Source: a virus. Taken from it: a stretch of DNA of 35,188 nt. Below, piece after piece: positions 1 to 35,188 of this stretch. The DNA is taken from IMG/VR virus record IMGVR_UViG_3300037504_000875, positions 1 through 35,188 of that record, one strand, 5' to 3'. The notes below the pieces were generated by a model that saw nothing but the letters and a program-made list of their open reading frames with translations, searched no databases and was not told where the DNA came from. The position numbers were made by a program, and so were the translations under genes. Positions within the stretch are counted from its first letter, which is position 1, and each line of letters starts with the position of its first letter.

Positions 1-794
1 CTTGCATAACAGTCTTCTACTCCTACCTGAAGTTGAGGCACAGAAATGTCTGCTCCCCATTTCTCTTTAAAATATTCTTGCGCTCTTTTGAGAACGGGGT
101 CAGGTTTAATATAAGGATTCCTCCCTGCTTTGGATTGTGAGACTCCCCTACAATGAAAAAATCTACAAAATCCCAATTGAACAATTTGATGTTCTTTCTT
201 AGCCAACCTGAGAAAAAAATCATTATCAGAAACAACCCCAAAGGGATCAAAATATTCATCGAGCCTTTCTTGCTCTATTAATTTAAGATTTAAAAGGCAC
301 GCTGAAGCTTCCCAATGTAATCTTGAAAAGCTACTAACAAAGTATTCTGAATAGTCCTCTTCAGGAATATACGATTCTTCAATAGGCTGATTCCACTTCC
401 CCACTTCTTGAGGTAGACCGCCTACCACTGCTAGAGATTGTTGATGCTCTATATATTTCAAAGCATTGATTATAAATTTGTGGTGAATAAAGGCATCATC
501 GTTTATACTGAATAAATATTCATAGCCATTCTTTTGTGCATAGTCCAAAATATAATTCATATTACTACAATAACCATGCTTGGGCCTATGATGGATCAAT
601 TCTTTAGGAAAACCAAACTGAGTCAGCCATCCATCTTCTTCTAAACCATAATCAATCAACATGAGATCCAAAGTCAGACCATCTATATCCGCTGTTGCTT
701 CAGCATAATCAGAAGCCAGGCTTATATGTTTCATTGCCTTTTTAAAATATTCAACATTATCCTTATGAGTGATTACACCAATCAGAACTTTCAC
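1..794 (-). CDS. Family 2-like glycosyltransferase, 3' end beyond the window
   Basis: Reading down from a GTG at 794, which overlaps the TGA of the upstream gene, the frame stays open for 264 codons to the window edge, so the C-terminus is missing. The start reads KVLIGVITHKDNVEYFKKA, the usual first beta strand and helix of a GT-A fold. FSINDDAFIH at residues 95-104 supplies an acidic NDD in the place of the family's DXD metal/nucleotide-sugar site. SDNDFFLRLAKK at 189-200 matches the acidic motif before the catalytic helix in GT2 enzymes, with a His at 214. Such enzymes transfer a sugar from a nucleotide-sugar donor. In a phage this could modify virion proteins, host surface glycans or DNA, and the substrate cannot be read here. 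The overlap with the upstream gene suggests co-translation. Confidence 0.8.
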   Translation of the reverse strand, partial: MKVLIGVITHKDNVEYFKKAMKHISLASDYAEATADIDGLTLDLMLIDYGLEEDGWLTQFGFPKELIHHRPKHGYCSNMNYILDYAQKNGYEYLFSINDDAFIHHKFIINALKYIEHQQSLAVVGGLPQEVGKWNQPIEESYIPEEDYSEYFVSSFSRLHWEASACLLNLKLIEQERLDEYFDPFGVVSDNDFFLRLAKKEHQIVQLGFCRFFHCRGVSQSKAGRNPYIKPDPVLKRAQEYFKEKWGADISVPQLQVGVEDCYA

Positions 795-1483
795 TTTTTC
801 TCCCGCATGTATTCCTGAAATTTAAGCATCTGTTTATCAAGCAACTTCCAAAAATCTCCAGGAGTAGCATCCGTTTCAAGCAACCAGTCAGCTTGTATAA
901 GCTCTCCATACCTAGCAACAATCTCATCCATTATCTCTCCCGTCTTGAACACCGTAAATAATGCCAGTATAAAGCTTTGCCTAAGATATTTATCCTTAGC
1001 CATCTCTGGACCAACATCAGGAATGTCATCCATTCTAAAAACAAAAGGCACTCTTTTTTGAAACAAGACTGCCCTTAAATCCATTAGTTGTTTTTTTTCA
1101 AATCCGGCTGTGTCACTGGAACAAACCACAAAACCATTCATGACCAATTTCCCAGATGAGAAATTATTTGGTTCCATAGTAGAAACTTTATACCCAAACT
1201 TAGTCCCCTCGGCTAAAAATGTTTTTTCAAACTCTTTATCGTTTCCAATATAACAGCCCTTGGTAAGCATATGCTCTTCTGGCATATAAACCTTTTTTGT
1301 TTCTTCTTCTATTTCCTTTACTGTAGGCTCTGGATTGGCCGCAGGGAAGGCATTGATTATCTTCGCCCACCCCTTTCTTTCATATTCCTTTGCTAGATGC
1401 TCTGGAACAAGTTTATTCCCAGCTCCGAGTTTGTTTGCTGCCTCTAAACTTGTAATCTTTATCTCTACTTTTTTTATCGCCAT
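791..1483 (-). CDS. Unrecognised 230-aa protein after the capsid operon
   Basis: The ATG at 1483 is preferred because GGGAGG lies 5 nt upstream (1488-1493); an in-frame TTG further up would put the ribosome site inside the gene. I do not recognise the family. The N-terminus (AIKKVEIKITSLEAANKLG, then a KxEYERKGWAKI segment) is charged. A Pro/Glu-rich linker follows near residue 55, then a globular region with aromatic residues and a C-terminal helix ending MREKK. There is no signal peptide or membrane span. It is the first gene after the terminator that closes the head operon and overlaps the glycosyltransferase start by 4 nt, so the two are probably translated together. A virion or tail-connector role is possible from position alone. 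Confidence 0.75.
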   Translation of the reverse strand: MAIKKVEIKITSLEAANKLGAGNKLVPEHLAKEYERKGWAKIINAFPAANPEPTVKEIEEETKKVYMPEEHMLTKGCYIGNDKEFEKTFLAEGTKFGYKVSTMEPNNFSSGKLVMNGFVVCSSDTAGFEKKQLMDLRAVLFQKRVPFVFRMDDIPDVGPEMAKDKYLRQSFILALFTVFKTGEIMDEIVARYGELIQADWLLETDATPGDFWKLLDKQMLKFQEYMREKK

Positions 1484-1534
1484 CGTCCCTCCCAAGTCAC
1501 TTGGAGAGTCTCTCTTAATTTATCACTTGTCAAG

Positions 1535-1564
1535 AAAAAAACCCCACTTTTTAGTAGTGGGGTT
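1535..1564 (-). terminator. Rho-independent terminator ending the head operon
   Basis: Read on the minus strand, AACCCCACT pairs perfectly with AGTGGGGTT (9 bp, 7-nt loop), and the 3' arm runs into a tract of T residues (plus-strand A at 1535-1540). It lies downstream of the Bbp16-like gene and just upstream of the 230-aa gene, so it should stop or attenuate the strongly expressed capsid transcript. Confidence 0.85.
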
Positions 1565-1568
1565 ACAC

Positions 1569-1595
1569 ATCCAAACCGAGGGAGTCTGTTTGGAT
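1569..1595. other. Stem-loop in the 3' UTR of the capsid operon
   Basis: ATCCAAAC at 1569-1576 pairs perfectly with GTTTGGAT at 1588-1595 around an 11-nt loop. It sits between the last capsid gene and the terminator. There is no T tract on either side, so it is more likely an RNA-stabilising or processing structure than a terminator. Confidence 0.55.
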
Positions 1596-1670
1596 TAAAC
1601 AATGGAAATGGCTATTTATATATATCTTATTGGAAATATTGCACCGTTAATCATTTCGAGAGGTTATAGC

Positions 1671-1700
1671 TGAGATGGTGGAGAATTCTCCACCATCTCA
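1671..1700. repeat. 30-bp perfect palindrome in the capsid-operon 3' UTR
   Basis: TGAGATGGTGGAGAA is followed directly by its exact reverse complement, giving 15 bp per arm with GAATTC at the centre. As RNA it forms a 13-bp stem with a 4-nt loop. No T tract follows on either strand. It lies 49 bp downstream of the Bbp16-like gene stop. It could be an RNA-stability hairpin or a DNA-binding site for a dimeric protein. Confidence 0.7.
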
Positions 1701-1748
1701 CCAACTAACTGATATTATTAAGAAATAAAAACCAGTTATTTCAGTATG

Positions 1749-2297
1749 TTACGTGTTCCAAGTTACAGACAACTCATTTGCCTGTGTTGGAAAGTCACCA
1801 AGATTCTCGCCAAGTAACAGACCAGCCCAAAAGACAGCATTCCCGCCTGCCGCAACTGCCCTAACGGACAGATATCTCTGTATCTGCTCTTGGTTAGTAG
1901 AAGTCTGGCCACGTCCCTCATCACCTGGTTGGAATACATGGCTAAACCTAAATGGTATTGTATACGTTCCTGCCGCTGTAATAGCTGTAGCGGTAAAAGC
2001 CAAAACAGAATTGGCATCACCATTAGCCGCGGTCAGGGCAGAATCATCATCTCTAAGTGAAATAGTAAGAGATGTAGCAGTCATTGAATAAACATCTACT
2101 ATGATCATCCCTTGACCAAATCTATACTTATCCACTACAGGAGAAGCTGTATCTGCATCACTGCTCCAGCTATCTATAGACCCACCAATGCCCACAGGGG
2201 CATTATCATAACTATCTGCGGTAGCAGATGTAAGGGTCTGCTGCGGAAGCGCCCTATAAACCAGAAATTGGTTTTTCATCTCTTTAGCAAGAGGCAT
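1749..2297 (-). CDS. Bbp16-like capsid-associated structural protein
   Basis: 182 residues, ATG with GGAGGG 7 nt upstream. The pattern fits the Bbp16-like family of phage capsid proteins as I recall it. LTSATADSYDNAP lies near the N-terminus. Alternating beta segments follow (MIIVDVYSMTATSLTISL), then AAGTYTIPFRFSHVF and a closing RYLSVRAVAAGGNAVFWAG strand. The protein is Thr/Ala rich with no membrane segment and looks like a beta sandwich. It sits directly after the major capsid gene and before the terminator, the usual place for a decoration or cement protein that stabilises the expanded head. The position is strong evidence for a virion role; the exact family assignment is from memory. 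Confidence 0.65.
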   Translation of the reverse strand: MPLAKEMKNQFLVYRALPQQTLTSATADSYDNAPVGIGGSIDSWSSDADTASPVVDKYRFGQGMIIVDVYSMTATSLTISLRDDDSALTAANGDANSVLAFTATAITAAGTYTIPFRFSHVFQPGDEGRGQTSTNQEQIQRYLSVRAVAAGGNAVFWAGLLLGENLGDFPTQANELSVTWNT

Positions 2298-2333
2298 TTT
2301 ATCACCCTCCGTTTCCTATTTTTTGTGTCCTAA

Positions 2334-3638
2334 TTAGGACATATTCGGGTCAGCAGTAGAGCTGAGGACCACGAAGGCTTTCTCTTGCTCAGGTGTTCCG
2401 CCTACTCGTGCTGAAGCCCTGAACGCTGTCTGGTTGTCTTCAAAGAGGACGTGCCTTGACATCTCAACAGAGACAGTCTTCCTTTCCCCTATGAAATAAT
2501 GTTTCCAGTCGCCCAATACCACGTCGCCTGTGCTACCCAAAGCAGAGGTTTTATAGTCTGACATCACGACCGGAAGGCCCAACATATAACCAGCTACGCC
2601 TTCGCCAAAGTTATTATAGCCCTGACCAAGTTCCATAACCGGCCTGCCCTGATCATCCTTCTCTTTTCTCAGCGTATTGAAGACTTGTTTCTTCATAAAC
2701 CATACTGCGCCAGCATCAAACATCGGAGGAAGTTGAGACTGCATATTCAAACAATCCATATAGCTAACTGTTCCAGATGAGACCCTATTAACAGTAGTAA
2801 TTCCTGGAGCATTCAAGACACCCATTGGCCGCGTGGCGCCCATGCCACGTAGAAAGATTCTATCGGTATAATGCCAATAAGCGCCTTGGAATAGCTGCAC
2901 AAGAAGGTTACCAATATTTATGGCTGAGTCTTGCAGCAAAATATCAGTAACGGGCGTGAAGGCTGAGATCTCATGACATTCAAGTGTCAGCATTCCAAAC
3001 TCAGCCTTTGTGCTAGGTTTGGTGCGCCCCTCTTCAGTCCATCTCATCCTTACGCTTCCAAAGAAATCTTCGTTATCTTCGGTAAGATCTTGGTCCAGTT
3101 TAGGCCATTGGATCTTCTGTGTGGTCATGGGCCAAACTTGCGCCCTCGGCCAAACAATTGTTCCCGGAGGCGCAAACTGCAACATGGCATAACGAACATC
3201 TTCAGGTACAAATAGCCCCGCTGAGGCGTCATCCTGAGTGTTCATAACCGTGTCCCAATCAACGCTTTTGGCTACCGCGTGAGCTGTCTTTTTGTAGGTC
3301 TCAGCCATCTTGGTGAAAAATTCTTTAGACTCTTCGCCAAGCTCCTCAAACATTCCAGAGTTACGATAATAGCCCTTTCCGGTAACTGACCACTGGTTAG
3401 ATGTGTTTACTACAGAACCACCAGGAAGGCGGTACTGGTTAGGACCGACTTGAGAGAGTTTCCCATCGTCAACTACACCGGCTTCCTTTGTATGGATATG
3501 TGCTGGTATAGCTTTTTCAAACTCATCAAGTCTGGTATTTATCTTATCAAGAGGCTCCTGGAGCTTCTTCTCTATCGTCTCGCCCAGGAACTTCTGAAAC
3601 TCCTGCTTTTTGGCGTCGCTTAAGTTTGCCGTTGACAT
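2334..3638 (-). CDS. HK97-fold major capsid protein
   Basis: 434 residues, ATG with AAGGAGTG upstream. Residues 1-45 are a charged, coiled-coil-like segment (delta-domain type, acting as an internal scaffold). A linker to about 130 follows, then the HK97 core. Recognisable parts are GLFVPEDVRYAML at 141-153 at the start of the core, a FGSVRMRWTEEG E-loop region, TPVTDILLQDSAINIG, the RIFLRGMGATRPMGVLN segment typical of the A-domain approach, and a C-terminal strand with VVLGDWKHYFIGERK and FRASARVGG. It assembles the procapsid shell with the portal and is presumably trimmed by the nearby S78 protease, probably somewhere before residue 141. The QDDASAGLFVP segment is repeated almost exactly in the 911-aa protein upstream. 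Confidence 0.95.
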   Translation of the reverse strand: MSTANLSDAKKQEFQKFLGETIEKKLQEPLDKINTRLDEFEKAIPAHIHTKEAGVVDDGKLSQVGPNQYRLPGGSVVNTSNQWSVTGKGYYRNSGMFEELGEESKEFFTKMAETYKKTAHAVAKSVDWDTVMNTQDDASAGLFVPEDVRYAMLQFAPPGTIVWPRAQVWPMTTQKIQWPKLDQDLTEDNEDFFGSVRMRWTEEGRTKPSTKAEFGMLTLECHEISAFTPVTDILLQDSAINIGNLLVQLFQGAYWHYTDRIFLRGMGATRPMGVLNAPGITTVNRVSSGTVSYMDCLNMQSQLPPMFDAGAVWFMKKQVFNTLRKEKDDQGRPVMELGQGYNNFGEGVAGYMLGLPVVMSDYKTSALGSTGDVVLGDWKHYFIGERKTVSVEMSRHVLFEDNQTAFRASARVGGTPEQEKAFVVLSSTADPNMS

Positions 3639-3687
3639 AATTCACTCCTTGACTTGCTCAGTTGGAATGCGGGGATAACCCCCACAT

Positions 3688-5877
3688 TTAACTCTTAAAG
3701 CTGCTAATGCGATCTACAGTTGGCTGTAAGAAGGCATCAACTTTTGTAGTCAACATCTCGGCTATCTCTTCTTTAGAAATTCCGTAGATGTCGTAACTAC
3801 CATCATCTTTGTTAATGCTTTTTTCTTCTATCCAACTGAGCACATCATCATCCGCAAAGTAATCAAGGGCTTGTTCGATTGTAGACTCAACGACTTCCTT
3901 AGCCGCTTTAGTTTCTATGTTGGATTTACTAGCCTGCTTTTTTACCCACCTTGAAACATCTTCGTAGTCCCAAGTATTTTGGTCAAAAGAATAGCTAATC
4001 ATCTTCTGACAATCTATACAAAGTTCCCCTTCTACACCTGTGTATTCTTTCACCTTTATGTGGTGAACATTATGACCATCGTGGTCTTCCCTATCTACTA
4101 AAGCAAAATGCTTCTGTATATTCTCTTCCTCTGGGATCTCTTCTGATTCCTCTACTTCGGGTTCTGGTTCTTCTTCCTGAGCTATAGAATCTTTAAGTGG
4201 ACAATTCTCATTTTCACACGCAGATATTTCACCTGCTGTTACATCCTTGTCACACTCTATACAATAGAATGACTCCTCTTCGTCCTCATCCTCTTCAGGT
4301 TCTACATTCTCATCTTCCTCTACTGGCTCTTCTACCTCTGGAACCTCTTCTGGTCCCTCTGCTTCTGGTTCTACTTCATCGTCACCTAAGCCTTCGTCCT
4401 CCGCCTCCTCACTGTAACCTTCCTCTGGTTCCTCAGCTTCATCCTGTATTTCAGGTGTTTCTGTTTCCTCGCCCTCATTATCTTCCTCCTCTATAGCGGC
4501 CCTATACTCATCCAAAACTGCTGGCAACTCTGCCCTTATCACGTCCCGCACTATGTTACCTATCTCTACTTTCATTGTAGACATATCCATCTGCGGAGGT
4601 GGTGGTGGTTGAACTTCCGCATCCATTGGTTCTGGGCCTGGAGGGACTTCACCTTCCGATTGCGCAGCAGCTTGTTCTGCTTCCTCTGGAGGAACAAGTG
4701 AATCCAAACTGGTTTCACTCTCTGGCTCTGGGAACTTCCCGTCAACAGCAGGAGGGGCCTGGGGTTCAGTAATAGGCGGCTGCCCTTGCGCCTCAGTAGT
4801 AGCCTGTTGATTTTCCTCTGTAGGAGGCGGCTCTGCTGGAGGCTGTTCGGTCGCGGGCGCGGCCTGCTCTTCGGGAGTAGGCGAAGCGCCTGGGCTTGCC
4901 TGTCCTGGCGGAGGGGCTTGAACTTGCTGGCTGTCAGTAGGAGCAGTCGGCTGAGTGGCCGCCGCTGTCTCGGGACCTTGGGTCGGCTGCGTTTGGTCTG
5001 GAGCCTGCTCTGGAGGAGTGGGAGTGTTAGTCTGCCATATGTTATCTGGGTTTTCTCCCTTCGAGGCGTCTACCGGGATTCCATCGTCTGCCGTGGTCAT
5101 AGAACTAATTCTATTAATTCTAGAAGTCAGTTGTGCTTCTAAAAGCTTCTGTTCTACACCTGGATGGCTCCCTGACCTTGCTGCAACATTATGAACCCAT
5201 AACGTTTTCAACATCTTTTTAAGAGAGTCTTCTGTAACAGATATCTCAAAAGTAGCTGACTGATCTCCTGTCCTCTTCCTTTGCACTTGCCCTTCTAAAG
5301 CTTCTGTAGCGATAGCCACACCCTGAATAATAGACTGAATGGCCATGTTCATTTTACCGGCCATCTCCAGTTTTCTTTCAGAGTTTTGGTTCTCCTGCTG
5401 ATACTCATTAACAGCGTTAATGTATTCGTAGCCAGCTTTCTTAGCAGCTTCGGAACCTTGTTGATACCAAAGAGTAGCAGCGGGCCAATACATTACTGGA
5501 GCTGAATTGTTTTGATTATTAGGAGTTTGTACTACATTGCCTTGAGGAGCTTGGGGAGATGTTGGGGTGGTTGTTGTGTTAACTGGCATTCCAAAAGCAT
5601 CTTTTAGGATCATTCCTTTTGTCATTAGGAATTGAGTTATGCGTTTAGCTGCCTTTACACTCTGTAAACCTTCCTCCACAACACTCTTAAATTTAATTTC
5701 AAACCTGTCTGAGGAGACACCCTCTGAGATGAAACCTTTAGATACTAGTGAACTAAATACATCCCCAGGGTTAGGCGATTGACCATCACTCAAATAATTA
5801 CTTATTTCTTGAGTGAGGGACTTTATACGAGCACTATTCGGAGCTTGTTTGGCTTTCTGTCCCTTCTTTTTGGCCAT
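3688..5877 (-). CDS. 729-aa acidic Pro/Gln-rich zinc-ribbon protein (head region)
   Basis: The ATG at 5877 has GAGGAGG upstream and overlaps the end of the 911-aa gene by 44 nt. The layout is a basic N-terminus (AKKKGQKAKQ), a helical region to about residue 220, a very Pro/Gln/Ala-rich linker (about 270-420), then a long Glu/Asp-rich stretch (about 450-600). A zinc ribbon near residues 537-560 (CIECDK...CENENC) and a second CIDC pair near 618 follow. The C-terminus is helical. The zinc ribbon resembles the one at the end of the 911-aa protein (C-x2-C-x-K-x-V-x-A-x2-I-x2-C-x-N-x2-CP). Composition and position directly before the capsid gene fit an internal scaffold or head-core protein, but no known scaffold family is recognised. 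A role in packaging or ejection cannot be excluded. Confidence 0.7.
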   Translation of the reverse strand: MAKKKGQKAKQAPNSARIKSLTQEISNYLSDGQSPNPGDVFSSLVSKGFISEGVSSDRFEIKFKSVVEEGLQSVKAAKRITQFLMTKGMILKDAFGMPVNTTTTPTSPQAPQGNVVQTPNNQNNSAPVMYWPAATLWYQQGSEAAKKAGYEYINAVNEYQQENQNSERKLEMAGKMNMAIQSIIQGVAIATEALEGQVQRKRTGDQSATFEISVTEDSLKKMLKTLWVHNVAARSGSHPGVEQKLLEAQLTSRINRISSMTTADDGIPVDASKGENPDNIWQTNTPTPPEQAPDQTQPTQGPETAAATQPTAPTDSQQVQAPPPGQASPGASPTPEEQAAPATEQPPAEPPPTEENQQATTEAQGQPPITEPQAPPAVDGKFPEPESETSLDSLVPPEEAEQAAAQSEGEVPPGPEPMDAEVQPPPPPQMDMSTMKVEIGNIVRDVIRAELPAVLDEYRAAIEEEDNEGEETETPEIQDEAEEPEEGYSEEAEDEGLGDDEVEPEAEGPEEVPEVEEPVEEDENVEPEEDEDEEESFYCIECDKDVTAGEISACENENCPLKDSIAQEEEPEPEVEESEEIPEEENIQKHFALVDREDHDGHNVHHIKVKEYTGVEGELCIDCQKMISYSFDQNTWDYEDVSRWVKKQASKSNIETKAAKEVVESTIEQALDYFADDDVLSWIEEKSINKDDGSYDIYGISKEEIAEMLTTKVDAFLQPTVDRISSFKS

Positions 5878-8569
5878 CGCTCGTTTCCTCCTCTTTGTCC
5901 TTCTTCTCTTCTATATCTGTATCCCCTATAACTGCATCCAACCATGTAAAAGGACACTCGGGGTTATCACATCGCGCTATATCTTCAGCGCTTACTGGTT
6001 TATTACACAAATTACAAAATTTAGCATCTTCTACAGGAACAAATAAACCAGCGCTTCTGTCATCTTGGCTGCTCATATAGTCGGCGGCCCCTTTCATGTC
6101 AACCGGATTTATAGATTTTTCTGTAGTTTTTTCGGAGTTTGACTCTTCGGATGACATATTATTATATTTGTCTGGCTTAACACTTTTCTTGAGGTTTATA
6201 TAAATATCAGTAATTATATCATTAATAGCCTCATAATTAGTATGATTTGGGACACCACCTTCTATCATAATTTTACAAGATTGTGATATATCAGTGATCT
6301 CTTCAATTATTTGGATAGCCGCCATGTCAGCTATTTCATCAATAGAAACATACTCATCATCCGGCTCTATATTAGGAGCCTTAGTTATAATTTCTCCATT
6401 AAACTCCTTGCCAGATGTAACTCTTTTTATTGGTTCGTTATCCAACACCACCCTCTCAAAACTACCTTCACCGTGCAACTTATTAAAGTGATCCTGAATT
6501 TCCCTTACAAAGTCACCAGTAGCTTCGGGAGTTTTTGTTCTATTATAAACAACCATCATGTTACCAGGGGTGTTCTCTATGTCATAAAGATCATCTACTA
6601 CTTTGGTAAATCTTTCGGCTACTGTTCCTGGTTTAGTAGAATGTATTTTTTGAGAGCCCTCTATATGTCTCCTTATATCGTGCTCAACTAGTCTATTTAA
6701 AAAGTCTTTTCTATTAGTTTCTTTGCCCATCTGGGCAAGCTCTCGTCTTGTCTTGGCCTCTTCTCTTTTGGTTTCAGCGTTTATTTTCTTAATTTCATCG
6801 GCCATGGTTGACGTTTTCGGAGCTGGAGTCTTCCTATTCCCTATTTTATCAACCTCTTGTTGTTGCCTAGTTCTGCTTTTTTCTGCTGCCTGTTTCGCCC
6901 CAAGATAGCTTGCGATATCTTGTTGGAAATAATACATTCCACCAGTTCCGGCAGAAATAGATATTCCAGCCAAAACCCTCCTAGAAAGGGGGCCTATAAC
7001 TGCATCGGCCATAAATTCATTATATCCACGATAATCGTCTTTATTTACAATGTCAGCTCTATTAGCGAACTCGTCGCCATAGCGAGTTACAACCCGATCT
7101 GGCAATATAGATTCTGTATTTTTTATTTTTCGGGGTATTCCGCGAGAATCTAATAGCCTCTTCTGATCTAACCATAGCTTAAGATCGTCTTCACCAAGAG
7201 TTTTCCCCTTATTTCTAACAAAATTGACTTCAAGCGTTTTGGGGTCAACTTTTATAGGCTTAACGGAACCTTCAGGGCCGCCAGTCTTTAATATTCTATA
7301 TAGTTTGTTGTCCCCTGTTTTTGCTTCTCTCTTTAGAGCCTCTTCTACCATAGATTTATATCTAAGAGACCCGTTCTCATACGTGATTGGTTTACCTGAA
7401 TAGGCGTCCAGCTGACCAAACTTGGGAATAAAACTCTCTCTGGATGCGCTATCAGACAAATCTGCAACATAATTTTTGTTAAGCCTAAACCTATCAACAT
7501 TATAACCAGTCCATTTGGGGCCAGCCCTCATGCCATACTTGGCCCCTTCTTCTGGAGTCATACCTTTGGCCTTCATTAATGTTTTAGTTATCCACTTGTT
7601 AATTGCTCCAGCTTTCTCCATTTCCGTCCAGCTTTCTTTCCCTGTCACTTTAGCAAACTGTATAAACTCCGGTGGAACAGCTTCAGTTGGATCTGGAGCC
7701 CCAAATTCCTTTAATTTCCTAACCTGGAGTCTCCCAAAGCCATCAACATCCATGTGTTTCAGATCTTTAAGATTATCCATATTTTTGAGGCCACCCTGGA
7801 GCGCGAACTTTGGTCTACCAACAGTAAGAGCTGCAACACCCAAAATTGTAGCAATACCACCGGCAAGGAGAACGAGCTTCGCTCTATCCCTTTCATCTTT
7901 CTCAGAATATTCATTCCTAAAGGTGCCCCACGCATCTTTCAATATTTGTTGTTTAGCCACTTCTCTATCAAAAGCCGCTTTGGTTTCTGTTATACTAGCT
8001 CTGGCTTCTCCAGATTCACCTGGAACATTTTTTACAGAAACATAGCCCCCCCTAGAGAGTTTAGCTTTGCCGTATTTAGACCGATAGGCCGCTTCTCTCA
8101 TCTTCTCTTCTTTTTTGAGATATTCTTCGGGGTTATCTATATACTCAGCCCAATCTGGTTTACCCAGTTCCTTAGCATCTTCCTTGACCATCTTTTCTAT
8201 TTCTTTCTCAGAAGCGTCAGGATAAGCTTTTTTGTATTGGGACATTCTTTTAGGAACAGCAATAGAAGCATATTTTGAAGTTCTCCCAGAAAAACTTCTC
8301 TTACCACCATGCTTTCCTTTCGAGGTTTTTGGAGTAGAGCCTGCCTTCCCATCCTCTACAAATTTTCCATCTGGACCGCGGGGGTGTTCACTCTCCTCAA
8401 ATTCCTCTTTGGACATAGCCTTAGTTTTAAATAAAAAGGAGAGACCTTTTATCTCTTTAGCGCCTTTATTTTTTTTGCGGAACTTCCCATCTGAATCTCT
8501 GGGATGCTCATGCTCCTCAAATTCCTCTTTGGACATTTTTTTGGTCTCTATCAGCTCTGCCAATCCCAT
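5834..8569 (-). CDS. 911-aa head-operon protein with tandem HPR..DGKF repeats and a capsid-like zinc-ribbon tail
   Basis: Residues 9-30 and 49-70 are two copies of the same 22-residue unit, with core SKEEFEE.EHPR..DGKF. The HPR..DGKF signature is one I recall from phage head-morphogenesis (MuF-associated) proteins. A hydrophobic segment lies near residue 235 (LVLLAGGIATILGVAALTV) and a weaker one near 540 (RRVLAGISISAG). Residues 835-845 read QDDRSAGLFVP, almost identical to the major capsid protein, followed by a four-Cys zinc ribbon (FCNLC...CDNPEC) and an acidic tail. It lies between the protease and the 729-aa gene and starts next to the protease stop. It is probably virion or procapsid associated. 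The large middle part is unrecognised and could be an injected effector. Confidence 0.7.
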   Translation of the reverse strand: MGLAELIETKKMSKEEFEEHEHPRDSDGKFRKKNKGAKEIKGLSFLFKTKAMSKEEFEESEHPRGPDGKFVEDGKAGSTPKTSKGKHGGKRSFSGRTSKYASIAVPKRMSQYKKAYPDASEKEIEKMVKEDAKELGKPDWAEYIDNPEEYLKKEEKMREAAYRSKYGKAKLSRGGYVSVKNVPGESGEARASITETKAAFDREVAKQQILKDAWGTFRNEYSEKDERDRAKLVLLAGGIATILGVAALTVGRPKFALQGGLKNMDNLKDLKHMDVDGFGRLQVRKLKEFGAPDPTEAVPPEFIQFAKVTGKESWTEMEKAGAINKWITKTLMKAKGMTPEEGAKYGMRAGPKWTGYNVDRFRLNKNYVADLSDSASRESFIPKFGQLDAYSGKPITYENGSLRYKSMVEEALKREAKTGDNKLYRILKTGGPEGSVKPIKVDPKTLEVNFVRNKGKTLGEDDLKLWLDQKRLLDSRGIPRKIKNTESILPDRVVTRYGDEFANRADIVNKDDYRGYNEFMADAVIGPLSRRVLAGISISAGTGGMYYFQQDIASYLGAKQAAEKSRTRQQQEVDKIGNRKTPAPKTSTMADEIKKINAETKREEAKTRRELAQMGKETNRKDFLNRLVEHDIRRHIEGSQKIHSTKPGTVAERFTKVVDDLYDIENTPGNMMVVYNRTKTPEATGDFVREIQDHFNKLHGEGSFERVVLDNEPIKRVTSGKEFNGEIITKAPNIEPDDEYVSIDEIADMAAIQIIEEITDISQSCKIMIEGGVPNHTNYEAINDIITDIYINLKKSVKPDKYNNMSSEESNSEKTTEKSINPVDMKGAADYMSSQDDRSAGLFVPVEDAKFCNLCNKPVSAEDIARCDNPECPFTWLDAVIGDTDIEEKKDKEEETSDGQKEGTESQTSSE

Positions 8570-8570
8570 A

Positions 8571-9329
8571 TTATTTCCCTATAAGCGCAGATAAGCCTTT
8601 TGTTTCTTTGGTTTCTATGGAAGTATCCAAAAGCCACTTTAATACAGGCCTATTTAAATCAGCCCAATAATCAGCCATCTCGTCAAAAATATCTGGATCG
8701 TCGCTCCAATAGTTAGGATCATAGCCCTTAATTATAAGCTGGGCCATCTCATTACCCTTTTCCGCAAAAGAAAGAAGCGCCCGCCGATTAGAAGGAATAG
8801 CCAGCAAAGAAACTTCAACAAGCTCAACTCTACGATATATCTTCTTACACCTACGCCCATTTGATGTCTTCATCGACATAGAAGGTATTCTGTCTGGCGC
8901 CGGGTTATCTTCCCACTCAAGGGGGATAAAGCCTGTAGAGAAACCTCTTAGGCACCCTTCAGAGAGAAGCGTTAAAACTTCTTCCCCCTGTGGAGTTTTA
9001 GAAACATAAAACTCTCCCCACAAGCCCTCTGGAGGCTTGGGTTCAACATTAAGACACTTACCCACCGGGAGCGACTTATGATGATGGTGAAGGATCAAGA
9101 TAGGATTTGTCATATAGACATCAAGGTCCCTTTGAAACGCTTCCACTGGAACGACTTCGCCATCTCTATCCATATCTGGCGTGGAGATGAGGCCCTTTAT
9201 AGTGCGCTTTTCAACATCAACATCCAAAACTGGATATTGAACTTTTTCAGCCCTCTCGGGTTCATCTTCTATAACATCAAGAGCCTTAAACACAAGATCA
9301 TCTGATATATCATAGGCTAGATTATCCAT
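8571..9329 (-). CDS. HK97-type prohead maturation protease (peptidase S78)
   Basis: 252 residues. The fold markers are in order: KRTIKGLISTPDMDRDGEVV at 41-60 (typical opening strand of S78/U35 proteases), ILHHHHKSLPVGK at 79-91 with the catalytic His, and CLRGFSTGFIPLEWE at 126-140 with the nucleophile Ser131. RRVELVEVSLLAIPSNRRAL then supplies the last conserved strand. The enzyme cleaves the scaffold part of the capsid protein, and itself, inside the procapsid. Its C-terminus carries SIETKETKGL, similar to ETK/EEK motifs scattered through neighbouring proteins, which may be a processing signal. It lies between the 501-aa and 911-aa genes with overlapping or adjacent stops and starts. Confidence 0.93.
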   Translation of the reverse strand: MDNLAYDISDDLVFKALDVIEDEPERAEKVQYPVLDVDVEKRTIKGLISTPDMDRDGEVVPVEAFQRDLDVYMTNPILILHHHHKSLPVGKCLNVEPKPPEGLWGEFYVSKTPQGEEVLTLLSEGCLRGFSTGFIPLEWEDNPAPDRIPSMSMKTSNGRRCKKIYRRVELVEVSLLAIPSNRRALLSFAEKGNEMAQLIIKGYDPNYWSDDPDIFDEMADYWADLNRPVLKWLLDTSIETKETKGLSALIGK

Positions 9330-9331
9330 AG

Positions 9332-10837
9332 CTACTTCCTCAGCTTATCATAAGCATATTTACCGCTAACAAGACCCGCTGCACCCGCCAAACCAACTGC
9401 ACCGCGCTTGCCCCACTTTGCCAACCTAGATGGCTTCAGGGCAGAAGATTTCGGGGAAGCATACCGAGAAGCGTCTAACAGTTTTCTTTCTCTAATCTTA
9501 GCGCTTCTTTCTATGGTTTCATCGTCTAGGGCTTCCACTAAGGGTTGGCTAGTATTCTTCCACTTAGGTGGATTAGAGCGCCTTTGAGCACGCCTAATAT
9601 CCTTACTGGCCCTCCCCGAACCCTCAATATCTCCAGATTCAGTAATCTTTATCTCGTTCTGGTCGGGTTTAAAGCGCCTAGCATAAGTTTCCCTAGCTGT
9701 TTCCTTAACTTCAATACTAAACAAACCCTTGCCAACAAAAGCTTCATAGGGAGAATTTTTAGTGTGAACACCACCAAACCCCCTATCAACAAATTTATAA
9801 TCAGTTACATCAATGTCAGTCTTCGGATCAGCAGATATCCTCCGATTAAAAGCTCTTTCCATAGCTTTTTCATCTCCACGCCTCGCTGCATTCAGGCCTT
9901 CTGCTGTATCCTGAAACGTATCCATCGTGTCTTCCTTAACTTTTTTAAAACTATCAGCGCTTTCTTTTTTTAGTTTATTAAGATGTCGAGCGCCATCGTC
10001 CATATATTTAGCAGCCCCGCCTATACCTGCACCAGTAAGACCACCCATCGCTCCCAAAATCAAAGCCGCCCTGCGCTTTTGATCTTTGCTTCCAGGTAGC
10101 ACATACCCAGTTCCGGCGCCCGCTCCAGCGCCAATGGCTGCCCCGCCGAGAGTGTGGGCGGCCACGCCCCTCAAAGATTTCTCTACTATCATAGAATCAT
10201 CAAGCTCTTTAGCCACGGGCGTCTTTTTACGATTCGACAAGGCTCCACCGGCTCCGGCTCCTACAAGGCCTGCACCACCAATAGTAGTGCCAACCACATT
10301 CTTCTCACCTACCCGTTCCACGGCTTTTCTAGCCTTTTTGCTTCTTCTAAATGCAGCCCCGAGACCGCGGAACCCAGCCGTCCCCGCTGCGCCACCAACG
10401 CCTGCACCGATTAAGGCTCCTCTCTTGGCTCCTTCCATTCTCTCACCTTTTTTAGCCCTAGCAGCACCAATAGCCGCACCACCAGCTCCACCTATACCAG
10501 CAGCAGGCATTCCCGCTCTGGCTGCGTCAAACATCAAATCAGATGCAGCTGCGCCTACTCTTTCCTTCCAGTTTTTCTCTTCCATACTTTCTAAGAAAGA
10601 GGGGCCTTTGGATATGAGCATATCGTCATCTAGTTCAAAAGATTTATTCTCTATAATAGGATCTTCATAAAGAGACTCAGCATATTCAGAGTAATCCTGT
10701 CTAGGTGTGAGGTCTTCAAAGCCAACAGTTAGGTCTTCCTCTACTCCCTTGCGCACTAGATCATTTTTCTCCACTTCTTTTGTAGATCCATCAAAAGTTC
10801 CCATTGTTTTAAATGAACATTTTCCGCGTCCAGACAT
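9332..10837 (-). CDS. 501-aa glycine-zipper repeat protein, member of the three-gene modular family
   Basis: The N-terminus SGRGKCSFKTMGTF matches the starts of the 858-aa and 646-aa proteins (RGkAsFkT). It contains LDDDMLISKGPSFLESMEEK near residue 68 and KELDDSMIVEKS near 210, which are copies of the family module. Between and after these are long Gly/Ala-rich glycine-zipper stretches with a basic turn, for example GAKRGALIGAGVGGAAG near 140 and a similar block near 230-275. The middle (about 280-480) is charged and the tail ends GAVGLAGAAGLVSGKYAYDKL. These zippers could insert into membranes or pack as helices. Encoded between portal and protease, it is probably an internal virion or ejection protein, but no known family is recognised. 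Confidence 0.7.
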   Translation of the reverse strand: MSGRGKCSFKTMGTFDGSTKEVEKNDLVRKGVEEDLTVGFEDLTPRQDYSEYAESLYEDPIIENKSFELDDDMLISKGPSFLESMEEKNWKERVGAAASDLMFDAARAGMPAAGIGGAGGAAIGAARAKKGERMEGAKRGALIGAGVGGAAGTAGFRGLGAAFRRSKKARKAVERVGEKNVVGTTIGGAGLVGAGAGGALSNRKKTPVAKELDDSMIVEKSLRGVAAHTLGGAAIGAGAGAGTGYVLPGSKDQKRRAALILGAMGGLTGAGIGGAAKYMDDGARHLNKLKKESADSFKKVKEDTMDTFQDTAEGLNAARRGDEKAMERAFNRRISADPKTDIDVTDYKFVDRGFGGVHTKNSPYEAFVGKGLFSIEVKETARETYARRFKPDQNEIKITESGDIEGSGRASKDIRRAQRRSNPPKWKNTSQPLVEALDDETIERSAKIRERKLLDASRYASPKSSALKPSRLAKWGKRGAVGLAGAAGLVSGKYAYDKLRK

Positions 10838-10847
10838 TTTAACACTC

Positions 10848-13340
10848 CTAGAATTCTGGTTTTACTCCACATCTACAATTTGGGTGGAGAGTAGCTGTCT
10901 TATAATAAACCTGATCATTCGCAAAATCTTTTATAACCCTGCCATGTGCCCTATCGCAGTTTTTAGCAGGGTTAGGATCTTCACATACACGATCATCCAG
11001 AGAAGTCCAGTGGAGAATTCTTTTTACCACCGGTTTCCCTGCCTGTTTATTTATAGTTTCAAATGAGGTCATGGCGCCTTCATTCATTGCGCCAGCTATT
11101 TCAGTTCTTGCTATCATTGTGGCCCTGGTAGAACCTATATGGGAAAACCTCTTCTTAATAATTTCCACCACCTCTTCCAAGTCCATTCCTGTTGAAATAG
11201 CCTTCTTAATAATTTTAGTAAGTTCAGTTTGTATAGATTTAGCCCTGAGATCCGATGATAAGTCAAGAAATTTTCCTGCCGCCTGTTCCGCCGCACGCTG
11301 GGGATCTGAGATGGTTTGAGCATCATCTCCTGTTCCTTTTTGAACCATATAAACACCAACGCCGACCCCAACTTCAGCGGCTTTGTTTATATATGGTTCC
11401 GCCTGATCTTCATATAATCCCTTTAACCAATCAACTGTAAGGTCTTCAGCAGGATCTTTGGTCACATAGTCAGAGAATCCTTTTTCGACAATATCAACAG
11501 CAGCATCTCCTACATCTACTAAAAACCCTTTTGCTATATCCGTATAATCTGTTTCTATCTTGTTCCAAAGATCATAAGATTCTTCGTAGGCTTTAAACAC
11601 TATTTTATCTATTGGATCATCAAAATAATTATCAGCTATATAATCGTGCAAACCCCTAGTTATTAGTTTAGTAAGAGATTGGTCGTATTTTCCTGAATCC
11701 AACATAGATTGGAGAGACCCAGAAGGATCTGCTGCAATAAGCTTGGCGAGCCCTTGTTGATTCCCTCTGGCTGCATTAAGAAGGGAGCTAAGGCCAGGTT
11801 TAGAAGACCTTGCCGCTTCTGCTACCAACTGTTGCAATGCTGGTAACGGTGGCCTTCCACCCATCTGCCCCATTGCACCTTGGGCTGCTGGCATCTGCTG
11901 AGGGGCCACGCCCCCACCTTGCTGTGCCATGGCATTGGGATCTTGAGGCATGGCGCCCTGCTGCCCGGCCCCCATTCCCATTGACCCCATAATCTTTTCG
12001 CTCCATAACTCATCAGCCTCTTTGTCCTGACCTGGAACCGGCTCTCCATTCATCCAAGCAATGTCAGCAAGTGGAGTATCCCAAGGTTTCAAGCCCTTCC
12101 TCTTCCTTATCTCGTTAGGAGACACCACAGCCATATTGACTTCGGCTTGATCCTTAGCAAGTTCCCACTCATCATCTTTGGGCAGAGCAGACTCATGTTT
12201 AAATTCCAAACCATCATTCTCACCAAAATCAGGGAGAAGCTGGAGATTGATCGTGTCTTCAATAAGCCTTAATCTGGGATCTATGCAGTTTTTAACGAAT
12301 GTGGTTTCCGCTGTCACTGAAGATGATTTATTAAAAGACTCATAAAGACCAAGCATGGCTTCAGGGACATTGTAAGCGGCCAAAATATTATCTTTGATCC
12401 ACTCCGACAGCCCCAAAAACTCAAAGTCTCTAGCAGACATTCCAAGCTGTTCTATCCTTACATTTTTAGACAGAATGGCTGGCTTGTGTTGTTTACCTGG
12501 GCCTCTATGCTTCGCTGACCAACTAGCATGAATAGCATTAGCCTCCTGCTCTTGAATAGGATCTTCTGCAACTATAACAAAATCCGGTCTAGCGTTATTT
12601 TGGAAAAAGTCTTTCTCATATACCTGCATGAGCATATCTAAGTCAGTAACGTGACAACACGCCTGCATGGGCGTAAAGGGCATCATCACATTTGTAGGAT
12701 GTGGGTAGTTAAAATAAACCACATCATCCCAAGAATATTCCTGTCGTGTCTGTTGGTGCTGTGTAGAGGAAAATACAAATTTCTTTATAAGTTCATCAGT
12801 ATTATTGCCCTTTTCTATAGTAACCAACTCGTGAGGATTCAGGGGGTAAAGCTCCTTCACTTTACCTACAGCGTTCCTTATTTTAAGCCACACAGCAAAG
12901 CCACAAAGATCTAAGTGCATATGAGTTATAGCCCTTAATCTTCTGCCTGTCATATATTTATTCGGCCGCTTTAAAAGCTTAATGGCAGGATGTTGTAATA
13001 TTCTGTCAAACTCTTCGTCGTTAGGCTGGCCAACCTCTCTATACAAATAATAGGGAACAGTAGAAGCTTTACCCGCAATAAGATTCACACACGGGAAAAC
13101 CCACGATCTATATTTATTGATTGCCTGTTGCGCTGTTACTGTGGGATTTAATGTTCCGGGGTTCCCGTTAGATACATAGGTAAGAGTATTAGACTTTAAC
13201 TGTTCCCACCCACCTTTCTGGACTATACCATTACCGTTCCGAGGCGCGGGTAAAAAGTTATTAGCGCTGTGTCTAATAACTCCACTGATCCCCTTTGAGA
13301 TACTGCGAACAGATCCTAGAAAAGTGGGTTCCTTCTGCAT
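10848..13340 (-). CDS. Portal protein fused to a MuF-like minor head domain
   Basis: 830 residues. Residues 1 to about 440 are a phage portal of the HK97/PF04860 type: YRSWVFPCVNLIAGKAS near 73-89, YLYREVGQPN, LLKRPNKYMTGRRLR, VVYFNYPHPTN, ILAAYNVPEAMLG and the closing EIRKRKGLKPWD. A Gln/Met/Gly/Pro linker (about 450-500) follows, then helices. The end (about 715-830) is a Mu F-like domain with GSTRATMIARTEIAGAMNEGA and a terminal TLHPNCRCGVKPEF. The portal forms the dodecameric DNA gate at one capsid vertex; MuF domains lie inside the head and may act during assembly or ejection. Such fusions occur in some phages, although the two genes are usually separate. Confidence 0.92.
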   Translation of the reverse strand: MQKEPTFLGSVRSISKGISGVIRHSANNFLPAPRNGNGIVQKGGWEQLKSNTLTYVSNGNPGTLNPTVTAQQAINKYRSWVFPCVNLIAGKASTVPYYLYREVGQPNDEEFDRILQHPAIKLLKRPNKYMTGRRLRAITHMHLDLCGFAVWLKIRNAVGKVKELYPLNPHELVTIEKGNNTDELIKKFVFSSTQHQQTRQEYSWDDVVYFNYPHPTNVMMPFTPMQACCHVTDLDMLMQVYEKDFFQNNARPDFVIVAEDPIQEQEANAIHASWSAKHRGPGKQHKPAILSKNVRIEQLGMSARDFEFLGLSEWIKDNILAAYNVPEAMLGLYESFNKSSSVTAETTFVKNCIDPRLRLIEDTINLQLLPDFGENDGLEFKHESALPKDDEWELAKDQAEVNMAVVSPNEIRKRKGLKPWDTPLADIAWMNGEPVPGQDKEADELWSEKIMGSMGMGAGQQGAMPQDPNAMAQQGGGVAPQQMPAAQGAMGQMGGRPPLPALQQLVAEAARSSKPGLSSLLNAARGNQQGLAKLIAADPSGSLQSMLDSGKYDQSLTKLITRGLHDYIADNYFDDPIDKIVFKAYEESYDLWNKIETDYTDIAKGFLVDVGDAAVDIVEKGFSDYVTKDPAEDLTVDWLKGLYEDQAEPYINKAAEVGVGVGVYMVQKGTGDDAQTISDPQRAAEQAAGKFLDLSSDLRAKSIQTELTKIIKKAISTGMDLEEVVEIIKKRFSHIGSTRATMIARTEIAGAMNEGAMTSFETINKQAGKPVVKRILHWTSLDDRVCEDPNPAKNCDRAHGRVIKDFANDQVYYKTATLHPNCRCGVKPEF

Positions 13341-13343
13341 AGC

Positions 13344-13880
13344 CTATTCGCTCCATTTTCTCTTGGCCACGTCCTCAAGACTAGAAATCTCTTGTTCCTG
13401 ATTAGCAGAAATGGTTTTGAGAAGCTCTTCTTTTCTTTGTTCTTTTGTGACAATTTCATTCAGAAAATCATCTTGCCTCTGAGAACTCTTGTTTACCTTA
13501 GTTAAGAAGCTTTCAAACTTATTGCGGAAGGCGCTCCCAACAACAAGGGATTTGTTACTTGGGGCAACCACCTCAACCTCAGCAGAATAGCTCTCTGGCC
13601 GTTGCGGTTCTGAATTGGCTTCTTTAGGTTCTTCCTTCGCTTCCTGTTTCGTTTTAACAATCTCTTCGGCCATTAATTGTCCCTCCTCGTTAAATGTCTG
13701 AACGACTATGTGATCTATATCTTCTTTATTTAGAAGATGGCCCCCTATTCGGTCTGATATCGTCATTCCGTAGGGGGGTTTCTTAAGGAGCCTCTTCTTA
13801 AGATCATCCGCTGATTCTAACTGATCAGTTTTGATCTTTAGAGGCTCCTTTTTCAGTCTATATACAGTAAGGTGAAGCAA
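13344..13880 (-). CDS. Unrecognised 178-aa protein upstream of the portal
   Basis: The TTG at 13880 is the likely start, with ACAGGA upstream that overlaps the previous stop; no in-frame ATG fits the N-terminus. Residues 1-75 look like a small globular domain (HLTVYRLKKEPLKIK, then IGGHLLNKEDIDHIVVQTF). The remainder is charged and helical with a Lys/Glu-rich linker and ends SSLEDVAKRKWSE. There is no membrane segment. It is 3 nt before the portal gene and after the repeat proteins, so it probably belongs to head or connector assembly. No family is recognised. Confidence 0.65.
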   Translation of the reverse strand: MLHLTVYRLKKEPLKIKTDQLESADDLKKRLLKKPPYGMTISDRIGGHLLNKEDIDHIVVQTFNEEGQLMAEEIVKTKQEAKEEPKEANSEPQRPESYSAEVEVVAPSNKSLVVGSAFRNKFESFLTKVNKSSQRQDDFLNEIVTKEQRKEELLKTISANQEQEISSLEDVAKRKWSE

Positions 13881-13883
13881 TAT

Positions 13884-14312
13884 TCATCCTGTTATATCCT
13901 CTAGCCCCGGCAGTCTGTAAGGAGATCTAACCCTCTTCGTTACTTGCTTGCCTTTCCTCGGCTGTTTGCCTGCATTGGCTATGACCCTCTTGGCATATTT
14001 AGGAACACCGGTCATGTTTCTTGCAGAGCTAAGATTGGCCTTGGTCTCTATTAGACCAGAGAAATTTTTCTCTTCTATCTGGAAACCCTTTTGGACTATG
14101 CCTTCGTTGTAGGCTTCATAGCCTTTCTTTTTAGGTTTTGGAGTTGTAACACCAGCTACAGTTCCCCCAATTGGGCCTCCGCCAATAAGGCCGCCTATAA
14201 CTCCCCTTTTAGCGCCTCTCTTTTTGGCGCCTTCTGGGGCAGTAAGATAACCCATAGCAGCTCCAGTTCCGGCGCCAAGACCAGCTAACGTTCCAAGTTC
14301 TATCAGAGTCAT
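13884..14312 (-). CDS. 142-aa repeat-family ORF, probably the C-terminal part of the 646-aa protein through an A9 frameshift
   Basis: The first ATG is at 14312, but the same frame is open up to 14396 and encodes more of the family module (LVVKEVSDDINVGDFQIEKK) before that ATG, with no ATG, GTG or TTG there. The frame begins exactly in the A9 run where the upstream protein ends, so a -1 slip joins the two. The visible protein has a glycine-zipper pair with a basic turn (GAKKRGAKRGVIGGLIGGG) near residue 30 and one full YEAYNEGIVQKGFQIEEK module near 65. A basic tail ending YRLPGLEDITG follows. Independent translation from 14312 is possible, but its ribosome site is weak. Confidence 0.7.
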   Translation of the reverse strand: MTLIELGTLAGLGAGTGAAMGYLTAPEGAKKRGAKRGVIGGLIGGGPIGGTVAGVTTPKPKKKGYEAYNEGIVQKGFQIEEKNFSGLIETKANLSSARNMTGVPKYAKRVIANAGKQPRKGKQVTKRVRSPYRLPGLEDITG

Positions 14313-15515
14313 CTTCTTTTCTATCTGGAAGTCTCCAACATTAATATCGTCAGAGACTTCCTTAACTACCAGTCGACCCTCATCTACCGTTTTTTTTTAT
14401 CAGTAAGCTTGTCGTAGCCATACTTACCCGCTGCGCCGCCTGCTACCAGAGCAGCGCCTATTCCACCACGCTTGCCCCACCTCTTAGCGCCTCGCTTAAA
14501 AGCATCTGATCCAAGATAGGCTCTGGTCCTAGACCCTCTATCCTTAACGCCCTCTTTAAAGCCACCTAGTTTTTCCTTGGCTTTATCCCAGCGTTCTCCC
14601 TTCTCTTCTATCTGGAAACCCTTTTGGACTATGCCTTCGTTGTAGGCTTCATAGCCTTTTCCGAAGTATTTATCATAACCAAGTTTGCCACCTGCACCCG
14701 CTCCAGCGCCAGAAGCTAGAAGCAACGCCGCCGCAGTTTTAGGGTTTTCCTTAGCAAGATCTTCCAAGGCTTTGGCTTTTTGGCCAGACCAATCTTTGGC
14801 TCTGCCAGCCCCTCTTTTCATGGCTCCACCGGCTCCAGAAACTTTGCCCCAAGTAAAACGAGCAGCGTCACCAATTTTGCCCTTCTCTTCTATCTGGAAA
14901 CCCTTTTGGACTATGCCTTCGTTGTAGGCTTCATATCCTTTCTTTTTGCGCTTGCTATAAGCATACCCTCCGCCACCTATTGCGCCTGCGCCTAACAGGC
15001 CAGCAGCTATAAGCTTGTTCCTAGTGGTCCCAAACCTGCGAAGCCTTCCTAGTTGATCCTTAGCACCCCTCGCAACCCTCTTAGCCTTGCCCTCTTTGGG
15101 ATCATAAGCAGAGGTTGGGCCCTCGGTAATAAAATCTGGAGCCCCTTCAACCCTCTTCATCTTCTCTTCTATCTGGAAGCCTTTTGTGGCTATGCCAGAA
15201 TTAAACTCATCAAAACCCTTTCTGCTTTTGGCATATCCATATCCTGCGCCACCTGCAAGTCCTGCGCCGCCTGCGATCCCGGCAGCGGTTAGGGGGTTTT
15301 CGTCAATCTTGTCCCTGAGTTTCCCAGCGCCTTCTGTCACTTTATTCTTGGCTTTTCTGGCTTCGATCCCAAGAGCACGTTTGGCTGAACCAAACTTGCC
15401 CATATTCATGCCCTCTTTGCCAAGCCTGTAATTGGCCCTAAGCGCTCTTGCAAACTTCTCTTCTATCTGAAACCCCTTGGCAGCAAAGCCACTGTTGTAA
15501 GCATTCCAGCCCTTA
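14060..15515. repeat. Five DNA copies of the FQIEEK module
   Basis: Near-identical segments of about 55-60 bp occur at roughly 14067-14126, 14600-14659 and 14883-14940. Diverged copies follow at about 15163-15222 and 15450-15512. All encode the G-Y-E-A-Y-N..KGFQIEEK module on the minus strand. The three best copies differ by only one or two bases, which indicates recent duplication or gene conversion. Confidence 0.85.
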
Positions 15516-16324
15516 CCCAAAGCATCGGTAGTCTCATCGGATGACATCTCATCTTCTATAGGATCTTCGTCTTCCGCTTCGGCTTCTTCGGGGTTCTTAT
15601 CACCACTAACCGCATCCGCCTTAGCCTCCGCTTCTCCTGTCTGAGGAGAGGGCTCGTTCATCCCTTGAGTCTCTTTATCATCATCAGATTCCTCTACATA
15701 GTCACCAGAATCTTCATCTTCCGTGTAACCATCTTCAAGCCCCATATCTTCTGTATCACCCTTATAGACCAAAGATGAGAGCCCCTTACCTACGGTAAGA
15801 TCATCAACCCCACCAATAGAAAGGTCATTATCAAAACTCTTCATTGTATAGGGAGACGCTTCACGAGCCATAAGATCAAAGTCTTCCATTGCAGACTTTT
15901 GTACCATGCCAATGGTATCGTGAACATTGTGAACATTCATGCCAGAAGACACCTGAACAACATGACCCTTGGCTACCATGTTATTAAAGTCTTCGTATCC
16001 CAGGCCCTTCTTCACTCTGTCTCCGGGTCCGGGAAGGTGCTGAACGTCTGATACATAACTATCGGCTATGTCGGTTTCTGCGCCCGCTTCTACCTCTTTA
16101 AGCTCTTCGCTCATAGTAGTAGTCGGATCACCGGGCTTGTTATCAGACTTCTTAATATTCGCCGCTTTGGGAGCGCCAGCTTGAGCATCATCAAGCTCGG
16201 CGGTCTCAGTAACATCCATGCCGGTATCGAGAGGAAGAGTTTCCTCTTCGTGTCCGTCACCTTTAGCAACAAAATCTCCCATGAAACCCTTCATGGTTGT
16301 AAAACTTGCGCTTCCTCTGTTCAT
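14384..16324 (-). CDS. 646-aa modular repeat protein with four FQIEEK modules
   Basis: The ATG at 16324 has AAGGAG 6 nt upstream and overlaps the upstream stop region. The N-terminus NRGSASFTTMKGFM matches the two paralogues. The first 280 residues are acidic. Then come four copies of a module with the pattern G[WFY].[AE][YF]N.G[FI]..KGFQIEEK, each followed by a basic linker and a glycine-zipper hydrophobic stretch such as AAGIAGGAGLAGGAGYGYA. The last residues DKKKR sit on an A9 run just before the stop; a -1 slip would add about 168 residues containing one more full module and reach about 813 in total, close to the 858-aa paralogue. It lies upstream of the portal and is probably an internal or ejected virion protein; no family is recognised. 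Confidence 0.72.
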   Translation of the reverse strand: MNRGSASFTTMKGFMGDFVAKGDGHEEETLPLDTGMDVTETAELDDAQAGAPKAANIKKSDNKPGDPTTTMSEELKEVEAGAETDIADSYVSDVQHLPGPGDRVKKGLGYEDFNNMVAKGHVVQVSSGMNVHNVHDTIGMVQKSAMEDFDLMAREASPYTMKSFDNDLSIGGVDDLTVGKGLSSLVYKGDTEDMGLEDGYTEDEDSGDYVEESDDDKETQGMNEPSPQTGEAEAKADAVSGDKNPEEAEAEDEDPIEDEMSSDETTDALGKGWNAYNSGFAAKGFQIEEKFARALRANYRLGKEGMNMGKFGSAKRALGIEARKAKNKVTEGAGKLRDKIDENPLTAAGIAGGAGLAGGAGYGYAKSRKGFDEFNSGIATKGFQIEEKMKRVEGAPDFITEGPTSAYDPKEGKAKRVARGAKDQLGRLRRFGTTRNKLIAAGLLGAGAIGGGGYAYSKRKKKGYEAYNEGIVQKGFQIEEKGKIGDAARFTWGKVSGAGGAMKRGAGRAKDWSGQKAKALEDLAKENPKTAAALLLASGAGAGAGGKLGYDKYFGKGYEAYNEGIVQKGFQIEEKGERWDKAKEKLGGFKEGVKDRGSRTRAYLGSDAFKRGAKRWGKRGGIGAALVAGGAAGKYGYDKLTDKKKR

Positions 16325-16326
16325 CA

Positions 16327-18903
16327 CTATCTCCTTTTAAAGGACTTTGTTATAAAGTTCTTATCTAATCCTCTTGTATAATATTGCGGTCTCGGCGCTT
16401 GAGAAGCTGACGACCCAGTTCCAGCATATATTAACCCTCCGCCACCTATTGCGCCTGCGCCTATTAACCGCTTTGTCCACTTAGACATTGGTTGCCTTGC
16501 GCCAGCAACCTGAGCTTTTTCAGCTTTATCTAACTCATCTAATATAGATTGCGCCTCTCTTGTTTGACCTTTTGCTTGGCTTATTTGATTCTGGGCCGCC
16601 ATCCTTTTCTCTTGATTTATTATTGCCTGGCTCTTGTTAGCATCCGCCACCGGTTGATTGGGAATGCCGGCTCCAGCGGGATTCTCCTTTGTTGCTGTTG
16701 CACCAGGCCTCTTTCCAGTGGGTTTGGGAATACTAGGGCCTCCTCTCATTTTTCCCTTTGGAAGAGAGGTTACAATGGTCCTTGCTTTACCAGTGGCTTG
16801 TTTTGCTCCACTGAGAATACTTCTATACTTTGTTTCAACGGTATCTAAAAAAGACCCACCCTTAAAGGTCACCATGTCATCAGCAAAGCCCTTAGTCTCA
16901 AGAAGGGCCTGCGCCTCATCAAACTTACCTTCCGCTACCAGAGCATCAATGAAAGCCACTTTTTCTTCTGGTGTCATTCTGGCAGCATCCTCAGCCGCAT
17001 CGACATTCCTTATAGATTGCACAAGGAGATTGAAACCTGCGCCCTTCTCTTCCACATCCTCTAAGAAAGATGGGCCTTTGGATATGAACATGTCATCGTC
17101 GAGGCCCTTAAACCCAGTTTTAGACATATCAAATCTGGTCAAAATCCAATCTGCATCATCATCATAAATGTCTCTTAAATCTCTATAGTAATCAGCAGCA
17201 GGATCGTCTGTATATTTAGCCTGATTAATAGCGGTTCTGGCCTTACTTGCCCTTCCAACCTCCCCTCTTCTTGCTGCCTCTATCCCCATATCATCTGCTG
17301 CCTGTTTATACAGATCCAGCCTGCTCTTTAAATTCGGGTCCGGGGCTCCAGGAACGGGGGTTTCTATCTTATGCCTCCTAACAGATCCCTTCCCTGCATT
17401 CTTGATTTTATCCTTATATTTTAAATATTTCCCCATCCTAGAAAAATAGTTTTTCTCTACTATCATAGATTCATCAACTGATTTAGGAATGAGCTGTTTT
17501 TCAGATTCTTCCCTGACCAGCCTCTTAGGAGAAGTAGATGATTTGACACCAGCGCCCGTTGCGGCAATTACCGGAACCATATTTTCTACTGTATCTGCAA
17601 TAGTTCTTTTTGCTAGCCCACCCTGCATTGCCATCTCATATAACTCTGGCCTAGCTGCCCCAATAGCCCCACTTGTAGCTGCGCCCACCGTAGCTCCAGC
17701 AATCGCTCCTCTTACAAAAGAAGCAGCCCTATCTGTATCCGAAGCGGCTGCGGCTGCGGTCCCACCTACCAAACCGCCTGTTATAGCGCCTCTAGCCAAG
17801 CCAGATATGGCGCCAGTAAACCTGCTCTCTATACCTTTTCCTACAACAAATCTAGCTGTCCCCCTGGTCTGTGTGCCAGAAGGGGGGGATGGTTTTGTGA
17901 CCGTAGGAGTGGTCGGTTTGTTTGGTGTTGGCCTTTTTATTGATGGTGGTTTAGGTGGTGTCGGCTTTGCAATATTATTCACTTTATTCTGAGTACGTCT
18001 TTGCTGAGTAGTAATTTTGCGATTTATGTTCATACCTTTATCTTCAACTTGGTCTAAGAAGGGCTCACCCTTAAAGATTACCATATCATCATCTACTGAT
18101 TTTCTAGATGCAGCAACTTCCCTGGAAACTAGTCCGCTGCCCAATAAAGCCGAACCTGCTGCCAGACCACCAGCAGCATATTTAGCTTTACTTAAAGGAA
18201 CGCCAGCCTTGACAAGCTTATCTGCTATCCTAGACCCTAAGTCGAATCCCACAGCGCCAGCCAAGGCGCCTGTGGCTGCTCCTGCGCCAATAATAGATCT
18301 TTTATCTTCCGATCCCGGATGATCCTCACTCGCAAGGGACCCAACACTACCGCCAAGCAGACCCCCTGCCGCAGCAACCTTAGCCAAAGCATCTACAGAG
18401 GCTCCGCCTTTCTCAACCACCATTGATTCATCTAGTTCTTTAACAGACAAATCACCAGCTCTTGGTCTGAGTTCCTTTGGCCTTTTTTGTTGCTCTGGCT
18501 CTTCATATCCAACGATACTATCTTTTACTTTTTCTAATCTGCCAGCTCTAAATTTCCCTCTTATGGCTACACCGGCGAGTGACTCTAAGGGACTCTTTTG
18601 TTCTAGTGTATCTAAAAAAGACTCTCCCTTATTTACAATCAAATCATCATCTAACTCTTTAACAGTTAAATCTTCATAATAATTACGATCTACCACATAA
18701 TCCTCTTCTAGTTCTTTAACCGCAATACCTACTTCAGTTCGATCCGCCAGAACATCCAGAAGGGTCTCATAAGAGCCAGAAGGGTTCATCTCTCTAATAT
18801 CAGGAATATATCTGTTGGAAGCGTCCACAACCGGACTCACATTTGTATCCGGTTCCGTAGAGATAGGTTTTTGCGTTTTGAACTCTGCTTTTCCTCGCGG
18901 CAT
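16327..18903 (-). CDS. 858-aa modular repeat protein with seven or eight DDDM..KG.SFLD..E.K modules
   Basis: ATG with AGGAG upstream (in a hairpin). The N-terminus PRGKAEFKTQ matches the paralogues. Modules lie near residues 62, 81, 153, 267, 474, 598, 666 and 844. The clearest are VKELDDDLIVNKGESFLDTL, KSVDDDMVIFKGEPFLDQVE, KGLDDDMFISKGPSFLEDVE and KGFADDMVTFKGGSFLDTVE. The last, RGLDKNFITKSFKRR, is degenerate at the C-terminus. Between them are glycine-zipper stretches (near 180-265 and 365-460), a Pro/Thr-rich basic linker near 305-350, and charged helical segments. It is the first gene of the head operon. The architecture suggests a bead-on-string precursor or ejection protein, possibly cut at the repeated modules by the prohead protease; this is inference. 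Confidence 0.72.
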   Translation of the reverse strand: MPRGKAEFKTQKPISTEPDTNVSPVVDASNRYIPDIREMNPSGSYETLLDVLADRTEVGIAVKELEEDYVVDRNYYEDLTVKELDDDLIVNKGESFLDTLEQKSPLESLAGVAIRGKFRAGRLEKVKDSIVGYEEPEQQKRPKELRPRAGDLSVKELDESMVVEKGGASVDALAKVAAAGGLLGGSVGSLASEDHPGSEDKRSIIGAGAATGALAGAVGFDLGSRIADKLVKAGVPLSKAKYAAGGLAAGSALLGSGLVSREVAASRKSVDDDMVIFKGEPFLDQVEDKGMNINRKITTQQRRTQNKVNNIAKPTPPKPPSIKRPTPNKPTTPTVTKPSPPSGTQTRGTARFVVGKGIESRFTGAISGLARGAITGGLVGGTAAAAASDTDRAASFVRGAIAGATVGAATSGAIGAARPELYEMAMQGGLAKRTIADTVENMVPVIAATGAGVKSSTSPKRLVREESEKQLIPKSVDESMIVEKNYFSRMGKYLKYKDKIKNAGKGSVRRHKIETPVPGAPDPNLKSRLDLYKQAADDMGIEAARRGEVGRASKARTAINQAKYTDDPAADYYRDLRDIYDDDADWILTRFDMSKTGFKGLDDDMFISKGPSFLEDVEEKGAGFNLLVQSIRNVDAAEDAARMTPEEKVAFIDALVAEGKFDEAQALLETKGFADDMVTFKGGSFLDTVETKYRSILSGAKQATGKARTIVTSLPKGKMRGGPSIPKPTGKRPGATATKENPAGAGIPNQPVADANKSQAIINQEKRMAAQNQISQAKGQTREAQSILDELDKAEKAQVAGARQPMSKWTKRLIGAGAIGGGGLIYAGTGSSASQAPRPQYYTRGLDKNFITKSFKRR

Positions 18904-18909
18904 GGCGCT

Positions 18910-18923
18910 CTCCTAGAGAGGAG
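18910..18923 (-). promoter_or_regulatory. Hairpin hiding the ribosome site of the 858-aa gene
   Basis: On the minus strand CTCCT, a 4-nt CTCT loop, then AGGAG. The second arm is the Shine-Dalgarno sequence for the ATG at 18903. The stem is only 5 bp, so an effect on translation is possible but weak. Confidence 0.35.
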
Positions 18924-18940
18924 TATTTATTCTATTTTGC

Positions 18941-18969
18941 GCCATAGGGAAAATATTTTAAAAGGTCAA
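18941..18969 (-). promoter_or_regulatory. Candidate promoter of the head operon
   Basis: TTGACC (18964-18969), a 17-nt AT-rich spacer, then TATGGC (18941-18946), in the 97-bp gap upstream of the 858-aa gene. The -35 match is good and the -10 match poor. It is the only intergenic gap between the HTH gene and the head genes, so a late promoter is expected nearby. Confidence 0.35.
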
Positions 18970-19000
18970 TAGGAAAATGAAACAAAGGTAGGAAAAATGT

Positions 19001-19303
19001 TTATAATTTAATATCATGCCTTTTGAAATATCGCGCTACAGTAGCGCCAGAGACTCCAAAAAAATCTCCTATACACATCCAGGAACACCCGTCATTCCTC
19101 ATTCTTTTTGCCTCTTCAACATCCCATTCTATATATCGACCCACACCTTTTTTATTGGCTCTAAGCCCTTGGCGAAGGAGATGCCATCGTACAGTGTTCG
19201 GGTGGAGGTCCAAATCTCTACCAATGGCATTCCACCCAAGCCCCTCTTTGTGTAGCTCTATAGCTCGCTCAAGTTTCTTTTTTGTCATAACTCTATAATT
19301 CAA
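19001..19303 (-). CDS. Tandem helix-turn-helix DNA-binding protein (100 aa)
   Basis: TTG start at 19303 with GAGAGG upstream, overlapping the region of the previous stop; an ATG five codons later is the alternative. Two HTH units are visible: residues about 9-45 (LERAIELHKEGLGWNAIGRD, then LHPNTVRWHLL) and about 62-100 (AKRMRNDGCSWMCIGDFFGV, then GATVARYFKR). They resemble the resolvase/MerR-like HTHs found in small phage regulators and in homing-endonuclease tails. It follows the endonuclease-like gene and precedes the head operon, so it may regulate that operon, serve as a small-terminase-like DNA-recognition protein, or belong to the mobile endonuclease. The sequence does not decide between these. 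Confidence 0.75.
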   Translation of the reverse strand: MNYRVMTKKKLERAIELHKEGLGWNAIGRDLDLHPNTVRWHLLRQGLRANKKGVGRYIEWDVEEAKRMRNDGCSWMCIGDFFGVSGATVARYFKRHDIKL

Positions 19304-19306
19304 GTT

Positions 19307-20053
19307 CTACCTCTCTTTTTTTTTGGCATGTCTCCCCCTAGCCTTACACCCACAAGATTTTCTCGACCCCGTTTTTAGCTCCGACTCCTTAACGGTTGTT
19401 ATGTTACCACATACGCATTCGCATTTCCACTCTAAAGGCGCTATAGTATTTGCTATACCTAAAACCTTTATCCATTTATGCACTTCCCCAATCCTATTTT
19501 TAACTCTATATTTTCCCCAATAACAATTGCCAGGAAAGAAATCCGCCGACTCGTCCAATCTAAGTATTCTGTGACCTGGGGGGCATGGCCCCATATCTCT
19601 CAAAAAATTATCACCAGACTCCCTCCACTCTTTACAAACATCTATTCCATTCTTCCACCAAGCCTGACCATAAAGCCCAAACTTGTGCTCCTTCCCTGGA
19701 GTGCAATTATATATTATCATTAATCTATATTTATTAGTACGCTGTCGCTCCCGAGGGTTGTTATATTTTCTTTTAGATTGTTTCTCAAATATCGGATCAA
19801 TAAACCCCTTCTCGGCCAACCGTCGTTGTAGTCCCCCCGCATATACCACCCTTTTTGCGCCACCGCGCGTAAGCCCTATCCAAAACGTTTTCACAGGGCG
19901 GGAACCATAGGTGCGTTTCTGCCGCTTCTCTTTAAGATATCTATCCACCTCTTCAGGTGACATCCGCTTAACCAAAGTAACTTTGCCAGTCCAGACTCCT
20001 GTCCAGTCCTTGGCAAGTGGATGCAAACAGCTCTCGTAAGCAAGCTCAAGCAT
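19307..20053 (-). CDS. Homing-endonuclease-like (HNH/AP2-type) protein with a C-terminal zinc knuckle
   Basis: 248 residues. The central part matches the small phage endonuclease/AP2-associated domain: YRLMIIYNCTPGKEHKFGLYG at about 108-128, then GIDVCKEWRESGDNFLRDMG, GHRILRLDESADFFPGNCYWG. This reproduces the common pattern of Tyr-Gly..GI.VC..W...F..DMG followed by LDR.D..G.Y.P.NCRW. The end carries WKCECVCGNITTVKESELK followed by SCGC, a zinc knuckle common in such proteins. It lies 4 nt after the terminase fragment, where selfish endonucleases often sit. It probably cuts or binds DNA to spread itself; the first 80 residues are unrecognised. Confidence 0.75.
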   Translation of the reverse strand: MLELAYESCLHPLAKDWTGVWTGKVTLVKRMSPEEVDRYLKEKRQKRTYGSRPVKTFWIGLTRGGAKRVVYAGGLQRRLAEKGFIDPIFEKQSKRKYNNPRERQRTNKYRLMIIYNCTPGKEHKFGLYGQAWWKNGIDVCKEWRESGDNFLRDMGPCPPGHRILRLDESADFFPGNCYWGKYRVKNRIGEVHKWIKVLGIANTIAPLEWKCECVCGNITTVKESELKTGSRKSCGCKARGRHAKKKER

Positions 20054-20057
20054 ATTG

Positions 20058-20963
20058 TTAGTAAACCTTAAGTGGTGGCATAGTGTAAAGAGTAAGCATC
20101 ACAGCGTCCCCTTTATCTGGAGACCTGCGTGTCAACTCTTTGGTCTTCTTTTTTGGAACCAGCATAATCTCACCACCATCACTCTTAACATCATACCTAA
20201 CAGCCAATATGTCTTCTACCGCCTCAGCGTCATTGGGCAGTGTAAGCCTCCCATCCAACAACCTTTGCATACCAAGGAACCACATTTCTGTGCGCGCATT
20301 TTTAGGTCTATATGTATAGGGGTCTCTAGGTTTAGCATTATATTTAACAGGTGTTATTCTACACACCTTACCGATTCCCACTTCACCCAGCCTCGCTACA
20401 ACCCCAGCCCCATACCCTCCGGTAGTATCAATAACAAGCTCCTTAAGATCCCACTCCTTAATAGCTTGTAGCGCGTACCCTACTATTTTCATTTCATCTA
20501 TTTTGGAATAACTCTGTATGTCTACTATATGTATTCCAATTCTTACAGCCAGCGCCGTCCTGTCGTCACCAAACTCCGCGACATCTAGCCCTCCAACCCT
20601 GTCATTGTCCCCCAGCAATAGCTCTGGGAAATCATCCAATCCGTAAAATGGGGCCACGATGCGACCCTTCTGTTCAGTGGGGTTCTCCGCTACATAAGTA
20701 TCTCTAAGGCCATCCCCACCAGATGCGATCTCAGACAAATAAGAACCATCATAAAACCCTTCAGACTCATCTGGCTCTGCATCTATATCTATTTCCTTTG
20801 TTTTGGGATTGAAAACTGGAAGAGATTCTAGCTTGGCAAGTTCCAGATCGCCATCAGAGTCTTGGTAAAATTCAAAACCACTAATACGTTTTTGCAATCC
20901 TGTATTCTTGCCTTTGAAAAGGTCATCAATATAGTCATCAAAAATGCTCTTAGCTATCGCCAA
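20058..20963 (-). CDS. Large terminase nuclease domain only (ATPase half missing)
   Basis: 301 residues, likely TTG start. GGLDVAEFGDDRTALAV at 124-140 has the first catalytic Asp (127) of the RNase H-like terminase nuclease. ELVIDTTGGYGAGVVARLGE at 175-194 has the second (179). SPDKGDAVMLTL near 281-292 has the third acidic site. These are the standard C-terminal nuclease signatures of TerL. The first 110 residues carry no Walker A or B motif, and full terminases are usually about 400-600 residues. No ATPase domain is found anywhere in the window. The gene is flanked by a homing-endonuclease-like ORF and an odd ORF, consistent with a terminase split by a mobile element, with the ATPase part outside the window. 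Confidence 0.85.
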   Translation of the reverse strand: MAIAKSIFDDYIDDLFKGKNTGLQKRISGFEFYQDSDGDLELAKLESLPVFNPKTKEIDIDAEPDESEGFYDGSYLSEIASGGDGLRDTYVAENPTEQKGRIVAPFYGLDDFPELLLGDNDRVGGLDVAEFGDDRTALAVRIGIHIVDIQSYSKIDEMKIVGYALQAIKEWDLKELVIDTTGGYGAGVVARLGEVGIGKVCRITPVKYNAKPRDPYTYRPKNARTEMWFLGMQRLLDGRLTLPNDAEAVEDILAVRYDVKSDGGEIMLVPKKKTKELTRRSPDKGDAVMLTLYTMPPLKVY

Positions 20964-21337
20964 TCTCCAGCACCCGCTATCAAAAATTCAAAAATGCGCC
21001 CTTTATCCTTAGAACTCATTAGTTCTAAGGATTTTTCGTTATCATAATAATTGCTAATTATCAAGAAAATTTCTATCCAAAAATCCTTAAAGTGAGTGAT
21101 TCTAACCCTCACCTTACTATCATAATAAGGAAGAAAATATACAATATGTGCAGCAGCGCCACCAGAAGAAGGTGGCGCTTTAGTTACATAGCTCTCCTTA
21201 AAATCAACAACCCGGCCTTTATCGTCCGCCATTAACTGCAACTGGGCATTAAAATCTTTTGCCTCTGCATACATCAACTCTCGCAGCTCAGGGGTGTATA
21301 AATTCTGAACCGGGAAGGCAACAACATTATCTTCCAT
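20954..21337 (-). CDS. Unrecognised 127-aa protein overlapping the terminase fragment
   Basis: ATG at 21337 preferred; a GTG five codons upstream has its ribosome site too close. It overlaps the terminase fragment by 10 nt in another frame. Residues 1-55 are charged (PVQNLYTPELRELMYAEAKD). The middle is hydrophobic and beta-like (AAAHIVYFLPYYDSKVRVRI) and the tail is charged. It has no Walker motif, so it is not the missing terminase ATPase. A perfect 12-bp hairpin lies within its C-terminal coding part, which raises the possibility that the end is non-coding or remnant sequence. Confidence 0.55.
   Translation of the reverse strand: MEDNVVAFPVQNLYTPELRELMYAEAKDFNAQLQLMADDKGRVVDFKESYVTKAPPSSGGAAAHIVYFLPYYDSKVRVRITHFKDFWIEIFLIISNYYDNEKSLELMSSKDKGRIFEFLIAGAGDWR
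21005..21036 (+). terminator. Terminator-like hairpin on the plus strand, inside a minus-strand gene
   Basis: ATCCTTAGAACT, a CATT loop, then AGTTCTAAGGAT (12 perfect base pairs) followed by TTTTT on the plus strand. There is no plus-strand gene nearby, so it would only stop antisense transcription or be a relic of an inserted element. Confidence 0.6.
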
Positions 21338-21339
21338 CT

Positions 21340-21564
21340 TTATTTTTTCCACTCCCTACGGTTCGTCCACAAAGCAAACAAAAAAATCAAAACAATTGTC
21401 GCCAAGGAAACCAAAAAACCAATCCATATTGGGCTCAGCACCCATATCCACGACCAGTTGACTTGACCAGTCAACTTAAGAGCAATGAACAGAATCGTTA
21501 ACAATCCAAAGAACCCAATTCCACTACTGCTACTTGACGAAACCTCATAATTTTTATTGTGCAT
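21340..21564 (-). CDS. Small two-span membrane protein (transmembrane Fragile-X-F-like)
   Basis: 74 residues from the ATG at 21564, which has AAGGAGGT 4 nt upstream; longer starts would run into the structured RNA segment upstream. After a Ser-rich N-terminus (EVSSSSSSGIG) there are two hydrophobic spans, FFGLLTILFIALKL and WVLSPIWIGFLVSLATIVLI, with a NWSWIW turn and a basic tail. The pattern matches small phage proteins often annotated as transmembrane Fragile-X-F proteins, whose function is unknown. A holin role is possible from size and topology but there is no lysis gene beside it. Confidence 0.75.
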   Translation of the reverse strand: MHNKNYEVSSSSSSGIGFFGLLTILFIALKLTGQVNWSWIWVLSPIWIGFLVSLATIVLIFLFALWTNRREWKK

Positions 21565-21580
21565 CTTTACCTCCTTTTTT

Positions 21581-21672
21581 ATTGGGCCAAGTCGCCGCGA
21601 CGCAATGAACACATTTTTTGTTTTACCAGCAATACTGGCGTGCTTGGGTTTGCAAAGAGCGCTTGGCCCAAT
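21581..21672 (-). ncRNA. 92-nt structured segment directly after the tRNA
   Basis: ATTGGGCCAAG at one end pairs perfectly with CTTGGCCCAAT at the other (11 bp). Inside are CCAG/CTGG with a 5-nt loop (21626-21638) and GTCG/CGAC. It begins 1 nt after the tRNA 3' CCA and ends just before the ribosome site of the membrane protein. It is not a recognisable tRNA (no T-arm or anticodon arm) and no T tract follows. It could be a small RNA or a processing structure. An ORF crossing it was judged a shadow. Confidence 0.5.
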
Positions 21673-21673
21673 T

Positions 21674-21748
21674 TGGCTCCGAGACTAGGATTCGAACCTA
21701 GATTGCCTGAGTCAAAGTCAGATGTCCTGCCCATTAGACGATCTCGGA
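21674..21748 (-). tRNA. tRNA-Gln (anticodon TTG)
   Basis: All arms fold: acceptor TCCGAGA/TCTCGGA, D stem GTCT/GGAC, anticodon stem-loop with loop CTTTGAC (TTG at positions 34-36), and T arm CTAGG-TTCGAAT-CCTAG. The discriminator is G and the CCA end is encoded. It reads CAA and CAG codons. Its first 31 nt overlap the end of the dCTP deaminase-like gene, so processing of the tRNA would cut that mRNA. Confidence 0.95.
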
Positions 21749-22329
21749 CGATTTGTCTCCTCTTCTCCCACAAACCCCTCTATTGTTTCACCATTGTTAT
21801 AGCGTTTGCCGCCCTGATACACGCCCTCATAAGGAGTTGATGGACCAATATTAAAAAACTGGATTCCTAGAAATCTGGCCATGTGTTTTATTTTTACTCT
21901 CGGAGCCCCTGGGTGAACGTAAAGCCCTACTGAGAGTCTACCCCAATGACCGCAATCATCGACTGCGAAGTTTAAAACTACCCCATTTTTATTAAGTGTA
22001 TTTCTAGCGTTAAGCCTCCCCACCAACCAACTGGGGGTGTGGACTTCCTCGTATGTAGTTGCTTGGTAATAATAGTTGTGGCCTAGCTCATATACACCGT
22101 CTTTTGGTTCAAGCTCATGATACTGAGCCAGCCTCCTTGTTTTGGTCCCTATATAAGAGTCTTCCCCATAGCACTCAGCAACCTCAAGCATCCACAGCCT
22201 AAGTTCATATTTCCCACCCTCCAACTTTTTTTGCTCTGGATCTGGGTTTGTTATTAGCGGATCGTATCGGGCAACAACTGAGTTTGGATACCAGATAAGA
22301 TCCCTTAGTTCGTTACTTCCTATAATCAA
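21718..22329 (-). CDS. dCTP deaminase/dUTPase-fold protein
   Basis: TTG start with GGGAGGGAG upstream. 203 residues. GKYELRLWMLEVAE near 38, then LGHNYYYQATTYEEVHTPSW, LVGRLNARNTLNKNGVVLNF and AVDDCGHWGRLSVGLYVH, follow the strand order of the trimeric Dcd/dUTPase fold. That fold converts dCTP or dUTP on the path to dUMP. The usual Arg-Ser-Ser and GxxDPGxxG residues are replaced (NARN, VDDCGHWG), so catalysis may differ. The final residues (PRSSNGQDI) are encoded by the tRNA gene. It is one gene removed from the thyX region, which fits dTMP supply during phage replication. Confidence 0.75.
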   Translation of the reverse strand: MIIGSNELRDLIWYPNSVVARYDPLITNPDPEQKKLEGGKYELRLWMLEVAECYGEDSYIGTKTRRLAQYHELEPKDGVYELGHNYYYQATTYEEVHTPSWLVGRLNARNTLNKNGVVLNFAVDDCGHWGRLSVGLYVHPGAPRVKIKHMARFLGIQFFNIGPSTPYEGVYQGGKRYNNGETIEGFVGEEETNRPRSSNGQDI

Positions 22330-22355
22330 ATTCTACTCCCTCCCATATCACAACA

Positions 22356-22739
22356 CTAGCTTATAACTTCCTCGTCGGGGCGCCAATCTAGCCATTTACC
22401 AGGACTACCCATCCACGGAAGTTCCGCCTCAATATTTTTACCCTCTCTAGTTATCAAATTCACCGTTTTTGGAGGCCGAATCCCATGTTTCGTCATTATG
22501 TCTTTAAAATCCCAAAAATTAGTTTCATGCCACATCCTAATCGCCCAAAATCCACCCGTACACCAATGCTCTTTCGGGTCCTTCCTTACAAGATGAAGAT
22601 CGTTAGCTCTTCGAGAATCATTTTCAAGAATTTCTTCGTTGCTAGTGATATAAAATTCATCTGGAAAATTTTTGCATAAAACAACACCCAGACCTTTAAT
22701 GTCCGCATGGAGACAGTGCCAACAAGATAATTTATCCAT
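22356..22739 (-). CDS. Unrecognised 127-aa protein with a CxxC N-terminus
   Basis: ATG at 22739, chosen because the leader before it (AGAGAGGAGGGAATAGGTAAG) repeats the leader before the next gene; a longer start adding 14 residues would translate that leader. It opens MDKLSCWHCLHADIKG, a CxxCL.A.I pattern shared with the next gene upstream, so both may bind metal. Then a Trp-rich region (HWCTGGFWAIRMWHETNFWD). No family is recognised. Confidence 0.65.
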   Translation of the reverse strand: MDKLSCWHCLHADIKGLGVVLCKNFPDEFYITSNEEILENDSRRANDLHLVRKDPKEHWCTGGFWAIRMWHETNFWDFKDIMTKHGIRPPKTVNLITREGKNIEAELPWMGSPGKWLDWRPDEEVIS

Positions 22740-22765
22740 CTTACCTATTCCCTCCTCTCTTTTTC
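22732..22765. repeat. Duplicated 34-bp gene leader, copy 1
   Basis: Identical to 23089-23122. It contains a GGAGGG ribosome site and the start ATGGATAA. In copy 2 the first part also encodes the end of thyX. The two following genes share a CxxCL.A.I start, so a gene plus its leader was probably duplicated. Confidence 0.85.
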
Positions 22766-22802
22766 CAGCTTTTACGCTCATATTTAAATATCCTCGATAT
22801 CT

Positions 22803-23096
22803 TTATTCAGTGGGCAGTCCGTAAATCATGCCAATGTTGGACCTGGGATTCCTAGCAACAACCCCATAGGTCTGGAAGGAGAGGGACCATCGTTGATAGC
22901 GGCCCTGGGTGGGAATTTCCTTTCTGTCCAGCTTGTCATTGTTGTAGTACCCGTAGCTCATCTCATCGGAGCTCACCAATATCAACACGTCGGGTCTCAT
23001 GTATCTATCCGAGATAATCTTGAAGGATTTCCCTATTTCAGCAAACTTATCTATTTTGGCGTCCAAGCAATCTAAGCATTCTTTTTTATTATCCAT
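22803..23096 (-). CDS. Unrecognised 97-aa protein with a CxxC N-terminus
   Basis: ATG at 23096 follows GGAGGGAATAGGTAAG, which overlaps the thyX stop. It begins MDNKKECLDCLDAKIDKF, then continues with beta-like segments (PDVLILVSSDEMSYGYYN) and ends NIGMIYGLPTE. It shares its leader and first motif with the 127-aa gene downstream, so the two look like diverged duplicates. No function is recognised. Confidence 0.65.
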   Translation of the reverse strand: MDNKKECLDCLDAKIDKFAEIGKSFKIISDRYMRPDVLILVSSDEMSYGYYNNDKLDRKEIPTQGRYQRWSLSFQTYGVVARNPRSNIGMIYGLPTE

Positions 23097-23101
23097 CTTA
23101 C

Positions 23102-23833
23102 CTATTCCCTCCTCTCTTTTTCTTGGAAATCCGCAAACAATGACGGCGCCAGTGGCGCCACCAAATCCAGAATCATGTTTGCAAGCCTTCTTATCTCCCA
23201 CTCAGCATCAGGAGTAAGCCTTAGAACAAAAAAGGAGTTTAAGGCTCTAGCGTTAACCCACCAACTGCGCTCCGTTGCTGCTGAGACCGGCATGATCAGG
23301 CGGGCGTCCTCTTTTTTGAGATGAAAATCATCACGGAGCCCGGTGTAGTCAGAGTAAGCGCGCTGATATACCTCCTCCAACTCCGCGTATATGGCCCCGA
23401 CCGCGTGCTGGTCCGTAAAATACGCCAACATCGGATATACAAACCGTGGCTTCTGTTCCTGGAACCGCCTTGAAGCCGACACGTGCCCTTGGCCAATCCG
23501 ATGTCTGCTCATCTGAGCCCCGCAAGCCTTCGATATCCCGCTGATGTGAAAATTGAACTGGATCGCCTCAAGCGGTGTGTGATGACCTAACTTTATCAGC
23601 TTCCGGTTCAGCCTCTTCCCTCGCTCGGGACCTTTCTCTATTTTTTCCCGTGAGCCATAGGAGGTCCCCGCAGCTATAGCGGGGAGCAACTCTACGCTCT
23701 CAAAGCTGGCTAGGAAATTTATCCGGTCTCGGTACTCGTCCCGCTCCACCGGACACGTCACCGCTTCCAGCGTGATCTCGGGCTCCACGTTACCAAACAG
23801 CCCCTCTCTAAGATGTTTCCACGGATCTTTCAA
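23102..23833 (-). CDS. thyX: Flavin-dependent thymidylate synthase
   Basis: 243 residues, TTG start with GGGAGG 6-7 nt upstream. HHTPLEAIQFNFHISGIS at 84-101 is the typical second motif. CGAQMSRHRIGQGHVSASRR at 104-123 is the ThyX signature with RHR at 110-112 and Ser-Arg-Arg after a spacing one residue longer than the usual seven. The end has AATERSWWVNARALNSFFVL and residues matching the FAD-binding helices. ThyX methylates dUMP to dTMP using methylene-tetrahydrofolate, NADPH and FAD. With the Dcd/dUTPase-fold gene it should secure thymidine supply for phage DNA. Confidence 0.93.
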   Translation of the reverse strand: MKDPWKHLREGLFGNVEPEITLEAVTCPVERDEYRDRINFLASFESVELLPAIAAGTSYGSREKIEKGPERGKRLNRKLIKLGHHTPLEAIQFNFHISGISKACGAQMSRHRIGQGHVSASRRFQEQKPRFVYPMLAYFTDQHAVGAIYAELEEVYQRAYSDYTGLRDDFHLKKEDARLIMPVSAATERSWWVNARALNSFFVLRLTPDAEWEIRRLANMILDLVAPLAPSLFADFQEKERRE

Positions 23834-23849
23834 GTTCCACCTCCCAACA

Positions 23850-24083
23850 TCATCGGGGTCGGGGTGGCGTCAGTGGCCCAACTGCCCGTCTCCCTGGTAT
23901 TATTGTGAATTCAGTTTCCTCGTCTTCATCCCCCGGCCCTTCGTAACCCGCCTCGCAGTGTACGCCAGGCTCGTCACACGGCATAAGGTCCCCAACGCGA
24001 CAGGCACAATCGGCATACACGTGACATAGGCCATCGTAGCCGTTTTCTTTTAAATATTTTCCCACTATTTCTTTGATGGTCAT
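23850..24083 (-). CDS. 77-aa member of the IKEIVAKYLKENG family
   Basis: ATG at 24083 with GGAGGGCGG upstream. MTIKEIVGKYLKENGYDGL is followed by a cysteine segment (CACRVGDLMPCDEPGVHC) and a Pro/Arg tail. The same layout appears at 24334-24651 and 25846-26331. I recall such C.C..DDLMPC proteins as common small phage proteins of unknown function. Four conserved Cys suggest metal binding. This copy is the most diverged. Confidence 0.75.
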   Translation of the reverse strand: MTIKEIVGKYLKENGYDGLCHVYADCACRVGDLMPCDEPGVHCEAGYEGPGDEDEETEFTIIPGRRAVGPLTPPRPR

Positions 24084-24112
24084 GCCGCCCTCCATTTTTC
24101 CGTAACCATTCT

Positions 24113-24337
24113 CTAAGATTCTTGGTCATCAAAATCCATTGTGTTTGCCATGTTGGCCGCCATGTCACCTCTCAGTATTTTCATATGAATCAAATTCTCG
24201 TCCGCATGGTCATCTATATGGTTGCCTAGCTTAACTTCCAGCTCATTTAACCGGTCAACTATTTCATTGATCTTTCTGCGAGTAAAAAGCTTTTCTTCTT
24301 CTGGATGTATTCTATTGACAGGCTTGTTATCTTTCAT
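24113..24337 (-). CDS. Unrecognised 74-aa helical protein
   Basis: ATG with GGAGAAGG upstream; overlaps the previous gene by 4 nt. Charged and helical with a probable coiled coil (INEIVDRLNELEVKLGNHID). No motif or membrane segment. Confidence 0.65.
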   Translation of the reverse strand: MKDNKPVNRIHPEEEKLFTRRKINEIVDRLNELEVKLGNHIDDHADENLIHMKILRGDMAANMANTMDFDDQES

Positions 24338-24651
24338 CTTTCCTTCTCCTCACCCTTCCCCGGAAACATCACCGGATAGCCGTTTTTATCTTTCCGTGAA
24401 ATCGCCGGTATACACTCAGTTTCGTGCGGCTCATTACACGACATAAGATCGTCCAAGTGACAACCACACTCCCAAATGTCTGGATTCACAAGTCCATCGT
24501 AGCCATTTTCTTTTAGATATTTTGCGACTATTTCTTTAATGTTCATGCCGCTAGGCGGCGGGTCTGGCCATGCCTTGGGCCTTTCCATCTTATCGACATC
24601 GGGCAGCGGATCATTCTGGTTAGCGCCAATTTCGCTTCTCTCTTTGACCAT
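24334..24651 (-). CDS. 105-aa IKEIVAKYLKENG family member with duplicated N-terminus
   Basis: ATG at 24651 with AAGGAGGG upstream. Residues 1-50 are encoded by a 147-bp segment that recurs exactly at 26156-26302. It holds a Pro-rich leader (DVDKMERPKAWPDPPPSG), then MNIKEIVAKYLKENGYDGL. The cysteine part ECGCHLDDLMSCNEPHETEC follows. The family and possible metal site are as for the 77-aa gene downstream. It overlaps both neighbours by a few nt. Confidence 0.75.
   Translation of the reverse strand: MVKERSEIGANQNDPLPDVDKMERPKAWPDPPPSGMNIKEIVAKYLKENGYDGLVNPDIWECGCHLDDLMSCNEPHETECIPAISRKDKNGYPVMFPGKGEEKER
24503..24649. repeat. 147-bp exact direct repeat, copy 1
   Basis: I compared it by eye with 26156-26302 and found no difference. 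It encodes the Pro-rich leader and the IKEIVAKYLKENG start of two family members about 1.65 kb apart, implying recent duplication or recombination in the phage. Confidence 0.9.
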
Positions 24652-24962
24652 TATCGGTAGCCCTCCTTATTAGGAACAACAGTTAGTCGTGGGGTTGTCG
24701 AACAGAGTCTTCGAGCAAACCTAGCCTCACACCATTCTTCAAATTTCGGGTCATCGAAGCCCTCGAACTCAACCTTGTAATTAAGAGCTTTACACATCCT
24801 TTTTATCACTTCCTTGTTTTCTGAATGAACCAACCTCACTTCTTTGTCCACCTCCGCTGTTAATAGACTCCATATTTCTCCTGCTTCAAATCCCAATACA
24901 AAAGACTCGCTTTGATCAGGAAACGAAACGATTAAACCATAAGTAGTGTTGTCTCTATCCAT
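24651..24962 (-). CDS. Unrecognised 103-aa protein
   Basis: ATG with AAGGAGTAAGG upstream; its stop overlaps the next start. Beta-alpha pattern: TTYGLIVSFPDQSESFVLGF, EIWSLLTAEVDKEVRLVHSE, VIKRMCKALNYKVEFEGFDD, then EEWCEARFARRL. No signal peptide or membrane span. It is the first gene after the right-end-like hairpin array. Confidence 0.65.
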   Translation of the reverse strand: MDRDNTTYGLIVSFPDQSESFVLGFEAGEIWSLLTAEVDKEVRLVHSENKEVIKRMCKALNYKVEFEGFDDPKFEEWCEARFARRLCSTTPRLTVVPNKEGYR

Positions 24963-24984
24963 AATGCCTTACTCCTTTATGTTC

Positions 24985-25182
24985 TTAGTGCCCTTTTATT
25001 GACACTCCCCACGCCTTTAGGCGGAGGATTCTCAGGCTACGGTCCCTAACGGGACCGTTGACGCCTGAACGGCCTGCCCGGCCGCTAAGATAATAAAGAT
25101 CATCTAGAAAGTCATCTAATTCATACGGCATTATTCGTCTCTTCTTTGAGGAACTCCAAAAGAGATCCCTCACTTTTGCCAT
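24985..25182 (-). CDS. 65-aa chimeric ORF whose C-terminus is encoded by an IS605-like right end
   Basis: ATG at 25182 with AGGAG upstream, overlapping the 145-aa gene by 62 nt. The first 32 residues are acidic and ordinary (AKVRDLFWSSSKKRRIMPYE, then LDDFLDDLYYL). From residue 33 on the sequence (SGRAGRSGVNGPVRDRSLRI, then LRLKAWGVSIKGH) is the translation of the hairpin array. The original C-terminus was probably replaced by the insertion. It may be a dead remnant. Confidence 0.45.
   Translation of the reverse strand: MAKVRDLFWSSSKKRRIMPYELDDFLDDLYYLSGRAGRSGVNGPVRDRSLRILRLKAWGVSIKGH
24999..25085 (-). mobile_element. Solo IS200/IS605-like right end (TnpB guide-RNA scaffold-like), copy A
   Basis: On the minus strand there are three stem-loops in order: CGGCC/GGCCG (25070-25084), an 8-bp stem ACGGTCCC/GGGACCGT (25039-25058), and CGCC-TAAA-GGCG (25012-25023) inside a weaker outer stem. 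The segment then ends AGTGTCAA. This order and the AGCCTGAGAATCC linker are what I recall from the 3' ends of tnpB elements, which also serve as the scaffold of the guide RNA. No tnpA or tnpB is nearby. It is in the direction of transcription, so it would be present in the transcript. Confidence 0.55.
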
Positions 25183-25558
25183 TCTGGCTCCTTTTGAGCG
25201 CAAGTTCAGTATAGCGTTCCCGTTCGCGTTGTTCGCGGTAGGCTCTGTCTATTCGCTTCCATAGCCTAAACACCCACCATGTGTCCGGCTTGTACCAATG
25301 ATATCTAATATACATAGGAACGGGATCATCCTCTAGGCCTCTGTTGTGTTGTCTGTTTTCTTCAACATACATTTCATAGAATTTTATAACCACCATGTAT
25401 TTTCCATCACCAAGACGTGTAGCATAGTCGTCTCTATTGTTATAGGGGCTACTTGGGCCATAAGTCGACCATTCAGAATCATTAATGGCTCTTAGAAGCA
25501 ACCCCCACTTTGGATCTTTACTTTTTATGGAAGCTGTTAGCTCTTTCACTCTTACCAT
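25121..25558 (-). CDS. Unrecognised 145-aa protein
   Basis: ATG at 25558 with GGAGGCG upstream. RVKELTASIKSKDPKWGLLL at the start, then aromatic-rich strands (GKYMVVIKFYEMYVEENRQH and MYIRYHWYKPDTWWVFRLWK), then a basic helix (RAYREQRERERYTELALKR). The pattern looks like a small globular protein of unknown role. It overlaps the MazG-like gene upstream by about 40 nt. Confidence 0.65.
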   Translation of the reverse strand: MVRVKELTASIKSKDPKWGLLLRAINDSEWSTYGPSSPYNNRDDYATRLGDGKYMVVIKFYEMYVEENRQHNRGLEDDPVPMYIRYHWYKPDTWWVFRLWKRIDRAYREQRERERYTELALKRSQNGKSEGSLLEFLKEETNNAV

Positions 25559-25820
25559 GTCGCCTCCCATCCATGTTTGTTGCTATCTTAGATTTACATT
25601 CCAACAACGCCACACAGAGGGAAGCGATCTGTATTACATTTTTTCCTGTCTGTGTTCCGTCACCTTTTATATAATTTTGTTTAGCTCGATTTAGGAACTT
25701 TTCTATAAACAATAACCAATCTCCTATCGTATGGTTAAGGTCATGATCAGGACCTCCCCATTTCTCATCTTGATAGTTTCGTTCTTGGTCTATTAGAGCG
25801 TATATTTCTTTTCTGTTCAT
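25518..25820 (-). CDS. MazG-like NTP pyrophosphohydrolase-type phage protein (100 aa)
   Basis: Begins MNRKEIYALIDQERNYQDEK followed by WGGPDHDLNHTIGDWLLFIE and KFLNRAKQNYI, then NVIQIASLCVALLEC. The ERxYQDxxWG...H...DWLxxIExxxNxA pattern is a common small phage family with an all-alpha MazG-like fold. The bulk of the match is in the first 80 residues; the tail after ECKSK overlaps the next gene. If active it would hydrolyse an NTP or dNTP. The function is inferred from remembered family resemblance only. Confidence 0.6.
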   Translation of the reverse strand: MNRKEIYALIDQERNYQDEKWGGPDHDLNHTIGDWLLFIEKFLNRAKQNYIKGDGTQTGKNVIQIASLCVALLECKSKIATNMDGRRHGKSERANSFHKK

Positions 25821-25845
25821 TCTTTATCTCCTTCCTCATGAGTTT

Positions 25846-26331
25846 TTATGATTCATCGGCGGTCTCCTCACTCTTCCCCGGAAGCGTAAACGGAATTTCT
25901 ATAGGATCGGTCACCTCATCCAGGTCCTCCCTCTTTCCCGGACGCATCACCGGAAAGCCATCTATCTCTTCTACCAAGAAAGCCGGGATGCACTTGGTTT
26001 CATGCGGGTCACCACATGGCATAAGATCGTCCAAATGACAACCACACTCTGTGCCTTCATTCGCAAGCCCTTCGTAGTCATTTTCTCTCAAATAGTTTGC
26101 GACGATGTAGCTGATGTCATACTTCCAATCGTCTAGGTCTACAAGCTCGCCGTGACCATTTTCTTTTAGATATTTTGCGACTATTTCTTTAATGTTCATG
26201 CCGCTAGGCGGCGGGTCTGGCCATGCCTTGGGCCTTTCCATCTTATCGACATCGGGCAGCGGATCATTCTGGTTAGCGCCAATTTCGCTTCTCTCTTTGA
26301 CCTCTTCAACGACATATTTAAGATCTTTCAT
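25846..26331 (-). CDS. 161-aa IKEIVAKYLKENG family member with an internal duplication
   Basis: ATG with GGAGGCG upstream. The N-terminal part contains the exact 147-bp repeat. It is followed by a second, diverged helix unit (DISYIVANYLRENDYEGL) and the cysteine part ECGCHLDDLMPCGDPHETKC, then a Pro/Glu-rich tail. So the helix motif has been doubled inside this copy. It starts within the end of the YkgJ-like gene (14-nt overlap). Function unknown. Confidence 0.75.
   Translation of the reverse strand: MKDLKYVVEEVKERSEIGANQNDPLPDVDKMERPKAWPDPPPSGMNIKEIVAKYLKENGHGELVDLDDWKYDISYIVANYLRENDYEGLANEGTECGCHLDDLMPCGDPHETKCIPAFLVEEIDGFPVMRPGKREDLDEVTDPIEIPFTLPGKSEETADES
26156..26302. repeat. 147-bp exact direct repeat, copy 2
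   Basis: The partner of 24503-24649; see there. The flanks differ immediately outside on both sides. Confidence 0.9.
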
Positions 26332-26749
26332 ATCGCCTCCACCTCGCCCTCACTGCTTTTGCGTCATTTACTGTTGCACTTTCACTCAACCAACACCAAA
26401 GAATATCCTCCACCATCTCGTGGGGCATCATACCACCTTCGGGTTCAAGACCCTGTGGACAAGGGAACAATCCCTCAATTTTGAAAAATAAACGACAAAT
26501 AACTCTCCGCGTATCATAAACCGAACATCCGCCCCCAGGTCTGAGCATGTCACATGAAGTAGTTCCTATACTGTTAAATTCGTAGTCCACCACCCTAAAG
26601 TTTCTGGGGTGCCACACCCACGCTAGCCCCATCTCACAACAAAGAGTACAGTCAGGCGGACACTGGATCTCGGGTATTACCTGAGCTAAAATGCGTCGCT
26701 TCGCATTGTGTCGCTTCTCATTGTTTAGCCACGAAGTCTCTATTATCAT
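26318..26749 (-). CDS. YkgJ-type cysteine-cluster protein (zinc/iron-chelating)
   Basis: ATG at 26749 with GGGGGGTGG upstream. 143 residues. IQCPPDCTLCCEMG near 30-43, then CDML, GGGCSVYDTRRVICRLFFKI near 73-92, and a later CPQG. This is the CxxxCxxCC...C...C..Y..RPxxCR layout of the YkgJ/PF03692 family, which chelates a metal cluster. Members in phages have no firm function. The neighbour upstream is a zinc-ribbon membrane protein whose stop overlaps this start. Confidence 0.8.
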   Translation of the reverse strand: MIIETSWLNNEKRHNAKRRILAQVIPEIQCPPDCTLCCEMGLAWVWHPRNFRVVDYEFNSIGTTSCDMLRPGGGCSVYDTRRVICRLFFKIEGLFPCPQGLEPEGGMMPHEMVEDILWCWLSESATVNDAKAVRARWRRYERS

Positions 26750-26997
26750 GCCACCCCCCAATAAACCCAAGCCAAAAACAGCAGAATCAACCCCACAGGA
26801 ATGCCCAAACACCAGAAAAGCTTCTCTCGTGCCTCCTTCGCCGGCCCCCGAAAGCGCCCCTCCACAAACTCATCGACCACCGGCTCGTGCCGCCCAGGAC
26901 CCTTTTCGCCTTTAGACACCCAACGGAAGTCGGGCGCGGAGATCTCCATAGAAAAACTGTCTAATTTATGACCGCACTTTGGACACTTTAAGTTCAT
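26746..26997 (-). CDS. 83-aa zinc-finger protein with a C-terminal membrane span
   Basis: ATG at 26997 with GGAGG upstream; an upstream in-frame ATG (27039) would add 14 residues of low-complexity sequence. MNLKCPKCGHKLDSF gives a CxxC knuckle. A charged middle follows and then a single hydrophobic span (LFWCLGIPVGLILLFLAWVY) at the very end, so it is tail-anchored. Function unknown. Confidence 0.65.
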   Translation of the reverse strand: MNLKCPKCGHKLDSFSMEISAPDFRWVSKGEKGPGRHEPVVDEFVEGRFRGPAKEAREKLFWCLGIPVGLILLFLAWVYWGVA

Positions 26998-27053
26998 CAA
27001 TAATCCTCCACCGTTTCCATATCTGAGATCTTTCATCCCCAACTCTCCGCTTT

Positions 27054-27233
27054 TTATCTTTCCTTTATATACTGCCGAAAATAATCTTTCCTTGCATCGT
27101 CCAGTCGTTCCAAAACATCTTCGGGTTCGTCTTCCACGAATACTTCAATACAACCATCACTACCATCGTATTCGTCACATTTTATGGCAAACCGGAGTTT
27201 CTCGTGCCATTCGGGTAAGTTATCATCAGACAC
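27054..27233 (-). CDS. 59-aa acidic protein, 5' end next to an IS605-like hairpin
   Basis: The frame runs from a GTG at 27233 to a stop at 27054: SDDNLPEWHEKLRFAIKCDE, then EYDGSDGCIEVFVEDEPEDV and LERLDDARKDYFRQYIKER. It reads like a true protein, but the GGAGG is immediately adjacent to the GTG, and the frame is open upstream only to a stop inside the hairpin at 27246-27266. The native start may therefore have been lost. Unrecognised. Confidence 0.5.
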   Translation of the reverse strand: MSDDNLPEWHEKLRFAIKCDEYDGSDGCIEVFVEDEPEDVLERLDDARKDYFRQYIKER

Positions 27234-27245
27234 CCTCCACGGATA

Positions 27246-27274
27246 CCCCGGCCTTTAGGTGTGGGGATGTTGAC
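27246..27274. mobile_element. IS605-like terminal hairpin, copy B
   Basis: On the plus strand CCCC and GGGG flank GGCC-TTTA-GGT in an imperfect stem, followed by ATGTTGAC. The CTTTAGG loop and the closing TTGAC resemble copy A. Only one hairpin is seen here, so the assignment is weaker. It abuts the 5' end of the 59-aa frame. Confidence 0.35.
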
Positions 27275-27337
27275 GAAAGCTTTTAACAAAAGGACGTCTA
27301 TATACAGCGACCATCAGACGCCCCCTTCCTAAATCTC

Positions 27338-27931
27338 CTAGTATCTTGCTCCTCCTAGATCTCCTAGAATTTTATAAACCAGCCCACTCCCATCATGGTC
27401 TAGATCTATTTCCAGAACAGATTGGCTTACTAAATAATTTATAATCTCCTGGGCGAACTCCGGGTCAGCAGGGTTATCCGCACAAACAGTTGCAACAGAC
27501 ACCTTCCCATTCCTTAATCTAAGAGCGGTCGATAACACATGTGGCGCCGCTTGCCTAACCCGCAGTGAATGATTATTACCCTTCTTCTTTAAGCCCTTCC
27601 CAGACAACACGCTATAAGCAACAACAAGTGGCAGAGCAAGAGTCCTAAGAAACATCTGGACTGCACAGACCGCACACTGAGTGTGACAACGAGGACACCT
27701 AGAAAGGAATATCCAGAGAAGGGTTATAAAGATCAACAGATAAATTATGGCGCTTGGCCAACCTCGCCCCCATCCCTCCAGGGAGCTTGGGAAGATATAA
27801 CTTAGAACAATAAGGGTGATCCCTATGAGCATAGCCGGGATACACACAAAAAGAAAGAACCGCGCCTGCCCACAAGACATGCACACAGAGCAGTCAAATT
27901 CCCCACCGCGTAAACTATCAAAATCAATCAT
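27338..27931 (-). CDS. Membrane protein with a cysteine knuckle (197 aa)
   Basis: ATG with AAGGAGGG upstream. CSVCMSCG near 14-21, then two hydrophobic spans (FFLFVCIPAMLIGITLIVLS and AIIYLLIFITLLWIFLS), then CPRCHTQCAVC, a further hydrophobic stretch (LALPLVVAYSVLSG) and a soluble C-terminal half. The Cys pairs on both sides of the membrane hairpin could bind metal. No family is recognised. The plus-strand gap 27275-27337 holds nothing I can name. Confidence 0.7.
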   Translation of the reverse strand: MIDFDSLRGGEFDCSVCMSCGQARFFLFVCIPAMLIGITLIVLSYIFPSSLEGWGRGWPSAIIYLLIFITLLWIFLSRCPRCHTQCAVCAVQMFLRTLALPLVVAYSVLSGKGLKKKGNNHSLRVRQAAPHVLSTALRLRNGKVSVATVCADNPADPEFAQEIINYLVSQSVLEIDLDHDGSGLVYKILGDLGGARY

Positions 27932-27935
27932 TCGC

Positions 27936-28166
27936 TTATCCCTCCTTATAAAAGCTCATCACCCAATCACTATCAGTCTGGGGCTCTATGAATAAAAGAC
28001 GAATCACAACTGGCCAAGGGACAGTCTTCCCTCGCTCTTCACCCCTACTTTCCAAAACATTTCCTGTCTCTGGGTCGTACCACCACCGCTGACTTTTATC
28101 CTCCCATAAGCTGCGACGGATAGGCGCCCCCTGAAACAGCACCGCACAAGCATCATACCCCCTCAT
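27936..28166 (-). CDS. DUF2829/Tad2-like small protein (76 aa)
   Basis: ATG at 28166 overlaps the TGA of the upstream fragment, with GGAGG 7 nt away. It reads DACAVLFQGAPIRRSLWEDK near the start and TDSDWVMSFYKEG at the end. This is the A..L..G..I.R..W ... DW pattern of DUF2829, a family that includes Tad2, a phage sponge for the Thoeris immune signal. The identity is by short pattern only; ordinary DUF2829 proteins without that role also exist. Confidence 0.5.
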   Translation of the reverse strand: MRGYDACAVLFQGAPIRRSLWEDKSQRWWYDPETGNVLESRGEERGKTVPWPVVIRLLFIEPQTDSDWVMSFYKEG

Positions 28167-28405
28167 CAAACATCCTCCTCCAATAATTGGATAACCTTTG
28201 TTATATCCTTAGTTGTTGGAATATCTATGCCTTCTATATCTTTAATCTTCATCGTAACGGTAAACTCTTGACTTTCGCCAATAAGACCGCCCTGAGTTGG
28301 TAAAGTCCATTTTGCCCCTTCCACAACAACCTTAGCAGAATAAAAATAGTCTTTGCCTAAAGGGCAAATAAGAATCCTCGCCGGTTTATCTTTAGAGCCA
28401 AGTGA
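28166..28405 (-). pseudogene. 5'-truncated gene ending at the next start codon
   Basis: An open frame of 79 codons with convincing protein character (KPARILICPLGKDYFYSAKV, then EFTVTMKIKDIEGIDIPTTK, ending IQLLEEDV). It has no ATG or TTG, and only an internal GTG. The frame hits a stop at the boundary with the hairpin array 28401-28470. Its own stop overlaps the next ATG, so it was once a normal member of the gene chain. Insertion of the array most likely removed its start. Family unrecognised; the C-terminus is of a beta type. Confidence 0.6.
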
Positions 28406-28470
28406 CTACTCCCGGCATTGAAATACCGGGCATCTAGGCTTAGGAGCCAGAGTGTCTAGCCCGACACTCA
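28401..28470 (-). mobile_element. Solo IS200/IS605-like right end, copy C
   Basis: On the minus strand: GAGTGTC/GACACTC (7 bp, 28450-28469), then GGCT/AGCC (28437-28448), then CCCGGTATT/AATGCCGGG (9 bp including one G-T pair, 28411-28430), then AGTAGTCAC. The order hairpin, AGCCTAGA-type linker, GC hairpin, AGT.GTCA matches copy A at 24999-25085. It sits exactly at the broken 5' end of the preceding frame. No transposase is present. Confidence 0.5.
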
Positions 28471-28510
28471 AAAAATCTTTCCAGAAGTCCACCTAAACCT
28501 CCAAAGAGAG

Positions 28511-28537
28511 GGCGGGGGCATAACCCCCCCTCCCGCC
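28511..28537 (-). terminator. GC-rich hairpin after the 106-aa gene
   Basis: GGCGGG and CCCGCC with further G-C pairs close an imperfect stem just 9 bp downstream of the 106-aa stop. Only a short T-containing stretch follows, so it may be a weak terminator or attenuator. A 17-codon ORF crossing it was discounted. Confidence 0.4.
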
Positions 28538-28545
28538 TTGGTTAA

Positions 28546-28866
28546 TTAATCAGTAACCTCTCTTGCTTCCTCTTCAAAGTGGTCAAACTCTCGAACCACC
28601 TTAACCTCCCAAGGAGTGTCAAGGGGGGGGACTATGTTTTTGTGGTGGTCATCGTGCTGGTAGATCGCGCCCTCTGGCGCATCCAGATACATAATACCCG
28701 CAGTTATAAAAAGAGTTGCACTCGGTGGGCCAATTATCTGGTGTTTGTGACCAGTGACCTCACCCTCTCTGATAATCCCGTTTTCGATTATCTTTTCTTT
28801 CGTTTTTGGCAGCTTGTCCCTATTTGCTGGAACTAAGCGCACATCACCTTGCTGAAATGCTATCAT
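28546..28866 (-). CDS. 106-aa protein with a GEVTGHKH motif, partner of the next gene
   Basis: ATG with GGAGGAG upstream. Begins MIAFQQGDVRLVPA, then IREGEVTGHKHQIIG at 33-47, MYLDAPEGAIYQHDDHHKNI and WEVKVVREFDHFEEEAREV. A small beta barrel with conserved His residues (GEVTGH.H, HDDHH) is expected. I recall this pattern as a common phage and actinobacterial companion of DUF6745 proteins, which matches its position after the 362-aa gene. The function is unknown, and the pair may act together. Confidence 0.7.
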   Translation of the reverse strand: MIAFQQGDVRLVPANRDKLPKTKEKIIENGIIREGEVTGHKHQIIGPPSATLFITAGIMYLDAPEGAIYQHDDHHKNIVPPLDTPWEVKVVREFDHFEEEAREVTD

Positions 28867-28876
28867 GTTTCTCCTC

Positions 28877-29965
28877 CTATGTTAGTGCTACTGTTTCTAT
28901 GTCGTCGCCGTTTCTCCAAGCTAAAGCCTGCTCTACCGTCTCGCATTCTGGAGCCACTCCCTCAAAGTGCTTCTCGTGAGTTGAGGGGTTGTCCATTTCC
29001 AAAAAAGGCCGAATCCTATCCTCCCCTAAGTCTAGACTTATCAACCTATAGGTCCGGTCCTTCTGGTCCATCTCACACGTTTCTAGAAGCGCTTGAACCA
29101 TTTCATAAGGGGGGTTCTTCCCTATCCCGGTATAATAGTCTCGGTAAAAATCTGCAATTTTATTGTTGATTTGCTCATTGGTCAAACCGGGGTAAGCCTT
29201 CTCGTCTAAAACCTTGTAACCCAACTCTTTTATTATCCTTTCCAGACCGATCTTTTTAACTATCTCTGTTCGCACTTGGGCGTTTTTCTCTCTGACCACC
29301 CATTGAACATCAAGCTTATCCCCTGGAGTGAAAACAATCTCCGGGGGGACCTGAACACCATTTAACATACAGAATCCCCAACCATCTCTAAACCCACAAA
29401 TAAAACCATCCGGGTTGTGCCTTAATACTTCCCTCCTTTCTTTATCTACGTGGATATAATTAGGGCGCTCACTGATAATGCACAATTCCTTGAACGGCCA
29501 CCACCAGAAACATGATCTTACCGTCTGCGCCCACAGCTCTAAGAGCTTATCGTCTCTTGGTTCGTAAATAATCCCGATTTCCTTACAGAAGACATGGAAA
29601 GCAACCCAATAGGCGTCTAACTGCCCCCAAGCAGAAGTGAAGACTGCTCTTACGTCTCCAGCCATTTCTCTCAACTCTTGAAGCGAAAGTCCTACAAGCT
29701 CCTTTACTTTTTCCTTGGGGTCCACACCCTTATCTTGCTCGCGGTTCAATATACCTATGGCGTATACACACGCCTGGGGCGAATCGAACCAAACGAAGGG
29801 GGCCGGGTCCTCCCCTGTTATCTCATACATCCCGGCTATTGCCTCTTCCGCTGTGGGTCTGTCTGCGGGATCTGTGCAGACCCCTATGTCAAACCATTCC
29901 TTGTACCTCTGCTCCAAAAGCCTCTCCATCTCTGGTGTCAGCTTTTCAATATTTTTTTGCGTCAT
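28877..29965 (-). CDS. DUF6745-like 362-aa protein
   Basis: 362 residues. The N-terminal half is helical (MEKLxPEMERL-type start, LQELREMAGDVRAVFTSAWG, AYWVAFHVFCKEIGIIYEP). The C-terminal half has ELCIISERPNYIHVDKERRE, ICGFRDGWGFCMLNGVQVPP and ALAWRNGDDIETVA. The I..RP..I..D......H...G....DGWG...NGV.VP.EI pattern, with later EIVKKIGLERIIKELGYK, fits DUF6745 as I recall it. It lies 10 nt upstream of the GEVTGHKH gene, its usual partner. Biochemical role unknown; there is no catalytic motif I can name. Confidence 0.65.
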   Translation of the reverse strand: MTQKNIEKLTPEMERLLEQRYKEWFDIGVCTDPADRPTAEEAIAGMYEITGEDPAPFVWFDSPQACVYAIGILNREQDKGVDPKEKVKELVGLSLQELREMAGDVRAVFTSAWGQLDAYWVAFHVFCKEIGIIYEPRDDKLLELWAQTVRSCFWWWPFKELCIISERPNYIHVDKERREVLRHNPDGFICGFRDGWGFCMLNGVQVPPEIVFTPGDKLDVQWVVREKNAQVRTEIVKKIGLERIIKELGYKVLDEKAYPGLTNEQINNKIADFYRDYYTGIGKNPPYEMVQALLETCEMDQKDRTYRLISLDLGEDRIRPFLEMDNPSTHEKHFEGVAPECETVEQALAWRNGDDIETVALT

Positions 29966-29968
29966 TCT

Positions 29969-30169
29969 TTATCCTACCTTTCTTTGCGCTCTTTTTTTGC
30001 GCTCTTTTTTTGCCACTTCCTTTGATATACCGCTATCCAAAAACAGTAGCTCCTCATTGGCAACAGAATTAGACAACATTTTGTACGCCTCTTTTATTAA
30101 GGAGTTAGGGTTGTCTAAAAGAACAGAATCGTGAGTAACACAAAACTGAGACAAATCTAACTTCACCAT
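29969..30169 (-). CDS. 66-aa protein, paralogue of the gene at 33914
   Basis: ATG with AGAGGAGG upstream. KLDLSQF..........LDNPNSLIKE followed by ANEELLFLDSGISKE aligns with the 58-aa protein at 33914-34090 (M.K.DL..F, D.PN.L..E, ELL.FL). A 13-bp tandem duplication (29986-30011) near the end changes the frame, so the last residues (KKRAQRKVG) differ from an ancestral stop two codons after KER. Unrecognised function. Confidence 0.7.
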   Translation of the reverse strand: MVKLDLSQFCVTHDSVLLDNPNSLIKEAYKMLSNSVANEELLFLDSGISKEVAKKERKKRAQRKVG

Positions 30170-30170
30170 C

Positions 30171-30476
30171 TCAAACCTCCTCTAGCAGAAACAAAAAATA
30201 TGCGACAGCCCCCAAGATAGCGCACGCAATGTCCGAAGCACAAGAGGCCGGGTCCTCCCAAAGTATAAGATTAATTATAGTGAGGGCTGCCACTATTGTA
30301 GCCACTGTCTTTAGCAGGGCCATAACTAACGCCTCTTTATCCACCAGCTTCAAGATCGCCTCCTTACCTATCACTTTAGATTGCGAACTTGGGCGGAGGG
30401 GAAAGTTTTGGAACGTGGTTTTTTTGCGCCACTGGCAAAACCAGCTTATCAGCACATTGTATGTTTTCCCAAGCAT
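30171..30476 (-). CDS. Two-span membrane protein (101 aa)
   Basis: ATG at 30476 with GAGGAAG upstream. The middle has VMALLKTVATIVAALTIINL and the end has ASDIACAILGAVAYFLFLLE, two hydrophobic spans with short loops and an acidic tail. Holin-like size and topology, but no partner lysis gene is visible. Start choice is moderate; a longer form at 30512 is possible. Confidence 0.6.
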   Translation of the reverse strand: MLGKTYNVLISWFCQWRKKTTFQNFPLRPSSQSKVIGKEAILKLVDKEALVMALLKTVATIVAALTIINLILWEDPASCASDIACAILGAVAYFLFLLEEV

Positions 30477-30523
30477 GAAAACTTCCTCACAATCGCATTT
30501 ATGTAGGCCCAAGTTCGCAAAAA

Positions 30524-30712
30524 TTAAACTATTGTTTTTATTATTTCTTCAGAGCTGAAGCACACAGACGCGGCTCCATCTTCCCTGACTGCAACAAATG
30601 CCCGATCTTCTCCAATGCCATCCGTACAGCGCACCGTATAATCATGATCGTTGGTTTTGAAGCGTGCCACCTCCCCAACCTCTAATGATCTTATTTGCTC
30701 AATCCAATCCAA
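30524..30712 (-). CDS. 62-aa protein behind a consensus promoter
   Basis: The TTG at 30712 has AGGAGG 5 nt upstream. The longer GTG frame would start inside the promoter -10 box, so the shorter start is preferred. DWIEQIRSLEVGEVARFKTN, then a small beta region (HDYTVRCTDGIGEDRAFVAV) ending EIIKTIV. Unrecognised. The promoter immediately upstream implies it is expressed from its own start. Confidence 0.6.
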   Translation of the reverse strand: MDWIEQIRSLEVGEVARFKTNDHDYTVRCTDGIGEDRAFVAVREDGAASVCFSSEEIIKTIV

Positions 30713-30735
30713 AACCACCTCCTGATTTTTGACTA

Positions 30736-30763
30736 TTATACTCCTCACAAAACATTTGTCAAG
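30736..30763 (-). promoter_or_regulatory. Sigma70-like promoter (TTGACA-16-TATAAT)
   Basis: TTGACA at 30758-30763, a 16-nt spacer, TATAAT at 30736-30741, all exact consensus hexamers on the minus strand. Predicted transcription start is about 30729, giving a leader of about 17 nt. The 16 bp AAAACATTTGTCAAGT (plus strand) around the -35 box also occurs in the two repeats at 30954 and 34624. Confidence 0.8.
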
Positions 30764-30953
30764 TCAAATTTTCTTCCCTTATTTGCCGCTCAATCATATT
30801 GTGAGTTTCACAAAGCCTTGCGTCAAGATCTCTTAAAAACACACCTGCTATTTCTTTCAATAGCTCTCTTTTCCTTAAGGTTAGTTCGAGACCTATTCGC
30901 GTCTTTAATATTGATCTTTTTGGGATTCTTCTTTCCAAATTTGCATATTCCAT
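30759..30953 (-). CDS. Unrecognised basic 64-aa protein
   Basis: ATG at 30953 a few nt after the 36-bp repeat; there is no clear ribosome site. A basic helical protein (LERRIPKRSILKTRIGLELT, LRKRELLKEIAGVFLRDLDA) whose stop lies within the promoter of the next gene. It could be a small DNA-binding regulator, but no HTH is evident. Confidence 0.55.
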   Translation of the reverse strand: MEYANLERRIPKRSILKTRIGLELTLRKRELLKEIAGVFLRDLDARLCETHNMIERQIREENLT

Positions 30954-30989
30954 CGTACACTCTCACTTCTTAAAACATTTGTCAAGTTA
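30954..30989 (-). promoter_or_regulatory. 36-bp repeat with a TTGACA box, copy 1
   Basis: One base differs from 34624-34659. It holds TTGACA at 30980-30985, but the best -10 candidates (GAGTGT, TGTACG) are poor at allowed spacing. It lies directly before the ATG at 30953. It may be a phage-specific promoter or operator. The gene would then have almost no leader. Confidence 0.5.
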
Positions 30990-31016
30990 TACCTTGTGGA
31001 TACAATCTTTATCTCC

Positions 31017-31649
31017 CTATTCCTTCCGGGCCGCCAACCCAAAAGTTCGCTCTACTCCATTCAGGGAAGCCCTGCACCAATCCAAAAGCTCTTCAAGATC
31101 GCCCACCCTACTTCGTATTGACTTAACAGAACTAATGCTCTCATCAACACTCTTAGACAGGTCAGCCAAAGTAGCCACTGCGTGGGGAGCCCCAGTTCTG
31201 GTAGTAAGTATTTTCTGTGCTATTTCACACGCATCTTCCATACCAATCCGTATACTCTTTAAATCTTCTCCATCCTCGCTTATCTCAAATACTACATCAG
31301 GTATACATTTGTCTCTGGAAACTACGAGTGTACTTTTTTCTCTTTTTCCCTTGGGGAATATTACTGTGGCCTCAGGGGCCTCGTACAAGAATGCCCATGC
31401 TGTTTCGAACGGCTCTATTATGGGCTCGGGAATCTCCTCTTCATATAGCTCCCACTCGTCGCTATGATAACCACCAAATAGATAACAACCAACCTCGAGC
31501 CACCCCACCTGATCCGGTTCTGAGTCAGCCGATTTAAAAAACACGCAGTTCTGTTCGAGGTTAAGATAAAACCTTTCGGCCTTTGCCCACCCTTTTCTGC
31601 GTATTGGTTTACCTTCCCTTAGCGCTTCGTATGCTTCTTTTCCTGTCAT
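31017..31649 (-). CDS. 210-aa protein with a DUF2829/Tad2-like N-terminal domain
   Basis: ATG with AAGGAGG upstream. MTGKEAYEALREGKPIRRKG then WAKAERFYLNLEQ ... GYHSDEWELYEEE at 1-72 follows the A...L..G..I.R.GW ... F..L ... DW.LYE layout of DUF2829. That family contains Tad2, which binds the Thoeris signalling molecule. Residues 75-140 are unrecognised; the C-terminus is helical (SVDESISSVKSIRSRVGDLE). The second part is absent from single-domain DUF2829 proteins. Anti-defence function is a testable inference only. Confidence 0.55.
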   Translation of the reverse strand: MTGKEAYEALREGKPIRRKGWAKAERFYLNLEQNCVFFKSADSEPDQVGWLEVGCYLFGGYHSDEWELYEEEIPEPIIEPFETAWAFLYEAPEATVIFPKGKREKSTLVVSRDKCIPDVVFEISEDGEDLKSIRIGMEDACEIAQKILTTRTGAPHAVATLADLSKSVDESISSVKSIRSRVGDLEELLDWCRASLNGVERTFGLAARKE

Positions 31650-31666
31650 TTTGTCCTCCTTGTTCC

Positions 31667-32173
31667 TTAATCAACTTCACGGTTAACCCATTTCCCATCA
31701 ACAAAATCAATCCTTTTTTTCCCAACTAATTCACACATATCATAGGGGACATCATACCCTGGGCATTCAGTTGTTAACCACCCCCCCTCAAGCCCACACA
31801 CCTTGCAGAGGCGTAAGCCACCTTCACAAATGGGGCAATAATGGTAATCACGAATTGGATCATCACAGCCACATTCCCCTGGGGCTAGGAAAGAGTGTTC
31901 ACGCTTGGCCTCTTGCGCCTCTTTTGTGCATTTTCTTTCTTTTAAATCCTTCTTTAGTGTGTTGAGCATTTTAGCTAGATCTCGTGATATCGAAGCATTT
32001 GGAAAACTATCTGGGCGTACTAAAGCCATGTCTACAGTTGAATAAGCACAAAAATCACAAAGCCAATAGATTTTATATGGATCATTGACATATCTGCGCA
32101 TCTCGTGACTCTCGCATTCAACGTTATCAGTCCCGCATCCATCACATGTTCTTACTTCCCGTTTTTCTAACAT
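31667..32173 (-). CDS. 168-aa zinc-knuckle phage protein
   Basis: ATG with AAGGAGGG upstream. CDGCGTDNVEC near 10 and CDFC near 39 form a first knuckle. ECGCDDPIRDYHYCPICEGG near 100-119, then LCKVCGLEGGWLTTECPGYD near 122-141. The end, KRIDFVDGKWVNR, matches a C-terminal pattern I recall from many phage proteins (LTTECPG ... G..DF.DGKW). So the C-terminal 50 residues belong to a small widespread phage zinc-binding family of unknown function. Confidence 0.7.
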   Translation of the reverse strand: MLEKREVRTCDGCGTDNVECESHEMRRYVNDPYKIYWLCDFCAYSTVDMALVRPDSFPNASISRDLAKMLNTLKKDLKERKCTKEAQEAKREHSFLAPGECGCDDPIRDYHYCPICEGGLRLCKVCGLEGGWLTTECPGYDVPYDMCELVGKKRIDFVDGKWVNREVD

Positions 32174-32244
32174 ATCAACCCTCCTTACTATAGTTTACAG
32201 CCTGATTAGATCTTCACCCATCCAAGCTTATCCCCTTCATTCTA

Positions 32245-32487
32245 TTACTCCTTCAGCTCCATTGTTCCATCTACGTTATCATCAAACTTCCACTTCCACG
32301 CAAGATCCCAAAACAAATTAATAGTCGAAGTGTCCCAGCCCCTTATTGCAGAAACCCACCAGGGCCCAGTTATTTTACTAAAAACATCATCGCTAATTTG
32401 TTTAGAGACAGTTTCAGATAATCTATCTTGTAAACTATACTCGAGTGGCTGTCTGAGATATTTATCAGTTAACAAACCCTTCTTCAT
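32245..32487 (-). CDS. 80-aa truncated paralogue of the 148-aa gene upstream
   Basis: ATG with AAGGGGG upstream. SDDVFSKITGPWWVSAIRGW, then TSTINLFWDLAWKWKF aligns with ICGSNEWITTTVKGF... DTTITLFLNWLKPW of the next gene. After ELKE there are two stops, then the same frame continues with NEGDKLGWVKI and a stop near 32207, echoing the other gene's ending DDNKNGWVRI. So the gene lost its C-terminal end by a nonsense mutation or is decaying. Function unknown. Confidence 0.6.
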   Translation of the reverse strand: MKKGLLTDKYLRQPLEYSLQDRLSETVSKQISDDVFSKITGPWWVSAIRGWDTSTINLFWDLAWKWKFDDNVDGTMELKE

Positions 32488-32535
32488 TTTGTTTCCCCCT
32501 TCTTTCTGTATTCAACAAATATTTTATCAGTCTCG

Positions 32536-32982
32536 TCAGATTCTCACCCATCCATTTTTATTGTCATCAGGGAAGTGCGGTTCATCAGGACCAAACGGCC
32601 CAACTGGATTAAAATACAAAGCGGGAATATGATCATAAGTATCATTGAAGCTGCAACCTAGATAGTTCCAAATACCCTGGCCCTCTATCCAAGGCTTTAA
32701 CCAATTCAGGAATAGCGTTATAGTAGTATCGCCACCGCGCACACAAGTAAAACCTTTAACGGTAGTAGTGATCCACTCATTGCTACCGCATATTTCAACA
32801 AATTGTGGCTCATTATCCATCCGATCAAATATCCTGTGCCAGTATTCATCCTGAAAGTAAGGGTGTTGTGGTATTGTCAAATGATCCACTCTCCCTCGTT
32901 GAAGATTCATTAGCAAATTCCTCACCTCATATGGTGAGTTAACCAGTTTAAAGTCAAACCAAAAATCTGTGTAAGATCCCAT
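32536..32982 (-). CDS. 148-aa protein, full-length paralogue of the 80-aa gene
   Basis: ATG at 32982 with GGAGG upstream. YTDFWFDFKLVNSPYEVRNL, then TIPQHPYFQDEYWHRIFDRM, and ITTTVKGFTCVRGGDTTITL followed by FLNWLKPWI, ending DDNKNGWVRI. Trp/Tyr rich, no membrane segment or known motif. The duplicated pair lies in tandem. Confidence 0.65.
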   Translation of the reverse strand: MGSYTDFWFDFKLVNSPYEVRNLLMNLQRGRVDHLTIPQHPYFQDEYWHRIFDRMDNEPQFVEICGSNEWITTTVKGFTCVRGGDTTITLFLNWLKPWIEGQGIWNYLGCSFNDTYDHIPALYFNPVGPFGPDEPHFPDDNKNGWVRI

Positions 32983-33003
32983 TACGCCCTCCAATTGTCA
33001 TTG

Positions 33004-33207
33004 TCATCGCCCCCCAAACTCTTGCTCAATATACTCAGCGGCTAAGCCGTCATCAACAACTCCCCTGCGACAATGATTCACTAAATTCCTCAACTGGCTT
33101 ACCTCTAAGTCAGTCTGCTCCCATGACCTTAGCTCAATAGCTTCTTCCAAGTTTCGTAAGCGACATTCCTTTTCCAACCATTCTACTTCCATCATAAAAA
33201 CAGGCAT
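33004..33207 (-). CDS. Unrecognised 67-aa protein
   Basis: ATG with AAGGAGAG upstream, overlapping the previous stop. Acidic helical peptide: EVEWLEKECRLRNLEEAIEL, then SQLRNLVNHCRRGVVDDG, ending EYIEQEFGGR. No motif. Confidence 0.6.
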   Translation of the reverse strand: MPVFMMEVEWLEKECRLRNLEEAIELRSWEQTDLEVSQLRNLVNHCRRGVVDDGLAAEYIEQEFGGR

Positions 33208-33500
33208 TATTTGTCTCTCCTTTGGTTTAGTTTGTCCATTATTTCCGCCATCATTTCTATAGGGCTGTAGTTTCGGTATTTCTCGCGCTCCTTGTAATCC
33301 TCTACCTCTTCCGGGGTAGGGCCCACATTTCCGAACGGTAATCCACAGCTTTTACACTTCATCTCATTAAATATCTTTTGCCCCCTTTGATCGTTATAAA
33401 ATGATCTTATTACGTGAAAAGGCACCGTAATAAGCCGCCCGCACTCACATCTGTACCAAGCCTTCTGACTCATGTAGTCATCTTTTGTCTTAGTGACCAT
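33207..33500 (-). CDS. 97-aa zinc-ribbon protein
   Basis: ATG at 33500 with AGGAGGAGG upstream. WYRCECGRLITVPFHVIRSF near 16-35 and NEMKCKSCGLPFGNVGP near 45-61 form a four-Cys zinc ribbon. A charged tail with KYRNYSPIEMMAEIMDKLN follows. Likely DNA- or protein-binding; no specific family. Confidence 0.65.
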   Translation of the reverse strand: MVTKTKDDYMSQKAWYRCECGRLITVPFHVIRSFYNDQRGQKIFNEMKCKSCGLPFGNVGPTPEEVEDYKEREKYRNYSPIEMMAEIMDKLNQRRDK

Positions 33501-33513
33501 TATCCTCCTCCTT

Positions 33514-33885
33514 CTAGTAAGTCTCACAACTAATATGAGATTCAAAACCGGGAGCGTCTCTCTTGACGCCAAAAAGTTTTTGGATCTTCCCTTTTAAGTT
33601 AATAATATAATTTAGGCTAACTTCTCCCATTTTAGCAATTAAAACACCACCAGTTTCGTCCACATTAATTTCTAACCACAATCTTGGAGGACCTAGCCCC
33701 TCAAGGTAAACCACAGCTACTTCTAGTCCTGCGCGTCTTTCAAACTGACAAGGGTGTTTAATCACAAGATTATGGGGATTGTCGTCCATCAAAACGTTTA
33801 ATTCTATTCCCCTAATAAGAGCCTTCATAAATTCTGACTTTTCTCTTTTATGCGCCTTGTCTAATCTTTCTCTAAGCGTTTTCAT
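33514..33885 (-). CDS. Unrecognised 123-aa protein
   Basis: ATG at 33885 after a G-rich ribosome site; a longer frame upstream overlaps the 58-aa gene. TLRERLDKAHKREKSEFMKA, then IELNVLMDDNPHNLVIKHPC, AGLEVAVVYLEGLGPPRLWL, EINVDETGGVLIAKMGEVSL. Alternating beta strands after a basic helix; no motif. Confidence 0.6.
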   Translation of the reverse strand: MKTLRERLDKAHKREKSEFMKALIRGIELNVLMDDNPHNLVIKHPCQFERRAGLEVAVVYLEGLGPPRLWLEINVDETGGVLIAKMGEVSLNYIINLKGKIQKLFGVKRDAPGFESHISCETY

Positions 33886-33913
33886 CTCCCCCCCCCTTTC
33901 TCTATAAAGTCTT

Positions 33914-34090
33914 TTATCTAGTGGCTCCAATCTTCATCTCCCTTTTTATTTCTTCATTCAAAAACACTAACAGCTCCCTACCGAGAGAATCGGACCTCCT
34001 CGTCACCTCCCTTGTCATTAAATAATTAGGATCATCAAAAGAGGCAGTGCCGTAGAGAATATAAAAATTATCCAAATCTATTTTCTCCAT
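33914..34090 (-). CDS. 58-aa protein, paralogue of the gene at 29969
   Basis: ATG at 34090 with AGGAGGAGA upstream, stop TAA. EKIDLDNFYILYGTASFDDP, then NYLMTREVTRRSDSLGRELL, VFLNEEIKREMKIGATR. The pattern M.K.DL..F ... D.PN.L..E ... ELL.FL...I..E is shared with the 66-aa protein about 4 kb downstream. It overlaps the previous gene's region. Unrecognised function. Confidence 0.65.
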   Translation of the reverse strand: MEKIDLDNFYILYGTASFDDPNYLMTREVTRRSDSLGRELLVFLNEEIKREMKIGATR

Positions 34091-34117
34091 CAAGCTCTCC
34101 TCCTATGTCTATTATAT

Positions 34118-34603
34118 CTAAATGGCAGTAATCTCATTCTTACTCACCCTTGCCTCTCTATCAAGATTTTCTATAAACCTAAACGCGAGCGCCTCCCTTG
34201 GGTTGGCCGGATAACTTAGAGCAGAAATTTCTGGCCTTTCTGTTTTTATAATCCTCATATCAATAAACATCTTAACCTTAAGATGCTCAAACTCCGCCGT
34301 CACTGGCAGTTCACCACAATCATAATAAACCTCGAAAACGTTATCTATAGCGGTCGTCAAGCCCCTTGTCATCTCCAAGAAAGACGATACTCCATTTGAG
34401 CTAAGCCACCCCTCAAGAAAACCTTCTATCTCCTTTGTTGTTTTGGTGGACGACACTTTTTTAGAATCTACCGGTAGGCCGAGCGCTATAAGAGCAAGCT
34501 CAGCTTCAACCTGTTTCAACTTACCTATGGGAATTTTTTCCAAGTCCAAATAAGCATACTCAACCAGCTTGTTTAAGTTGTTAAATCTATCCTTAGAATT
34601 CAT
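34118..34603 (-). CDS. Unrecognised 161-aa protein, first gene of the operon
   Basis: ATG at 34603 with GGAGGGG upstream; a longer start enters the 36-bp repeat. Helical opening (NSKDRFNNLNKLVEYAYLDL, then KLKQVEAELALIALGLP), middle VSSTKTTKEIEGFLEGWLSS, then beta/alpha sequence with AEFEHLKVKMFIDMRIIKTE and REALAFRFIENLDREA. No membrane span or known motif. It is the first gene downstream of the right-edge regulatory region. Confidence 0.6.
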   Translation of the reverse strand: MNSKDRFNNLNKLVEYAYLDLEKIPIGKLKQVEAELALIALGLPVDSKKVSSTKTTKEIEGFLEGWLSSNGVSSFLEMTRGLTTAIDNVFEVYYDCGELPVTAEFEHLKVKMFIDMRIIKTERPEISALSYPANPREALAFRFIENLDREARVSKNEITAI

Positions 34604-34623
34604 CTTGCTTCCCCTCCTTCCTT

Positions 34624-34659
34624 CGTATACTCTCACTTCTTAAAACATTTGTCAAGTTA
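34624..34659 (-). promoter_or_regulatory. 36-bp repeat with a TTGACA box, copy 2
   Basis: One mismatch to 30954-30989. TTGACA at 34650-34655; TATACG lies 20 nt further, too far for a normal spacer, and AGTATA fits at 18 nt. It stands 20 bp before the ATG of the 161-aa gene. Confidence 0.5.
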
Positions 34660-34680
34660 AAAAGTAAAAATACTGGTGTG

Positions 34681-34716
34681 TAAAAAGGGGGGAGGGACTC
34701 CCATCTCAACCCCCTT
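34681..34716 (-). terminator. Rho-independent terminator upstream of the operon
   Basis: On the minus strand AAGGGGG pairs with CCCCCTT around an inner GGGA/TCCC stem, followed by TTTTTA. It would stop transcription coming from the right before the 161-aa operon. Confidence 0.6.
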
Positions 34717-34756
34717 CTCCTTAGAAAAACAAAAAAACCCCACCCCCCTTACGACG

Positions 34757-34816
34757 AATTTATTTTAATCATTTGATCTGCCAATTTATTTTAATCGTTG
34801 TTTGCTGATCTGCCAA
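34757..34816. repeat. Two AT-rich direct repeats in the right intergenic region
   Basis: AATTTATTTTAATC ... GATCTGCCAA occurs at 34757-34784 and 34783-34816, the second with an insertion in the middle. No gene was found in 34717-34920. Confidence 0.7.
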
Positions 34817-34921
34817 GGGATCTATCTTATTTATTGGCCCATTGATCTAATTACTTCTTTACCAGGGAATTAATTAATACTTCAGTTCTCCACGGGGGCG
34901 TCCTCAGAACTACTAAAATAC

Positions 34922-35187
34922 TTAATACCTGTTTTCCTTATTAAATAAATTTTCTAACAATGGGATACAAAAATAATTCACATCGCCCTTTTCGTCTATT
35001 TCTCTCAGGGCATTATGATAGGAAATAATCAGTGTAGCCCTTTTTTGATCCTGCTTCTCTCAGGTTTTGCAGCTGGGGTGTTAGGCTGTAAAATTTTTAT
35101 CTCCTTATCTTTATTATTAAATAAATTTTCTGAGGGGTGTCTGCCACTAAAACAACTCACATGGCTTGTGATGGTCTTGGAGGTTGG
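34922..35187 (-). pseudogene. Broken frame at the right edge, with a duplicated element
   Basis: A minus-strand frame open from the edge (with GRHPSENLFNNKDKEIKI, then LQPNTPAAKPERSRIKKG) stops at 35029. The frame one base back from the AAAAAAGGG run then continues (LIISYHNALREIDEKGDVNY, LLENLFNKENRY) to 34922. The two parts share ENLFN, and a segment CTGAGAGAA....GGGC is repeated, so it is either a frameshifted gene or duplicated remains. Unrecognised. Confidence 0.35.
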
Positions 35188-35188
35188 G

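Follow-up and report, generated by a model that had tools for sequence, protein, structure and literature searches.

Candidate Polyproteins with Glycine-Zipper Hairpins and Repeated Lys Modules Encoded Beside the Prohead Protease of an Uncultured HK97-Type Virus

Gene Organization

The window, that is, the whole stretch of 35,188 nucleotides analyzed here, carries on its minus strand genes for a major capsid protein, an S78 prohead protease, a portal-MuF fusion, and three long Gly-zipper proteins (Table 1). An initial annotation had reported the latter as proteins of 858, 646, and 501 aa. All three reading frames were found where it placed them, the middle one measuring 647 aa, or 646 aa from its second start, and the gene order it gave also holds, with two of the proteins upstream of portal-MuF and one between portal-MuF and the protease. 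In the protease, the sequences HHHHKSLPVGK and GFSTGF match the catalytic His and Ser motifs of HK97 gp4, NHKTWELPVGK and GMSVGF. The ETK/EEK-like strings previously noticed outside the three proteins are present in the protease tail (DTSIETKETKGLSALIGK) and at the N-terminus of the 911-aa protein. In the related viruses L008, L004, and L015, the protease and the cargo polyprotein form a single gene, which the window splits at this joint. An ORF of 142 aa, with a further module immediately 5' of its ATG, was absent from the list of the initial annotation.

Table 1. Features of the window. All lie on the minus strand; a slash marks a predicted cut, and polyprotein, cargo, and site are proposed assignments.
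Feature	Positions	Remarks
Major capsid protein, HK97 fold	2334..3638	PF05065
Predicted capsid maturation site AHAVAK124/SVDWDTVM	3243..3284	
729-aa acidic protein	3688..5877	Kept in relatives
911-aa cargo polyprotein	5834..8569	Two headers TK-[KA]MSKEEFEExEHPRxxDGKF
S78 prohead protease	8571..9329	PF04586 and phrog_80; tail DTSIETK/ETKGLSALIGK
501-aa Gly-zipper polyprotein	9332..10837	
501 hairpin, residues 229-277	10007..10153	Gly-zipper
501 module PVAK/ELDDSMIVEK/S	10175..10219	
501 hairpin, residues 108-159	10361..10516	Gly-zipper; weak PF13441
501 module ENK/SFELDDDMLISK/GPSFLESMEEK	10574..10651	
Portal-MuF fusion	10848..13340	Pfam PF04860 and PF04233
Predicted portal-MuF linker sites AAVDIVEK/GFSDYVTK/D	11454..11504	
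Predicted portal N-terminal site GIVQK/GGWE	13203..13229	
142-aa ORF	13884..14312	Gly-zipper hairpin and module
142-aa ORF module KGYEAYNEGIVQK/GFQIEEKNFSGLIETK	14040..14126	
647-aa Gly-zipper polyprotein	14384..16327	Relatives in L009, L004, L008, L028
A9 run at 647 frame end	14390..14398	-1 frame runs on as LVVKEVSDDINVGDFQIEKK, then 142-aa ORF
647 module KGYEAYNEGIVQK/GFQIEEK	14600..14659	
647 module KGYEAYNEGIVQK/GFQIEEK	14882..14941	
647 module KGFDEFNSGIATK/GFQIEEK	15161..15220	
647 module KGWNAYNSGFAAK/GFQIEEK	15455..15514	
647 tag, then predicted site NRGSASFTTMKGFMGDFVAK/GD	16256..16321	K22-G23
858-aa Gly-zipper polyprotein	16327..18903	
858 module ETK/GFADDMVTFK/GGSFLDTVETK	16828..16899	
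858 module FK/GLDDDMFISK/GPSFLEDVEEK/G	17041..17112	
858 module LIPK/SVDESMIVEK/N	17449..17493	
858 hairpin, residues 362-418	17650..17820	Gly-zipper
858 module ASRK/SVDDDMVIFK/GEPFLDQVEDK/G	18034..18111	
858 hairpin, residues 172-223	18235..18390	Gly-zipper
858 module DLSVK/ELDESMVVEK/G	18406..18453	
858 module DLTVK/ELDDDLIVNK/GESFLDTLEQK	18595..18672	
858 tag MPRGKAEFKTQ	18871..18903	

Modules, Hairpins, and the N-Terminal Tag

About 14 short modules of two kinds, with Gly-zipper stretches and basic turns between them, were counted in the set of three proteins, much as the initial annotation had described. The 858-aa protein contains six clear modules and two degenerate ones, the 647-aa protein four of the type YN.G...KGFQIEEK and one mixed, and the 501-aa protein two clear and one degenerate. 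The module core is a hydrophobic residue, two variable positions, and Lys followed by Gly, Ala, Ser, Asp, or Glu; it is mostly doubled, with a spacing of 7-13 residues, and hairpins often start directly after such a site. In Pfam, a 289-aa protein of L008 matched PF05433 (Glycine zipper 2TM) at 28.2 bits, above the cut-off of 24.2, and the 501-aa protein of the window reached 15.5 bits against PF13441, where the cut-off is 28.9. The AlphaFold models of the 647-aa and 911-aa proteins (pLDDT 35.0 and 41.7) are too low in confidence for use.

The N-terminus that the three proteins were said to share is an RGKxxFxT-type tag in each of them (MPRGKAEFKT, MNRGSASFTT, and MSGRGKCSFKT in the 858-, 647-, and 501-aa proteins). 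It is carried by 12 Gly-zipper proteins from six viruses, a count that takes in two L028 proteins found late, and by none of the others among 244 ORFs. Two of the three Gly-zipper proteins of L004 are off-tag, one being degenerate (MPREKSTF) and one lacking the tag. In the family of the 647-aa protein, a predicted site follows soon after the tag (K22/G, invariant in A5), and in L028 FIVSK/GFGIETK/G occurs shortly after it; the first strong site is found at residue 63 in the 858-aa protein and at residue 30 in the 501-aa protein. The tag may well be a capsid-import signal, a reading that we moderately favor.

Relatives occur in five further uncultured viruses, each of which encodes Gly-zipper proteins of this type. 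No relative of the 858-aa protein turned up in viral contigs, and tblastn of the 647-aa protein and of a 761-aa protein of L004 against 50,697 phage records gave no match. The earlier impression that no such family has been described agrees with the PHROG, Pfam, and phage-record searches, which came back empty. Among 296 genomes from the phylum to which the L009-bearing MAG belongs, a portal search matched that MAG alone.

Enrichment and Conservation of the Lys Motif

The motif [VILFM][VILFMTAEQS]xK[GASDE] was worded after looking at the sequences, and the enrichment figures are thus descriptive: it occurs 81 times in 13 Gly-zipper proteins against 34.1 +/- 5.5 in shuffles, and its pairs spaced 7-13 residues apart number 19 against 1.2 (maximum 4 in 200 shuffles), compared with 53 motifs against 41.6 in the other proteins of the same viruses. 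A held-out Gly-zipper protein contained 5 against 1.8 (P=0.033); enrichment in other held-out stretches was without significance. No enrichment of the broad motif was found in the 926-aa protein of L028 or in the cargo polyproteins taken whole (58 against 51).

The motif Lys is better conserved than other Lys residues in the family of the 647-aa protein (0.67 vs. 0.31), in the portals (0.66 vs. 0.46), and in the cargo polyprotein (0.47 vs. 0.28), in a comparison among viruses that are kin, so that sites in the seven viruses do not count as independent evidence. A 7-residue matrix built from capsid and portal sites gave, at score 5, 1.70 matches per 1000 aa in Gly-zipper proteins against 0.24 in controls; it was set aside, as it misses most modules because P3 and P2 vary. 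The looser motif [VILFMA]xxK[GASDE] was also set aside, being hardly above shuffles. A T4-like Glu rule, suggested by I-E-E in FQIEEK, was dropped, since many modules and most capsid junctions lack Glu while Lys is constant.

The Capsid Junction and Sites at Domain Joints

The HK97 capsid protein is cut at K103/S104 (PMC10275583). An invariant Lys, K124 in the window, is common to the seven capsid proteins of the group and shares an alignment column with HK97 K103; its surroundings form a variable stretch (mean top-residue share 0.58) located just ahead of the conserved N-arm. A module matrix trained on Gly-zipper protein modules only, with no capsid sites, placed the K124 junction at the top in the capsid protein of the window (6.0, runner-up -8.1) and in that of L008, and second in that of L009; in four of the seven capsid proteins (L006, L012, L014, and L015) the junction fell outside the top three. 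At the junction, L006 (FVTK-GDSVQIVTK-D) and L009 (FICK-EPNLDLVIK-D) have a doubled site with module-like spacing.

Domain joints also carry predicted sites: the portal N-terminus, the linker between portal and MuF, the protease tail, and the stretch before each EHPRxxDGKF cargo header. The portal N-terminal site reads LVVLK/GWEE, VVVIK/GWEE, IVVIK/GWEE, and LVTGK/GWEE in relatives, and the linker was also picked by the module matrix in the portals of L004, L008, and L009.

Proposed Processing and Ejection

Judging from sequence, the modules are probably protease sites, and it is fairly likely that the 858-, 647-, and 501-aa proteins are precursors that the S78 protease cuts there as the head matures. 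Such precursors had been suggested in the initial annotation; this predicted cleavage draws strong, though indirect, support from the likeness of the module Lys to the predicted capsid cut, aligned with HK97 Lys103, and from the sites where domains of the portal, the protease, and the cargo polyprotein join. Its other suggestion, ejection proteins that insert into membranes, is compatible with cleavage and not an alternative to it, because cutting in the head would free the ejected pieces. The Gly-zipper hairpins make a membrane-active ejection role plausible, and there is a nearly even chance that the freed hairpins are ejected membrane peptides.

In the proposed pathway, the 858-, 647-, and 501-aa proteins would be internal-head polyproteins, the 142-aa ORF probably being a C-terminal extension of the 647-aa protein. 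The RGKxxFxT tag would bring them into the assembling prohead, where the S78 protease would cut after each module Lys, a site of the same type as that predicted for removal of the capsid scaffold domain. Doubled sites would drop a spacer of approximately 7-12 residues and release Gly-zipper hairpins of approximately 50-170 residues, and the adjoining polyprotein would likewise be cut into protease and cargo domains. In the least certain step, the hairpins would remain in the head, exit with the DNA, enter the host membrane, and aid genome entry. The whole would constitute a polyprotein strategy like that of eukaryotic viruses in a tailed virus, with the prohead protease making hairpin peptides from tagged polyproteins by cuts at tandem Lys sites, and effectors from the cargo fused to it, import preceding packaging and ejection occurring at infection; we put this forward tentatively, leaning slightly toward doubt.

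If this is true, HK97-type capsid proteases mature a multi-peptide payload, beyond scaffold removal, and the rule of a doubled hydrophobic-x-x-Lys would help to predict what uncultured viruses pack into their heads and cut there. It would also yield a previously unknown tag for capsid import, and membrane peptides as candidates for the passage of DNA across the host membrane, a poorly understood step.

Alternative Explanations

The proteins could instead form a disposable internal scaffold like T4 gp22, gp67, and gp68, cut at the modules, with the fragments expelled and none ejected into the host. T4 core proteins are cut to multiple fragments, most of which leave the head (PMC9026906), and many short pieces are among the fragments predicted here. 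However, repeated hydrophobic Gly-zipper hairpins of the same kind in six viruses are unlike scaffolds, the capsid protein has its own N-terminal scaffold region, and the hairpin pieces, predicted at 50-170 residues, are big for removal; we consider this explanation unlikely.

Encapsulins load cargo through docking (cargo-loading) peptides, and the modules might similarly be uncut docking peptides for the shell, the protease, or one another. Linear motifs that are short, conserved, and repeated, with variable segments between them, would suit binding equally well, but cutting better fits the likeness to the capsid junction, the invariant Lys at that position, and the Lys doubling seen in two of the capsid proteins, and we consider docking improbable. 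Slightly less probable again is a role of the hairpins as tethers that hold the assembling prohead at the host membrane, with cutting by the protease setting it free. Hairpins and sites would suit this task, and T4 proheads leave the membrane around the time of proteolytic maturation (PMC9026906); the common N-terminal tag suggests, rather, import into the head. That the repeats are a functionless low-complexity expansion by recombination is very improbable: nearly identical copies of KGYEAYNEGIVQKGFQIEEK (two in the 647-aa protein and one in the 142-aa ORF) suggest recent duplication, but across viruses with 32-44 percent identity the module Lys are better conserved than other Lys, and portal and capsid proteins have sites of this kind as well.

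Comparison with Known Systems

Prohead proteases with multiple substrates and capsid-targeting tags are already known from T4, phiKZ, SPN3US, and P1. No paper joining a prohead protease with a glycine zipper, or a head maturation protease with a polyprotein, was found in the literature, nor any description of repeated Lys sites inside Gly-zipper polyproteins of an HK97-type virus.

A single prohead protease in SPN3US and phiKZ acts on the capsid protein, on the portal, and on internal ejection proteins as well as on its own tail; some propeptides receive several cuts, and in SPN3US Val or Ala is preferred at P4 (PMC10052503, PMC5694885, PMC9026906). These are giant phages with a Glu-ended motif and mainly propeptide removal, whereas the predicted sites described here end in Lys, are doubled, and recur along the length of Gly-zipper proteins, and the virus is of the HK97 type. 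In T4, IPI-III and Alt share a short N-terminal capsid targeting sequence followed by a gp21 site; the tag is a different one, the specificity is L/I-X-E, and none of the internal proteins is a repeated-hairpin array (PMC9026906). HK97 gp4/gp5 offers an S78-type protease, Lys at P1, a capsid scaffold domain, and a cut just ahead of the N-arm, but without such internal polyproteins, and the comparison here is limited to K103/S104 (PMC10275583). The Dar system of P1 also involves large internal head proteins, with DarB shown to have a packaging signal at its N-terminus and processing thought to occur in DarA; its capsid protein is cut at E120/S121, and repeated hairpins or sites are not described (PMC9024508).

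The adjoining polyprotein resembles polyvalent proteins and MuF effector fusions, multi-domain head-operon cargo, some with a metallopeptidase domain, that is presumed to be injected together with the DNA (Iyer et al. 2017, PMC5512222; Jamet et al. 2017, PMC5576092). In those, the proposed cutter is the metallopeptidase domain within the same protein, while here the fused S78 protease is the likely cutter of the cargo, with predicted sites ahead of each cargo header. In the 911-aa protein of the window no effector domain was recognized. Among the relatives, a LigT-like domain in L015 stayed under the cut-off, a zincin-like HExxH was spotted by eye in L004, L009, and L014, and HAD_PNKP was matched in L014 at 4e-21.

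Gly-Zipper Proteins and Their Genomic Context

In the window, short modules alternate with glycine-zipper hairpins in the 858-, 647- and 501-aa proteins (here called Gly-zipper proteins). Judging from sequence, these modules look like protease sites, and processing at them is likely. The analysed DNA is a virus record of 35,188 bases, and its features are collected in the table. The initial annotation described the three large proteins as sharing an N-terminus and repeated modules, with two encoded before the portal and one after it; this account was accurate, while its list of module-bearing ORFs lacked the 142-aa one.

Features of the window (genes of the head region in transcription order)
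Feature	Positions	Strand	Remark
858-aa protein	16327-18903	minus	first in order
647-aa protein	14384-16327	minus	
142-aa protein		minus	
178-aa protein		minus	before portal-MuF
Portal-MuF fusion, 830 aa		minus	
501-aa protein		minus	
S78 prohead protease, 252 aa		minus	
911-aa protein		minus	
729-aa acidic protein		minus	
HK97-fold capsid protein, 434 aa		minus	last in order
A9 run	14390-14398		end of 647-aa frame
-1 frame past A9	13884-14372		
Cargo headers	8360-8449; 8480-8569		
HNH-type endonuclease	19307-20053		
Terminase nuclease part	20058-20963		
dCTP-deaminase-like and seeming ThyX-type thymidylate synthase genes	21718-22329; 23102-23833		upstream; the latter by eye

Three queries (the 647-aa protein, the portal and the capsid protein) were used to look for relatives. 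Related loci were found in five further viruses: L008 (with L002, its twin, and L003), L004 with L006 (67.9 kb), L009 (a contig of a MAG that stems from a sulfur cave and carries the label Brevinema), L014 with L028, and L015. All five carry Gly-zipper proteins around the portal. A sixth virus (L012 and L013) is covered at its capsid end only. In the L008, L004 and L009 viruses, identity to the window's proteins is 45-53 percent for the portal and 56-63 percent for the capsid protein. For the Gly-zipper proteins of the window, no PHROG or Pfam family came up at E 0.001; the 647-aa protein had no match among 50,697 phage records.

The HNH-type gene has the terminase nuclease part on one side and the first Gly-zipper gene on the other, with similar-looking ORFs near that place in L004 (4650-5525) and L028 (8543-9445). 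The large terminase of L002 consists of two ORFs (6084-7271 and 8102-8827), the nuclease part ahead of the ATPase part; the latter gave no tblastn match in the window.

Modules as Putative Protease Sites

The wording of the modules varies by virus (KELDDSLIVEKG in L004, KGFNELDDSIETKG in L008, KELEGPEVVVKG in L014 and KGFEDYDNTIATKGFEIEEK in L009), around a constant core of a hydrophobic residue, two variable residues and Lys, followed by a small (such as Gly) or acidic residue. This core is commonly doubled, at a spacing of 7-13 residues. Enrichment and pairing of the motif, which was phrased after inspection, are clear in Gly-zipper proteins and slight or absent in controls. Among proteins obtained later, enrichment reached P=0.033 in the L028 354-aa protein and was not significant in the L028 926-aa protein and portal. 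In three of four alignments, conservation of the motif Lys exceeds that of other Lys, the capsid alignment being borderline; the P value for the 647 family (6e-6) is, like the others, optimistic because every column entered the count once for each row.

In HK97, gp5 is cleaved at K103/S104 (PMC10275583), a numbering checked on the sequence record. When seven capsid proteins from the group were aligned with HK97, one Lys, invariant in all seven, fell in the K103 column; in the window this is K124 (AVAK|SVDWDTV), within an otherwise variable stretch. A site matrix made solely from modules of Gly-zipper proteins ranked this junction first in the window's capsid protein, by a wide margin, first in L008 and second in L009; in the other four of the seven it fell outside the top three. 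The L006 and L009 junctions are themselves doubled at module spacing. The matrix also finds the portal/MuF linker in the L004, L008 and L009 portals, and at the portal N-terminus the window has GIVQK|GGWE, relatives VVxK|GWEE-like sequences.

In T4 (PMC9026906) and giant phages (PMC10052503), prohead proteases with several substrates are established, and therefore this kind of system is already known. The putative sites described here, Lys-ended, doubled and repeated, belong to an HK97-type virus and its hairpin polyproteins; as far as our searches show, they are a variant not described before.

N-Terminal Tag and Hairpin Pieces

The sequence M.RGKxxFxT starts 12 Gly-zipper proteins (two from L028, added late) and none of the other ORFs among 244 screened, a count that describes rather than tests, because the pattern was written from its own members. 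T4 internal proteins and P1 DarB enter heads via short N-terminal sequences (PMC9026906, PMC9024508), of about 10 residues in T4 IPIII (PMC9026906) and between 9 and 30 in DarB (PMC9024508). Given these precedents and an invariant site directly after the tag in the 647 family (K22|G), the tag is a probable capsid-import tag.

The segments between sites are Ala/Gly-rich hydrophobic stretches, paired around a charged turn, and they often start immediately behind a site. The L008 289-aa protein scores above the Pfam Glycine zipper 2TM cut-off, and the window's 501-aa protein gives a weak Gly-zipper match; structure prediction was of no help. Import into the head and ejection may reasonably be inferred. 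A membrane role and ejection of the pieces, suggested by the hydrophobic pairs, the Gly-zipper matches and analogy, form the least certain step.

The reading frame of the 647-aa protein stops at an A9 run, past which the -1 frame encodes LVVKEVSDDINVGDFQIEKK, a module ahead of the 142-aa ORF's ATG, followed by that ORF's hairpin. In L009 the 531-aa homologue likewise stops at an A-run (A10), with KELADAITAKG and then a Gly-zipper in the shifted frame. Both ends would fit slippage (a possible frameshift) that adds one further hairpin, or homopolymer errors in two assemblies.

Cargo Polyprotein

The homologue of the window's 911-aa protein (the cargo polyprotein) is encoded in one gene with the protease in L008, L004 and L015, the protease coming first; in the window the two genes are separate, split between KGLSALIGK-stop and MGLAELIETKKMSKEEF. 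Cargo stretches start with a Lys-ending site, followed by the header [AE]M[ST]KEEFxExEHPRxxDGKF. Across six viruses, the site Lys, E-H-P-R, G and F of this header are invariant at an overall identity of 27-33 percent. Between protease and header, the L014 cargo contains a polynucleotide-kinase-type HAD phosphatase (HAD_PNKP, 4e-21); a zincin-like HExxH was spotted by eye in the L004, L009 and L014 cargo, and L015 gives a weak LigT-like match. The cargo polyprotein agrees with the polyvalent proteins of Iyer et al. (PMC5512222), although the cutter here likely differs from theirs.

In L014 (2392-5439), L015 (3499-8070) and L004 (13381-19896), the slot from protease to first header is filled by enzymes that differ between viruses: the HAD phosphatase in L014 and the weak LigT-like stretch in L015. 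EHPRxxDGKF also occurs, in short, weak matches (E 0.2 to 4), in head-operon proteins of a haloarchaeal virus (HHTV-1 gp13, L018) and of Gordonia (Sixama gp73, L019) and Pseudomonas phages, whose genes lie near terminase, portal or MuF.

Follow-up and report, generated by a model that had tools for sequence, protein, structure and literature searches.

Runs of more than seven adenines (An, n > 7) are listed among transcriptional slippage sites (PMC3711429). In the Citrobacter rodentium gene tssM1, an A11 run lies just before the stop codon and undergoes slippage at a frequency of 20–25% (PMC4256274). As at the locus described here, the run stands shortly ahead of a stop and one extra A opens a C-terminal extension; both protein forms are needed in that system. 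The differences are that tssM1 is a cellular T6SS gene with an A11 run and measured slippage, whereas we deal with a phage virion gene, runs of A9 and A10 and predicted slippage. Slippage at A9 is also described for Thermus thermophilus dnaX and for IS elements (PMC1088944); these share the run length of our locus and the use of conserved ORF organisation as evidence, but dnaX slippage truncates its product, the IS elements fuse parts of a transposase and neither is a virion gene. Within phage structural genes, −1 and +1 frameshifts are documented for lambda G/GT, the major capsid protein of T3/T7 and Listeria PSA/A118 (PMC5009743). They resemble our locus in that a virion or assembly protein is also made in a minor version with a longer C-terminus, and differ in being described as ribosomal and in affecting tail-chaperone, capsid or tail genes, whereas our locus is a gene of Gly-rich repeats close to the portal, with no conserved stimulator.

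The sequence analysed (the window) spans an entire IMG/VR record, 35188 bases in length, and comes from an uncultured, long-tailed phage. Its structural genes lie on the minus strand and comprise a likely terminase piece, repeat proteins of 858 and 646 aa, a 178-aa protein, the portal, a 501-aa repeat protein, a likely prohead protease, proteins of 911 and 729 aa and a likely major capsid protein. The protease (252 aa) and the 911-aa protein are separate ORFs joined by TAA-T-ATG at 8569-8571, and their counterpart is a single ORF in the related contigs L003 (1194 aa or more) and L005 (2171 aa); we considered this split as another slippage break and rejected it, as the junction holds no homopolymer, only TAA-T-ATG. 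A tRNA-Gln gene (anticodon TTG) lies at 21674-21748. The features on which the present analysis turns are as follows.

16327 to 18903, minus strand: 858-aa protein of KG modules and Gly-rich segments, adjoining the 646-aa ORF and similar to it in style.
14387 to 16324, minus strand: frame-0 ORF of 646 aa, from ATG at 16324 (647 aa from GTG at 16327), closed by TAG at 14386-14384.
14390 to 14398, minus strand: A9 run, candidate slippage site, in the codons GAT AAA AAA AAA CGG TAG.
13884 to 14390, minus strand: extension in the −1 frame, comprising 168 codons beyond the slip, reading TVDEGRLVVKEVSDDINVGDFQIEKKMTLIELG...ITG and closed by TGA at 13886-13884.
14326 to 14361, minus strand: strong hairpin predicted within the extension, beginning 28 nt past the A-run (dG −19.8 kcal/mol, z about −4).
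14309 to 14334, minus strand: in-frame copy of the FQIEEKM coding repeat, 24 of 26 nt identical to 15157-15182, including the ATG at 14312.
14068 to 14132, minus strand: 65-nt repeat within the extension, matching 14883-14947 of the 646-aa ORF in frame at 98% identity.
13344 to 13880, minus strand: next gene, 178 aa, starting with TTG at 13880, 3 nt past the TGA of the extension.
10848 to 13340, minus strand: portal protein with a MuF-like C-terminal domain, the anchor for finding relatives.

The 646-aa ORF encodes an acidic N-terminal part, after which Gly-rich (zipper-like) segments alternate with KG modules (KGYEAYNEGIVQKGFQIEEK), and its protein ends in ...GYDKLTDKKKR*. A preliminary description had placed the stop just past the A9 run and proposed that a −1 shift joins the next frame into a fusion of about 813 aa. 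Both points are borne out: CGG and then TAG follow the run on the minus strand, and re-reading one A within A9 gives a fusion of 645 + 168 = 813 aa. The −1 frame is shut by TGA TAA directly ahead of the run and from there is open through to its TGA at 13886-13884; its translation after the run begins KK TVDEGRLVVKEVSDDINVGDFQIEKK MTLIELG..., and the extension consists in order of a module, a Gly-rich segment, a second KG module and a basic tail. Interpreting the junction as slippage yielding a fusion is now supported by the layout at an A10 run in the relative L008, the in-frame continuation in L005, the 24-of-26-nt repeat over the ATG, the absent Shine-Dalgarno sequence and a 503-nt hole in the operon. 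The added argument that the fused length comes near that of the 858-aa paralogue proved of little use, the detectable homologues of the 646-aa protein being 320, 398 and 531 aa long.

An A9 run is unremarkable by itself; what exceeds chance is where it lies, and that the run of L008 lies at the same point. About 0.35 runs of at least nine A and 1.3 of at least nine T are expected in the whole window, and the coding strand of the 16.6-kb structural block (2334-18903) contains a single A run of this length, at the junction. The 15.2-kb L008 locus likewise has one coding-strand A run of at least nine, at the corresponding junction. KKK sites are written entirely in AAA in two of seven cases in window genes and one of four in L008, and AAA encodes 58% of lysines in the window and 52% in L008. 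Because this usage makes an all-AAA KKK ordinary, we put weight on position and conservation rather than on the run. Elsewhere in the window, a second A9 (19316-19324), which closes a 248-aa HNH-like gene at its 3′ end, was rejected as another case, since a shift there reaches only a short frame.

From the sequence organisation, we consider that the A9 run is probably a site of programmed slippage, transcriptional or ribosomal, yielding a short and a C-terminally extended repeat protein. Most transcripts or ribosomes would hold frame 0 and end at the TAG, giving the 646-aa protein. A minority would give the 813-aa protein, preferably through gain of one A in the mRNA (A9 to A10, RNA polymerase slippage) or alternatively through a −1 slip of the ribosome on A_AAA_AAA. 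The 168 extra residues would contribute a further KG module and one more Gly-rich segment, which may be membrane-active.

Relatives were found via the portal and comprise L008, L005 and L003/L004, the last a pair of contigs that share their ORFs. The L008 contig, 31.9 kb long and assigned by binning to a Brevinema MAG (host uncertain), has a portal 53% identical to that of the window; its homologue of the 646-aa protein is 531 aa long and 45% identical. The 531-aa ORF ends CTT AAA AAA AAA AGA GCT AGC TGA, an A10 run (L008:1976-1985) with the stop within four codons. At this junction (CTT A10 GAGCTAGCTGA) the −1 frame reads KKKELADAITAKGVGRAILNTLGSSLSGGLVGGV... and continues as KKKELADAITAKGVGRAILNTLGSSLSGGLVGGVTGAIPGAISGAISG into a 100-N scaffold gap, so that it could be traced for 45 codons past the run; the next gene runs from 2238. 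Its segment KELADAITAKG matches the KELDDSLVVKG module of the 531-aa protein itself (3 of 1000 shuffles as good). By sequence comparison, then, two independently assembled, well-diverged phages share an A run, a stop no more than four codons later, and continuation of the −1 frame into a module and Gly-rich sequence. The L008 arrangement conforms to the criterion of Baranov et al., and the layout was seen in the window and L008 only. The preliminary description had called for homologous phages to be compared for a conserved A run and fusion, and the comparison returned the same layout with A10 in L008 and no A-run in L003 or L005. In the L005 homologue the last Gly-rich segment passes into a module (YRATRKEKGADEEDFVFK; KEKGADEEDFVFK) in frame with no shift, in support of the view that the full protein is the fused one. 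The shorter L003 homologue is without this part. L003 also has, at 1-2697, a ribonucleotide-reductase-like ORF with an apparent intein insertion (CLRKGSRILTKKGWQKIEEL...LVNGILVHNC), judged by eye only.

These comparisons bear on two explanations that would dispense with programmed slippage. The assembly may have miscounted the run, the true A10 giving one continuous 813-aa ORF; homopolymers are a common site of assembly errors, L005 continues in frame at the equivalent point and the extension is plainly coding, but the independent L008 assembly (coverage 16 in its title) would need the same type of error at the same place, A10 for A11, and two A8 runs within window ORFs (8469-8476 and 1091-1098) leave their reading frames intact. 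We regard a miscount as unlikely: because a distant relative shows the same layout with ten A's, the junction looks more like programmed slippage than a sequencing mistake. Improbable too is real length variation in the DNA, whether phase variation or a recent indel, with slippage at most an incidental rescue (a ‘pseudo-pseudogene’, PMC1088944). Such variation would suit the hypermutability of A9-A10 runs, the continuous form present in L005 and the unequal run lengths of the window (A9) and L008 (A10), yet both A-run genomes share the disrupted arrangement, both extensions retain module and Gly-rich coding, and a pattern scan of viral contigs, a set from which near-identical records may be absent, turned up no near-identical contig in which run lengths could be compared. 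Further relatives were sought in viral contigs with the 646-aa protein, portals and alignments as queries, which returned only L003/L004, L005 and a 34% fragment, L016. Genome contigs yielded L008, and a search of 392 genomes of its phylum gave no other relative; phage and plasmid sequences gave only distant portals.

The extension itself is, on its sequence, plainly coding and derived from repeats of the 646-aa protein. The preliminary description had noted that the −1 frame already encodes family-type sequence upstream of its first ATG, and an in-frame FQIEEKM coding-repeat copy is indeed found there: 22 nt of the 26-nt copy sit upstream of ATG 14312, the sole early ATG in the extension, outside the translation of any separate gene. 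The 26-residue stretch ahead of this ATG matches family modules of the window's proteins only modestly in each single comparison, with 13 to 251 of 1000 shuffles scoring equally well. Over the 81 nt leading up to the ATG, codon usage looks mildly coding in the −1 frame and in no other, again a modest signal (+0.11 per codon vs −0.49 and −0.74 in the other frames). The anti-Shine-Dalgarno energy at ATG 14312 is +0.2 kcal/mol, so a Shine-Dalgarno sequence is absent there by this measure, compared with −3.1 to −12.0 at 14 other assumed starts; the calculation took the start of the 646-aa ORF 6 nt downstream of its true place, with the strong AAAAGGAG still visible. Together with the repeat copy, this suggests that ATG 14312 is an internal Met of the FQIEEKM repeat. 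The sequence itself shows how the ORFs are laid out, that L008 conserves this layout, and that the extension is coding and of repeat origin.

Translation of the 142-aa ORF from ATG 14312 as a separate gene would fit its coding-like codon usage, and L008 has an ATG at 1920, preceded by AGGAG, in a stretch of −1 frame that is open ahead of A10 as well, so that internal initiation overlapping frame 0 is conceivable there. We nevertheless consider a separate gene very unlikely. In the window, ATG 14312 has no Shine-Dalgarno sequence and, with its preceding 22 nt, copies an internal coding repeat; the −1 frame is open and coding-like from the A-run down to this ATG; and TGA TAA ahead of the run bars any −1 start overlapping frame 0. 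The L008 extension has no ATG, GTG or TTG within the first 27 codons after its run. Gene spacing favours the fusion reading as well: genes of this packed operon are spaced −44 to 49 nt, and the C-terminal extension fills what would otherwise be a 503-nt hole, leaving 3 nt before the 178-aa gene. A homologue of that gene adjoins the portal in L005 and L008 has a gene at the corresponding place. The setting also speaks against a tail assembly chaperone of the G/GT type: the 646-aa gene sits between the 858-aa gene and the portal, not just upstream of a tape-measure gene, and a 1561-aa ORF, possibly the tape measure, lies elsewhere in the L008 contig.

Whether slippage occurs, at what level and by which mechanism we infer from these features. 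Both the window and L008 carry an in-frame X_XXY_YYZ heptamer, A_AAA_AAA, as ribosomal slippage would use. A classical −1 cassette has a stimulator (a hairpin or pseudoknot about 5-9 nt 3′, a Shine-Dalgarno-like sequence about 10-14 nt 5′), and no conserved one accompanies the heptamer: a search for conserved downstream structure found no L008 counterpart of the window hairpin, which at 28 nt is too distant for classical −1 ribosomal frameshifting, and a Shine-Dalgarno-like GGAGG 13 nt upstream of the run is present in L008 only. Because no conserved stimulator is seen, following the reasoning applied to tssM1 (PMC4256274), and given the A9 length criterion (PMC1088944), our analysis leans towards transcriptional over ribosomal slippage.

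The KG modules that separate the Gly-rich segments of the 646-aa protein end in Phi-x-x-K-G. This motif occurs nine times in the 646-aa protein, nine in the 858-aa protein and ten in the 531-aa protein of L008, against 1.0-2.0 expected, and is also found close to portal N-termini and, in three major capsid proteins, at a KG that follows the N-terminal region. Its recurrence spans 10848-18903 and 2334-3638 of the window, L005 and L008. The HK97 protease cuts its capsid protein after a lysine. More weakly, we infer that Phi-x-x-K/G may mark candidate prohead-protease sites, cut between K and G, and that the gene may encode a head polyprotein from which several Gly-rich peptides are freed. The KG modules would be cut by the prohead protease that the phage itself encodes, and slippage would set the ratio of the last Gly-rich peptides. 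In the giant phage SPN3US, head-protein propeptides undergo multiple cleavages (PMC10052503); as is proposed here, a prohead protease cuts several head/ejection proteins and propeptides repeatedly at a short motif, but the cut follows Glu (e.g. AQE-124), whereas the Phi-x-x-K/G site is proposed from sequence. It is a tentative possibility that RNA-polymerase slippage at the poly-A run sets two polyprotein lengths from which the prohead protease cuts Gly-rich, membrane-active head peptides, the dose of the last ones being tuned in this way. The slippage claim is independent of prohead-protease cleavage.

Slippage of this kind has precedents in other systems; for this gene family it would be new. 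The well-known phage frameshifts are ribosomal and occur in tail-chaperone, capsid or tail genes, and a conserved A9/A10 slip site in a virion gene made up of repeats, if true, would add a gene class to those subject to recoding. The slip site would also account for the hole in which annotation would otherwise call a small, spurious gene, and the junction is compact enough to serve as a test of whether transcription may slip in the late operon of a phage.

Follow-up and report, generated by a model that had tools for sequence, protein, structure and literature searches.

Between the open reading frames at 25570-25121 and 24962-24651, the minus strand of the tailed-phage record analyzed here (the window, meaning the whole 35,188-nt stretch) carries a complete copy of a 91-nt omegaRNA scaffold at 25089-24999, with the sequence CTTAGCGGCCGGGCAGGCCGTTCAGGCGTCAACGGTCCCGTTAGGGACCGTAGCCTGAGAATCCTCCGCCTAAAGGCGTGGGGAGTGTCAA. 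The scaffold starts 31 nt after the end of the upstream gene, leaves both ORFs open, lies in the sense orientation relative to its minus-strand neighbors, and occurs once in the record. The first-pass annotation had described three ordered stem-loops ending in AGTGTCAA and placed them between two phage genes. Both the hairpins, on the minus strand, and the position were borne out, the unit being slightly longer than described. The RNA was predicted to form three consecutive stem-loops (−50.4 kcal/mol, z −5.2), and none of 200 shuffled sequences was equally stable. The exact sequence GGGGAGTGTCAA was found at 24999-25010, and we found neither a promoter-like site around the scaffold nor a terminator-like site at it.

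Several other features of the record were seen along the way. A 48-codon ORF (MPYELDDFLDDLYYLSGRAG..., 24985-25131, minus strand) begins within the last part of the upstream gene and continues across the scaffold; a small phage gene, cut by the insertion, may account for its first 15 codons. Two paralogous ORFs near the scaffold contain an identical direct duplication of 147 bp (24503-24649 and 26156-26302), the identity of which suggests that it is recent, and a tRNA-Gln (TTG) gene lies at 21674-21748 on the minus strand.

Table 1. Features in and around the scaffold in the phage record (feature, position, strand, basis)
TTAT, candidate target site/TAM, directly 5′ of the scaffold	25090..25093	−	sequence; L037 and L079 copies start at TTAT
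omegaRNA scaffold/IS200-IS605 right end, without tnpB	24999..25089	−	model R2 match, fold z −5.2, alignment with six other loci
tnpB 3′ coding-end remnant ILAAGQAVQASTVPLGTVA*	25032..25091	−	translation; frame compared with L057 TnpB
Stem-loop 1 (GCGGCC GGGCA GGCCGU)	25069..25085	−	GGGCAG motif invariant in 10-sequence alignment
Stem-loop 2 (UCAGGC/GCCUGA), inner hairpin CGGUCCC/GGGACCG	25032..25068	−	folding, pair covariation
Terminal right-end hairpin (stem 3)	25006..25028	−	IMG/VR pattern scan, ORF context, folding
Right-end tip GTGTCAA	24999..25005	−	invariant across aligned set
Putative guide TAAAAGGGCACTAAGAACAT, the 20 nt immediately beyond the right-end tip	24979..24998	−	analogy with reRNA (PMC8612924)
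Weak left-end-like IS605 hairpin relic CCCCGGCCTTTAGGTGTGGGGATGT	27246..27270	+	match to model R3 (E 0.026) with two pairs broken; 0/100 shuffles

We built a covariance model (R2) from six loci (L037, L024, L057, L121, L122, and L123), leaving the window out, and used it to search the phage record. The scaffold was found at 88.9 bits, with an E value of 4.3e-19. The hairpins had previously been read as an IS605/TnpB right end with a second role as a guide-RNA scaffold, and the lack of a match to IS605-family right ends had been named beforehand as evidence against that reading; the match obtained with this independent model favors it. At the scaffold site Rfam gave no match, either at the gathering threshold or at an E value of 10, and such sites are therefore easily overlooked.

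Relatives of the scaffold were found in both viral and cellular genomes. The same GGGCAG stem-loop is present in the scaffolds of the viral loci L024, L037, L057, and others, and GGGCAG-type scaffolds also occur in three metagenome-assembled genomes (MAGs; L121 to L123), labeled uncultured Firmicutes, Candidatus Methanoperedens, and Ktedonobacterales. The tip GAGTGTCAA is common to these relatives and the phage copy, in which the right-end hairpin with this tip, a feature by which IS200/IS605 right ends are recognized, is present. Searches with close DNA patterns found 0 or 3 loci. A scan of IMG/VR with the pattern GAATCCYC(N8-24)GGGGAGTGTCAA matched at least 119 stretches, and many of these matches lay at or just past the point where a long ORF containing zinc-finger cysteines ends. 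At L037, L057, and L123 the scaffold overlaps the TnpB ORF or directly follows it, and the three proteins tested from these loci all carry PF01385, PF07282, and PF12323 (OrfB_IS605, Cas12f1-like TNB, and HTH_OrfB_IS605, respectively).

The shared fold is supported by covariation. In an alignment of seven sequences, 87% of cells pair, compared with 32 to 51% when the partners are slid, and 14 pair changes are both-sided, against a shuffle mean of 6.3. All stems of the phage copy are intact, and its departures from the other six sequences at conserved positions amount to one wobble and loop changes. Measured from the GGGCAG loop, the coding remnant ILAAGQAVQASTVPLGTVA* shares its reading frame with the C terminus of the L057 TnpB protein, NIKSVGQTAQALSIT*. 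Another mark of IS200/IS605 right ends is that they overlap the 3′ end of tnpB; in the phage this overlap is limited to the remnant. As judged from its sequence and predicted structure, the segment at 25089-24999 is the right end and omegaRNA scaffold of an IS200/IS605 TnpB element.

The rest of such an element is missing. That no transposase lies nearby had been noted before, and a profile search extended this to the entire phage record, which yielded no TNB domain and no Y1 transposase and hence neither tnpB nor tnpA, while control genomes gave matches. The record therefore contains no complete IS605 element, of which tnpB and/or tnpA would be part, and no TnpB-like protein adjacent to the scaffold of the kind that marks TldR-type systems. 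A stretch of 700 nt ending at the right-end tip also contains no left-end hairpin upstream of that tip, and a left-end model built from 21 loci reached at best 9.2 bits (E = 0.45) at the scaffold. Because the upstream gene ends so close by, a left end could scarcely fit in between. Since no left-end hairpin precedes the scaffold, the element is a right end only, and the lack of tnpB and tnpA as well makes it an immobile right-end-only derivative and not a standard mobile minimal element. The earlier suggestion of a minimal non-autonomous element was thus not supported for the standard PATE-like type, which requires a left-end hairpin in addition to the right-end hairpin.

A weak left-end-like hairpin does occur elsewhere in the window (Table 1), with TTAT 22 nt upstream, and is possibly the relic of a second element. 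We rejected it as the partner end of the scaffold; it lies on the opposite strand, and its tip has the same orientation as that of the scaffold.

The 5′ edge of the scaffold directly abuts TTAT. In the L037 and L079 copies of a related element the flanks differ and the common sequence begins at TTAT, and the left ends collected here, which were selected with a pattern of that kind, begin with TTAY. By chance, TTAT would be expected at one exact position in about 0.5% of cases and within 6 nt in 3 to 4%. Its position is modest support for an element that inserted 3′ of TTAT and whose left end and tnpB were later lost, and it agrees with, but is no proof of, the idea of a guide and a corresponding empty site. 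No copy of the exact 20-mer of guide plus flank was found in IMG/VR, and neither IMG/VR nor phages yielded relatives of either neighboring gene. Four phages with a related capsid protein match the phage record in their structural and packaging genes and have nothing that matches near the scaffold site, so they supplied no empty site. A search for the host by way of scaffold relatives around the three MAGs gave none closer to the phage copy. A phage record with a related capsid protein (G157) encodes an intact tnpB (L177, 10345-11409, minus strand) with a different right end, GAATCTTTCACCTTTAGGTGTTGAGAGGCTCAA.

The explanation that we favor, with a probability of roughly 0.8, is that an IS200/IS605 TnpB element left the scaffold behind as a solo right end between two cistrons of a tailed phage. 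The sequence and structural identity, the intact stems, the remnant of the tnpB C terminus, and the lack of tnpB, tnpA, and a left-end hairpin are all direct observations at this locus. To account for them, an element would have inserted 3′ of TTAT and then been stripped of its left end and of almost the whole of tnpB. The immobile scaffold that remained would be transcribed in the sense direction within the operon mRNA. This transcript would carry the scaffold together with the guide UAAAAGGGCACUAAGAACAU.

TnpB trims only the 5′ end of its RNA, and the processed RNAs measure 79 to 466 nt (PMC10278001); the guide corresponds to approximately 16 nt of the DNA next to the right end, and the insertion motif also serves as the target motif (PMC8612924). 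A matching host TnpB, if made, could accordingly bind the phage hairpins and trim their 5′ side, and the next 16 to 20 nt after GTGTCAA would serve as its guide. The target would be TTAT-TAAAAGGGCACTAAGA, that is, the site in phages without the insertion, and the phage's own copy of the guide sequence, being preceded by GTCAA, would be spared. By analogy with these systems, such use of the scaffold is plausible, and we treat it as a hypothesis, since no empty site, close phage relative, or host was found.

A more active role, in which the scaffold is a retained (domesticated) guide RNA that arms a host TnpB to cut competing phages without the insertion, as an RNA-alone drive, appears unlikely to us. 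Such a role would suit the scaffold's sense orientation within the operon and the TTAT adjoining it, and in plasmids TnpB can behave as a gene drive (PMC11870625). It would also suit the intact stems, in which only a wobble and loop changes set the phage copy apart from the other six sequences, but a recent relic would show intact stems too. Further support comes from a Ktedonobacterales MAG (G003) that encodes TnpB and also harbors a TnpB-less family (L136, L138, L141, and L142) of approximately 300 to 400 bp, ending in the same scaffold, in which both-sided pair changes number 8, against 2.3 in shuffles. Because the copies may derive from different tnpB parents that already carried these compensatory changes, selection in the TnpB-less state is supported by them but not proven. 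Against a retained guide RNA, no host TnpB was identified and the IMG/VR search gave no empty-site target. We consider the fullest version of the proposal, an immobile, protein-less phage guide RNA that borrows a host TnpB to destroy co-infecting phages without the insertion and so forms an RNA-only gene drive, to be distinctly improbable.

It is very improbable that the scaffold is a minimal element that can still move, with stem-loop 1 standing in for the left-end hairpin that TnpA uses. The 5′ edge does present TTAT followed by a hairpin, and mini-elements consisting of a left end and a scaffold exist, as in L035. The hairpin, however, starts 4 nt after TTAT, compared with approximately 15 to 18 nt after TTAY in known left ends, the record holds a single copy, and the poor score of the left-end model (9.2 bits, E = 0.45) leaves stem-loop 1 unsupported as a surrogate left end. 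Stable hairpins in an intergenic gap might also be a phage terminator or another structured RNA with a merely fortuitous likeness to a right end, a reading that we dismiss given the E value of 4e-19 with an independent model, the tnpB-like reading frame, and the lack of any terminator-like site or Rfam match.

The solo right end shares with the omegaRNAs/reRNAs of IS200/IS605 TnpB elements (PMC8612924, PMC10278001) a terminal hairpin ≤10 nt from the guide boundary, upstream stem-loops that overlap the 3′ end of tnpB, and a putative guide taken from flanking DNA, but it differs from them in having no tnpB and no left end. PATE-like non-autonomous IS605 derivatives comprise a short left end, the last bases of tnpB, and the right end (PMC7290912), and the archaeal virus HRTV-DL1 carries a PATE with a strong RNA signal (PMC10544981). 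Likewise protein-less and carried by a virus, the phage scaffold retains the right end with the final bases of tnpB; we did not file it as a PATE because the left-end palindrome that PATEs have is absent. The Ktedonobacterales family has the same three-stem scaffold without tnpB but differs in its several copies and its approximately 300 to 400 bp of common upstream sequence. In the viral contig L035, a mini-element (7617-7771; scaffold with a left end) and a scaffold that has no left end (6477-6570) resemble the phage copy in that unrelated DNA begins at almost the same position of tnpB. The first of these, however, still has its left end after TTTAT, and in the second the terminal hairpin is mutated and TTAT is absent. 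TldR-associated guide RNAs (PMC13418256) also belong to a TnpB-derived, phage-encoded guide-RNA system, from which the phage scaffold differs in having no TnpB-like protein.

Orphan scaffolds without TnpB proved to be fairly common and not rare. We surveyed 123 partly redundant scaffold sites on viral stretches among the matches listed; an ORF of >300 amino acids stood at the expected place before the scaffold at 50 of these and a partial or degraded tnpB at 20, while 28 ran off the end of the record or stretch and were not counted as assessable. On other viral contigs, 25 of the 95 assessable sites among the matches listed had no tnpB upstream, defined as none within 2.2 kb (1.6 to 2.2 kb where the stretch ended sooner), and about 10 of these 25 had a left-end candidate. 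Intact TnpB guide scaffolds thus persist in phages without the nuclease gene. If some of them are used in trans, viruses would supply guides to cellular TnpB nucleases, and this would alter how one reckons the spread of TnpB and the part it plays in phage conflict; as an ordinary relic, the scaffold is a useful annotation. Near-identical TnpB-less scaffold elements were also seen at different sites in two viral contigs, three in L046 and one in L078; the full copy in L046 shows a left end.
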